From positions 1 through 46,146 of the forward strand of contig JBAJNM010000012.1 in the NCBI GenBank assembly GCA_036881865.1: a DNA stretch of 46,146 bases, given 5' to 3'. Positions 1 to 46,146 of the stretch are shown here, in pieces. Position numbers and translations under genes: made by a program. Each line of letters opens with the position of its first letter. The first letter of the stretch is position 1. A model generated the notes under the pieces. The model was not told the DNA's origin. It saw nothing but the letters and a program-made list of their open reading frames with translations, and made no database searches. Source of the stretch: Parvularculales bacterium. Lineage in GTDB: Bacteria > Pseudomonadota > Alphaproteobacteria > JAPOUT01 > JBAJNM01.

Positions 1-2256
1 CTCCCGTCATACTCTCCCCCTCGTCAAGAGGCAGGATGGCGGCCATGCCGTGTTGGCCGATATGATGCACGGTGCCATCTTCCGAGTGCGCCGTCTCGAG
101 GCTGAATGCCGCAAGACGGTCGTGCCGTCCTTCAAGGCTCAGAGCGCGCGGGGTTGTAACAAGACCCGGCAAAGATAACAGGAAGGGCGTATGATAGTCG
201 TCAAAGCCCGTCATGGAGCGTCCCACAAGAGCCAGCGAGAGCGCATCACCATAGGCGGCGCCGGCGGTAAGATGACTTCCTGCCAGAGGCAGCGAAACGC
301 CCCTCACGCTGTTGCCGAGGGCGGCCTGCATTTGCCCCAGAGGCCGCAAGGCGGCTTGCATATTCAGCAATCCCGCCCCGTAGATTGCGGCGTCGCTGAA
401 GTCGGTGCCTCCGTTTCCTGAGTAGTCGGTGTTGTCGGCGCTGTCCACCAGTCGTATGAGCACTTCCTCAAGACTGAGTGTCGGAAAGTGTTCAATCAGA
501 ACCGCAAGGGCACCGGAGACATGAGCCGCCGCAAAATCTACACCTGCTAAATCTAGTGAAAATCTCTCAGTGTCCAACCCCGCCACAACAATTTTTATAC
601 CGATTCCAGCTCGTTTAGAACTACCCGGTGCTGCGAGGCAATAGTGCCGTCCGGCATAGCCGGGGTCGTCTCTGTTTTCGATCCAGCCGTTAGGCAGAGT
701 GCCGCAACGGTTGGCGGAATCCATAATTTCCGCCGTTGAAGGATCTATGGGAGCATGACGCCTGTAGCGGGAGATGGTAAGATCGGACCCCGCCGTTACG
801 GCGGTGGCCGCCAGCCAGCGTCCCCGTAATTCATCAATGTGATAGGGCAGGCCGGCCAGAACGGCGGGGTGTGAGGAGTCATCTACGGTGCCCGGGGTCG
901 CGTGGGCCGGGTTGCCCTGATCGTCTCTCTCTTCTCCCGCCGACCATACATAGAGCGCTTTCTCCCCGGCGCGCAGTTCACCGTCAGCAATAGGTGTATC
1001 CGCTGCGGTTATAACGTCAGCGAATGCGGTACGCACCTCATCCTCAGTGTAGAGATCAATCGCGCCCACGACATACGTGAAAGTATGTTGTATCACCTGA
1101 GAGTTATGGGCCAGAAACTCGATATCCTTTACCAATGGCGAATCCGCATCAAGATCAAGAGTAGTCAGGTCGGTTGGAGCGTAATCTGCATTTTGAGGAG
1201 TTGATGTGTAAGGTCTGGGGCTGTTTGTATAATCTACGGCTAACCCGAGTATCTGCGCATCCGGCGCGATACCGACTACGGTATTGGATGTTCGTGTAGC
1301 GCCCATATTCCCCTTGGTCTGGTATTGTGCCGCTATTACGCCGGCAATGGCGGTGCCATAAAACGTATTGCCCAAGAGACTGAGGAAATAAAGTTCCGGA
1401 ATTCTCCAGACTTTCAGATACTCCCCCGGATTATCCGGATCAGCCTGCCGGATGTGTGTTTTGTCACTTTGGCAGTTTTGCATAAAATTGGCAATCCGGG
1501 CCGTATTCGATGTTCCCCAATTCGTACGACACAAATATTTTTCTATAAGATCTTTATGCGATTGACCGGCGGTCATTTCAATGTAGGCATCGGGGTCTGT
1601 GGGGAGCGATGTGTCAGCCGGATCGACGGGATAAGCCAGTATGCTGCGGTCGTGGAATCTGGCTTTGGTCAGATCAAAATGGGTATGATCAAAGCCCCCG
1701 GCGGCAATACCGACAGTCACGCCGGCTCCCGTTGCGTCCAGAGCCAGCGCATGTTCGGCTCTGATGGTGCGCAGGCCGAGTTGCTGTCCATACTCCCAGT
1801 ATTGGTCATTATCAATATCATAATCTGGGGGAGTCGAAGTGGAACCCGGGGGCGGTATGCGATACGAGACACCGGTTGAAATGTTCTCTGCCTCCGTGGT
1901 TGTTTCCGGCTCATGTGTTCCGAAGTCATTGGCCTCGACACCGGGTGCAGATTTGTTTCTGATATGCGTAGCGTCCACGGGTACCGGGGCGTTGGCAGGG
2001 ACATAATAGCTGTCGCCATCGGCCTCAGTGACCTCACAGCCATTCGGGGATGTACAGGTTTGGGGTGGTGGTATTGAAACGTTGAAGACCGAGCCGCCAC
2101 CGCCGCCGCAGGCCGCAAGAGAAGTCAGAGCAACAAAAAGCGCAAGCGGCGAGACCGCCGGACGCAGCTTCCTGAAATTTACGGCCCTGCCCCTGACAAG
2201 AGGCCACCCCCCCCCGCTTTTTGGCAGAAAACTGCCTTTATTTTCATAATCCTCAT
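1..2256 (-). CDS. Subtilisin-fold (S8) autotransporter-like lipoprotein, catalytically dead; 5' frameshift at a G9 tract; 3' end outside the window
   Basis: This reads as a surface or secreted S8-family protein of the autotransporter type with a lipoprotein signal (LTSLAAC followed by a Gly/Ser linker). One minus-strand frame has no stop from about 2317 to the window edge, over 700 codons. The S8 landmarks are in order: GVTVGIAAGGFD (Asp motif), YGTAIAGVIAA (HGTH motif), VVGIAPDAQILGLAV, WSAGEE (oxyanion AAGN motif), CLAAPG, and GVDFAAAHVSGA (GTSxAAPHVSGA motif). At the key positions Asp is Ala (1700-1702), His is Tyr (1358-1360), the oxyanion Asn is Glu (932-934) and Ser is Asp (536-538), so peptidase activity is not expected. 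The only well-placed start, ATG at 2256 behind GAGAAGGA, is one base out of frame with the body, and the shift maps to a run of nine G. A beta-barrel would lie beyond the left edge. The fold assignment is firm; the role is unknown. Confidence 0.8.
2207..2215 (-). repeat. Poly-G tract (nine G on the coding strand), candidate phase-variation switch
   Basis: Nine consecutive G on the coding strand lie between the ATG/RBS of the S8-like lipoprotein gene and its signal peptide. With nine G the ATG frame reaches a stop soon after the tract. With ten G (or seven) it joins the long frame that carries the lipobox and the S8 domain. Slipped-strand mispairing at such tracts switches surface proteins in several pathogens. 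A one-base assembly error in the homopolymer is the main alternative. Confidence 0.65.
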
Positions 2257-2264
2257 GCCGTATT

Positions 2265-2272
2265 TCCTTCTC
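2265..2272 (-). promoter_or_regulatory. Ribosome binding site that fixes the out-of-frame start
   Basis: GAGAAGGA lies eight bases upstream of ATG 2256 on the minus strand. No ATG or GTG exists in the long S8 frame before the lipobox. The only alternative in that frame is a TTG at 2293 without a good Shine-Dalgarno. This makes the ATG the likely true start. A TATAAT-like hexamer sits further upstream at 2352-2357 on the same strand, without a clear -35. Confidence 0.55.
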
Positions 2273-2455
2273 AAAAACAACAGACCGCAGCAACAGACCG
2301 GAAAATCCGGCGTGCAGTTATAGTGTTATCCCCGAAGATCGGGACGTATTTATTATATGCATGTACCCCCGGCGACACACTGCGCGACAGGTGTGGATAA
2401 TATCAGTCTACGCTAACCTGTCAATTCGGGTACCGGAAGTCGGAGCCCGGCTCGC

Positions 2456-3499
2456 CTAAGGTGCTCCTGCGGCTCTACCTCCGGTTGCGCCATCAGGAAA
2501 AGACGCCGATTCGGGGACAACGCCCGGCTCTCCGAACAGGACAATATTGCCGTCAGCTCCTTCCAGCACGGCGGAATAGCCCAGACGGTCCGGTCGGATA
2601 TAGGTCCGGAAACTATGGCCCCCGTCCTCGGAATAGGCGACGGCGCCACTCAGACCCGTCATGACGATCGTGCCGTTTGAAAGTTGTGTGGCACTCGCAA
2701 AAGACAGGGGAGCGCCGGTCGGGATATGTTTCCAGCTTCTGCCGTTATCATCGGTGCGGTAGGCATTGCCTCTCATGCCATGAACCAGAACCCCGCCGTC
2801 GGGCAAACCCATCCCGCCCCAGAATGACCCCTCGTAGGGTGTCTGGATCGTCTGAAACGTAGCACCGCCGTCGGAAGACTTGTATACCGTGCCAAATTCG
2901 GCGGCCACATAAATAGACCCGTCGCGGGCGCCAAACGCACCATTGAGATGAAGATCGTCATAAGGGTCTCCCGTCAGCGAACGTTCGGTCCACGTCCGGC
3001 CGCCGTCTTTCGTCTCCAGCACCAGACTAAACGCCCCCATGGCGAGCCCGTTGTTTTCATCCTCAAAATAAAGGGTCAGAACAGGCGCGTCCGATGACGG
3101 ACTGTTATGGAGCAATGTCCACGTATCACCGCCGTCAACGGTCTTGAGGATCGTCGTGTCATGGCCCGCCGCATAGCCTGTCTGCCCGCCCGGAAACGTC
3201 ACACTGGTCAACGTCACCTGTGTCGGAACACTGGAAGCCTGTGTCCATGTTTTGCCGTTGTCATCGGAATAAACCACATGGCCATGCTCGCCGACCGCCA
3301 CAAGCCGGTCACCGGAACGGGCCGCATCAAGAAGCAACGTTCTGGTGGCCAGATCCGATTGCAGCGCATGGCCCGTCGGCTGCGGTTGTGCCAGCGCTTG
3401 CGAAATCAGGACGGACGGGCCCGTCATCACAAGGCCCGTTGCCACAAGACCCACCACCACAAGACTCAACGTCAAATACAGGTTCTTCACACTCACCAT
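2456..3499 (-). CDS. Exported YCF48/BNR-type beta-propeller protein
   Basis: This is a predicted exported beta-propeller of the YCF48/HCF136-like, sialidase-repeat superfamily. The N-terminus has a hydrophobic segment followed by an SQALAQ-type cleavage site. Six Asp-box motifs are visible at regular spacing: SDDNGKTW, TVDGGDTW, TKDGGRTW, SSDGGATF, TDDNGRSW and SEDGGHSF. Plant and cyanobacterial relatives assist photosystem II assembly; proteobacterial members often accompany RND/MMPL-type transporters, but no transporter gene is visible here. I chose the ATG at 3499 because a GGAG lies just upstream; a GTG 15 bases earlier overlaps that site. It is co-oriented with the S8-like lipoprotein gene 200 bp downstream, so the two could share transcription. 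The substrate is unknown. Confidence 0.75.
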   Translation of the reverse strand: MVSVKNLYLTLSLVVVGLVATGLVMTGPSVLISQALAQPQPTGHALQSDLATRTLLLDAARSGDRLVAVGEHGHVVYSDDNGKTWTQASSVPTQVTLTSVTFPGGQTGYAAGHDTTILKTVDGGDTWTLLHNSPSSDAPVLTLYFEDENNGLAMGAFSLVLETKDGGRTWTERSLTGDPYDDLHLNGAFGARDGSIYVAAEFGTVYKSSDGGATFQTIQTPYEGSFWGGMGLPDGGVLVHGMRGNAYRTDDNGRSWKHIPTGAPLSFASATQLSNGTIVMTGLSGAVAYSEDGGHSFRTYIRPDRLGYSAVLEGADGNIVLFGEPGVVPESASFPDGATGGRAAGAP

Positions 3500-3916
3500 G
3501 ACACCACTCTCCACTCTCTTTTAGATTAAGGGTTCAGCATACGCCTCTTTATTATCCGCGCCAAGGCTGTTTTTTATCCGCACCGGAGCTGTTATAGTAA
3601 AATCAGATGCCTATATATAATAGTGAGCATGGCATAAGCTTCTTTTGTAGAATTCCGGCGGAGATATCATCCTCAAGCCGGACCAATCTGTGATGTTGGG
3701 AGGGTTAGGCACTCTGAGAGGGGAAAGCCCGCAACCAAACCATATCCATCAGCTCTCATGAAACCTAAATGTGGGGGTGAAAATCAGAAATATCACAAAA
3801 TATAAAAATGCAGAATTTCCTGGTTTTAGGGGGTATTATCGCCTTCTCAGGCTTCGCCAAATCATGTTATGATTCGCTTTGGTTTAAAAGCCTGCCCAAC
3901 CTGAAAAGAGTATAAA
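3500..3916. other. Intergenic region between divergent genes
   Basis: This 417-bp gap separates the minus-strand YCF48-like gene from the plus-strand AT-rich gene. It holds one copy of the 115-bp dispersed repeat and AT-rich DNA after it. A TATAAT on the plus strand at 3617-3622 could be a -10 element but has no convincing -35. I see no further gene. Confidence 0.6.
3689..3803 (+). repeat. Dispersed repeat, copy A
   Basis: This segment matches the reverse complement of 17686-17798 over about 115 bp. Conserved blocks are TGTGATGTTGGGAGGG, a purine-rich stretch, ATATCCATC(A/G)GCTCTC, CCTAA followed by TGGGGGTG, and CACAAAATAT at the end. The internal spacing differs by a few bases. Both copies hold a short frame that starts ATG TTG GGA GGG and stops after 21-22 codons, but the codons between are not conserved, so a structured RNA or element end is likelier than a peptide gene. 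Confidence 0.7.
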
Positions 3917-4510
3917 TTGTCTAATTCAAGTTCAAACACAACAATCGATTCAAATTCAAATGCAACAATAGATTTTCTAATTGGAGCAGGATTAGAAGGT
4001 TTAGTAGAAGCAATTGTAATTATTGGTATTGGTTTGTTAGCGTTGGTGTTTTTCAAATGGCCTGTGGTGTGGTCTGATTTAAAGAAAATTATAAAAGAAT
4101 GGGATCAGGTCTCTAAAGATGTCCATACCATTAAGGTTTTTTTACAAACCAAATATCCAGAGGTAGCACTTTTTCAATCAAAAAGTCCGTTAGCCTTAAC
4201 GGAAAGCGGACAAAATATAGCTAGTACTATAGGTGCTGACACTATTGCTGATGCTTATATGGAACAAGTGGCTATTTCAAGAGAAATGAACCCCTATGAA
4301 ATACAAGTAACTTGCTTTGATTTTGCTGAAAAATCCTTAATATCAAAATTAGATGCAAAAACAAAAACAAAAATAGAAACAGAAGCATTTGAGCGTGGAC
4401 TGGAAGTTGAAAACATTCTTAAGATAATTGCTATTGTTATAAGAGATAAGTTTCTTTCCCAACGTGGCTATGTCCCTACACAGATAGACGAACACGACCC
4501 CCATAAATAA
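3917..4510 (+). CDS. AT-rich membrane-anchored protein of unknown function
   Basis: I do not recognise a functional family. The 197-residue product has a Ser/Asn/Thr-rich N-terminus of about 18 residues, one strong hydrophobic segment (roughly residues 20-46) and a soluble, mainly helical C-terminal part. The stretches SPLALTESGQ and YEIQ...CFDFAEKSLISKL...IVIRDKFLSQRG look like conserved helical blocks. The start is a TTG behind AAAAGAG, with no better in-frame ATG before the membrane segment. Base composition is clearly AT-richer than the neighbours, and a hexamer repeat of the form CAAAAA occurs three times near 4362. Together with the dispersed repeat just upstream, this suggests recent acquisition. 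Confidence 0.6.
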   Translation: MSNSSSNTTIDSNSNATIDFLIGAGLEGLVEAIVIIGIGLLALVFFKWPVVWSDLKKIIKEWDQVSKDVHTIKVFLQTKYPEVALFQSKSPLALTESGQNIASTIGADTIADAYMEQVAISREMNPYEIQVTCFDFAEKSLISKLDAKTKTKIETEAFERGLEVENILKIIAIVIRDKFLSQRGYVPTQIDEHDPHK

Positions 4511-4695
4511 GGGCTTTTTTATGTTAGGGCCAACTGGTGGCTTATCAATATTGAGCCTCTTTTCTTTCTTTTTAGTGGCTGGTTTCATGATGATGGTAGT
4601 TTTTATCAGATAACAGAGGTTTTTTTGGGCCATTTTGGGCGCTTTTATATGTAAGCCCCTAAAATTCAGGCGGAACACCAGATGGGAGACATCCG

Positions 4696-5916
4696 ATGGA
4701 TATGTCAGACAGCCCCGCCATACGCTCTTTCAGGGAACAGGTGCGGGACTTCCTTGCCACCAACCGCAGCAAAGCCCCCTCCGGCATGAGCGGGAGCAAT
4801 CACGGGCAGGCCATGGACTGGCAACGGCTCCTGATTGAAAACGGCTATGCCGCCCGCACCATTCCCGAAGAATATGGCGGCTTCGGCGCAGAGCCCGATC
4901 CGCTGGCCTCTCTGGTGATTGCCGAAGAGTTCACCGCCGCCGGTGTGCCCATGGGGTTTTCCAATCAGGGGATCTCCATGCTGGTGCCGACATTGCTGGA
5001 GATGGGAACGGAAGAGCAGAAGAAAAAATATATACCGCCGACCCTGCGCGGAGAAATGGTGTGGTGTCAGGGCTATTCGGAGCCCGGGGCGGGGTCGGAC
5101 CTTGCCAGTCTGCGCACCAGGGCGACCGATGACGGTGATGATTTTCTCGTCAACGGACAAAAAATATGGACCAGTACCGCTCATGCCGCCCACATGATGT
5201 TCTGCCTTGTGCGGTCGGAGCCCGATGCGCCCAAACATGAAGGCATCAGCTATGTGCTCATCCCCATGGACACCCCCGGCCTTGAGGTGAGGCCGTTGAA
5301 AACCATGACGGGGCACGCCGAATTTAACGAGGTCTTTTTCACCGATGTGCGCGTTCCCAAAACGCAGACTGTCGGGAAGCGGGGCGAGGGCTGGCGGGTC
5401 GCCAACGCTACCCTGAAGCATGAGCGCGGCATGCTGGGAGACCCCGATGCGACCGGTGCGCGCTTCAGGGCTCTGGTGGACCTCATGAATAATGAACAGG
5501 TTAACGGTGTCCGGCTGATGGACAGCCCCGTTCTCCGCGACAGGCTGCTGGCCCTTCAGGGACGCGTCATGGCGATGCGCTATAACGGCCTGCGGCTCCT
5601 CTCGGCGCGCACCAAAGGCGGTGGCGGTCAGGGAGGAGCGGGCGCACGCATGGCGGGGCTTATTGTAAAGTTGCAGGGCTGCGAACTTAACCATCAGATT
5701 TCGGCGCTGGCACTGGACGCCCTGGGCGAATTCGGCCTTCTGTACGGCGCACCCGATGAGCGAATGCGCAACAAGGGGCAATGGCAATGGGCCTATATGT
5801 TCCAGCTGGGGCTGATTATCGGCGGCGGGACGGCGCAGATTCAAAAGAACATCATAGCCGAGCGCGGTCTTGGCATGCCCCGCGAGCCCAAAGTCCGGAA
5901 GCCGGACCAGAAGTAA
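4696..5916 (+). CDS. Acyl-CoA dehydrogenase (large-subunit, FadE/PimC type)
   Basis: This flavoenzyme is predicted to introduce a 2,3-double bond into an acyl-CoA thioester and pass electrons to ETF. Family features are the QGYSEPGAGSDLASL loop, the VNGQKIWTS motif that contacts FAD, the FFTDVRVP segment, and a C-terminal IIGGGTAQIQKNIIAERGLG that matches the FAD/dimer loop. In that loop the residue that is the catalytic Glu in medium-chain enzymes (YEGTxQIQ) is Gly. This is common in heteromeric or side-chain-specific dehydrogenases, where the base lies elsewhere or in the partner. A GGGAGA ribosome site precedes the ATG. A likely partner is the second dehydrogenase at 11006, now about 5 kb away. 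The substrate is unknown; steroid, bile-acid-like or dicarboxyl side chains are family precedents. Confidence 0.85.
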   Translation: MDMSDSPAIRSFREQVRDFLATNRSKAPSGMSGSNHGQAMDWQRLLIENGYAARTIPEEYGGFGAEPDPLASLVIAEEFTAAGVPMGFSNQGISMLVPTLLEMGTEEQKKKYIPPTLRGEMVWCQGYSEPGAGSDLASLRTRATDDGDDFLVNGQKIWTSTAHAAHMMFCLVRSEPDAPKHEGISYVLIPMDTPGLEVRPLKTMTGHAEFNEVFFTDVRVPKTQTVGKRGEGWRVANATLKHERGMLGDPDATGARFRALVDLMNNEQVNGVRLMDSPVLRDRLLALQGRVMAMRYNGLRLLSARTKGGGGQGGAGARMAGLIVKLQGCELNHQISALALDALGEFGLLYGAPDERMRNKGQWQWAYMFQLGLIIGGGTAQIQKNIIAERGLGMPREPKVRKPDQK

Positions 5917-5962
5917 AGTCCCGCGACACAAAATCCGCCCCCGAACGCAGAAAGGCAGGACA

Positions 5963-6048
5963 TTAGGGAACACTAAAATTGGGGAAACTATAGCCCTGTG
6001 TACGCAAACAGCATCATTTAGGGACTGATATACTTAGGGAACTATATA
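5963..6048 (+). repeat. Four imperfect TTAGGGAACTATA-type direct repeats
   Basis: Copies start near 5963 (TTAGGGAACACTA), 5979 (TTGGGGAAACTATA), 6018 (TTAGGGACTGATA) and 6034 (TTAGGGAACTATA). They flank the 20-bp cassette-end repeat. They could be protein-binding sites, but the copies are degenerate. Confidence 0.4.
5993..6012 (+). repeat. 20-bp cassette-end repeat, copy 1
   Basis: GCCCTGTGTACGCAAACAGC occurs here, 76 bp after the acyl-CoA dehydrogenase stop, and identically at 9610-9629, 36 bp after the lnt stop. In both places an antitoxin gene of the same family follows. It marks the left limit of a duplicated unit. Confidence 0.7.
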
Positions 6049-6185
6049 CCTGATTACCCAAAACCCCGTTTTTTGAGGGTTTACCTTGAGTTTTTCGGAG
6101 ATTTTTGTCAGGTTATTTTTTCAATATTTTGGTTAATTTTTGCCATTATTGCGCAGTTTTCCGCGGTTTTTTGCGATTGTAATAA

Positions 6186-6211
6186 TGTCAAATATTTTTT
6201 ATAAATTGACA
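6186..6211. promoter_or_regulatory. Inverted repeat TGTCAA/TTGACA upstream of antitoxin copy 1, candidate operator
   Basis: TGTCAA and TTGACA are separated by an A/T-only spacer, about 40 bp before the antitoxin start. A related GTCAATT/AATTGAC repeat sits upstream of the second antitoxin. Autoregulated toxin-antitoxin operons usually carry such sites, so this is a plausible operator. Binding is inferred. Confidence 0.4.
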
Positions 6212-6250
6212 TAGATTGACCCTAGACGCTAGCGACACGGAGCCCGGTAC

Positions 6251-6520
6251 ATGGCCAGCATAAAACCAAAGAATAGTCATGCTTCTATATTCGGAAAGTT
6301 TTCCGGTCTGCGCAGAGTTGCAGCCGCCGCACGGCGCTATATTCTTGACTCCGGTGAGCAATATTCCGGGCTTGAAGAACAGAGCGAGGTAACGGAAATT
6401 GTCCTGACCGAAGAGGACGCCCGTGCGTTTGACGCGTCCTTTGACGAACCTCCTTCTCTGACGCCGGGTGCGATTAAAGCCGCCGAGGCCTACCGGCGGC
6501 TCGTCAAAAGAGCTGAATAA
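6251..6520 (+). CDS. Orphan TacA/DUF1778-like antitoxin, copy 1
   Basis: The 89-residue protein shares its C-terminal half with the product at 10093: EQSEVTEIVL(T/S)EEDAR.F.AS followed by a Pro-rich turn and KAAEAYRR. This resembles the toxin-neutralising tail of DUF1778 antitoxins, which wrap around GNAT toxins. The N-terminal 45 residues (MASIKPKNSHASIFGKFSGL...) do not look like the ribbon-helix-helix expected in that family. An ACGGAGCC ribosome site, shared with copy 2, lies upstream. The toxin that should follow is only a fragment, so this is an orphan antitoxin. It may still neutralise the toxin encoded by the intact copy. Confidence 0.65.
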   Translation: MASIKPKNSHASIFGKFSGLRRVAAAARRYILDSGEQYSGLEEQSEVTEIVLTEEDARAFDASFDEPPSLTPGAIKAAEAYRRLVKRAE

Positions 6521-6644
6521 AATCAGCGTTGTTGAGATTGAAAAATGGGATCCGGCGCGACATGATCGCTCCGGGTTTGATTGCGGCGTGGGCGGGCTGA
6601 ACAATTTTCTACAAATAATGTGCCGACATCACACAACAACGTGA
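6501..6644 (+). pseudogene. Truncated GNAT toxin remnant
   Basis: In the frame overlapping the end of the antitoxin, the sequence encodes WDPARHDRSGFDCGV followed by GLNNFL, nearly identical in DNA to 10383-10444 of the intact toxin gene. No ATG or GTG start is present, and similarity stops at about 6611. The frame then runs into unrelated sequence and ends at a TGA inside the 27-bp repeat that begins the small-exported-protein unit. All acetyl-CoA-binding motifs are missing, so it cannot be active. Confidence 0.75.
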
Positions 6645-6657
6645 ACCGCATTTGATG
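6631..6657 (+). repeat. 27-bp direct repeat, copy 1
   Basis: A 27-bp sequence beginning ACACAACAACGTGAACCGCA is identical at 7335-7361. The copies lie about 185 and 90 bp upstream of the two paralogous exported-protein genes. They delimit a tandem duplication unit of about 704 bp. The first copy also marks where the truncated toxin gene loses homology. Confidence 0.8.
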
Positions 6658-6756
6658 AGGCCACCATGAGATTATTGCTATATTGACAACCATCGGAGTA
6701 ACGAATCTTTGGCGCAAAGTTCTGATTACCCGGCACTAATAACTTAGGGCCTCCCG

Positions 6757-6789
6757 AAAAAAATGCTCAACCGCAGGTTGCGGTTGAGC
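6757..6789 (-). terminator. Hairpin with minus-strand T-run
   Basis: GCTCAACCGCA and TGCGGTTGAGC form a perfect 11-bp stem around a GGT loop. Read on the minus strand the stem is followed by ATTTTTTT, the form of an intrinsic terminator. No minus-strand gene lies close by, so it may insulate the locus from antisense transcription or act as an RNA structure in the leader of the plus-strand gene at 6842. Confidence 0.5.
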
Positions 6790-6841
6790 GCAGCGAAACT
6801 ACTCCGCAAGGGGTATAAAAACTAAATAAGGAGACAGCATA

Positions 6842-7234
6842 ATGAAAACGCTAACAACTTTTGCCGCCACTCTTGTGATGGCGTTTGCCCTTAGCGGACC
6901 CGCTCAGGCAATGGATGAAATTTTTGAGAATGTAAATACGGATTGGCTGGGTGACGGTTCTTTTGAACTCATCGAGGATTTGAGTTTTAATCTTGTCACT
7001 CCCGCTCATGCCGGCCAGATCGGAGAAGGATTCAAAAATGAGTTCGACAGCTGGGGCAATGCCATAGAGGATTGGTGGGCCGGACCCAACGCCCTGCTGG
7101 GTGAACTTGAGGAGATTAACGCAGTTTCTCCTGCTCATGCAATCGGTGACCTGGGCTCCTGCGTCTTTGCAGAGTGCGCGGGCCGTGAGGACGAATATAT
7201 CGGAGACTTTCTTGTGCCTGCCGACGAGCGGTAG
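6842..7234 (+). CDS. Small exported protein with PAHA-separated segments, paralogue 1 (130 aa)
   Basis: I recognise no known family. A clear Sec signal peptide (residues 1-23, ending SGPAQA) precedes an acidic mature region. Within it, TPAHA (about residues 53-57) and SPAHA (about 96-100) repeat the Pro-Ala-x-Ala pattern of the signal cleavage site. They divide the mature part into three segments: MDEIFENVNTDWLGDG..., a 43-residue Trp-rich piece (GQIGEGFKNEFDSWGN...), and IGDLGSCVFAEC with two Cys. The gene has a strong AAGGAGA ribosome site and a strong terminator after it. The paralogue at 7450 lacks exactly the middle segment. Secretion is well supported. Processing into separate peptides is a speculation based only on the repeated motif. 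Confidence 0.75.
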   Translation: MKTLTTFAATLVMAFALSGPAQAMDEIFENVNTDWLGDGSFELIEDLSFNLVTPAHAGQIGEGFKNEFDSWGNAIEDWWAGPNALLGELEEINAVSPAHAIGDLGSCVFAECAGREDEYIGDFLVPADER

Positions 7235-7261
7235 ACGCAACGATTGCAAACACCGGACAGA

Positions 7262-7302
7262 TAAAAAAACGGCAAGCCGGATATCCGGTTTGCCGTTTTT
7301 TT
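7262..7302. terminator. Strong bidirectional Rho-independent terminator
   Basis: ACGGCAAGCCGGAT pairs with ATCCGGTTTGCCGT (one G-T wobble) to give a 14-bp stem flanked by AAAAAAA and TTTTTTT. It lies 28 bp after the stop of the first exported-protein gene and can stop transcription in both directions. Confidence 0.9.
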
Positions 7303-7334
7303 GTGGTCCCGCATCAAATCCGGGCATCTAAACT

Positions 7335-7361
7335 ACACAACAACGTGAACCGCATTTGATG
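7335..7361 (+). repeat. 27-bp direct repeat, copy 2
   Basis: This is identical to 6631-6657. It lies between the first exported-protein gene's terminator and the second gene, as expected for the junction of a tandem duplication. Confidence 0.8.
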
Positions 7362-7449
7362 GACCATTGTATAGATGATGCGATAAGGTAATAATCAATG
7401 GTGTGCCGAAACCCTAACATCCGGCATTAAAAAACGAAGGAGATAAACT

Positions 7450-7713
7450 ATGAAAACGTTAACAACTTTTGCTTCTGCTCTTGTCATGGCATTTGTCCTT
7501 AGCGGACCTGCTCATGCAATGGATGAAATTTTTGAGAATATAAATACGGACTGGCTGGGTGACGGTTCCTTTGAACTCATCGAGGATTTGAGTTTTAATC
7601 CTGTCACTCCCGCTCATGCAATCGGTGATCTGGGCTCCTGCGTTTTTGCAGAGTGCGAAGGTCGTGAAGACGAATATATCGGAGACTTTCTTCTGCCCGC
7701 CGACGCGCGGTAG
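7450..7713 (+). CDS. Small exported protein with PAHA-separated segments, paralogue 2 (87 aa)
   Basis: This is a close paralogue of the upstream gene: same signal peptide (MKTLTTFA...SGPAHA), same first segment and same C-terminal segment with two Cys (GSCVFAEC), ending in an acidic tail. It lacks the 43-residue middle segment. The difference is exactly 129 nt and lies between two copies of CC(C/T)GCTCATGC, so it is explained by in-frame recombination at short repeats (loss here or gain in the other copy). A near-consensus AAGGAGAT precedes the ATG, and a terminator follows. Function is unknown. Confidence 0.75.
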   Translation: MKTLTTFASALVMAFVLSGPAHAMDEIFENINTDWLGDGSFELIEDLSFNPVTPAHAIGDLGSCVFAECEGREDEYIGDFLLPADAR

Positions 7714-7778
7714 GGACACCGCAGGGGCTGTGCAAGGGTGCCGGCTCCGGTAGCGGTTCCATCTTCCGGGAATTCTTT

Positions 7779-7819
7779 AGGAGTGTTGGCTGCACTTGCG
7801 GCCGGCACTCCTGTTTTTT
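7779..7819 (+). terminator. Rho-independent terminator
   Basis: AGGAGTG pairs with CACTCCT, with an inner GGC/GCC extension, and the stem is followed by GTTTTTT. It ends transcription of the second small exported-protein gene, 66 bp after its stop and before lnt. Confidence 0.75.
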
Positions 7820-7896
7820 AGGCAGCCTGTTCTCCGGAGAGAGGTTTGGGTCCCCCCGGATAGGGAATGACCCTCACATAATATAATATTGTTGTC

Positions 7897-9573
7897 ATGA
7901 TCTTGACTTCACTCGCAAGCCGCACCGGCAACTTACGGGGCTATTGGGCCTGGCTGTCGGCCTTTGTCATGGGAGCGGGGTGTATTCTTGCCTTCGCCCC
8001 TTTTCATTTTCTGCCCGTACTCCCCGTCTGCCTGTGTGTGACGGTCTGGCTGCTGGACGGATGCGCATCCCCCACACCACGGCAAACGGCCCGGCGCACC
8101 CTTGCCGTTTCCTGGGCTTTCGGCGCAGGCTTCTTTATTGCCGGATGTCACTGGACTCTCAATGCTTTCGTCATCGTTTTTGACGAGTACCGGTGGCTCT
8201 TCATTTTTCCCCTGTTTTTCATGCTGGTTGCCCTGCCCGCTTTCTTCGTTGCCGCCTGTCTCACCGCCCGACTGTTCTTCTGGCAGAGCGGGCCCGGACG
8301 CATTCTCGCTCTGGCGTCGCTGTTCACTCTTGCCGACTGGGTACGCGGACATGTCGTCTTTAACGGATTTCCCTGGAACCTTCTGGGCAACAGTCTGACC
8401 GCCGTGCCGCCGTGGGCGCAGCTGGCTTCCCTTGTCGGAGTTTACGGACTCACTTTTCTTTGCGTCCTGTTCGCCCTCACGCCTGCCCTGTTTGCCGACG
8501 GAAGGGGTGTCCCGTACCGTACAGGACGTCTCACACGATGGATTGCCACACCCCTTTTGATAATGATGGCCGCCGGTGCGTGGGTGTGGGGGGCGCATCA
8601 TATAAAAGCCGTAACACCACCCACGGAAGACTCTCTTGCCGTCCGTATGGTGCAGCCCAACTTTTCACAGGAGTACAAGAAGAACCGCGACAACATCGTC
8701 GAGATGGCAAACTCGCTCCTGCGCCAGAGTTTCTTTCCCGGCACGCATCCCGATCTCGATTCCGGTGGCGGTCCCGATGACGGTTCCAATGGTGATTCCA
8801 ATGGCGATGCAAAACAGCCGACGCCGCCGGTTGTCATCTGGCCCGAAACCGCCCTGCCCGTCTATATGGAACGCGAACCCACGCTACTCAAGCGCCTTGC
8901 AACCTATCTGCCCGAAGGCGGCCGGCTGCTGACAGGGTCTGCGCGGCTTAATGCCGGTGACCCTCTGGGACGCTCCTCCAACTCTCTGCTGGTCATTAAT
9001 GATCGTGGTGACATTGAAACCTTCTACGACAAGCGGTTTCTCGTGCCTCTGGGTGAATATCTCCCTCTCAGGGGACTGATGCGCCGGCTTGGTGTTGACG
9101 CTTTGGCATGGCGCGGGGGCTACGCCGAGGGAACCGGCCCGCCCGTCCTTCCGCTGGGCGGCCTTCCCGATGTGGGCGTTCTGATCTGCTACGAATCCAT
9201 CTTTACCGGTGACATCCTTCAGGCCGGCGGGCGTCCCGAATGGCTCCTGAATATATCCAATGACGCATGGTTCGGTGATTTCATGGGTCCCTGGCAGCAT
9301 TTCGACCATGCCGTCCTGCGCACCATTGAAGAAGGACTCCCCATGGTCCGTGTCGCCAACACCGGCATCTCAGCATTGATCGACCCCTATGGGCGTGTCC
9401 GCGCCATGCTGGGAGTCAACCGGCGCGGCAATCTTGATGTTCGCCTGCCCGCACCCCTGCCGCCGACACTCTTCTCGCGCTGGGGAGATATTCCCGCACT
9501 CACCATAAGCCTGCTGGTGTTGCTTCTTCTGGCGGGAACCGCGAAATTCACCCGCCCAAAAACACGGCCGTAA
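7897..9573 (+). CDS. lnt: Apolipoprotein N-acyltransferase
   Basis: Lnt adds the third acyl chain to the N-terminal Cys of lipoproteins in the inner membrane. The first ~220 residues contain several membrane segments, then a nitrilase-fold periplasmic domain and a final membrane segment. The catalytic triad of the family is visible: Glu in VVIWPETALP, Lys in FYDKRFLVPLGEYLP and Cys in VGVLICYESIF. An unusual low-complexity insert rich in Gly/Asp/Ser/Asn (DLDSGGGPDDGSNGD...) sits in the nitrilase domain before the Glu motif and contains a short tandem DNA repeat near 8784. Total length (558) is somewhat above the usual ~510. A TATAAT at 7882-7887 is so close to the ATG that the mRNA may be almost leaderless; I see no Shine-Dalgarno. 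Confidence 0.95.
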   Translation: MILTSLASRTGNLRGYWAWLSAFVMGAGCILAFAPFHFLPVLPVCLCVTVWLLDGCASPTPRQTARRTLAVSWAFGAGFFIAGCHWTLNAFVIVFDEYRWLFIFPLFFMLVALPAFFVAACLTARLFFWQSGPGRILALASLFTLADWVRGHVVFNGFPWNLLGNSLTAVPPWAQLASLVGVYGLTFLCVLFALTPALFADGRGVPYRTGRLTRWIATPLLIMMAAGAWVWGAHHIKAVTPPTEDSLAVRMVQPNFSQEYKKNRDNIVEMANSLLRQSFFPGTHPDLDSGGGPDDGSNGDSNGDAKQPTPPVVIWPETALPVYMEREPTLLKRLATYLPEGGRLLTGSARLNAGDPLGRSSNSLLVINDRGDIETFYDKRFLVPLGEYLPLRGLMRRLGVDALAWRGGYAEGTGPPVLPLGGLPDVGVLICYESIFTGDILQAGGRPEWLLNISNDAWFGDFMGPWQHFDHAVLRTIEEGLPMVRVANTGISALIDPYGRVRAMLGVNRRGNLDVRLPAPLPPTLFSRWGDIPALTISLLVLLLLAGTAKFTRPKTRP

Positions 9574-9609
9574 TGCCGGCGAGATAGAGACCTAATACAT
9601 GGAACTAAT

Positions 9610-9629
9610 GCCCTGTGTACGCAAACAGC
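9610..9629 (+). repeat. 20-bp cassette-end repeat, copy 2
   Basis: This is identical to 5993-6012. It again lies shortly after an unrelated housekeeping gene and upstream of an antitoxin of the same family. Confidence 0.7.
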
Positions 9630-9645
9630 TTAAAGCCCTGGCATA

Positions 9646-9762
9646 ATGCAGGGACAGCCCTCCTCGCGGGTCACTGTTCCGGATGCCCCGCCGGAAGAGG
9701 TGGCAAAGGCATTTTTTTCCAACGTGAAAAAACCTGATCCGGAATTACGTCGGGTTAAATAG
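9646..9762 (+). CDS. Possible 38-residue protein
   Basis: The open frame encodes MQGQPSSRVTVPDAPPEEVA followed by KAFFSNVKKPDP and a basic end. The composition looks protein-like, with an amphipathic helix after the PDAPPEE turn. There is no convincing ribosome site, and no counterpart in the first cassette. Its stop codon lies inside the left arm of the palindrome at 9754. It could be the intact 3' part of a lost gene. Confidence 0.3.
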   Translation: MQGQPSSRVTVPDAPPEEVAKAFFSNVKKPDPELRRVK

Positions 9763-9780
9763 TCCGGTGGACTATTTAAC
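9754..9780. repeat. Perfect 12-bp inverted repeat with GGT loop
   Basis: GTTAAATAGTCC and GGACTATTTAAC are exactly complementary around a 3-nt loop. No T-run follows on either strand, so it is not a standard terminator. It could be an operator, an RNA stem or an element end. Confidence 0.7.
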
Positions 9781-9785
9781 GGGAG

Positions 9786-9837
9786 AATTGAAGGGTTTTG
9801 GTAGCTTGGCTGGTCTAGCGTATAAGCTCCTTCAATT
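9786..9837. repeat. Inverted repeat AATTGAAGG / CCTTCAATT
   Basis: Two 9-bp arms are separated by 34 bp, immediately after the previous palindrome. The enclosed sequence has no coding appearance. The two structures together would form adjacent stems in a transcript. Confidence 0.5.
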
Positions 9838-9927
9838 TTATGTCAATATTGCCATTTTAGCGCAGCTTCCTGCGGATTTTCGAGATTAGCACGTTTGACA
9901 GAGGGGTTGACACTCCGGTCGGCCGAT

Positions 9928-9951
9928 GTCAATTATATTTTACAAATTGAC
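9928..9951. promoter_or_regulatory. Inverted repeat GTCAATT/AATTGAC upstream of antitoxin copy 2, candidate operator
   Basis: The 7-bp arms and A/T-rich spacer resemble the repeat at 6186-6211 in the first cassette. Further TTGACA-like words lie at 9911 and near 9964. Preservation in both cassettes suggests an autoregulatory site; no binding data can be read from sequence. Confidence 0.4.
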
Positions 9952-10092
9952 CATGGTCGATTCTTGACAACTCTAAACACCCCTAAACCCCTAAAATTTA
10001 CCGTAGAAGGCTATCAGCTACTAAAAAGTAAAGAAAAACTAAAACTAAAAACATTGAATAGCCCCGTGGGCTAACGACACGGAGCCAGACAC

Positions 10093-10353
10093 ATGACTAA
10101 CATAAAACCAAAAACTGCAAATGATTATACATTTGGAATATTTTCCAAAATAGCTGAAGCTGTTGCTATCAGACTACGCTTTGTGAATGCTCGCGATCCT
10201 GAGCCCGCAGAACAGAGTGAGGTAACGGAAATTGTACTGAGCGAAGAGGATGCTCGCCTGTTTGAAGCGTCCCTTGAAAATCCTTCTCCTCCAACACGTC
10301 GTGCGGTTAAGGCTGCAGAAGCCTATCGGCGGCGTGTCAAAAGTGCCGCCTAA
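10093..10353 (+). CDS. TacA/DUF1778-like antitoxin, copy 2 (intact module)
   Basis: The 86-residue product is the presumed antitoxin of the acetyltransferase toxin encoded next. Its C-terminal half (SEVTEIVLSEEDARLFEASL, then a Pro-rich turn and KAAEAYRRRV) fits the toxin-binding tail of DUF1778 proteins. The N-terminal half (MTNIKPKTANDYTFGIFSKI...) lacks a recognisable ribbon-helix-helix. The gene overlaps the likely toxin start by 11-20 bases, the usual arrangement for coupled translation. Antitoxin-first order and small size support the assignment. Confidence 0.75.
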   Translation: MTNIKPKTANDYTFGIFSKIAEAVAIRLRFVNARDPEPAEQSEVTEIVLSEEDARLFEASLENPSPPTRRAVKAAEAYRRRVKSAA

Positions 10354-10888
10354 AGACAGCCCTCTCACTATTGAAGATTGGGATCCGGCGCGACATGATC
10401 GCTCCGGGTTTGATTGTGGCGTAGCCTCATTGAATAATTTTCTGGCTCAAACTGCCAAGAAACAACAACAACACGATATGACGAAGGTTTATGTCGCTGT
10501 TACGGGGGGAGAGGTCAAAATCCTTGGCTATCATGCTATCAATGTTGGCATAATGAATGCAGTAAACTTGGCAAATAAACCCAGAGGAACACCAACGCAT
10601 GGCGAAATCCCCGTTCTTTTTCTTAGTCGAGTCGCGGTTGACCAACAAGTGCAAGGGCAGGGCATTGGTGAGATTCTGATGCACCACGTATTTGAAAAAG
10701 CCTGTCTAATAGCGGATGAGGCCGGTTGCTATGCAGTGGTGTTAGATGTCATGTCCGACGGTGGTGACACTGCCTTTGCAAAACGCAAGAAGTGGTATGA
10801 AGAATTCGGCTTCCACAGTTTTTCAAAAAAACCTGCACGGATGTTTATGAACATGAAAGAAATCCGCCAACTGGTTACTCAGGCCTAA
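10334..10888 (+). CDS. GNAT-family toxin (TacT-like tRNA acetyltransferase)
   Basis: Toxins of this family acetylate the amino group of aminoacyl-tRNAs and stop translation. Family landmarks are FDCGVASLNNFL near the N-terminus, ILGYHAI, VPVLFLSRVAVD-like strand (IPVLFLSRVAVDQ), the acetyl-CoA pyrophosphate loop QGQGIGE, and WYEEFGF, whose Tyr matches the conserved catalytic position. Start choice is GTG 10334 or GTG 10343, both inside the antitoxin gene; an ATG at 10250 would add unrelated residues. The length (about 184) is slightly above the usual 160-175. The complete motif set suggests it is active. Confidence 0.85.
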   Translation: MSKVPPKDSPLTIEDWDPARHDRSGFDCGVASLNNFLAQTAKKQQQHDMTKVYVAVTGGEVKILGYHAINVGIMNAVNLANKPRGTPTHGEIPVLFLSRVAVDQQVQGQGIGEILMHHVFEKACLIADEAGCYAVVLDVMSDGGDTAFAKRKKWYEEFGFHSFSKKPARMFMNMKEIRQLVTQA

Positions 10889-11005
10889 CCTGTCATAATA
10901 AGGATGCGCCGTTATCCTTTAATAAGAAAATATATAATTAAAGGATATTTTAGGGTATAAAAACTCTATAATTCTCCCGATTATTATATCTTTTGGACAA
11001 ATTTC

Positions 11006-12130
11006 ATGTATTTCGGACTCAGTGAAGACCAGACACTTTTTCAGGATAGCCTAACCCGCTATCTGGCGGAAGCCTCTCCCCCTGAGGTGGTGCGCGGTGC
11101 CGCAGAGGCGGAAACATCCGGTGATGCGTGGGCGGCCACCGAAGTCTTACGCCGCGGTCTTGCCGATATGGGCGCGTTCGGCATTCTCATACCGGAGCAC
11201 TATGGCGGTGCGGGCCTTGGTGTGCTGGATGCCGCCCTGGTTGCCGAAACACTGGGCGGGGCGGCGGCGCCGGTTCCCTTTACGGCAATGGCAGTGATGG
11301 CGCCTCTGGCGTTGATGTTGACGGGCAGTGATGAACAAAAAGAACGCTGGCTTCCCCGCTGTGCTGCGGGTGAAGCTTATATCGGTGTCGGGGTAACGGA
11401 AACTTTCGGACGCCGTGACGGAGGGGGACTGACGGCGGCCTCCGATGAAACTCTTACGGGGTCGGCCTATTTTGTACTGGACGGCGTCAACGCCGATGCT
11501 TTTATCGTGGCGGATACCGGCGGGCAGTTTTATCTGATTGAAGCGGGAGCGGCTGGGCTTGAGATTACCCCCCAGATTACCATTGACCGAACACGGGGGT
11601 TTTGTTCCCTGTCGTGTACGGCAACACCGGCCTCCCGCCTGCCCGGCAATGCGCCGCTCCATAACATGATCGCTGCCGGACGCGTTGTGCTCGCTGCCGA
11701 TACGCTGGGGGCCGCTCAAACCATGCTCGACAAAGCCGTTGACTATGCCGGTGAGCGGGAGCAGTTCGGACGTATTATTTCTTCTTTCCAGTCGGTCAAA
11801 CATTTATGTGCGGAGATGGCCGCCGAGATTGAGCCGTTACGCTCTCTTGTCTGGTATGCCGCTCACGCCCGGGACGCCGTGACCCGTGATGACGGTGATG
11901 ACGGCAACCATGACGCACAAATCGCCGCCGCTCATGCAAAGGCGTTAAGCGGTGAAGCCGGGCGGTTTGTTGCCCGCACCGCAACGGAAGTCCATGGCGG
12001 CATCGGCTTTACCGACCTTCTGGGTTTGCATTTCTGGTTTAAGCGTATCGGGGCCAACCGCCAGTTGCTCGGAGGACCGGAACAGGTTCGCGAAGAAGCC
12101 GCCCGTCTGCAAGGCTGGCTCGCCGCCTGA
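11006..12130 (+). CDS. Acyl-CoA dehydrogenase (small-subunit type)
   Basis: This protein has the acyl-CoA dehydrogenase fold: an N-terminal helical domain (EDQTLFQDSLTRYL), a GILIPEHYGGAGLG loop, a middle beta domain that is less conserved than usual (GVTETFGRRDGG in place of TEP..GSD), and a C-terminal four-helix domain with EREQFGRIISSFQSVKH and HGGIGFTDLLGLHFWFKR. The divergent middle domain fits the small subunits of heteromeric dehydrogenases such as PimD or mycobacterial FadE pairs. A partner of large-subunit type is at 4696. A TATAAT at 10967-10972 could serve as its own -10. It probably acts in degradation of branched, dicarboxylic or ring-derived acyl-CoAs; the exact substrate cannot be told. 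Confidence 0.85.
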   Translation: MYFGLSEDQTLFQDSLTRYLAEASPPEVVRGAAEAETSGDAWAATEVLRRGLADMGAFGILIPEHYGGAGLGVLDAALVAETLGGAAAPVPFTAMAVMAPLALMLTGSDEQKERWLPRCAAGEAYIGVGVTETFGRRDGGGLTAASDETLTGSAYFVLDGVNADAFIVADTGGQFYLIEAGAAGLEITPQITIDRTRGFCSLSCTATPASRLPGNAPLHNMIAAGRVVLAADTLGAAQTMLDKAVDYAGEREQFGRIISSFQSVKHLCAEMAAEIEPLRSLVWYAAHARDAVTRDDGDDGNHDAQIAAAHAKALSGEAGRFVARTATEVHGGIGFTDLLGLHFWFKRIGANRQLLGGPEQVREEAARLQGWLAA

Positions 12131-12290
12131 AGATACATTTTATTTTTACAATTAAGTAAAAAATTCCCGATAAAGTTTTCAATATTTCAGGAGACAACAT
12201 TGGTTACAAGATTTTTTTTAGAGCGCTGAAAAATCCCTGAAAACAAGCGGCTTTTAGCCGTATACTCCAACCTCCGATGGTTAAATAAAT

Positions 12291-12320
12291 TTGACAGATT
12301 CCTGATACTATTGACATATT
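12291..12320 (+). promoter_or_regulatory. Possible sigma-70-type promoter
   Basis: TTGACA at 12291-12296 is followed after 18 bases by CATATT. The putative start would lie about 20 bp before the GGAGGA ribosome site of the small gene at 12348. The -35 is exact and the -10 is approximate. Confidence 0.35.
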
Positions 12321-12347
12321 ACGGTAAGAGCCTTGGAGGATAGTAAT

Positions 12348-12614
12348 ATGAGCAATCTGGAAAAAGAGTATGAAGCCTACAAGAAACTGCTTCCGGCATT
12401 GCTTGGTAGCGATGGCTCAGGAGAGGGAAAGTACGCCCTAATTATAGGCGATCAACATATCGGTACATACGTTGCCTATGAAGACGCTCTTCAGGAAGGT
12501 TACGAAAAAGCTAAACTTGGCCCGTTTATGGTGAAAAAAATATCTGGTAATGATAACATTTCCTACTTTTCCAGAGATATAGACGGGTCATGTCACACTT
12601 CTCCGTCCAAATAA
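12348..12614 (+). CDS. Small protein coupled to a retropepsin-like protease
   Basis: The 88-residue product begins MSNLEKEYEAYKKLLPALLG and contains KYALIIGDQHIGTYVAYEDA followed by a helix and LGPFMVKKI. This resembles the short beta-beta-alpha-beta domains (DUF5678-like) found beside other genes; I cannot assign a function. I chose the ATG behind GGAGGA; a TTG 15 bases earlier would overlap that site. Its last 25 bases overlap the start of the protease gene, so the two are translated together and probably interact or share regulation. Confidence 0.65.
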   Translation: MSNLEKEYEAYKKLLPALLGSDGSGEGKYALIIGDQHIGTYVAYEDALQEGYEKAKLGPFMVKKISGNDNISYFSRDIDGSCHTSPSK

Positions 12615-13036
12615 CTGAAAAAGGTCCAATTTTATGGGCGTATGTTGGTGTAAGTGCACACCGACATAAAGCGCTACGAGATGCCGGCCAGCCCGTTCCA
12701 AACCATAGAGTGGCAAACATTCTTGTTGATACAGGCGCGACTTCGACGTGCATAGATCAAAGCGTCATTAATCAATTATCAATTCAGCCAACCGGTGTTG
12801 GTTTTATAAATACACCATCCTCCGGCGATACTCCTCATATGGTGAACGTATATGATATTTCTATGACTATCACAGGAGCCGATGGTACAAGTCCCCATAA
12901 AATTTCTACTTTGCGTGTTAATGAATCTAATTTACACGCTTCGGGTATCGATGGTCTGTTAGGACGAGATGTTTTATCAAGATGCCATATGACATATGAA
13001 GGATATGGTTCTCAAATGTACCTGACTTTCTTTTGA
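12590..13036 (+). CDS. Retropepsin-like aspartic protease
   Basis: The 148-residue protein has the single-domain retropepsin pattern: ANILVDTGATSTCID carries the catalytic Asp-Thr-Gly, and DGLLGRDVLSRC matches the conserved (I/L)LGRD(F/V)L strand near the C-terminus. Proteins of this size act as homodimers with one Asp from each subunit. No signal peptide or membrane segment is seen, so it is likely cytoplasmic. The natural substrate is unknown; the overlapping small protein upstream is the first candidate. Composition is less GC-rich than the flanking metabolic genes. Confidence 0.8.
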   Translation: MSHFSVQITEKGPILWAYVGVSAHRHKALRDAGQPVPNHRVANILVDTGATSTCIDQSVINQLSIQPTGVGFINTPSSGDTPHMVNVYDISMTITGADGTSPHKISTLRVNESNLHASGIDGLLGRDVLSRCHMTYEGYGSQMYLTFF

Positions 13037-13078
13037 TTTTTTTAGGGGTTGTATGTACCGGCCGCCTTCTAAATCTGT

Positions 13079-14041
13079 CTACTTCCCGGATAAATTCTGC
13101 TCCAGCAAAAACGTCTGCACGGCGGCAGCGCTTTCGTCCGGTATTTCTTCCATGGCAACATGGCCGATGTCGTTGTAAATGACGAGTTCCGCATCCGGTA
13201 ACGCCTGCTTCATGGCATGGGCCGAGGCAACCGGAATGAGATTGTCCTTCTCGCCCCACAAAATAAGAGCGGGAATGCGGAGTTCACCAAGACGGCTATC
13301 CAACGGCTCGCGGTCGGCGTAAGACGCAAACCGTGCCATGGTTGCCCGCCGGTTGCCGGGATATAAAGAGAGGTCATAATAACGGTCAATCATCTCGCCG
13401 GTTACAAGAGCATCATCTTCGATAGAATGTTTTAATCCGTCCTCCACCAGTGAGCGCGGCAATATATAAGACAGAATATCCCTGATGACAGGAATGGAGG
13501 CCAGACGAAACACAAGAGGGGTATCTTCTTCTCCCGTACGCGGCATACCACCCGATGACACCAGAACCAGCGCCGTGACCGCGCCCGGATTTTCCAACGC
13601 GTACAAAAGTGAAATTCCCCCGCCCATGGAATTACCACCCAGCGCAAAATGTTCAAGATTGAGCCCTTCGGTGAACTCTTCCAGAAACGCGACCATGCCC
13701 TCCTGAGAATAATCGTCCGCCGGCGTTGTCCCCGTTAAGCCATGACCCGGCATGTCCACCGTAATCAACCGGAACCTTTCCCCAAGACGCTCCACCCACG
13801 GCTCCCACGCATGAAGTGATGAATTGGAACCGTGAATAAGCACCAGAGGCGGACCTTCGCGGTTGCCCTGATCCCGGTAATGGGCCACCGCGCCGCTCGG
13901 CAGAAAGAGATAGCTGGAAGCATCCCCTCCATAACGCGCCCGCAACTCATCGGGTGATTTGTCAAACCGCACCAAAGCCACACCGGCAAAAATGATAATT
14001 GCCAGCAGGATGATGCCGGAAATGATAACAAGGCGTTTCAT
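13079..14041 (-). CDS. Membrane-anchored alpha/beta hydrolase
   Basis: An N-terminal hydrophobic segment (residues ~4-26) anchors an alpha/beta-hydrolase domain. The oxyanion HG dipeptide (LVLIHGSNSS), nucleophile elbow GNSMGG, acid in GEKDNLIP and His in GHVAMEE form a complete catalytic set. The cap region is long. Start ATG 14041 follows GAGGAG; an upstream GTG would overlap that site. It is divergent from the lactonase gene and close to a Baeyer-Villiger-type monooxygenase gene, so an ester or lactone substrate is plausible. Confidence 0.85.
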   Translation of the reverse strand: MKRLVIISGIILLAIIIFAGVALVRFDKSPDELRARYGGDASSYLFLPSGAVAHYRDQGNREGPPLVLIHGSNSSLHAWEPWVERLGERFRLITVDMPGHGLTGTTPADDYSQEGMVAFLEEFTEGLNLEHFALGGNSMGGGISLLYALENPGAVTALVLVSSGGMPRTGEEDTPLVFRLASIPVIRDILSYILPRSLVEDGLKHSIEDDALVTGEMIDRYYDLSLYPGNRRATMARFASYADREPLDSRLGELRIPALILWGEKDNLIPVASAHAMKQALPDAELVIYNDIGHVAMEEIPDESAAAVQTFLLEQNLSGK

Positions 14042-14134
14042 AAGTGATCTCTCCTCATCCACTATACCTCACGCTGGACGCCGAAGGCTACAGCGGCTAA
14101 CATATTGAATAAAACAGGGAGACAGGTAAAGCCT

Positions 14135-15220
14135 ATGACACAAGACAACAACCGGCCCAAAAGGCCGCGTAAGATTTTGGCGGGTATTGCCGGTCTGCTG
14201 GGGATTGTGCTGGTCTGGCTGTTTTTCTGGCCCGTTCCCTTTGACCCTGCGCCGGATGATGCCTTGCCGCCCAATCCGGCCGGGAGCGGTGTTTTCGTGA
14301 AAAACGGCAAACTTGCCGAAGCCGGCATTATCACGACGGGTAACGGGCCGGAAGGCATCGCCTTTGACGGGGCGGGGCGGATTTACAGCGGTCTGGGTGA
14401 TGGCAGCATTATCCGCGTTGACGGGTCTGACATCACTACACTCGCCAATACGGGCGGGCGTCCGCTCGGCGTCGAGTTTGATGCGGACGGACAGCTCATT
14501 ATCGCGGACAGTGAAAAGGGGCTTTTATCCATGGCCCCTGACGGTTCGCTCGCCACGCTGGTTGACACCTATGAAGGCGAGAAAATGATTTTCGTCGACG
14601 ATCTGGCCATTGCCGGTGACGGTAAGATTTATTTTTCCGATGCAACAACCCGCTATCACTACGGCGAGGAAATTCTGGAAGCCTTCGAGCGCCGTCCCAC
14701 CGGCCGCCTGTTTGTTTATGACCCCAAAGACGGCAGCACGCGCCTGCTGCTTGACGGGTTGCATTTTGCCAATGGAGTCGCGCTCGGGCCTGATGATATT
14801 TTCGTGCTGGTCAATGAAACCTTCGGCCACCGCATTATGCGCTTCTGGCTGAACGGGCCGCGGGCCGGCAAAAGCGACGTCTTTGCCGAAAATCTGCCGG
14901 GATTTCTTGACAATATTACCGAAGCGCCGGGCGGCGGCTACTGGCTGGCCGTTGTGGCCCCGCGCACGGCGCTGCTTGATGCGCTGGCACCCAGCCCGTT
15001 TTTACGCAAAATTGTCTGGCGGATTTTAAACCTGACCGGCATCAACCCGGCCGTTCATCATAGTTGGGCCGTCAAGCTGGATGAAAACGGCGCACCGATC
15101 ATATCGCTGGAAGATGACAGCGGCCACATTTTCAATATGACCAGCGTCATCGAGTTTCAGAACAGGCTTTATCTCGGGAACCTGACGGAACCCAAAATCG
15201 GTGTTCTTGAGGCACCGTAA
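14135..15220 (+). CDS. SMP-30/strictosidine-synthase-like lactonase, membrane-anchored
   Basis: After a single N-terminal membrane segment (ILAGIAGLLGIVLVWLFFWP) the protein folds as a six-bladed propeller of the SMP-30/gluconolactonase superfamily: GPEGIAFDGAGRIY, GRPLGVEFDADGQLIIAD, FVDDLAIAGDGKIYFSDAT, LHFANGVALGPDD and a C-terminal MTSVIEFQNRLYLGNL. Members bind a divalent metal in the pore and hydrolyse lactones or related esters. ATG 14135 was preferred over an upstream TTG because AGGGAGA/CAGG precedes it. A hairpin follows its stop. Confidence 0.75.
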   Translation: MTQDNNRPKRPRKILAGIAGLLGIVLVWLFFWPVPFDPAPDDALPPNPAGSGVFVKNGKLAEAGIITTGNGPEGIAFDGAGRIYSGLGDGSIIRVDGSDITTLANTGGRPLGVEFDADGQLIIADSEKGLLSMAPDGSLATLVDTYEGEKMIFVDDLAIAGDGKIYFSDATTRYHYGEEILEAFERRPTGRLFVYDPKDGSTRLLLDGLHFANGVALGPDDIFVLVNETFGHRIMRFWLNGPRAGKSDVFAENLPGFLDNITEAPGGGYWLAVVAPRTALLDALAPSPFLRKIVWRILNLTGINPAVHHSWAVKLDENGAPIISLEDDSGHIFNMTSVIEFQNRLYLGNLTEPKIGVLEAP

Positions 15221-15229
15221 GATAATTCA

Positions 15230-15250
15230 GGCTCCATATTTTTTGGAGCC
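15230..15250. terminator. Hairpin between convergent genes
   Basis: GGCTCCA and TGGAGCC form a 7-bp stem with a T-rich loop in the 45-bp gap between the convergent lactonase and monooxygenase genes. There is no T-tail, so termination is plausible but weakly supported. Confidence 0.35.
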
Positions 15251-15265
15251 CGGCCGCAAGGCCCG

Positions 15266-16747
15266 CTACTCGGCCGCGATGGCGACAGGCGTTGGTCCTG
15301 AAAATTCCAGCGCCCCGTCATCAACCGGATCTTCAAGCAGAATCGACTGATCCCGTTTGTAGTCCTGCAGGTTCAGCCAGGGGTGTTTGTCGCCCTGACT
15401 CGGGAGTTGGTCCATCACGCGCTGCAAATATCCCGCCTGAAAATCAATCCAGGGATTGCGCGGCATCCCTTCCGGCGCAACGGGAACGGCGCGTGTAAGG
15501 CCCCGTTTTTTCATATGGCCGATGAGACGCACGGCATACCGGGAAACAAGATCGGCCCGCAACGTCCATGACGCATTGGTGTACCCGAAGACCGTGATCA
15601 TGTTGGGTATGTCGGAAAACATCACGCCTTTGTAGCCGAAACTGTCTGATGCCCTGATCGGGCGTCCGTCAATAATAAAATCCAGACCGCCGCTAAATAC
15701 AACGTTAAGGCCGGTTGCCGTAATGATGACATCGGCCGGAAGTTCTTCGCCGGATTTGAGCCTGATACCGTGTTCCGTAAATGTGTCGATATGGTCCGTA
15801 ACGACACTGGCACGGCCTTTGCGAATGGCAGCGAACAGGTCGCCATCGGGAATGGCACAAACGCGCTGGTCCCACGGATTATAGTCAGGCGTGAAATGTT
15901 TATCGACAGGATAGTCGGGGCCCAAAGCTTTCTGGGCTCTTTTAAGAAACCATTCGCGCACTTTTTTCGGATTAGTCCGGGTGCGCTTATACATGTACCG
16001 TTGCAACCAGATGTTTTTTGCACGGGCGAGCCTGAAGGCGAGTCCGGCGGGCAGAACGGACCTCAGGAAATTTCCGATATGGTCCTTCGCAGGAACGGAG
16101 GCAATATATGTCGGCGAGCGTTGCAGCATCGTGACATGCTCTGCCGTTTCGGACATTTCCGGAACGAGGGTTACGGCCGTTGCGCCTGACCCGATGACAA
16201 CAATTTTTTTGCCTGAATAGTCATAATTTTCAGGCCAGTGTTGAGGGTGGATAATGTCGCCTTTGAAATTTTCGCGCCCTTCAAAGTGGGGCGTATAGCC
16301 TTCATCATATTTGTAGTAACCGGCAGCGGCAATCACGAAACGGGATTGTATCTCGCGGGTCTCTCCGGTTTTCATATCCGAAATTTTAAGCGTCCACAAA
16401 TCACTATCGCTTGAAAAATGCAGCGACGTGACTTTCGAGTTGAATTGTATGTAGGGTGTAATGCCGTGCTCATCGGCAACGTTCCGGACATAATTTTTAA
16501 TACTCGGGCCATCCGCTAAAACCTTGTCTCCAACCCACGGACGAAAATCATATCCCAAAGTCAGCATATCGGAATCCGAACGGATTCCCGGATAGCGAAA
16601 CAGATCCCAGGTTCCGCCTATCGCCGAACGGGATTCAATCACCGCCAGACTATCCTCCGGAAACTGTGACCGGAACCTGCAGGCGGCTCCGATACCGGAT
16701 ATGCCTGCGCCAACAATTGCTATGTCATGGTGAGGGGTATTGGTCAT
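15266..16747 (-). CDS. Flavin monooxygenase of Baeyer-Villiger type
   Basis: The product is an FAD- and NADPH-dependent monooxygenase. It has the N-terminal FAD site GAGISGIG, a second Rossmann site GSGATA for NADPH, and between them FKGDIIHPQHWP, an exact match to the Baeyer-Villiger fingerprint FxGxxxHxxxW(P/D). EthA-like enzymes of this size convert ketones to esters or lactones. ATG 16747 was chosen over a GTG 39 bases upstream because the protein then begins just before the FAD strand and AGGTAAG precedes it. Nearby lactonase and hydrolase genes fit a ketone-to-hydroxyacid route. Confidence 0.9.
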   Translation of the reverse strand: MTNTPHHDIAIVGAGISGIGAACRFRSQFPEDSLAVIESRSAIGGTWDLFRYPGIRSDSDMLTLGYDFRPWVGDKVLADGPSIKNYVRNVADEHGITPYIQFNSKVTSLHFSSDSDLWTLKISDMKTGETREIQSRFVIAAAGYYKYDEGYTPHFEGRENFKGDIIHPQHWPENYDYSGKKIVVIGSGATAVTLVPEMSETAEHVTMLQRSPTYIASVPAKDHIGNFLRSVLPAGLAFRLARAKNIWLQRYMYKRTRTNPKKVREWFLKRAQKALGPDYPVDKHFTPDYNPWDQRVCAIPDGDLFAAIRKGRASVVTDHIDTFTEHGIRLKSGEELPADVIITATGLNVVFSGGLDFIIDGRPIRASDSFGYKGVMFSDIPNMITVFGYTNASWTLRADLVSRYAVRLIGHMKKRGLTRAVPVAPEGMPRNPWIDFQAGYLQRVMDQLPSQGDKHPWLNLQDYKRDQSILLEDPVDDGALEFSGPTPVAIAAE

Positions 16748-16911
16748 CTTACCTTTTACCTTTTCGCTTCTATTAAGACTCGGCACGTCGTGTGATTATT
16801 CCACCGGATGCTTTTTCAGTCAATTATTTGAAGCCCCGGCAATTTTTAGCGTAGTGCGGGGGTTTTCCGGTTATTTGGGGGGTTACTTTCTCAAAAGTAT
16901 AAGAAAAAACG

Positions 16912-17007
16912 ATGGAATTTCAAATGACAGATGACAATGAAAGAGACGAATTGCCGACACTGGAGGACATGGTAAAGGTCGTCATGATCAGAGGCTTTCC
17001 AATTTAG
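16912..17007 (+). CDS. Doubtful 31-codon ORF
   Basis: ATG GAA TTT CAA ATG ACA begins a short frame that encodes MEFQMTDDNERDELPTLEDM followed by VKVVMIRGFPI. The composition is protein-like but no good ribosome site is seen. It could be the 5' remnant of a gene broken when the adjoining toxin-antitoxin pair arrived. Confidence 0.2.
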   Translation: MEFQMTDDNERDELPTLEDMVKVVMIRGFPI

Positions 17008-17201
17008 AATTTATGGTTAATTTTGGCACCTTTCATAACGTTATTAGCAGTATGACGCTTCTTCAGATTATATGGAACCGCAACCAGAATTTCACTCTCT
17101 GCGTTGAACCATCTCTCATGAGAACCCTTGAAGTTCCCAATGCGTTTAAAACCGTTTTTTGTCAATATCTTGACTACAGGCCTGTAAAAGGTCTTCGCCA
17201 T
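17004..17201 (-). CDS. hicA: HicA-family mRNA interferase toxin
   Basis: The 65-residue protein has the compact dsRNA-binding fold of HicA/YcfA: ILTKNGFKRIGNFKGSHERW contains the catalytic His in the GSH motif, and VPYNLKKRH the following strand and turn. These toxins cleave mRNA. It lies 20 bp after the antitoxin gene and is co-oriented, giving the antitoxin-first order common for DUF1902 partners rather than the toxin-first order of classical hicAB. Confidence 0.8.
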   Translation of the reverse strand: MAKTFYRPVVKILTKNGFKRIGNFKGSHERWFNAESEILVAVPYNLKKRHTANNVMKGAKINHKF

Positions 17202-17221
17202 AGTCAGATCTGTACCTGTGT

Positions 17222-17563
17222 CTAGGTGCGGACGGCCTGTCTGGCCTTGTCGAAATCCATGCGGATAATGGGCAGGTAAAGATCAGACTGAGGGTCGGTA
17301 CATGAATCGTCTGAAATTGTACTTAGGCGTTTAAGTATTTTTCCCGCAATAGCTTTGCCTGACCAATTCTTACGGTCAACATTCTCTTTTTCTCTTTTTG
17401 AGATATGGTTCACGTAAACAAGCTCCGACGCCGAAGCGAGCACAACTTCTTCAAACTCTTCGAGGGTGTCGGTTTCAATGTTAAGACCTTGAATGTTGCT
17501 GATTGAATAGAACAGCTTGTTCTCATCATCCCAATGAGCCTCAACATAAAATGATTCAATCAA
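17222..17563 (-). CDS. DUF1902/HicB-like antitoxin
   Basis: The N-terminal half, FYVEAHWDDENKLFYSISNI followed by QGLNIETDTLEEFEEVV, is the partial RNase H-like fold typical of DUF1902/HicB antitoxins. A C-terminal extension of about 50 residues (from KNWSGKAIAGKIL) is longer than usual for DUF1902 proteins and might bind the toxin or DNA. The start is a TTG behind GGAGGA with good spacing; no in-frame ATG occurs near it. The unit is bracketed upstream by the dispersed repeat. Confidence 0.75.
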   Translation of the reverse strand: MIESFYVEAHWDDENKLFYSISNIQGLNIETDTLEEFEEVVLASASELVYVNHISKREKENVDRKNWSGKAIAGKILKRLSTISDDSCTDPQSDLYLPIIRMDFDKARQAVRT

Positions 17564-17685
17564 AACAATTCCTCCTTTTGTTTTGCCTTAACGCGCTCTT
17601 CCCGGACCGGGCAAGCTTAAGCCCGAGCAAATCATAGCATGACATGGGAAGTCCTGAATATAGGGAAAAGAGTCAAGTTTTTTCG

Positions 17686-17798
17686 ATATTTTGTGGTATT
17701 TTTTTGCTTACACCCCCATATCTTAGGCTTAAAGAGAGCCGATGGATATGGCGGCGACCTTTCCCTCCCCCGGAGCTCCTAGCCCTCCCAACATCACA
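17686..17798 (-). repeat. Dispersed repeat, copy B
   Basis: This is the reverse-complement match to 3689-3803. On the minus strand it begins TGTGATGTTGGGAGGG and ends CACAAAATAT, about 120 bp upstream of the antitoxin gene. Copy A likewise precedes an AT-rich accessory gene by about 115 bp. Confidence 0.7.
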
Positions 17799-17827
17799 AC
17801 TGTAGGGTGTCCGTCCCGTCTGCATCA

Positions 17828-17990
17828 CTATTGGGTTCCGGCCGTGAAATCCGGTACATACTCCAGACCAAATCCGTAAGGGTTCAAGCAACTCAAACCT
17901 GCTTTCAACAGATTTGATAGTCTTCTGCGTTTGCATATAAAGCAACGCAGCGCCGAAGGCCAATACCGGATTCTACCGGTTTTGACCTGC
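17828..17990 (-). pseudogene. Degenerate GH3 glycosidase C-terminal fragment
   Basis: Reading toward the minus strand, LNPYGFGLEYVPDFTAGTQ and a stop echo the end of the intact GH3 protein (LYPFGFGLEYAPDPS). Upstream of it, KTGRI and, in a shifted frame, an MQTQK...ESRFELLEP stretch resemble PTGRL and the QKEDVPYDSEAPLYP region of the intact protein. The copy is frameshifted and truncated, so it is a relic of a tandem glycosidase gene. Confidence 0.5.
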
Positions 17991-18051
17991 GCCGAACAAA
18001 CGGCCTCCACTGCCAGACAAGACGCTCCGTTTACCTCTCCGGCACTCTCAA

Positions 18052-20037
18052 TCAGGAGGGATCAGGCGCGTACTCCAGACCAAATCCAAACGGATAAAGA
18101 GGCGCCTCCGAGTCGTAAGGCACATCTTCTTTCTGGGCGCGGACCGCCGCCATTGACGAGGGTAACTCGACAGGCAAACGCCCTGTCGGACGGGCCGTAC
18201 CAAATATAACGTCCATCACAACCTTGTCAGTCGCGCCAAAATCTGCAATCAGCGCGGCACTCCCTTCCGCGATTTCGGGAATAACCGCCGCCCGTTCCAG
18301 AAAAAGCACAACGATGGTCGGAACCGTCGACATCAGGGTATCAAGACGTTCCTTTTCCGGTGACTTAAAGTCCAGATCACCGGCGTGCATGAAAGCCTCT
18401 AAAAGCCCGTCTCTCGGTTCATAGGGCGTATCCAGACGCACAAGCGCAATATCCGCAAGAGCCGGATCATCAACCACTTCCGCATAGCGTCCGGCCGTTT
18501 CAGCGTCAACATTCTCCAGATAAAGCCGGAGCTTCCCGCTCAGCGGCAACACCGGTTCCGCATTGGTACCGTTCTTCAACAGGACCATAGACCGCCGTTG
18601 CGCCTCGACACCGGCATCCATGAAGGCCGCATTGCCAACCAACTCTCCTGCGCGCCTCACATCCACAAAGGGATCATCAAAAAGTCCAAGCCGGAATTTG
18701 TCACGAAGGATGCGGCGGACGGACCGGTCAAGCCGTTCTTCCGGAAGCCGGCCGCTTGAAACCAGATCGACCAGCACTTCCGGTATATGTTCGCCGCCGA
18801 ATTGATCAACGCCGGCATCCAGAAGTTTCAGAACCCGCGCTTCAACATCCAGCTCCTCGACGCCCCAGGCACGGGCGGGAAGGACCGTAAACAGCCCCAG
18901 AAGTTTGGCGTCGGTAACCAGACCCCAATCGGTGCAGATAACGCCGTCAAAGCCGTAGGTTCCGCGAAGAAGCGTCGTAATCATATATTTGTCGTAGGCA
19001 AATCCGACAGTCTCCTCCGACTGACCCACCGGGATGCCGTAATAGGGCATGATCTGGGCCGTTCCGGCCGGCAGGGCGCCCTCCACGAATGGAATCAGAT
19101 GGTAGTCGAAATTGTTGCCCGGATAGGCCTGCTCTTTGCCATAGACGAAATGGGCGTCTTCGCCGTCTTTCTGCGGCCCGCCACCCGCCCAGTGCTTCAC
19201 CATGGTTGCAACGCTGTATGCGCCCAGCCGGTCTCCCTGAAGCCCGTTTACGTAAGCGGCCGTCATTTGCGCGGAGAGATGGGCATCCTCGCCGAAAGTC
19301 CCGCCAATCCGCGCCCAGCGGGGTTCGGTGGCAAGGTCGGCTGTCGGATGCAAGGCGAGATGAATTCCCACCGCGCGGTATTCCTGACGCGCAATGTCTG
19401 CGAACCTGTTGACCAGCGCGGGATCACGCGTCGCTGCCAGACCGAGCGGGTCAGGCCACAGCGAAAACGCCCCGGCCGGCTGTGCCACGGAGGAACCCAC
19501 GCGAAGCCCGTGACGCGGGTCGGTGGCAAAGGTAACCGGGATACCCAGACGGGTGCGCTCCGCGAGACGTTGCATCGCATTCGTCCAGCCTGCGAACGCC
19601 TCCGGATCATCGACCGTATTGGCGAGGCTAAAATGGTTCATCCCCTTTCCCGCAACAAGCGGGACGTTCCCCTCAAAGATAAGGGTCCGGACATCAAAAA
19701 ATGAAGGATAATTCGAAAGAGATGATCCGGCACCGGCGGGAGTGAACGTAATAAACATAAGGCCGGCCTTTTCCGCGACCGTCATCTGCGAGATCAGATC
19801 GGCAATGCGTGCGTCAAGGGGTTCCGCCGGGTTTTCATAAATATCAAGCCGCCCGTTTTTATTGAGATCGCGAAGCCCTTCTGCTGCACCGGTAAACCGG
19901 GGCGCCTGAGGCCCCAAAGTGCCAAGGTCGCTCTGCAGCCGGATGAACAGGGTGGCGTATAAGGTACATATTGCGAGCGTGATCAGTAATAATATTGCCG
20001 CCACGCCGTAGCCGGTCAGCCGAAGGATCCGTTTCAT
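18052..20037 (-). CDS. Glycoside hydrolase family 3 enzyme, membrane-anchored
   Basis: The product is a probable beta-glucosidase or exo-glucanase. An N-terminal hydrophobic anchor (residues ~8-33) is followed by DLNKNGRLDIYENP, a short EF-hand/dockerin-like Asp-rich loop. The GH3 TIM barrel contains VTFATDPRHG, VKHWAGGGPQKDGEDAHF and GFDGVICTDWG; the Asp of TDWG (about residue 370) is the nucleophile. The second alpha/beta domain carries EAQRRSMVLLKN, and the end GFGLEY is typical. It probably works in the periplasm on oligosaccharides. A relic of a second GH3 gene follows directly. Confidence 0.9.
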   Translation of the reverse strand: MKRILRLTGYGVAAILLLITLAICTLYATLFIRLQSDLGTLGPQAPRFTGAAEGLRDLNKNGRLDIYENPAEPLDARIADLISQMTVAEKAGLMFITFTPAGAGSSLSNYPSFFDVRTLIFEGNVPLVAGKGMNHFSLANTVDDPEAFAGWTNAMQRLAERTRLGIPVTFATDPRHGLRVGSSVAQPAGAFSLWPDPLGLAATRDPALVNRFADIARQEYRAVGIHLALHPTADLATEPRWARIGGTFGEDAHLSAQMTAAYVNGLQGDRLGAYSVATMVKHWAGGGPQKDGEDAHFVYGKEQAYPGNNFDYHLIPFVEGALPAGTAQIMPYYGIPVGQSEETVGFAYDKYMITTLLRGTYGFDGVICTDWGLVTDAKLLGLFTVLPARAWGVEELDVEARVLKLLDAGVDQFGGEHIPEVLVDLVSSGRLPEERLDRSVRRILRDKFRLGLFDDPFVDVRRAGELVGNAAFMDAGVEAQRRSMVLLKNGTNAEPVLPLSGKLRLYLENVDAETAGRYAEVVDDPALADIALVRLDTPYEPRDGLLEAFMHAGDLDFKSPEKERLDTLMSTVPTIVVLFLERAAVIPEIAEGSAALIADFGATDKVVMDVIFGTARPTGRLPVELPSSMAAVRAQKEDVPYDSEAPLYPFGFGLEYAPDPS

Positions 20038-20142
20038 TGTTCACTCCCAAAAAGAGGCCGTGCCCCATTAGCGGAAAGTCCGGTTTGCCCCCGTTCAAAC
20101 GTTAAGGCACTTCGGCGGGGTATCATTATCCGGTTCCTTTAA

Positions 20143-21288
20143 TTATGACGTCCGGAGACAATTGTTGACGGCGCGCAACCAGGCGATGGTTTCTTCTTCT
20201 CTATTTGTACTTTCCTCGGTAGACGTACCGTAAGCCCTGTTCGCCGAGAGTTTCACGATGACACTGTGTCTGGCAGGATTCACATAGACGAATTGATTGT
20301 AGATGCCGATTGCGGAAAATTCCCCCTCATCTCCCGAAGGAACCCACCATTGGTAAGCGTAGCCCGAGGGGAAGACATGACCGCCCACTATGACCCGGCC
20401 GGCCTGTAAATGCGCTTTATCCGAACGGACGCTCTTACTTACCCAGGACTCCGGAACAATCTGCCTGTCTTGCCACCGCCCCTTGTTACGGTACAACTCG
20501 CCAATCTTCGCATAATCTCTGGCGGTCAGGTTTAATCCGCCAAGGGCCAGTTCGACACCTTCGCCGTCCAGTAACCAGAAGCCGGGATATTCGAAACCGA
20601 GCGGGTCGCAGAGTTTGGTCTGCATAGTGTCAGACAGGGTCTGGCCGGTCACGGCAGCGATGAGCATTCCCAGTACCTGAGTCTCGGCAGAGTTGTATCG
20701 GCAAACGGTGTCCGGGGCCACCTCGGGCTTAATACCCTGTACGAGGTTTTGCAGACTGCCCTCGCCGGTCATGACGGCACCCAGCCGGTTTACATCTGAT
20801 TCCGGGTCGCTGTAATCTTCATTCCACGCCGCCCCCGAAGACATCTGTAATACGGAGCGGATGCTGACCGTTTCATAAGCGGAACCTTTCAGCAGAGGCA
20901 AATATTTGCCGACAGGATCATCCGGAGAACCAATTAATTTTTCTTCCAGAGCGATTCCGGTCATCGCCGAAACAAAACTCTTGGCTACCGACCAGGACGT
21001 CCAGGGCACATCCGGACCTCCGGTGAGAAAATAATTTTCATAACGGATCTTGCCGTCAACCAGAACCAGTAGTGCGGCGGTGTCGGTGCCCGCCAAAAAA
21101 TTATCGGTGCGGTGTTCTTTGTTGTTAAAAACATAAGTTTCCGGAAGTGTCAGGTCATCTCCCGCAGGAAAAGAGAAAACTTGCGGTGCGGGCCGCATTG
21201 CCCGGGTCGGATAATACTGATCCATGCAACAAAAGTTTTCGTGCTGGGGCTCCCCGCTAAAAAGGGGTGTCATTGTTTCTTGCGTCAC
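20143..21288 (-). CDS. Serine hydrolase of the class C beta-lactamase fold
   Basis: The 381-residue protein has the SxxK motif (TSWSVAKSF), a YxN motif (CRYNSAETQ) and late strands such as YAYQWWVPSG, which identify the beta-lactamase-like transpeptidase fold. Close architecture is that of 6-aminohexanoate-dimer hydrolase and related esterases rather than true beta-lactamases. No signal peptide is seen, suggesting a cytoplasmic enzyme. Its GTG start overlaps the stop of the upstream SnoaL-like gene (GTGA), so the two are translationally coupled; an ATG 15 bases later is the alternative start. Confidence 0.85.
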   Translation of the reverse strand: MTQETMTPLFSGEPQHENFCCMDQYYPTRAMRPAPQVFSFPAGDDLTLPETYVFNNKEHRTDNFLAGTDTAALLVLVDGKIRYENYFLTGGPDVPWTSWSVAKSFVSAMTGIALEEKLIGSPDDPVGKYLPLLKGSAYETVSIRSVLQMSSGAAWNEDYSDPESDVNRLGAVMTGEGSLQNLVQGIKPEVAPDTVCRYNSAETQVLGMLIAAVTGQTLSDTMQTKLCDPLGFEYPGFWLLDGEGVELALGGLNLTARDYAKIGELYRNKGRWQDRQIVPESWVSKSVRSDKAHLQAGRVIVGGHVFPSGYAYQWWVPSGDEGEFSAIGIYNQFVYVNPARHSVIVKLSANRAYGTSTEESTNREEETIAWLRAVNNCLRTS

Positions 21289-21683
21289 GAAGGAACCTCG
21301 ATAAGGCCAAGTTGCCGGTAGAGAGACAGATAATCGGTTAAACCTCTCTGACGGACGATCTTGCCATTTTTCACCGTCAGGATGGTGACGTCTTTAAAGC
21401 TGATATCGGCGTTTGTTTCCGGATGGTTTCCGGTGATGGTAAGACGCACCACGACTTCATCACCGGCCTCAATAAGTTCATCGATGTGCTCGGTATAGCC
21501 GGGAAGATCTTTGCGTACTTGGGTCGCAAGAGCGGATACGCCGGCCAAACCGGTACCCCAGTCGGTTACGGGATAATCCGCCTGAAAATTTTCGGCATAG
21601 AACTCGTTGACCCGGGAGACATCGCCATCGCTCCAGATAATTTTCATCGCCTCCCTTACAACCTCAGCCGGCCTGCCCATCAT
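21285..21683 (-). CDS. SnoaL/NTF2-like polyketide-cyclase-type protein
   Basis: The 132-residue protein has the SnoaL-like alpha+beta cone: VREAMKIIWSDGDVSRVNEF, a DLPGYTEHIDELIEAGDEVV strand pair, VVVRLTITGNH and a C-terminal FKDVTILTVKNGKIVRQRG. Relatives are ester cyclases or stress-associated proteins. The first of the coupled pair with the serine hydrolase, it may act on the same ester- or lactone-like metabolite. The substrate is unknown. Confidence 0.75.
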   Translation of the reverse strand: MMGRPAEVVREAMKIIWSDGDVSRVNEFYAENFQADYPVTDWGTGLAGVSALATQVRKDLPGYTEHIDELIEAGDEVVVRLTITGNHPETNADISFKDVTILTVKNGKIVRQRGLTDYLSLYRQLGLIEVPS

Positions 21684-21751
21684 TGCTCCTCACAATCAAA
21701 ATATACAGGGGAATTATAGACTCGTCCGGTTAAATATATAAACCTCTTTTT

Positions 21752-24700
21752 TTAATTGTTCATGCCGGATTTGGCATACTCATCGAGCCGGCAGAACGTG
21801 TTGACCAGTTTCATCTGCTCAATGTTGCCACACGGGATTTCCAACAGTTTGGGATTGACCACCATGACGGCCAGACATTGTGCACGGGAGAGGGCAACAT
21901 TCAGACGGTTCCTGCTGTAGAAAAACTCAACGTGGCGGGGCAGGTCTTCGGCACCGGATGTGACCATTGAAATCAGCACAATGGGCGCTTCCTGCCCCTG
22001 AAACTTATCAATGGTGCCAACTCTGGCATTGCCCGGAAGGATGAAGCGCAGGTAATTCACCTGTACGTTATATGGAGAGATCACCAGCATATCATTCTCG
22101 GTAATCGGGCGTGTACTGCCATCACCATCGGTGAATTCCTGCCCGAGTAAGGCTTGATATGTGGTTTGGATAATCTTGCCTTCTTCAACGCTCTTTTGCG
22201 AGCAGCCTTCATGGTCGGCCGGGACGACCACAATACCCTCATTGGGCAGGTCAACGTTTTGTAAATTCAGGCTGCGCCCGGCGGTGCTTTCACGGGCCGT
22301 CAAACGGCCATCGTAAAAGGCATCGGAAACAAACCGGCAGATGCTGGGTCTCATGCGCCGGGTCTGATCCAGAAAGACGCCACGCTCGGCCGGAATGGTG
22401 GAACGTCCCTCCAGCAGGAACTCCAGCACCGACAATCCGGCTTCACCCGGATGCACGCCTTGAATGGGTTGTCCTAATTGCATCTGGTCTCCCACCAGAA
22501 TGATGTTTCTGGTAGCGGTCGCCATTGCCACGACGTTAGCGGTAGAAACCTGCCCGGCCTCATCAATGAACAAATAATCCAGATGCCCGTTAAAATGTGG
22601 ATTGGCGAAGGTCCATGCCGTTCCGGCAAACAGGTCTGCATCAGGATCCATATCTTCGGTTTTGGTTTCTGAGTGAATGAATTGCCTGTTAAAGAACGTC
22701 TCATCATTGCCATCAGTGGCTTTTTTGACGCCACAAAACTGTACGCCTTTTTCGGCGGCAATATCTTCCACTCTTTCCAGCAAATTATGAATGGCCTTGT
22801 GAGAATTGGAGGTAACTCCGATTTTTTTGCCACGTTTCATTAGATCCACAATGATATGGCTACTGGTGTAGGTCTTGCCCGCCCCCGGAGGACCCTGGAT
22901 AAACAGGCAACTGTTATCTAATGCAACAATGGCTTCCAGTGCGCCGTCTTGCAGATTGCCGGTAGTGATGACAGCGTCATCAGGCTGTTTACCCCGGATA
23001 CGCGGCGCATTGCGGGCCAGTAAATCCGTGGCAGCATGGGGGGCATCCGGGGCTTGCAGAACATGATCTGCATAGCGGTAAATGGCCGAACGGATGTCTC
23101 TGGTGCTAATTGGGCCCGGTGGGCCAATGGAAAGATTATTCGGCAGCGAGTCTCTGTAGGCTCCGCGCCTGATCTTGACGATGCACGCATCGTCATCAAG
23201 ATCAACAATGGTGCCGGCACTTTCCATCGTTTCAACGACAATGGGTTGCGATCCGACCGTCAACTTGTAGTCCTGTGGTGGAAAACGGTAGGTGTAAATA
23301 AGGGAGCGCTGTTCAGGTACCGGAGCACACATCTGCTGCAATCCACCAAGACATTCGGTGTCATCAATTAGCTCGTCTTCAAATTTATTCCGGCGTTCAA
23401 AACTGCTCCACCATTGCGGCTTGGCTTCACGGTTATGAAATTCCAGCAAATGGGACAGCCGTTCATTAAGAGGTGGTGGATTATCCTTGGTGACTCCCAA
23501 GCGGGCCTTATATTTTTCGTATTCTATTTCCCAATCTTTTCGTTGCCGGTTTTCTTCCCCGGACTTTTCCGGTTGCCCCTTGAACCATGGCGTATCTTCG
23601 GGTCTGAGAGTGAGTAGCCATTCGCGTAGCAAATGGGTGGAAACACAATCCACCCTGTTATAATCGGCAATCTCCTGCAATAATTCGCCTGCACCGGTTT
23701 CGCGCCATTTGTTATAGACGATGATGCTGTCAGTTGCCGTTGTTACCTCACCGTCGCGCTCACCCATGTAAAAAACCTCTAAATTTTTGAGTGAATAGCC
23801 CGGCTCGGAAGTGCAAATGCTCTCACGCACAACCTGATACAGATCAATAAATTTCCGGTTGCGGAGCAGATTGTCCAGTTGTTCTTCACACACCGCGTAA
23901 CGGCAGGCCAGACGCTTGAGCGCTGTCGTTTCATAGTGGTTGTAGTGATAAATATGGGCAGACGGATACCCGGCCAGATGATTGGCTAAAAAACCCATAA
24001 AGCGCTCAAAAGATTTTTTCTCTTCTTTATGATCATGCGCCCAAAATGGATTGAATAGATTTTCTCCGTCTTTGACGTAATAAACCCCGATAAGATATTC
24101 CAGACCATCAGGATAAAGTGGGTCGCCTTCCATATCGAAGAACAGATCGCCATCATTCGGCATAGGTATGCGGGCAAAGCCTTTGTCCGGCGGAGATGAA
24201 ATAATTTCGCACTTGTTCTCGCCTGTCTTCGCTTTGTGGCACTGCAAGACCGCCTGGGAACGCAGGCGTAGGAATACATCGCCGTTGAGGTCGGGAATCA
24301 CGGCATCGGGGGTTGTGCCGGCCAGAGCGGCAACCGTTTGAACACCGGCCTCCCGCAGTTTGTTCATCTGTGAGCGCCGGATATTTGCCACAAGGCTTAA
24401 GTGATCATCTTCCTCCCACCGCATTTTACAACCGTCACGCCACTTGCAAAAAGTACAATGGCTACATGGCTCAGGATATGAATCGGCAGTAAGGTTCCGG
24501 ACATAATTTTCAAAACGCCCCCTGGTGCGGGTGTAGTAATAGAAGAAGTCGGCCACCCGGAAGCTGCGCTTTTCCTGATTACCTAAAACCAGATGCATAT
24601 TGGCCGGGCGTAAGCCCTGCAATTTCGCCAGCAACTCCGAATAGACACACAGTTGCATGATGTGTTTGGGGGCAACCGTCCGCGCCAGTTTAGTATCAAG

Positions 24701-25093
24701 CACCTCATAGCTGAAATCGCCCAGGCGGGAAGGCCTGTCGCATCTAATCAGAAAATCGGCATCCCCCCGCCACGGTGTGTCAAAGAAAACGGCCTGATAA
24801 ATCACATCTGCGCCGGATTGTAAGGCATCCAGCGTCAGTTTAGCCCTATCCTTCAAATTTAGGTCTTTGGGGATGTCAACAACGGTATTGCCCTTATCCT
24901 TCAGACACCGGAGACAGGCAACCTCATGCTCCAGCCCTTTGCTCTGTAGCAACTGGTTTATCGGGCTGTCATCGGTAGTCTCCATGTCCTCATCCAGCGC
25001 CTTCATATCAAGCAGGCTGGCATGGTGGCATCCTAAGAAGGTGGCCATGTCCGAAGGTGAGTAGAGAATCTGATCGTTATCGTACCGCTGCAT
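21752..25093 (-). CDS. TM0106-type nuclease-exonuclease-helicase
   Basis: Three activities can be read in order. A RecB-like PD-(D/E)xK nuclease has GDADFLI (about residue 109) and VLDTKLA (about 134). A Cys cluster, CSHCTFCKWRDGC (about 210-222), together with an upstream Cys (FLGCHH), probably holds an Fe-S cluster. An RNase H-like DEDD exonuclease follows (FFDMEGD near 320, then HYNHYET, YSLKNLE and YNRVDC). The C-terminal Upf1/Dna2-like SF1 helicase has Walker A GPPGAGKT (about 735), FIDEAGQ, GDQMQLGQP, QTRRM and TIDKFQGQEA. The protein is complete, and the key motifs are intact. A role in DNA or RNA end processing, repair or antiviral defence is possible. The gene stands alone, with no methylase or specificity partner. 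Confidence 0.85.
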   Translation of the reverse strand: MQRYDNDQILYSPSDMATFLGCHHASLLDMKALDEDMETTDDSPINQLLQSKGLEHEVACLRCLKDKGNTVVDIPKDLNLKDRAKLTLDALQSGADVIYQAVFFDTPWRGDADFLIRCDRPSRLGDFSYEVLDTKLARTVAPKHIMQLCVYSELLAKLQGLRPANMHLVLGNQEKRSFRVADFFYYYTRTRGRFENYVRNLTADSYPEPCSHCTFCKWRDGCKMRWEEDDHLSLVANIRRSQMNKLREAGVQTVAALAGTTPDAVIPDLNGDVFLRLRSQAVLQCHKAKTGENKCEIISSPPDKGFARIPMPNDGDLFFDMEGDPLYPDGLEYLIGVYYVKDGENLFNPFWAHDHKEEKKSFERFMGFLANHLAGYPSAHIYHYNHYETTALKRLACRYAVCEEQLDNLLRNRKFIDLYQVVRESICTSEPGYSLKNLEVFYMGERDGEVTTATDSIIVYNKWRETGAGELLQEIADYNRVDCVSTHLLREWLLTLRPEDTPWFKGQPEKSGEENRQRKDWEIEYEKYKARLGVTKDNPPPLNERLSHLLEFHNREAKPQWWSSFERRNKFEDELIDDTECLGGLQQMCAPVPEQRSLIYTYRFPPQDYKLTVGSQPIVVETMESAGTIVDLDDDACIVKIRRGAYRDSLPNNLSIGPPGPISTRDIRSAIYRYADHVLQAPDAPHAATDLLARNAPRIRGKQPDDAVITTGNLQDGALEAIVALDNSCLFIQGPPGAGKTYTSSHIIVDLMKRGKKIGVTSNSHKAIHNLLERVEDIAAEKGVQFCGVKKATDGNDETFFNRQFIHSETKTEDMDPDADLFAGTAWTFANPHFNGHLDYLFIDEAGQVSTANVVAMATATRNIILVGDQMQLGQPIQGVHPGEAGLSVLEFLLEGRSTIPAERGVFLDQTRRMRPSICRFVSDAFYDGRLTARESTAGRSLNLQNVDLPNEGIVVVPADHEGCSQKSVEEGKIIQTTYQALLGQEFTDGDGSTRPITENDMLVISPYNVQVNYLRFILPGNARVGTIDKFQGQEAPIVLISMVTSGAEDLPRHVEFFYSRNRLNVALSRAQCLAVMVVNPKLLEIPCGNIEQMKLVNTFCRLDEYAKSGMNN

Positions 25094-25255
25094 GACCCTG
25101 CCCCAAATCCTGATTTCCCCGACAACTTACCCGTCATGTATGGAAATTATGGAACTTACTATACAATAGCTCCCAAATGGGGGGATGACGTCACGCCCGT
25201 AAGATACTACATTAAAGAGTAAGCAAAACAACGGAACGGCGGAAGTATCAATTTT

Positions 25256-26191
25256 ATGACAGACTCTCTCCATAATCAGGGCAATGGCGTTGACGGCACC
25301 CAGGGCAGCACCCCGAACGGCAGTTTCATTATTGAGACAACGGCGGAAAAATTCGCCGCCGATGTTATGGAGGCCTCAATGCAGCTTCCCGTTATTGTGG
25401 ATTTCTGGGCTCCGTGGTGCGAGCCATGCCGCCAGTTGACGCCTGTTCTGGAAAAAATCGTATCCGCCGCAAATGGCGCCGTCCGGTTGGTCAAACTCAA
25501 CATCGAAGACCATCCCGCTATTGCCCGGCAGTTGCAGGTTCAATCTATTCCGGCGGTATTTGCCTTTCGTAACGGACGCCCCGTAGACGGATTTATGGGA
25601 GCCCTGCCGGAAAGTCAGGTGCGGCAATTTATCTCTAAGCTTGCGGGCGGTGATGTTGGGCCAACCCCTGCCGAAGCTCTTATTGAGGCAGCCGGTGCCG
25701 CCCTTCAGCAAGAGGATCTGGCTGCCGCCGCTCAGGCCTATGGACAGGCACTCCAGCAGGAGCCGGAAAACCCCGCCGCCATCGGCGGACTGGCTCAGTG
25801 TTATCTGGCCATGGGAGACAATGAGGGTGCCCGCAAGACACTGGATATGGCACCGGAGGCTTTAGCAAGTCATCCTGATATTGCCGCCGCCCGGGCAGCC
25901 GCGGCTCTGGCGGAGAAATCCGGTGACCTGGGGGAGTCCTCCGCTCTTGAGGCGCGGATAGCGGATAATCCTGACGACTTTGGGGCGCGTCACGATATAG
26001 CGCTTATTCTTGGCGGTGCGGGACGGAAAGAAGAGGCGGCACAGCATCTTTTGCATATCATAGAACGCAACCGGAACTGGAATGATGAGGCCGCCCGCAA
26101 GCAGCTTCTTGAGTTTTTTGATGCATGGGGGCCAACAGACCCGGCCACCGTTGATGGGCGGCGCAAACTGTCTTCCATTTTATTTAGCTAA
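25256..26191 (+). CDS. Thioredoxin-TPR chaperone (CnoX/YbbN-like)
   Basis: The N-terminal thioredoxin domain contains VDFWAPWCEPCRQLTPVLEK with an intact CxxC (WCEPC), unlike the E. coli homologue, which lacks the first Cys. Helical TPR-like repeats rich in Ala follow from about residue 130 (ALQQEDLAAAAQAYGQALQQ). Such proteins protect unfolding or oxidised clients and hand them to GroEL or DnaK. It heads a plus-strand group with the Lon-N-like and Trm112-like genes, the latter two following within 16 and 33 bp. Confidence 0.9.
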   Translation: MTDSLHNQGNGVDGTQGSTPNGSFIIETTAEKFAADVMEASMQLPVIVDFWAPWCEPCRQLTPVLEKIVSAANGAVRLVKLNIEDHPAIARQLQVQSIPAVFAFRNGRPVDGFMGALPESQVRQFISKLAGGDVGPTPAEALIEAAGAALQQEDLAAAAQAYGQALQQEPENPAAIGGLAQCYLAMGDNEGARKTLDMAPEALASHPDIAAARAAAALAEKSGDLGESSALEARIADNPDDFGARHDIALILGGAGRKEEAAQHLLHIIERNRNWNDEAARKQLLEFFDAWGPTDPATVDGRRKLSSILFS

Positions 26192-26207
26192 ATCATGACT
26201 CAAAATT

Positions 26208-26900
26208 ATGTCTCAAAACGCCCGCAAAACCACTTTTGATGATTTACCTGACACGCTGGCGGTCTTTCCATTAGGCCGGGCGTTGTTGTTGCCGCGCACT
26301 CAACTGCCGCTCAATATATTTGAGCCGCGTTATCTTGCCATGATTGATGATGCCCTTGCCGGAAACCGCCTGATTGGCATGATACAGCCCAAAGAGGCCG
26401 ACACCCCCGGGCAGAAAGATGATTCTTCCTATGAAGCCGATAGTCCCGAGCTTTATAGTGTTGGTTGTGTGGGCCGCATAACGGCATTTTCAGAAACTGA
26501 CGACGGACGGGTTTTAGCGTCTTTGACCGGTATATGCCGTTTTGAGATCGTAGAAGAAATAAAAACAGACACTCCCTACCGGCAATGCCGCATGTCTTTC
26601 GAGCAATTTGCCCATGACTTAAAAGAAGACCATGGTGCCGATGTAGTAGACCGCGACAGTTTGCTCGCCGTTCTTAAAAAATGGTTGACGCGCCATGAAA
26701 TGCAGGCCGACTGGCAAGCCATCAACCAGTCATCCAATGAGCAGCTCGTAAATTCTTTATCGGCCATCTGCCCCTATGGGGCGCGTGAAAAACAGGCCCT
26801 TCTGGAAACGGAGTCACTGGAGAAGCGTAATCAGGTTTTAATCGCCTTGACGGAAATGGCGTTGGCACAAAATGACGATCAGGAAACACGCCTTCAATAG
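26208..26900 (+). CDS. Lon substrate-binding-domain protein
   Basis: This stand-alone version of the Lon protease N-terminal domain begins with TLAVFPLGRALLLPRTQLPL and NIFEPRYLAMIDDAL, the family signature, and continues with VGCVGRITAFSETDDGR and SLTGICRFEIVEEI. The ATPase and protease domains of Lon are absent, which is normal for this family. It probably binds unfolded or specific proteins; the position after the thioredoxin-TPR gene agrees with a protein-quality role. Confidence 0.9.
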   Translation: MSQNARKTTFDDLPDTLAVFPLGRALLLPRTQLPLNIFEPRYLAMIDDALAGNRLIGMIQPKEADTPGQKDDSSYEADSPELYSVGCVGRITAFSETDDGRVLASLTGICRFEIVEEIKTDTPYRQCRMSFEQFAHDLKEDHGADVVDRDSLLAVLKKWLTRHEMQADWQAINQSSNEQLVNSLSAICPYGAREKQALLETESLEKRNQVLIALTEMALAQNDDQETRLQ

Positions 26901-26933
26901 AAGCACATTCAGGAAAAACACACGGAAACACCC

Positions 26934-27173
26934 ATGCCCCCCACAGAAGACAAAAAAGACGTAAAAGACAAAAAAGACACCCCCGCCACAGGAGAGGTTT
27001 CCCCCAAATTGCTGGAGATCCTCGTCTGTCCGGTAACACGCGGTCCTTTGCGCTATGACCGGCACGCTCAGGAACTCATTTCCGATCAGGCGCGGTTGGC
27101 CTATCCCATTCGTGACGGCATACCGATTATGTTGCCGGAGGAAGCCCGCTCACTGGACGATACGCCGGCCTGA
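26934..27173 (+). CDS. Trm112-family protein
   Basis: The core [18 protein letters not shown] and [19 protein letters not shown] is characteristic of Trm112/YcaR proteins. The N-terminal 20 residues are a charged Lys/Asp tail. The single Cys (CPVTRGPL in place of CPxC) shows that the zinc site of eukaryotic Trm112 is not preserved, as in other alphaproteobacterial members. Eukaryotic relatives activate methyltransferases; a bacterial partner is unknown. Its 3' end overlaps the convergent FAD hydroxylase gene by 24 bp. Confidence 0.9.
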
Positions 27174-28352
27174 TTGTTCTGCCACTCTTTCAAGAGACTG
27201 CCGCAGAGGGGTCAGTTCATCCAGAACCGACAGTCCCAGCCGGCGCACAAAACGGGGCAAGGAACCGGGGCACCCAAAAACTTTATGCAGGCCGTCCAGC
27301 CCCATGGCCAGCGCCGTATTGTCAAACCGCCGGCGGCGCTGATAGCCCTCAAGAACGTTAAGGCTGCCGATATCAAGCCCTATACGGCGGGCATCCTCCA
27401 GCACATTCACCAGGGTCGCTACGTCTTTTAGTCCCATATTGAACCCCTGACCGGCAAGAGGATGCACGCCGTGGGCGGCATCTCCTACCAACGCCAGACG
27501 CGGCTTTACATACTCAAGAGCCAGCCTGAAAGAAAGCGGCCACAGGCCGGGAGGTCCCTCACCCTGCATTTCTCCGAGGTTGTCATTGATACGTTGTTGC
27601 ACCTCGTGACCCAGTTCATGGGAGTCAAATTGCGCCAAAGCATGCGCCACATCCGGCTTTTCCACCCATACCAGCCCGCTACGATGGAGTGCCGTCGCGT
27701 CTGGCGGTAAAGGCAACAGGGCCAACGGTCCTGCCGGGAAAAAATACTGATACGCCACCCCCTCATGAGGTTTTTCATGCGTTAAAACACCCCCGAGCCC
27801 GGTGCGGTTGTATGGATGCTCAACCGTTGCGATGCCGGCCTCCCGGCGGCGCGCCGACCGCGCCCCGTCGGCCGCACAACACAACGCCCCCTCAAAAGAC
27901 ACATCCCCCGTAAGTGCCGCCCTTATGCCACTATCCCCACTCTCAAACGTCTCAATGTGAGAGTTGGCATAAAGGCTAATCCCGCTTTGACGGTTCACAC
28001 AATTTTCCAGTATTACCCGTAAATCCCCGTACTTTACGGTGAACGCCAGAGCCTCACCCTCTCCGCCCTCTCTCTGCCCGAAGCGTATATCAAACTCATC
28101 ATCACACCCCTCACCATGACAATCTGCAATCGCCATTTGCAAAACCGGCTGAGAGCAATCCCCAAGCTCAAGACCAAGCTTTTGTAAAAAGTCCCGGGAG
28201 GCCGGCGTTAATGCAAAAACACGCGAGTCAGGTGCAGTTTCATCAGATATTGAGGGATCAATAAGAGCAACCTCAAAGTCCCGCTGCGCCAGCGCCAATG
28301 CCAACGCCAGCCCTACCGGACCCGCACCCGCTACCAGAACGCTGTCTTGCAT
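27150..28352 (-). CDS. UbiH/UbiF/COQ6-family FAD hydroxylase
   Basis: The protein has the aromatic-ring hydroxylase fold: [15 protein letters not shown] binds the ADP of [18 protein letters not shown] and the [21 protein letters not shown] region bind the rest of the flavin. This family hydroxylates the ubiquinone ring precursor. The specific position (C5, C6 or C1) cannot be told from sequence alone. ATG 28352 places the FAD motif at the usual distance; further GTG codons upstream run into the neighbouring gene. It follows the PQQ dehydrogenase gene by 34 bp on the same strand. Confidence 0.9.
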
Positions 28353-28386
28353 CACACTGCCTGCCACACTCTTTAGTTCTCTGCCG

Positions 28387-30576
28387 CTAGTTCTCTGTCT
28401 CCAGTGCCGCCGCCCTGTCTTGTGTGGCACGGGTTACAATATAACCGTAGATCTTTTCCGCATCCTCACGGCTTAACAAATCACCAAACGAGGCCATACC
28501 GTTATCTTTAAGGAGACCGTCTAATACGATGTCGTAAAACTGATCGTGAACCCCCGGAGACATGCGCCGCAAATCCGGCAATACACCACCACTCACCACC
28601 AATGCTCCATGACACAGGCCGCAATAGTTCATGTATAAAACTCCGCCTTCCGCCAGCGCGTCGGCGCTTATATTGACGTCCGGTTGTTCAGGAATGGTGG
28701 TATCCAGCGCCGTTAGCACAGGCAAGCGCCCCTTCGCCCCCAACTTGAATGTCAGCAAGCGGCCATCATTGCCATAACGCGCCGCCGCAGACGTACGCGC
28801 ATCACCGGATGGAACCCCGACACCGCCCCATCCGGCCATAATCGCAATATATTGCTCACCGTCCACCATATAGGTCACCGGCGGTGCAATAATGCCCGTC
28901 AGCACCGGAGCCTCCCACAGTATCTGGCCGCTATCCGCCGCATAGGCCACAAAGCGGCCGTCGCCCGTACCCTGAAACACCAGATTTCCTGATGTCGTCA
29001 AAACACCGCCGTTCCAGAAGTCAGTATGCTCAACAACCCAGCGCTCCTGACCCGCCACCGGGTCCCACGCTTTCAGATAACCGCTATTAACGGGTAGCTC
29101 CGGCAGAGCATTAATGGTCTCTACATACTTGCCCCAGTCCAGACCCAAATTCCACCAGCCGGGGGATTCAGTGAAAGTGCCGCGTTCTTTCCATTCCTCA
29201 CTGAGGTTATAAATGCCTGCTACCTCCTGAGCCGGGATATACACCAGCCCCGTTTCAGGATTATACGCCATGGGTTGCCAATTATGACCACCGTTAGCAG
29301 ACGGCAAAATAAATTGCGTTGTCTTGTCATAATTCAACTCTTCATTTTCAACCGGTCTGCCGGTTTGCATATCCACATGAGAAGCCCAGGTTACCGTTAC
29401 ATACTTATCGGCACGCAACAGTTCACCCGTCTCACGGTCAAGGACATAGAAAAAACCATTCTTGGGCGCCTGCATCAAAACCTTGCGGGGCTCCCCGTCA
29501 ATCTCCATATCCGCCAGAATAATATGCTGCGTCGCCGTGTAATCCCAATTATCCCCCGGTGTTGTCTGATAATGCCAGATCAGGCGGCCCGTATCAGGGT
29601 TAAGGGCAATAATGGAAGATAAAAACAGATTATCCCCGCCACCGGGAGAACGGATATGACGCGTCCACGGCGACCCGTTGCCCACACCCACATACAACAT
29701 GTTCAGGTCAGCATCATAGGCCATGGAGTCCCACGCCGTGCCGCCACCGCCAATCTCCCACCATTTGCCGCCCTTCCATGTTTCAGCGGCCATGACAAGC
29801 TCCGGATGCTCAAACGGTTTGTCAGGATTACCCGGCACCGTATAAAACCGCCATACCAACTCGCCGCTATCGACATCGTATGCAGAGACATATCCCCGCA
29901 CGCCCAGCTCTGCACCACCGTTACCGATGATAATTTTATCCTTAATAATGCGTGGAGCGCCGGTGATGGTATAAGGCTTGCTGCGGTCAATCGTATTGAC
30001 CTGCCATATCTCATTGCCTGTTCCGGCGTCCAGAGCGATCAACCGGCCATCAAAACTGGCGACATAAACACGGCCCTTCCAGACAGCCACGCCGCGGTTC
30101 ACCACATCGCAACACCCGTAGCGCGCCCACTCGCCGGGGACTTCCGGATCATATTCCCATAACTCTTCACCCGTTGCCGCGTTCAGCGCCTGAACAATGC
30201 CCCACGTACCGGTGGTATAAAGCGTACCATCGACAACAATGGGAGACGCCTCCAGCCCGCGTGTCGTGCCCGTCTCATAAGACCATGCCAGGCCTAAGTC
30301 CTGCACATTGTCGTCGGTAATCTGGTCAAGGGGCGAAAACCGTTGCTCATCATACGTGCGCCCATGGGCCAGCCAGTTCTCCGGCTCACTGTCGGCTGCT
30401 ATAATCCGTGCACCATCAATAGCCCCTGCCCCCTCCGATACCTGCGCCAGACCTCTGTCTATACCCCCGGCAACCCATACCCCCGCCATCAATGCCAGAA
30501 GCACCACTCCGGTCATCGGAGTCTTTGACGGAGGTTTTAATGTCGTCTGGTTGTTTGCTGTTGCACTCTCAGGCAT
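28387..30576 (-). CDS. PQQ-dependent alcohol dehydrogenase with cytochrome c domain
   Basis: This quinohaemoprotein oxidises alcohols in the periplasm and passes electrons to a cytochrome or quinone. The eight-bladed propeller has the adjacent-Cys disulfide motif YGCCD, tryptophan-docking repeats (e.g. LNAATGEELWEYD, LDAGTGNEIWQV), and DNWDYT with the catalytic Asp. Two residues after that Asp lies Thr, not the second Asp that marks lanthanide-dependent XoxF-type enzymes, so calcium is the likelier cofactor. A C-terminal cytochrome c domain has CGLCH and a Met in RRMSPG or GMASF. An N-terminal hydrophobic segment (MTGVVLLALMAGVWVAGG) exports it. ATG 30576 follows AGAGG. No PQQ-synthesis genes are in view. 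Confidence 0.9.
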   Translation of the reverse strand: MPESATANNQTTLKPPSKTPMTGVVLLALMAGVWVAGGIDRGLAQVSEGAGAIDGARIIAADSEPENWLAHGRTYDEQRFSPLDQITDDNVQDLGLAWSYETGTTRGLEASPIVVDGTLYTTGTWGIVQALNAATGEELWEYDPEVPGEWARYGCCDVVNRGVAVWKGRVYVASFDGRLIALDAGTGNEIWQVNTIDRSKPYTITGAPRIIKDKIIIGNGGAELGVRGYVSAYDVDSGELVWRFYTVPGNPDKPFEHPELVMAAETWKGGKWWEIGGGGTAWDSMAYDADLNMLYVGVGNGSPWTRHIRSPGGGDNLFLSSIIALNPDTGRLIWHYQTTPGDNWDYTATQHIILADMEIDGEPRKVLMQAPKNGFFYVLDRETGELLRADKYVTVTWASHVDMQTGRPVENEELNYDKTTQFILPSANGGHNWQPMAYNPETGLVYIPAQEVAGIYNLSEEWKERGTFTESPGWWNLGLDWGKYVETINALPELPVNSGYLKAWDPVAGQERWVVEHTDFWNGGVLTTSGNLVFQGTGDGRFVAYAADSGQILWEAPVLTGIIAPPVTYMVDGEQYIAIMAGWGGVGVPSGDARTSAAARYGNDGRLLTFKLGAKGRLPVLTALDTTIPEQPDVNISADALAEGGVLYMNYCGLCHGALVVSGGVLPDLRRMSPGVHDQFYDIVLDGLLKDNGMASFGDLLSREDAEKIYGYIVTRATQDRAAALETEN

Positions 30577-30717
30577 TGCTCTTACCTCTCTGTCTACCCC
30601 TCCCTGTACGTTCATTATCCACCCCGTAATTCCCTTCAGCCTACGGCAAACCATCCCCCTCTTTCAAGACAACCCTGTACACCATAAAAACATCCTATTT
30701 TTCAAGAAAATATCTAG

Positions 30718-31125
<408 letters not shown>

Positions 31126-31271
31126 CCCACCTTATCTGTAAACCACCTTACCCCCTCCCCCGCCTACTTTATGCCTAAAATAGGCGCAATACGCATATCA
31201 TGAAACAGCGATCCAATCGTGAGATAACGATCAAAAAAATAACTGAAAATCAAAAAGGATAAAGACAGATC

Positions 31272-32504
31272 ATGAATGACATCCAAATAGGCGCCGACGT
31301 ATTTTTTGTGTTAACGGGGGCCATTTTGGTTTTCGCCATGCATGCGGGCTTTGCTTTTCTTGAGGTGGGAACTGTTCGCCACAAAAATCAGGTGAACGCT
31401 TTGGTGAAAATCCTCGCGGATTTCGCCGTATCAACGGTGACGTACTTTATTATTGGCTATTTCGTTGCTTATGGGGCTCATTTCTTCTATGCGGCTGCCA
31501 TTCTGGATGGCAGTTCTACAGCCCCGGGTGTTGAGTTCGCCCCTCAGGGATTAGATCTGGTCAAATTCTTTTTTCTGGCTACTTTTGCAGCCGCCATACC
31601 GGCGATTATCTCCGGCGGTATTGCAGAGCGGGCCCGCTTCTGGCCACAGGTCACAGCGGTTGTGGTGCTGGTGGGGCTCGTCTATCCGCTCTTTGAGGGC
31701 ATCGTGTGGAACGGCAATCATGGAATACAGGACTGGCTTGAGGCCACCTTTGGTTTCCCCTTCCGTGACTTTGCAGGTTCAGTGGTCGTTCATGGTATTG
31801 GTGGCTGGCTGGCTCTTAGCGCTGTCCTTCTTTTGGGTCCGCGCCTTGGGCGCTACCAAAGAGATGGATCTATTGTCGGTATTCCACCGTCAAGCATACC
31901 GTGGTTGTCGCTGGGGTCATGGCTGTTGTGTATCGGATGGTTTGGCTTCAATGTCATGACGGCGAACTCTCTTGAGGGTATCTCCGGACTGGTCGCCTTA
32001 AACTCTTTGTTGGCCATGGCAGGCGGCATAATTTGCTCTCTTATTGTAGGACGCAACGATGCGGGCTTTATTCATAACGGTGCCCTTGCGGGTCTGGTCG
32101 CCGTGTGCGCCGGTTCAGACATTATGCATCCCCTCGGAGCCCTCGTGACCGGCGGCATAGCGGGTGCTTTGTTCGTATTCTTTTTTGAGCGGTGTCAAAA
32201 CCGCTGGCGCATTGACGATGTGCTCGGCGTATGGCCTCTTCATGGCCTGTGCGGCGTATGGGGTGGCGTGGCAGCCGGTATATTCGGGCAGGAACTTTTA
32301 GGCGGACTGGGTGAGGTCTCACTGCGCTCACAAATTGTGGGCAGTGCGATGGGAGCCGCTTACGCCTTTATTACCGGCTATGTGCTGTATGGCACTTTGC
32401 GCTTCTTTATTGGTATTCGCCTGAACCCCGGACAAGAATATGCCGGTGCGGATCAATCTATTCACCGTGTTGATGCTAATCCGGAGGCCGGTATACGACC
32501 ATAA
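31272..32504 (+). CDS. amtB: Ammonium transporter
   Basis: The protein has about eleven membrane segments and the family residues: the twin His in VVVHGIGGW and PLHGLCGVWG, DFAG before the first, and the GFAFLEVGTVRHKNQVNALVK N-terminal region. It conducts ammonium into the cell under nitrogen limitation and is gated by the upstream PII protein. No N-terminal signal peptide of the E. coli type is present. Its TAA stop overlaps the start of the aminotransferase gene (TAATG), a sign of coupled translation. Confidence 0.95.
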   Translation: MNDIQIGADVFFVLTGAILVFAMHAGFAFLEVGTVRHKNQVNALVKILADFAVSTVTYFIIGYFVAYGAHFFYAAAILDGSSTAPGVEFAPQGLDLVKFFFLATFAAAIPAIISGGIAERARFWPQVTAVVVLVGLVYPLFEGIVWNGNHGIQDWLEATFGFPFRDFAGSVVVHGIGGWLALSAVLLLGPRLGRYQRDGSIVGIPPSSIPWLSLGSWLLCIGWFGFNVMTANSLEGISGLVALNSLLAMAGGIICSLIVGRNDAGFIHNGALAGLVAVCAGSDIMHPLGALVTGGIAGALFVFFFERCQNRWRIDDVLGVWPLHGLCGVWGGVAAGIFGQELLGGLGEVSLRSQIVGSAMGAAYAFITGYVLYGTLRFFIGIRLNPGQEYAGADQSIHRVDANPEAGIRP

Positions 32505-33706
32505 TGACGAAACAACCCCGGAGCACAGATGATGTTCTTTGGCCGGGGTCGGCCTTTGCCCGTCTTCGTGACCTGCTAAAAGACCTGAAGCCGGGCACCG
32601 ACCCCCTTGACCTTGCCATAGGAGAGCCGCAATTTGCCCCGCCCTCTTTTGTGGCCGAGGTTATGGGAGCCGGGGATGCCGATTACCGCCCCTATCCTCC
32701 CGTTAACGGCACAGATGAGTTTCGCAAAGCCGTACACGCATGGCTTGCACGGCGCTATGAAGGCTCGGATGCGCTGATTGACCCTGACACACAAATCATG
32801 CCGGTATGCGGGACACGGGAGGCTTTGTTTTTAGTAGCTCAAGTCGCCATTCCCCCCACACCCTCTCCGGACCCTCGGCCGGTGGTACTCATTCCCAACC
32901 CTTTCTACCAACCCTATGGAGCGGCAGCTGTAGCGGTGCGGGCTGAGGTTATCTATGTTCCGGCTCCGGCAGAGAACAATTTTCTACCCGACTTTACAGG
33001 TCTGCCCGAAGAAACTTTATCCCGCACGAGGTTGGTTTATTTGTGTACGCCTGTTAATCCACAAGGCTCTGTGGCTTCCTTTGACTACCTCTCAAACCTT
33101 CTTCAAGCTGCACGGCAGTATGATTTCACTCTGGTGGTGGATGAATGCTACGCCGAGATATATGACACCGACCCGCCACCCGGCGCTTTGGACGCTGCAA
33201 TCCAAAGCGGATCATTGGATAATCTTTTAATTTTTCACTCATTGTCCAAACGTTCCAATCTGGCAGGTCTGCGCTCAGGATTTTGCGCGGGCGACATCAA
33301 ACTTATGCAACGTTTTCGTTCGTTGCGGCTACTGGGCAGCCCCCAGATGCCTCTACCGGCGCTGTCAGCCTCTGCCCGAGTCTGGGCCGATGAGACATGC
33401 CCTCAGGAAAACCGCGAACGCTACCGAGCCAATCTGGACTGCGCCGAACGCATTATCGGTAACCGATTCGGGTTTTACCGCCCTTCAGGTGGATTTTTTC
33501 TGTGGCTGGATGTAGGCGATGGTGAACACGCCGCCCGCACTCTTTGGACACAGGCGGGCGTACGTGTCTTACCGGGACGCTATCTTTCACAAGATGATCC
33601 TACCGTCTCCGGTGGTAATCCGGGAGCTTCCTATATTCGGGTAGCCCTTGTTCATGACGAGAAAACCACCGCCGAAGCCCTCACCCGACTTGCGCAAACC
33701 CTGTAA
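32504..33706 (+). CDS. dapC: Succinyldiaminopimelate-type aminotransferase
   Basis: This fold-type I PLP aminotransferase has LAIGEPQF near the N-terminus, PNPFYQPYGAAA, VDECYAEIY and the Schiff-base Lys in SLSKRSNLAGLRSGF, followed by the Arg of GASYIRVALV. The combination SLSKRSN and PNPFYQ is typical of DapC, which transaminates N-succinyl-2-amino-6-ketopimelate in lysine and peptidoglycan precursor synthesis. It starts within the amtB stop codon, linking it to nitrogen uptake in one transcript. Confidence 0.85.
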   Translation: MTKQPRSTDDVLWPGSAFARLRDLLKDLKPGTDPLDLAIGEPQFAPPSFVAEVMGAGDADYRPYPPVNGTDEFRKAVHAWLARRYEGSDALIDPDTQIMPVCGTREALFLVAQVAIPPTPSPDPRPVVLIPNPFYQPYGAAAVAVRAEVIYVPAPAENNFLPDFTGLPEETLSRTRLVYLCTPVNPQGSVASFDYLSNLLQAARQYDFTLVVDECYAEIYDTDPPPGALDAAIQSGSLDNLLIFHSLSKRSNLAGLRSGFCAGDIKLMQRFRSLRLLGSPQMPLPALSASARVWADETCPQENRERYRANLDCAERIIGNRFGFYRPSGGFFLWLDVGDGEHAARTLWTQAGVRVLPGRYLSQDDPTVSGGNPGASYIRVALVHDEKTTAEALTRLAQTL

Positions 33707-33750
33707 AGGGGGCAAAAACAAGTCATCCGGCACAACCGGCGAGGTGATTC

Positions 33751-36246
33751 GTGAAATCCGGGAGATCCAAACGCACATCCCCCCCCCTTATGCGCCCATC
33801 GGGAAAGGTGGCGCATTTTCTGCGCGCCCGCATGCAAGAAGGCGCAGGACTTATCCTCATCGGCACAGGGTTAGCAGGGCTGGCCGCCCTTATATCCTGG
33901 AACAGCACCGACCCCAGTTTTAACCGCGCCACTTCCCACGATGCCCTTAACTGGCTTGGAAACCATGGTGCGTGGATGGCTGATGCTTCGTTTCACATAT
34001 TGGGTCTGGCGGCATTTTTGTTACCTCTTGTGTTGATGCGCTGGGGGTGGCTCATCCTGTGTCACCGCACACCCCCCGGTGCTTTGTGGCGTGTCCCCGT
34101 TATGTTGGTAGTCTTTGTTAGTACGGCCCTTGCTTTTGAGCAACTCCCCACTCCCGGCCTGTGGCCTCTTACCACGGGCCTTGGAGGCTTCGTCGGTTAC
34201 TTCAGTACGAACATTCTTGTGGAAGATGTGATTTACCCGCCCCTATCTCTTCTGGATTTATCTTTTTTAACACCGGCAGGCCTTGACCGAACTCTTTCTA
34301 TCTTTGTTGCCGTGATGGCCGCGAGCATCAGCCTATGGGGCAGCCCGTTTGTCCTGCACACCACGTGGGGCTCAGTTTCTGAGGGCATAGCCCGGCTTAT
34401 TGATGTCGGCGCTGAAAAATGGCCCCGCTTCAGGAGAGGCCCGAAAAGTAATCCAATATCTTCCAGACGGCCCGACTTAGAACCCGGACGGTGGCGCATC
34501 TTTTGGTATCGCCTTAGTGACTCATTTGCCGGTATCCTAGACCGTCTGACCCGCAGGGGGGACCATCCGAAGGATGCGGATTTTTCAAATTCTCCAAATA
34601 CTCTTCGCGAACCGCCGATAACCTCCCCCTCTTCTTATGTTGAACCGGAACGTGTAAAACGACCCCGTACGCCCGTTAAGCCGGGCCGCAGGGCCACCCG
34701 AGAAGCCCAGCCAAATTTTCTCTTTGATGGCAATTCATCTTATCAGTTGCCTTCCCTTAACCTTCTAACCGCCCCTAAAATCATCTCGCACACAGGGCTT
34801 ATCTCAGAAGAAGCTTTAGAGCAAAATGCCCGGCTTCTGGAATCAGTACTCCATGATTTTGGCGTTAAGGGCGATATTATCGGCGTACGGCCCGGCCCAG
34901 TTGTCACGCTTTATGAACTGGAGCCCGCCGCCGGTATTAAAGCTTCCCGCGTGATAGGGCTGGCCGATGACATCGCCCGCTCCATGAGTGTTATCTCTGC
35001 GCGGGTAGCTGTGGTGCCGGGGCGCAATGTGATTGGCATTGAACTCCCCAACTCTCGCCGGGAGACAGTTTATCTTCGAGAACTTTTAGGATGCGCCGAT
35101 TATGAAAAAACAAACTTACAACTAGCCTTAACTCTAGGCAAAACTATCGATGGTCATCCTGTCATTGCTGACCTTGCCCATATGCCTCATCTATTGATTG
35201 CCGGTACGACAGGTTCAGGCAAATCGGTGGGCATTAACACTATGATTTTATCGATTCTATACCGACTGACCCCTACCCAATGCCGGTTGATAATGATCGA
35301 CCCCAAAATGCTGGAATTGTCCGTCTATGACAATATTCCTCATCTATTAACGCCGGTAGTCACCGAGCCCAAAAAGGCCGTTGTTGCTTTGAAGTGGGCG
35401 GTACGGGAGATGGAAGAGCGCTACCGCAAAATGTCGCGCATCGGGGTGCGCAATATGGAGAGCTACAATGCCCGGGTGGCTGAACTAGGTGAGGGTGAGG
35501 TCTTCCGCCGTTCTGTGCAAACCGGCTTTGACCGAGAGACGGGACAACCTATCTATGAAGAAGAGGAGATTGTTCTTACCTCCATGCCCTATATTGTCAT
35601 TGTGGTAGATGAAATGGCTGACCTGATGATGGTCGCCGGACGGGACATAGAAGCTGCCGTTCAACGTCTGGCACAGATGGCCCGCGCAGCGGGTCTGCAT
35701 ATTATTACCGCAACCCAGCGTCCTTCAGTTGATGTTATCACGGGCACGATTAAGGCTAATTTTCCCACGCGTATCTCGTTTCAAGTGACCTCTAAAATTG
35801 ACAGTCGCACCATTCTGGGTGAGCAAGGAGCCGAGCAATTGCTGGGGCAAGGCGATATGCTTTATATGGCAGGGGGTGGACGGCTGACCCGTGTTCACGG
35901 GCCTTTCGTTTCTGACAATGAAGTGGAGAAAGTGGTTAATTTCTTGAAAAAGCAGGGCGCACCGGACTATTTAGAAAGTGTTACTTCAGCATCTGAAGAC
36001 AGCGATGAGGTCATGATAAATGAGGGAGGAAATACACCCAGTACCGATGAGAGCCTTTATGACCAAGCCGTTGCCGTTGTTATCCGTGATCGTCGGGTTT
36101 CCACAAGTTATCTCCAGCGCCGCCTTCAGATTGGATATAATCGTGCCGCCCGGCTCGTAGAAAGCATGGAAGAGCAAGGGGTCGTCAGCGGGCCTAACCA
36201 TGCGGGCAAGCGAGAGGTTCTAGCGCCAGAGCAAGGTGAATCCTAA
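33751..36246 (+). CDS. ftsK: DNA translocase FtsK
   Basis: FtsK is a septal, hexameric DNA pump that clears the chromosome terminus at division and activates XerCD. The N-terminal ~200 residues hold four to five membrane segments. After a short, charged linker come the alpha domain, Walker A GTTGSGKSVG (about residue 485), Walker B IVIVVDEMADLMM and the C-terminal gamma winged-helix (DQAVAVVIRDRRVSTSYLQR). Length (831) is typical for alphaproteobacteria. The GTG start lies just behind GAGGTGA, which overlaps the expected Shine-Dalgarno position closely. Confidence 0.97.
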   Translation: MKSGRSKRTSPPLMRPSGKVAHFLRARMQEGAGLILIGTGLAGLAALISWNSTDPSFNRATSHDALNWLGNHGAWMADASFHILGLAAFLLPLVLMRWGWLILCHRTPPGALWRVPVMLVVFVSTALAFEQLPTPGLWPLTTGLGGFVGYFSTNILVEDVIYPPLSLLDLSFLTPAGLDRTLSIFVAVMAASISLWGSPFVLHTTWGSVSEGIARLIDVGAEKWPRFRRGPKSNPISSRRPDLEPGRWRIFWYRLSDSFAGILDRLTRRGDHPKDADFSNSPNTLREPPITSPSSYVEPERVKRPRTPVKPGRRATREAQPNFLFDGNSSYQLPSLNLLTAPKIISHTGLISEEALEQNARLLESVLHDFGVKGDIIGVRPGPVVTLYELEPAAGIKASRVIGLADDIARSMSVISARVAVVPGRNVIGIELPNSRRETVYLRELLGCADYEKTNLQLALTLGKTIDGHPVIADLAHMPHLLIAGTTGSGKSVGINTMILSILYRLTPTQCRLIMIDPKMLELSVYDNIPHLLTPVVTEPKKAVVALKWAVREMEERYRKMSRIGVRNMESYNARVAELGEGEVFRRSVQTGFDRETGQPIYEEEEIVLTSMPYIVIVVDEMADLMMVAGRDIEAAVQRLAQMARAAGLHIITATQRPSVDVITGTIKANFPTRISFQVTSKIDSRTILGEQGAEQLLGQGDMLYMAGGGRLTRVHGPFVSDNEVEKVVNFLKKQGAPDYLESVTSASEDSDEVMINEGGNTPSTDESLYDQAVAVVIRDRRVSTSYLQRRLQIGYNRAARLVESMEEQGVVSGPNHAGKREVLAPEQGES

Positions 36247-36310
36247 ACACACGTAGCCTGCGCAATGCGTTAATGCATATACCCTATACAATGTGCTATA
36301 CGTCATTTTT

Positions 36311-36988
36311 ATGAATAGTCCCTTTTTTCATTTTTTCACTTTTTTGTTCCGCCTAACACTAACCGTAACCATGGCGGGATTATTCCTATCGGTTCCGGCT
36401 TTCGCTCAAAGTAATACCTTCTCTCTCACCCCACAAGACAAAGCACTTGTCGGACGTATCAGCCAATACTTCAACAGTTTCACACATCTTGAGGGCAATT
36501 TCACGCAGATTGACCCCCAAGGGCGCACTACTAAGGGGAAAATTTATCTGAGACGTCCTGCGCGCTTCCGCTTTGAATACACTACCCCTGAAACGCTTTT
36601 AGTAGTATCCGATGGCACATGGCTAATTATTCAAGAGGACGGTTATGGCCCTGCCCAGCGTTATCCTTTAGGTCTAACGCCGTTAAGACCTATTCTGTCT
36701 TCCGGCACGATTGACCTTGAGCGCGTTGCATCCATTGTGGCGCTCATGCAAGAGAACGGCTTTGTTTCCATAACCCTTGCCGATCCCAACAACCAGATCC
36801 CGGGCACCATCACCCTTATTTTTGACAACCAGATAACAGAACTCCGACAATGGATTGTGACAGACGCCCGTAATCAACGCACACACATTACTCTGTCTGA
36901 TCTTGTATTTGACATCCCCGCCCCACCTGTTCTGTTTACTGTAGATGAAAGTGGCGGGCGACTAGAGCGCTTTCGCCGCCCTCGATAA
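36311..36988 (+). CDS. lolA: Outer-membrane lipoprotein carrier LolA
   Basis: A signal peptide ending SVPAFAQ is followed by the LolA half-barrel: LVGRISQYFNSFTHLEGNFT, QGRTTKGKIYLRRPARFRFEY and TWLIIQEDGYGPAQRYPL. LolA carries lipoproteins through the periplasm to the outer membrane. The ATG at 36311 was chosen over an upstream GTG because it begins directly at the signal peptide. It follows ftsK, the usual alphaproteobacterial order. Confidence 0.93.
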   Translation: MNSPFFHFFTFLFRLTLTVTMAGLFLSVPAFAQSNTFSLTPQDKALVGRISQYFNSFTHLEGNFTQIDPQGRTTKGKIYLRRPARFRFEYTTPETLLVVSDGTWLIIQEDGYGPAQRYPLGLTPLRPILSSGTIDLERVASIVALMQENGFVSITLADPNNQIPGTITLIFDNQITELRQWIVTDARNQRTHITLSDLVFDIPAPPVLFTVDESGGRLERFRRPR

Positions 36989-37428
36989 CGAAGATTACGT
37001 CTCTGGAATTGAGCCTATAAGGCTATTCAGTACACACACTCCATGCCCCCTGCAGAGGGGGTAGAGGGAGAATATTTCCCTGAAAACTAACACTATTTTC
37101 ATGACCCTTCACGGTTTGTTGATAACGCGAATCTTGCAATGCCCCATGGGGTGACCTATATCTAGGCCAACAGCGATACACGCGCTGGGAAAAACCATTA
37201 CCCTCCCCTGACGTTTCCCGGACCGTGTGTGTGTCGCGTATGACACCGGTCCTCCCCTCCCGGTGCAGTGCGGAAAAACGCACAAACCAGACCCCGCCGA
37301 CACCACACCCGGCGGGGTCTATGGTTCCCGGAGCAGAGTTTTTGGGCGGGTTTGAAGGTTCTTTTGAGGTCAATCTTTCACAATCACCCCGAACCATAAA
37401 AAACCAGACTCCAAAAAAGCCAAGGTTA
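36989..37428. other. Long gap before xth, with a stable stem
   Basis: No convincing gene fills these 440 bp. The upstream in-frame codons before the xth start are Pro/Thr-rich and look non-coding. The notable structure is a perfect 11-bp stem, AGACCCCGCCG / CGGCGGGGTCT with a 10-nt loop, at 37289-37320, without a T-tail on the plus strand. A GT-repeat (GTGTGTGTG) lies near 37226. A small RNA or long 5' leader is possible; I could not match it to 6S, SRP or RNase P RNA. Confidence 0.4.
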
Positions 37429-38307
37429 ATGACACGCACCCCCACAGATCACAAAATCACAACCTCCGGGTCGCTCTCTCTTTTGACATGGAATATCAAT
37501 TCCGTCCGCCTGCGGATGCCTTTGATGCAACGACTCATCAAGGCTCACACCCCCGATGTTATTTGCCTTCAGGAAATCAAATGCACCAGCGAGCAGTTTC
37601 CCCTTGAGGTATTTAAGGCTCTGGGCTATCCCCACATCGCTCTAAATGGCCAAAAAGCTTATCACGGGGTGGCCATCATAAGCCGACTTCCTTTTGTGCG
37701 AAGTTTCAGTGAATGTTTCGGAGGCACCATAGAAGCACGTCATATTGCTGTTCTTTTTGCGGGTATGCACGGTCCTTGCACTGTTCATAATTTTTACGTA
37801 CCCGCAGGGGGTGATACTCCTGACTCGACAATCAACGATAAATTTGCCACTAAACTTGCCTATTTAGATGATATGACAACATGGTTTGCAGCGCGTAGCA
37901 GGCAGAGTAACAAACATATGATTTTAACGGGTGATCTGAACATAGCCCCTTTGGAGCATGACGTCTGGAATCATAAAGCCCTATTACGTGTTGTTAGTCA
38001 CACGCCGGAAGAAACCACACGGTTAGAAACATTGCGCCAAACCCGCTCATGGGTTGATGTTATGCGCCATTTTACGCCTGAAGATAAAAAACTCTATACG
38101 TGGTGGAGTTATCGGGCACAAGACTGGAAAACCTCTGACAGAGGCCGCCGATTAGACCATATATGGGTGACGCCCCCATTAAAAACCTGTGTGAGTTCCG
38201 TCAAGGTTCTAAAAAACGCCAGAGGATGGGTCAAAGCTTCGGACCATGCCCCCGTTCTTACCCATTTTGCCCACGCCGGTTTGCTCAGCAATCCGGCAAC
38301 TTCATAG
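37429..38307 (+). CDS. xth: Exodeoxyribonuclease III
   Basis: This is a Mg-dependent AP endonuclease/3'-5' exonuclease of base-excision repair. The motifs are LLTWNINSVRLR, CLQEIKC (metal-binding Glu), GVAIISR, NFYVPAGGD, LTGDLNIAP (catalytic Asp and Asn), LYTWWSYR, RRLDHIW and SDHAPV (catalytic Asp-His). ATG 37429 was chosen because family proteins begin about 16-20 residues before LLTWN; an ATG/GTG further upstream would add low-complexity residues. It converges on the response-regulator gene with 11 bp between the stops. Confidence 0.95.
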   Translation: MTRTPTDHKITTSGSLSLLTWNINSVRLRMPLMQRLIKAHTPDVICLQEIKCTSEQFPLEVFKALGYPHIALNGQKAYHGVAIISRLPFVRSFSECFGGTIEARHIAVLFAGMHGPCTVHNFYVPAGGDTPDSTINDKFATKLAYLDDMTTWFAARSRQSNKHMILTGDLNIAPLEHDVWNHKALLRVVSHTPEETTRLETLRQTRSWVDVMRHFTPEDKKLYTWWSYRAQDWKTSDRGRRLDHIWVTPPLKTCVSSVKVLKNARGWVKASDHAPVLTHFAHAGLLSNPATS

Positions 38308-38318
38308 ATAAAGGCCGT

Positions 38319-39014
38319 TTAGGGAACCAGTTTGTATCCACCACCTGATTCTGTCACCAGAAGTTGGGCGTTAGAAGGGTCCACCTCTATCTTCTGCCGC
38401 AAGCGATAAATATGGGTTTCCAGCGTGTGGGTTGTCACGCCTGAATTGTAGCCCCAGACTTCATGAAGCAAGACCTCACGAGCCACCGGTTTCTCTCCGG
38501 CCCGATACAGAAATTTGAGGATGGAGGTTTCTTTCTCGGTTAACCGAATACGAGCGCTCTGGTCTTCTTCTTTGACCAGCACCTTGGCGCTGGGTTGAAA
38601 CGTATAGGGGCCAATCCGAAAAACGGCATCTTCGCTTTGCTCGTGTTGGCGCAAATGGGCACGAACACGCGCCAGTAATACGCCAAAACGAAACGGCTTG
38701 GTGACGTAATCATTGGCTCCGGCCTGTAGTCCCAAAATAGTATCAGAATCAGAGTCAGCACCAGTCAGCATAATAATCGGTGCCGAAACACCCACCTTGC
38801 GCATCAAACGACACGTCTCGCGTCCATCCATATCGGGCAATCCTACATCCAGCAGGACAAGGCCCGGAACTTCACTTTGTACGACTTCCAGCGCTTCTGA
38901 TGCACTAATGGCCGTTACAATCTCAAACTCATCATGCAGACCGAATTGGTCCAATAGAGACTCACGCAAAGCCTCATCATCATCAACAAGAAGTATTTTC
39001 GTAATTGTACTCAT
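38319..39014 (-). CDS. OmpR/PhoB-family response regulator
   Basis: The receiver domain has the acidic pair VDDDE, phospho-acceptor Asp in LVLLDVGLPDMDG, Thr in IIMLTG and Lys in YVTKPF. The C-terminal winged helix (RLTEKETSILKFLYRAGEKP, then VLLHEVWGYNSGVTTHTLETHIYRLRQK) binds DNA. No histidine kinase gene is adjacent, so it is an orphan here, as in many alphaproteobacteria with this xth-neighbouring regulator. Its targets are unknown. Confidence 0.92.
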   Translation of the reverse strand: MSTITKILLVDDDEALRESLLDQFGLHDEFEIVTAISASEALEVVQSEVPGLVLLDVGLPDMDGRETCRLMRKVGVSAPIIMLTGADSDSDTILGLQAGANDYVTKPFRFGVLLARVRAHLRQHEQSEDAVFRIGPYTFQPSAKVLVKEEDQSARIRLTEKETSILKFLYRAGEKPVAREVLLHEVWGYNSGVTTHTLETHIYRLRQKIEVDPSNAQLLVTESGGGYKLVP

Positions 39015-39098
39015 TCTTCACCATCTATCCAAGTCACTCAGCTGTTATCATAATAAGACCGTTATTCTGTTTTTGGAACAACTCATAAATGATACACC

Positions 39099-40865
39099 TC
39101 ACCCATCATAGCCAAAATGGTTAATATAAGGGTTAAGGGTCTCCATATAGGGGTCTATTTTCCCCTGATACCGTTTCCACCTGAAAACAGCACGACCATA
39201 AAGATCTTCAGATACCTGTTGATAAGACGGGGTGCGGATTGTGCGTTGCCGCGCATGACCCGCAAAATCTCTTACGGCGCTATCAAACTCAACACCTAAA
39301 AAATCAAGAGTAGCCGTTACTTCAGTATCAAAATCAGAAACCAACGCCTCATATTTCACCTCATGAACTGCAAGGGGAAAATGGACCCTATAAGATTTCC
39401 ACAAGCTCATAACCTCATCATATAAGTGCACACTGTCAGCCAAATCAAGGAAATTGACCATAGCATTATTGACTGCGAAGTCCTGCATAAAACAACTCAA
39501 AACCGTATCACACGGGTGACGCAACGCCAGAATAAAGCGGGCCTCCGGAAACACCCGATGCACAAGGCCAGCATGGATAATGTTCAAGGGTAGTTTGTTA
39601 ATGACCGGTTGAGCAGCTACATGTTCTTCTGATACGTCCAGTTCTTTGGCAAGGCCGCTGCGGTATTGTTGGCGAAGTTCATCACGCATCTCTGCCGTTA
39701 GTGTTACCAAAGATCCGGGATATCCGCCGGGAAGAGATTCAAGAGCATCACGCACCGGAATTAAAACCGGCCTCTCCTCCAGCACTCGAATGTCTCTATG
39801 ACTATCCAAAACCTGATCCAGCAATGTGGTGCCGGAACGCGGAAATCCTACAAGAAATACCGGCGGATAGGCTCCCCATGGTTCAGGGTCAGAAAGAGCA
39901 GGCCAGTCCAGTGGAGCGTCAGTATTAAACATAGCTCGTAGTGCGGTTACGCGATCCAGATAAACCGCCTTGTTGACAGGCATACCCGCCAAAGATTGGC
40001 GCACTGTGCTGTTTTGAGCGGTGAAATGTTTAAATGCCTGTTCCGGTTGCTCCAGCCGATCATATAATCTTCCTAGCTCAGCGTGAACCATACGTGCCTG
40101 AGGGGGAATGAGTCCCTCGGTTTTGACAGTGGTAAGTCTCTCCAGAGCAGATTCCGGCTCCCCCTGGCGACGGCGAATGATAGCCCAAAGACACACAAGA
40201 CGCGGATGATCCGGCGCTAACGCCAAAGCCCGCTCAACATGGCCCATAGCAGCCTCTAACCGGGACAGGCGTTCCAGACTTTCAGCAAGGCCAATGCGGG
40301 CAGCCAGATGCTCCGGTGCGTTTGCCAAAACCGTTTCATAAACGGCTATAGCCTCATCCCCACGGCCCAGACTTATCAGCACCTCCGCTTTGGCAACACC
40401 AACATCACCATGAGAGGAATCAAGGCCAGCGGCAGTTTCAAGGTCCGCCAGCGCTTCTTCCATACGCCCCATATCCTGTAGCAAAGTCGCGCGATTAAAA
40501 AAACCACCAGGATTCTCCGGTGCTAATCGGCAAGATTGCTCATAATAAGATAAAGCCGCAACGCCCTCTCCCTGATGCCGCAACACATTACCAAGGTTCA
40601 TATAAAACAACGCCTCTTTGGGCTTAATGATGATGGCACGGCGAATCAAGTCTGCCGCCGCCCCCAACTGACCCGCTTTGAGAGCTACCAGCCCATCCAG
40701 ATGGAGAGCATCAGCATGGTTTGGATTAGCTGCCAAAACCTGCCGATAAATCTTATGCGCACCGGAAAAATCACCCTCATTCTGGCGCGCTAGGCCAGAA
40801 CGAAGCAGATTTTCAAACGGGTCTGGCGGATGATCCGGGCATTTTTTCGCCTGTTTGCGGGCCAT
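39099..40865 (-). CDS. TPR-containing sulfotransferase
   Basis: The N-terminal ~280 residues form TPR units (e.g. AHKIYRQVLAANPNHADALH, EALFYMNLGNVLRHQGEGVA). The C-terminal part is a PAPS-dependent sulfotransferase with the 5'-phosphosulfate loop VGFPRSGTTLLDQVLDSH and the 3'-phosphate region RFILALRHPCDTVLSCF. It resembles bacterial relatives of tyrosylprotein and heparan sulfotransferases. The acceptor may be a glycan or protein. GGAGG precedes the ATG. It is divergent from the L,D-transpeptidase gene, 69 bp away. Confidence 0.85.
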   Translation of the reverse strand: MARKQAKKCPDHPPDPFENLLRSGLARQNEGDFSGAHKIYRQVLAANPNHADALHLDGLVALKAGQLGAAADLIRRAIIIKPKEALFYMNLGNVLRHQGEGVAALSYYEQSCRLAPENPGGFFNRATLLQDMGRMEEALADLETAAGLDSSHGDVGVAKAEVLISLGRGDEAIAVYETVLANAPEHLAARIGLAESLERLSRLEAAMGHVERALALAPDHPRLVCLWAIIRRRQGEPESALERLTTVKTEGLIPPQARMVHAELGRLYDRLEQPEQAFKHFTAQNSTVRQSLAGMPVNKAVYLDRVTALRAMFNTDAPLDWPALSDPEPWGAYPPVFLVGFPRSGTTLLDQVLDSHRDIRVLEERPVLIPVRDALESLPGGYPGSLVTLTAEMRDELRQQYRSGLAKELDVSEEHVAAQPVINKLPLNIIHAGLVHRVFPEARFILALRHPCDTVLSCFMQDFAVNNAMVNFLDLADSVHLYDEVMSLWKSYRVHFPLAVHEVKYEALVSDFDTEVTATLDFLGVEFDSAVRDFAGHARQRTIRTPSYQQVSEDLYGRAVFRWKRYQGKIDPYMETLNPYINHFGYDG

Positions 40866-40934
40866 ATTAGAACCTCCACCCTCTTGCCTACCCCTCTATG
40901 CACCGTAAAGCAAGAGTTCAGAGCGGCAAAAGAC

Positions 40935-41483
40935 ATGATAAAACGCCCCATGGACCTCATTGTCACCCCCCATGCCACCATTCCACATCAAGGCATATTG
41001 ACCGCATCCGGCAGGGAGTGGCTCTGCGCTCTGGGACGCAACGGTGTTACCCAAGTAAAGCAAGAAGGGGACGGAGCAACCCCTACCGGCTGTTGGCCCT
41101 TGCGCCATGTGTGGGTGAGGCAAGACCGCATAGAAACAATTTCCACCGGCTTACCGTGCTCTTTTATTGACCCTCATCAGGGCTGGTGTGATGCCCCTCG
41201 AGATGAGCACTACAATAAACCAGTGCGCCTGCCTTATCCGGCATCTACAGAAACCATGTGGCGTGCTGATGAGCTTTATGATGTGGCAGTCATTATAGGC
41301 TACAACGATGACCCGATTGTGAGCGAGGCAGGGAGTGCTATTTTTCTTCACATAGCCGGAGAGGATTTAACGCCCACAGAAGGATGCGTCGCTCTCAGCC
41401 GTGAGGCGCTTCTGTTGTTACTGCCCCATCTTAGCGTACACAGCCGTATCATTATTCATAACCGGAACGGAAGCCGAAAATAG
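40935..41483 (+). CDS. YkuD-type L,D-transpeptidase-like protein
   Basis: The protein has the short YkuD catalytic pattern: FLHIAGEDLTPTEGCVALS with the His and Cys of the active site; the usual SHGCxR is TEGCVAL, a variant shared with other short alphaproteobacterial members. An upstream segment GATPTGCWPLR matches the family's substrate-side motif. These enzymes form 3-3 cross-links in peptidoglycan or attach proteins to it. No signal peptide is apparent from the ATG chosen (or from ATG 40950), which is unusual for a periplasmic enzyme. Its 3' end overlaps yggS by 32 bp. Confidence 0.8.
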   Translation: MIKRPMDLIVTPHATIPHQGILTASGREWLCALGRNGVTQVKQEGDGATPTGCWPLRHVWVRQDRIETISTGLPCSFIDPHQGWCDAPRDEHYNKPVRLPYPASTETMWRADELYDVAVIIGYNDDPIVSEAGSAIFLHIAGEDLTPTEGCVALSREALLLLLPHLSVHSRIIIHNRNGSRK

Positions 41484-42138
41484 CACTGCCCACTCTTATG
41501 ATAGTGGCTCCCATTTCAACGGCAGTTTCAAAATCATGGCTCATTCCCATGCTTAATTCGGTTATACCATTGCGGTTAGCAATTTTTTTCAGAAGCGCAA
41601 AATGAAGGGCCGGTTCTTCATTAACGGGAGGTACGCACATCAACCCTGCAATAGTAAGCCCGTAACGCCTGCGGCACGTCTCAATAAACTCATCAGCCTT
41701 ACGAGGCTCAACGCCAGATTTTTGTGGTTCTTCACCCGTGTTCACCTGAACAAACAAGCGCGGTAGAATCGCGCCCTCTTCTTGTATGTCCGCCAGAACG
41801 CGGGCCAGTTTTTCTCTATCCAATGTTTGTATCCCATCAAACATGTCCACCGCCTGACGTGCCTTATTGGTTTGCAAGGGCCCTATAAGATGAACTTCAC
41901 ATGCTTGATATTTCTCTTTCAGCGCCGGCCATTTGCTTATCGCTTCTTGCACTCTGTTTTCTCCGAACAAAGAGTGGCCGGCAGCAAGGACCTCACTTAT
42001 GACCGCTCTCTCAAAACTCTTGGTGACAGCCATCAACGTGCACTTCTGGGGGTCGTACCCACCTCTGAGAGCAGCTGCTTCCATGCGGTGGTATATTTCC
42101 CCCAATTTCTCATCTATTTCGTAGTTATTATCGTTCAT
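41452..42138 (-). CDS. yggS: PLP homeostasis protein YggS/PLPBP
   Basis: This is a single-domain TIM-barrel protein that binds PLP without a known catalytic role and buffers vitamin B6 and amino-acid pools. Key segments are TLMAVTKSF (PLP Lys), LFGENRVQEA, HLIGPLQTNKAR, VQVNTGEEPQKSGV, SMGMSHDFETAVEMG and RVGSAIFG. ATG 42138 gives the normal 228 residues; a longer frame upstream overlaps the divergent ThiE-like gene and is rejected. It is convergent with the L,D-transpeptidase gene. Confidence 0.95.
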   Translation of the reverse strand: MNDNNYEIDEKLGEIYHRMEAAALRGGYDPQKCTLMAVTKSFERAVISEVLAAGHSLFGENRVQEAISKWPALKEKYQACEVHLIGPLQTNKARQAVDMFDGIQTLDREKLARVLADIQEEGAILPRLFVQVNTGEEPQKSGVEPRKADEFIETCRRRYGLTIAGLMCVPPVNEEPALHFALLKKIANRNGITELSMGMSHDFETAVEMGATIIRVGSAIFGFRSGYE

Positions 42139-42211
42139 TGGGTTATCATTTCCGTTTAATACCTCATGGCCCGTTTGACCTCTCATAGTTAAGAGATGAA
42201 TAAAAAGCATA

Positions 42212-42853
42212 ATGCATAAACCAAGATTACCAGATTTTTTTCTCCTCACAGATGAAGCCAGAGGCGGCGACCCACGAGAAAGCATACGCGCCCTTGAAAC
42301 AAAATACCCAAGGGGGAGATCAAGAGGCGGTGTCATTTTGCGTCACTATAATGACCCCCACCGTGCCGAGCTAGCACAGGAATTATCCGCGCTGTGTCAC
42401 AAGCAAGGCCTTGTGTTTATTGTAGCCGCTGACCCCTCTTTAGCTTTATCGGTACAGGCGGCAGGCCTTCACTGGCCGCAATGGAAACTATCCTGCATGC
42501 CTTTAAAGATGTTTCATCCCCCCCGTTGGCTCATAACGGCGTCCGTTCATGATGCTGCCGCCGTTCGTGCTATCCGGGGTTTGAGGATTGATGCAACTTT
42601 GCTCTCCCCTGCTTTTGCTACTGATAGTCACCCCGATGCTCATCCTTTAGGGCCAGTGCGTTTTGCAGCTCTTGCACGTACACTCTCCATACCTGTTTAT
42701 GCGCTGGGAGGCATGACTCCCAGTACAATGAAAAGATTAAAGCCTTCCGGAGCTACAGGCTTTGCTGCCATCAGCGCTCTCACGCCGAAGAGACATTCTC
42801 ATACCCACGCGGAATATAACCAAACCGCTTCATCTGCTCATAATGCTCGCTAA
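42212..42853 (+). CDS. ThiE/TenI-like thiamine phosphate synthase family protein
   Basis: The TIM-barrel protein starts with LPDFFLLTDEA and has the later barrel motifs TASVHDAAAVRAI, LLSPAFATDSHPDA, LGPVRFAALARTLSIPVYAL followed by GGMTPSTMKRL and GATGFAAISAL. ThiE couples the thiazole and pyrimidine halves of thiamine; TenI-like members are thiazole tautomerases, and the two are hard to separate here. About 20 residues follow the usual family end (His/Thr-rich, reading antisense to the sulfotransferase gene), suggesting a lost original stop. It is divergent from yggS. Confidence 0.75.
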   Translation: MHKPRLPDFFLLTDEARGGDPRESIRALETKYPRGRSRGGVILRHYNDPHRAELAQELSALCHKQGLVFIVAADPSLALSVQAAGLHWPQWKLSCMPLKMFHPPRWLITASVHDAAAVRAIRGLRIDATLLSPAFATDSHPDAHPLGPVRFAALARTLSIPVYALGGMTPSTMKRLKPSGATGFAAISALTPKRHSHTHAEYNQTASSAHNAR

Positions 42854-43634
42854 CAATACGCTGCACCTGAGCCTTTGAAAGATGCTTCCGCCACTGGCTA
42901 TGGGTTCCACTACGAAAAAATGCCTCTGCATATTCGGAGCGCTCCTTAAAAGAGTGCTCTTTCTCTTGTTTTTGAAGAGACTTAAATGATGAATGATGAA
43001 TGGCCCGCTCAAGGCGAGCTTTTGGTGGATTAATCCCTAGAAAACTTACCAACCGCCGAAAGTGTTTGCGGGGCTTTTCCAGCATATCCTCGTAGCGCAT
43101 CACCAAGAGTCCGGCATGGGTATGAGCTGTCCAGCTTTTGACATGGGTAGACCATGACGCATGCATTTCCGGAATATGTTCCAACGTAGCCTCCGTACTT
43201 GAACCTTCATTACCAAGACGGTCAATGGCACCGTCAATATCCAAATTAAAATGATGAGTCATAGACAACACCACATCCAGCGGATTACGCACTACATAAA
43301 TGGCTCCCGTTGTTACATCCATATTGTGGAGTGGAACTCCGTGCCATTCGCCCAAATAATTGTGAGTTTTGACAAAAACGGAATCCGGAAAGGCCTGAGT
43401 GAAATCTGCCTGCCCCAAAGGCCTAATACGTGCGATATCTTCCTCACTGGCCTCTATCAGAGGGCGGTCCAAATGGCGTTGGTACCAAGCGGCATGCGAC
43501 TCCCCTAAGCAAAACTTGTCTAGTTCATTGATATCTGCAGGCCTACCTGTATCCCGCAAAAAATTGTGCAAAAAGGCCCGTACCCACGTATTGCCGGATT
43601 TAGGATAAGACGCCAGCCAAATCAAAGCGCCCAT
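42780..43634 (-). CDS. Sulfotransferase domain protein
   Basis: This cytosolic-type PAPS sulfotransferase begins with the 5'-phosphosulfate loop WLASYPKSGNTWVRAFL and has the 3'-phosphate segment AIYVVRNPLDVVLSMTHHF and a conserved MRYEDML followed by FRRLVSFLG. The acceptor is unknown, but a lipid or glycan is plausible. ATG 43634 is preceded by GAGAGG at a good distance. It is separate in type from the TPR-sulfotransferase at 39099. Its last 74 bases overlap the convergent ThiE-like gene. Confidence 0.88.
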   Translation of the reverse strand: MGALIWLASYPKSGNTWVRAFLHNFLRDTGRPADINELDKFCLGESHAAWYQRHLDRPLIEASEEDIARIRPLGQADFTQAFPDSVFVKTHNYLGEWHGVPLHNMDVTTGAIYVVRNPLDVVLSMTHHFNLDIDGAIDRLGNEGSSTEATLEHIPEMHASWSTHVKSWTAHTHAGLLVMRYEDMLEKPRKHFRRLVSFLGINPPKARLERAIHHSSFKSLQKQEKEHSFKERSEYAEAFFRSGTHSQWRKHLSKAQVQRIVSEHYEQMKRFGYIPRGYENVSSA

Positions 43635-43709
43635 CAGCAACCTCTCTTTTTCATTATCTCTTTTTGAATATAAACGCTACGGCTACTAAGGTCACCACAA
43701 AATGAGTTA

Positions 43710-45029
43710 TCACAAAACCAAGTCGCGCCTAAACCGTGCCACAAAAAAACCATCCATACCGCCCTGGTCTGTCAGATGACAAGGCAAGCTCCGTACATCG
43801 CCCTGCGGTGAAATTAGCACCTCCCCAAGACCCGTGATATTAATGTCGGTAATTTTGACAGGGTGACGCTGAAACTGAGGCTGGCGAGATAAAAAGTCTG
43901 CCGCCTGATACTCTCCCTCCTCCGGTTGCAAAGAACACACGCAATACAACAACACACCTCCGGGAGCGGTTAGAGTCGCCGCATGGTCTAGTAGACGTCG
44001 TTGCAGAGCTGCCATAGTTGTTACATCGTCAGGCTGTTTGAGCCACGCAATATCCGGATGCCGCCGCATAGTTCCGGTGGCGCTACAAGGAGCGTCCAAC
44101 AACACGGCACTAGCTTGTTTGGGCGGTGTGTCCGGTTGCCATTGTTCCGCATCTGCCATTACCAGCTGCGCCTCAAGGCAGAGACGAGAAAGATTAGTTG
44201 CCAACAGCTCAAGACGCCGGGCCGAAACATCAACGGCTGTCACATGGGCACCTAAAGCGGCCAGTTGCGCCGTCTTGCCACCGGGGGCGGCGCACAAATC
44301 GAAGATTTGCTGCCCTGCAACCGACCCCATAAGAGAGATTGCTATGGCGGCGGCGGCATCTTGCACCCACCACGCCCCTTCATTATAACCCGGCAACGCC
44401 TCTACCACTCCCCTGCGGGAAAGACGCAAAGTTGAACCCAACTGCACACCTTCCGGTAAAGATGCGACCGGGAACGATGAAGATGGTTTTACGGTAAGAT
44501 CTAAAGGCGGCTCTTCAAGATGGGCTTGTGCTATAGCACGGGAGGCAGTTTCACCATACGCACGGGCCCAACTGGCCATAAGCCAGTCCGGGGTATTGAG
44601 AGTAGCTTCATCTTGCTCAATTATAAGTTCCGGCCCTTCACGAACGGCAGCCCGAAGCACAGCGTTGACCAACCCCTTCCACGGTCGTGTGCGGGGATGA
44701 GCAGCAGCATGGACTACTGCTAAATTAACAGCGGCATGGGGAGCAGTGTTCAAAAATAAAATCTGGGCAAGCGCTACCCGCAAAATGCTAATCACTAAAG
44801 CCTGCCGCTGACCCAGAGGTTTTTTTATAAAAACATCAAGAAGCGCATCTAACTGCCCTTTGCGCCGTAAGACGGTAAGCGCTATAGCGCGGGCATGACC
44901 TCTATCGCGCCTTTCCAGAGAGCGGGTTATGAGACCAAACGCCTCACCATCCAGAGGTTTGCGCTGCGCCAAAACATGATGCACCAATTTGACGGCAGCA
45001 AGGCGGGTGGCTTGTCCAGCTTCTGTCAT
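43710..45029 (-). CDS. rsmB: 16S rRNA m5C967 methyltransferase
   Basis: An N-terminal NusB-like RNA-binding domain (about residues 1-140) is followed by a SAM-dependent m5C methyltransferase: FDLCAAPGGKTAQLAALG (SAM site), AVDVSARRL, LLDAPCSATGTMRRHPD and LLYCVCSLQPEEGE. The two catalytic Cys (PC and the CS of VCS) are both present. The architecture is that of RsmB/Sun. The gene follows the sulfotransferase gene on the opposite side of a 75-bp gap. Confidence 0.95.
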   Translation of the reverse strand: MTEAGQATRLAAVKLVHHVLAQRKPLDGEAFGLITRSLERRDRGHARAIALTVLRRKGQLDALLDVFIKKPLGQRQALVISILRVALAQILFLNTAPHAAVNLAVVHAAAHPRTRPWKGLVNAVLRAAVREGPELIIEQDEATLNTPDWLMASWARAYGETASRAIAQAHLEEPPLDLTVKPSSSFPVASLPEGVQLGSTLRLSRRGVVEALPGYNEGAWWVQDAAAAIAISLMGSVAGQQIFDLCAAPGGKTAQLAALGAHVTAVDVSARRLELLATNLSRLCLEAQLVMADAEQWQPDTPPKQASAVLLDAPCSATGTMRRHPDIAWLKQPDDVTTMAALQRRLLDHAATLTAPGGVLLYCVCSLQPEEGEYQAADFLSRQPQFQRHPVKITDINITGLGEVLISPQGDVRSLPCHLTDQGGMDGFFVARFRRDLVL

Positions 45030-45099
45030 ATTATCTTCAGGCTCCCCTCAGGATGTAGTATAAAGACGGCCTGAGACCGCCAACGATAAGATAACCGCC

Positions 45100-45285
45100 A
45101 TGGATAATACACCAAACTACAAGCGCCATCTGTCCGCAGTAGCCCAGCGAGCGCTGCAAGAAGCACAAGAGCGAGCCCGTTCCAAGACCACAACCCTCAC
45201 AGACAAAGAAACCGGCGGCCCTACAGGACCGGAACCTACCCACTATGGGGATTGGGAGCGCAAAGGCATTGCCAGTGATTTTTAA
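45100..45285 (+). CDS. DUF1674 / SDHAF4-like protein
   Basis: The 61-residue protein ends in GPEPTHYGDWERKGIASDF, the defining motif of DUF1674. The mitochondrial member SDHAF4 binds the flavinated SdhA and protects it before succinate dehydrogenase assembly. In alphaproteobacteria it is often next to rsmB, as here. Its TAA lies within a 7-bp hairpin (AGTGATT/AATCACT, 45274-45290) that may separate it from the convergent acsA gene. Confidence 0.9.
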   Translation: MDNTPNYKRHLSAVAQRALQEAQERARSKTTTLTDKETGGPTGPEPTHYGDWERKGIASDF

Positions 45286-45294
45286 TCACTCTCT

Positions 45295-46146
45295 CTAGTC
45301 GCTACGATTTTGTCTGTTCACAATTAAATCATCCACTACTGCCGGCTCAGCAAGAGTAGATATGTCGCCTAAATTAGAGAAATCATCCTCGGCGATTTTA
45401 CGCAAAATACGCCGCATGATTTTTCCGGAACGGGTTTTAGGTAATCCGGGTGCCCATTGAAGCTTATCAGGGGCGGCAATAGGCCCAATTTTCTCTCGCA
45501 CCCACAACACCAGCGCCTTGTGTAATTCATCATCAGGCACACAGCCTGCATTCAGGGTGACATAAGCATAAATGCCCTGACCTTTTATGTCGTGGGGATA
45601 ACCCACAACAGCCGCTTCTGCTACTTTTTCATGGGCCACAAGAGCACTTTCAACTTCCGCCGTGCCCATGCGATGACCGGAAACATTCAACACATCATCT
45701 ACCCGGCCAGTAATCCAGTAATACCCATCATCATCCCGCCTGCACCCATCACCTGTAAAATAACGCCCGGGATAAGCGCTAAAATACGTATCCGCAAACC
45801 TCTGATGATCACCATAAACCGTGCGCATCTGCCCAGGCCAACTCTCAGCAATACATAAATTGCCGGACCCCGCACCAGTAATCTCCTTACCTTCCGCATC
45901 TACCAATAAAGGTCTCACACCAAAAAAAGGACGGGTCGCCGACCCAGGTTTAAGCGCTGTTGCCCCCGGAAGCGGTGTTATTAAAATGCCACCGGTTTCC
46001 GTCTGCCACCATGTATCCACAATAGGGCACCGGCCTCCCCCTACCTCCCGGTGATACCACAACCATGCTTCCGGATTAATTGGCTCCCCTACCGTACCAA
46101 GCAATCTTAACGTGTCCCGCTTGGTGGCCTTAACAGGTTCCACCCC
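45295..46146 (-). CDS. acsA: Acetyl-CoA synthetase, C-terminal part (5' end outside the window)
   Basis: The fragment covers about the last 284 residues. Motifs are [23 protein letters not shown] (AMP-binding), [37 protein letters not shown] (hinge and C-terminal domain) and [12 protein letters not shown] with the regulatory acetylated Lys. It makes acetyl-CoA from acetate and ATP. The rest of the gene lies beyond the right edge. Confidence 0.96.

What the first reader, a model, noticed from the sequence alone, without database searches (positions are those of the whole stretch)
2207..2256. Nine-G tract places the start codon of the surface lipoprotein out of frame: possible phase-variable switch
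ATG 2256 has a good ribosome site but is one base out of frame with the S8 body, and the only place the frames can be joined is the homopolymer. Ten or seven G restores one continuous protein. This is the architecture of slipped-strand contingency genes, which are little documented in free-living alphaproteobacteria.
Basis: partly seen in the sequence, partly recalled or inferred. Interest (0 to 1): 0.72.

Follow-up and report, generated by a model that had tools for sequence, protein, structure and literature searches.

The report
Possible G-tract switch, dead-protease surface lipoprotein
A run of nine G's sits between a good start signal and a surface lipoprotein gene and leaves them one base out of step; this could be a random on/off switch, because sister genomes of the same bacterial order carry dozens of such runs in the same position, but for this gene switching itself is unproven.

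Summary
On the minus strand, G9 (2207-2215) lies between ATG 2256 (Shine-Dalgarno AAGGA, strong promoter match at 2424-2397) and a lipoprotein signal (Cys 2110-2108). With nine G's, ATG 2256 gives a 25-aa peptide; the S8 body runs one frame away, open for 735 codons to the contig end. Alone, a G9 is weak evidence: the genome holds 11 bacterial G/C runs of 9 or more (20-41 expected), and long genes such as ftsK stay in frame across theirs. TTG 2293 is an in-frame start at nine G's, without a ribosome site. S8 paralogues start near the Cys and have no tract. New evidence favours the switch: same-order genomes G002 and G003 carry 16-17 tracts of 13-21 G/C each (about 0.2 expected), between SD-ATG and signal peptides of Slam-type lipoproteins, in other large outer-membrane ORFs, at DNA methyltransferases and in promoter spacers, with in-frame and out-of-frame paralogues. 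G001 has the same layout with G15. The window protein has lost the catalytic triad (pseudoprotease). A mitochondrial contig binned with the genome suggests an animal, probably sponge, host rather than free living. Phase variation of this gene: about 50%.

The parts
2207..2215 (-). G9 homopolymer (nine C on +); frame joint between ATG 2256 and the S8 body
2179..2256 (-). ORF from ATG 2256: MRIMKIKAVFCQKAGGGGLLSGAGP*, 25 aa as assembled; candidate 'off' product
2265..2269 (-). Shine-Dalgarno AAGGA, 8 nt before ATG 2256
2397..2424 (-). sigma-70-like promoter TTGACA-16-TATTAT, 11 of 12, TG before -10
   Evidence: consensus match only
2..2293 (-). S8 (subtilase-fold) lipoprotein frame, open from TTG 2293 through the G9 to the contig end (764 aa from TTG; 3' end missing)
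2108..2206 (-). 32-residue stretch WPLVRGRAVNFRKLRPAVSPLALFVALTSLAA followed by the lipobox Cys (2110-2108) and GGGGG: signal peptide with extended n-region
1700..1702 (-). position of the catalytic Asp, here Ala (A198)
1358..1360 (-). position of the catalytic His, here Tyr (Y312)
932..934 (-). position of the oxyanion-hole Asn, here Glu (E454)
536..538 (-). position of the nucleophile Ser, here Asp (D586)

Best explanation
A translational contingency switch of the neisserial type on a NalP-like (lipidated, S8-fold, probably autotransporter) but catalytically dead surface protein. A promoter at about 2400 makes an mRNA whose ribosome site and ATG 2256 lie 41 nt before a G9. Replication slippage changes the G count. 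With nine G the ribosome ends after 25 codons (off, the assembled state); with 10 or 7 it reads on through an extended n-region, the signal peptide and lipobox into the S8 body (on). Shown: sequence anatomy, frames, loss of catalytic residues, and the same layout at long tracts in sister genomes. Inferred: that ATG 2256 is the real start, that the tract varies in the population, surface display, and a role as adhesin, antigen or decoy.
For: SD-led ATG and a promoter match directly upstream. No start codon in the window where the intact lipoproteins of this genome start, 17-30 residues before the Cys. Long constrained ORF: 735 codons without a stop, dN/dS 0.35-0.57 against paralogues. Sister genomes of the order: 16 (G002) and 17 (G003) G/C runs of 13 or more, about 0.2 expected. 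Many sit 12-51 nt after an SD-led ATG and before an n-region plus signal peptide: Slam-type lipoproteins L157, L159, L160, L161, L166, L189 (three in frame, three out) and the family L155, L163-L165 (three in, one out). Near-identical copies differ in tract length and frame: L175/L176 14 vs 13, right flank 97% identical; L174/L185 14 vs 15, right flank 93%. G001 L172: ATG-52 nt-G15-signal peptide of an ORF over 665 aa, the same layout as here. The known NalP of Neisseria meningitidis is a lipidated subtilase autotransporter switched by a poly-C tract (PMC5472700), and tracts of 7-9 G/C vary in gonococci (PMC5320596). G000 has a SlipAM/Slam homologue.
Against: No length variation seen at this locus. 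G9 is a length that chance gives in this genome, and the genome shows no excess; of its other internal G/C runs, only the G13 at C1:12882 is long. The S8 paralogues have no tract. Codon usage between ATG 2256 and the tract favours the S8 frame (6.9) over the ATG frame (-3.1), weakly. An in-frame TTG start exists. Loss of all catalytic residues also fits decay.
Confidence: 0.5

Rival explanations
1. The tract is a neutral part of the coding sequence. The gene starts in the S8 frame upstream of it (TTG 2293) or at a non-canonical codon near the lipobox (CTG, 20 residues before the Cys), and nine G (three Gly codons) is simply the in-frame length.
For: S8 frame open upstream of the tract for 26 codons, with a codon score like true genes (10.2). 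G/C runs of 9-10 lie in frame inside long ORFs of this genome, ftsK confirmed by Pfam and others read by eye as rho, valS and parC. MRPAVSPLALFVALTSLAAC would match the 20-21 residue signals of paralogues L002 and L003.
Against: TTG 2293 has no SD and would give 61 residues before the Cys; 25% of open frames upstream of genes score as high. CTG is a rare start and the AGGAAG before it is too close. The ATG-SD would be left without a function.
Confidence: 0.25
2. A decaying paralogue: the normal start codon near the lipobox was lost by substitution, the active site is gone, and the frame break at G9 is part of the decay.
For: All four active-site positions changed, unlike L002 and L003. dN/dS to L002 0.51 against 0.35-0.40 among the other paralogues. 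Truncated relatives of the same signal cassette exist at C60 and C86.
Against: 735 codons without a stop despite about 50% protein divergence (chance 5e-13 for random codons). Promoter match and SD intact. dN/dS is below 1.
Confidence: 0.15
3. Assembly or consensus error: the true tract has ten G and the gene is simply on, with no special switching.
For: Short-read consensus can miscount homopolymers (PMC8808543). The contig comes from a draft assembly that holds a foreign contig.
Against: Other runs of 9, 10 and 13 in this assembly keep their genes in frame. Illumina errors are mostly reported above 14 bases (PMC8808543).
Confidence: 0.1

Closest known systems
NalP (AspA) of Neisseria meningitidis, phase-variable lipidated subtilase autotransporter
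   Same: S8 fold, lipobox, large surface-type protein, homopolymeric G/C tract that sets the frame (PMC5472700)
   Different: Here the catalytic triad is lost, the tract lies before the signal peptide, it is a G9, the 3' barrel region is not on the contig, and switching is not demonstrated
Poly-G/C contingency genes of Neisseria and Campylobacter (translational on/off type, e.g. pilC poly-G)
   Same: Tract at the 5' end, one of three lengths gives the full protein; lengths of 7-13 are used (PMC5320596)
   Different: An uncultured alphaproteobacterium; one candidate of this kind in this genome and no genome-wide excess, although sister genomes have a large excess
EprS / fusolisin family autotransporter serine peptidases (NCBIfam NF051851, NF033865)
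   Same: Weak similarity over the S8 domain
   Different: Far below the families' cut-offs; active site lost

Membership tests
Slipped-strand contingency (phase-variable) gene | Homopolymer or SSR placed so that its length sets the frame of a downstream ORF | tested here: met
   Frames of ATG 2256 and the S8 body join only at G9; TTG 2293 is a possible bypass
Slipped-strand contingency (phase-variable) gene | Tract length varies between cells or strains | not testable with these tools
   No reads; no other genome of the family is held
Slipped-strand contingency (phase-variable) gene | Tracts longer or more frequent than chance in the genome | tested here: not met
   11 bacterial runs of 9 or more against 20-41 expected in G000; met strongly in G002 and G003
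Slipped-strand contingency (phase-variable) gene | Gene product of the usual class (surface protein, modification enzyme) | tested here: met
   Lipoprotein signal and S8 domain
Active peptidase family S8 | Asp-His-Ser triad and oxyanion Asn | tested here: not met
   Ala, Tyr, Asp and Glu at the four positions; L002 and L003 keep all four
S8 fold family (PF00082) | Profile match over the domain | tested here: met
   PF00082 4.4e-13, 49.6 bits against cut-off 21.8
NalP-type autotransporter lipoprotein | C-terminal beta-barrel domain | not testable with these tools
   Contig ends inside the gene; paralogue L003 ends in Phe, as barrels do, but has no Pfam barrel hit
NalP-type autotransporter lipoprotein | Lipobox signal peptide | tested here: met
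   LAAC followed by GGGGG after a hydrophobic stretch, by sequence; no signal predictor was run

The most novel reading that the evidence does not exclude
An order of host-associated alphaproteobacteria uses a neisserial-style repertoire of poly-G/C switches on Slam-type lipoproteins, inverse autotransporters, DNA methyltransferases and promoters, and the window gene is its member in a third family: a phase-variable NalP-like pseudoprotease serving as adhesin, antigen or decoy.
Probability: 0.35. Interest if true: 0.72.

Novelty: new member of a known kind. Interest (0 to 1): 0.55.

Why it matters
Poly-G/C contingency repertoires are known mainly from mucosal pathogens such as Neisseria and Campylobacter. 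Text searches here found little for Alphaproteobacteria (a limited library). If sister genera of this symbiont-like order switch surface lipoproteins, invasin-like barrels and methyltransferases at random, animal symbionts face selection like that on pathogens, and reads from host tissue would show it directly.

Tried and rejected
Close homologues for a tract-length comparison: none in the family, order search gives only distant S8 domains, class search (385 genomes) only G003; two genome-contig scans and one viral-contig scan found nothing. Genome-wide excess of G tracts in G000: rejected. Codon usage to decide the start: weakly for the S8 frame, not decisive. C34 tracts as bacterial contingency loci: rejected, the contig is mitochondrial and its genes are intact under code 4. 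The G24 at the start of C84: set aside as a contig-end artefact. Tracts near the 5' ends of ftsK and gltB: housekeeping genes with open frames, probably chance. Programmed -1 slippage on the G run was considered; nothing here tests it. No structure was predicted, because the active-site alignment answered the question.

Full report
What is there. The minus strand carries, in order: a sigma-70-like promoter (2424-2397, 11 of 12 with TG before the -10), an SD AAGGA (2269-2265), ATG 2256, G9 (2215-2207), 32 residues that end in a hydrophobic stretch, and a lipobox Cys (2110-2108) followed by five Gly, then an S8-fold body to the contig end. The window begins at the end of contig C12 of a 2.33-Mb, 89-contig assembly, so the 3' end of the gene is missing. 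As assembled, ATG 2256 yields 25 aa; the S8 frame is open from TTG 2293.

Is the tract more than chance? By length, no. G/C runs of 9 or more are expected 20-41 times in this genome; 14 are present, of which two lie on a mitochondrial contig and one at a contig end. Runs of 9-10 lie in frame inside long genes (ftsK by Pfam). By setting, it stands out: among about 38 runs of 8 or more it is one of two with an SD-led ATG within 70 nt and a very long downstream ORF in another frame, and the other lies inside a gene.

Where should the gene start? Intact lipoproteins of this genome start 17-30 residues before the Cys. In the window that stretch has no ATG, GTG or TTG. The candidates are ATG 2256 (good SD, wrong frame at nine G), TTG 2293 (right frame, no SD) and CTG 20 residues before the Cys. 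Codon usage leans to the S8 frame upstream of the tract but does not decide.

The protein. Aligned with its paralogues L002 and L003 and with distant relatives, the window protein has Ala, Tyr, Asp and Glu where they have Asp, His, Ser and Asn of the S8 active site. It is a pseudoprotease. The ORF is nevertheless free of stops for 735 codons, and dN/dS to paralogues is 0.35-0.57, slightly relaxed.

The sister genomes. A search of the order for G9 led outside the window. G002 and G003 (one genus) carry 16 and 17 runs of 13 or more G/C, about 0.2 expected; of 385 genomes sampled from the class, 292 have none. The tracts are not scattered. Six lie 12-17 nt after an SD-led ATG and before an extended n-region and a lipobox (L157, L159, L160, L161, L166, L189); L157 matches TbpB_B_D, and L157 and L189 weakly match Slam-dependent lipoproteins; three are in frame with the ATG and three are not. 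Four belong to a second large family (L155, L163, L164, L165). A third group are ORFs that look like inverse autotransporters (L153 and L184 confirmed by Pfam IAT_beta; L174-L176, L181, L183, L185, L186 by similarity of sequence). Others lie at DNA methyltransferases (L178, L188), in a Type ISP restriction gene (L187, in frame) and between TTGAC and TATAAT-like elements before secreted proteins (L162, L173, L179). Near-identical copies differ by one G and by frame (L175/L176, L174/L185). These are the classes of gene that contingency loci usually control. G001, in a third family, has ATG-52 nt-G15-signal peptide on an ORF of over 665 aa (L172), the layout of the window gene.

Reading. Kinship and anatomy favour a switch; the short tract, the lack of excess in this genome, and the TTG alternative keep it near even odds. 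The closest known system is NalP (PMC5472700), and tracts of 7-9 are within the varying range in gonococci (PMC5320596). It works like a contingency gene on paper; membership is not established because length variation could not be tested.

Lifestyle. Contig C34 is a complete mitochondrial genome of animal type (cox1, cox2, cox3, cob and nad genes, an atp9-like gene, both rRNAs, 24 tRNAs, all on one strand, code 4; protein names read by eye). From general knowledge this fits a demosponge best, although the 52% GC is unusual for one. It was binned with the bacterium, so a host-associated life is more likely than a free one. G000, G002 and G003 have a SlipAM homologue, in line with surface lipoprotein export.

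Noticed in passing
G000:C34 (L089) 1-19573: Complete mitochondrial genome of animal (probably sponge) type in the assembly; readable under code 4; a foreign contig that hints at the host.
   Followed up: partly
window 1700-1702, 1358-1360, 932-934, 536-538: All four S8 active-site positions replaced in the window protein; paralogue L004 has Asp to Asn; G002/G003 relatives have Glu-Glu near the Asp position.
   Followed up: partly
G002 (L153-L169), G003 (L173-L189): Large repertoire of 12-21 nt G/C tracts at surface-protein, methyltransferase and promoter positions, with in-frame and out-of-frame copies.
   Followed up: partly
L178 (G003:C43), L188 (G003:C132), L177, L187: G15-G18 tracts at the start of or inside DNA methyltransferase / restriction genes: possible phasevarions in an alphaproteobacterium; L178 combines N6_N4_Mtase with an HNH domain.
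   Followed up: partly
L162, L173, L179: G12-G14 between TTGAC and TATAAT-like elements: possible promoter-spacer switching.
   Followed up: no
G000:C1:12882-12894 (L051): G13 in the signal-peptide region of a 145-aa secreted ORF without a Pfam match, in frame as assembled; the longest internal tract of this genome.
   Followed up: partly
window 33779-33787: Second run of nine (C on +) in the window, near the 5' end of ftsK, in frame or upstream of the start.
   Followed up: partly
G000:C60:446-577, G000:C86:10597-10654: Short ORFs that share the window's signal-peptide/lipobox DNA (78-81% identical) but not the body: shuffled or truncated signal cassettes.
   Followed up: no
G000 contigs C12, C43, C72 ends: Three contigs break inside S8 paralogues, so the family may be a repeat that the assembly could not cross.
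   Followed up: no
Other alphaproteobacteria rich in runs of 13 or more G (for example G075, G210, G220, G344, G349); some, such as G139, have them only at contig ends and are artefacts.
   Followed up: no
G002 locus L011: An S8 relative with no start codon near its lipobox and a 51-residue leader from the nearest ATG; no tract.
   Followed up: no
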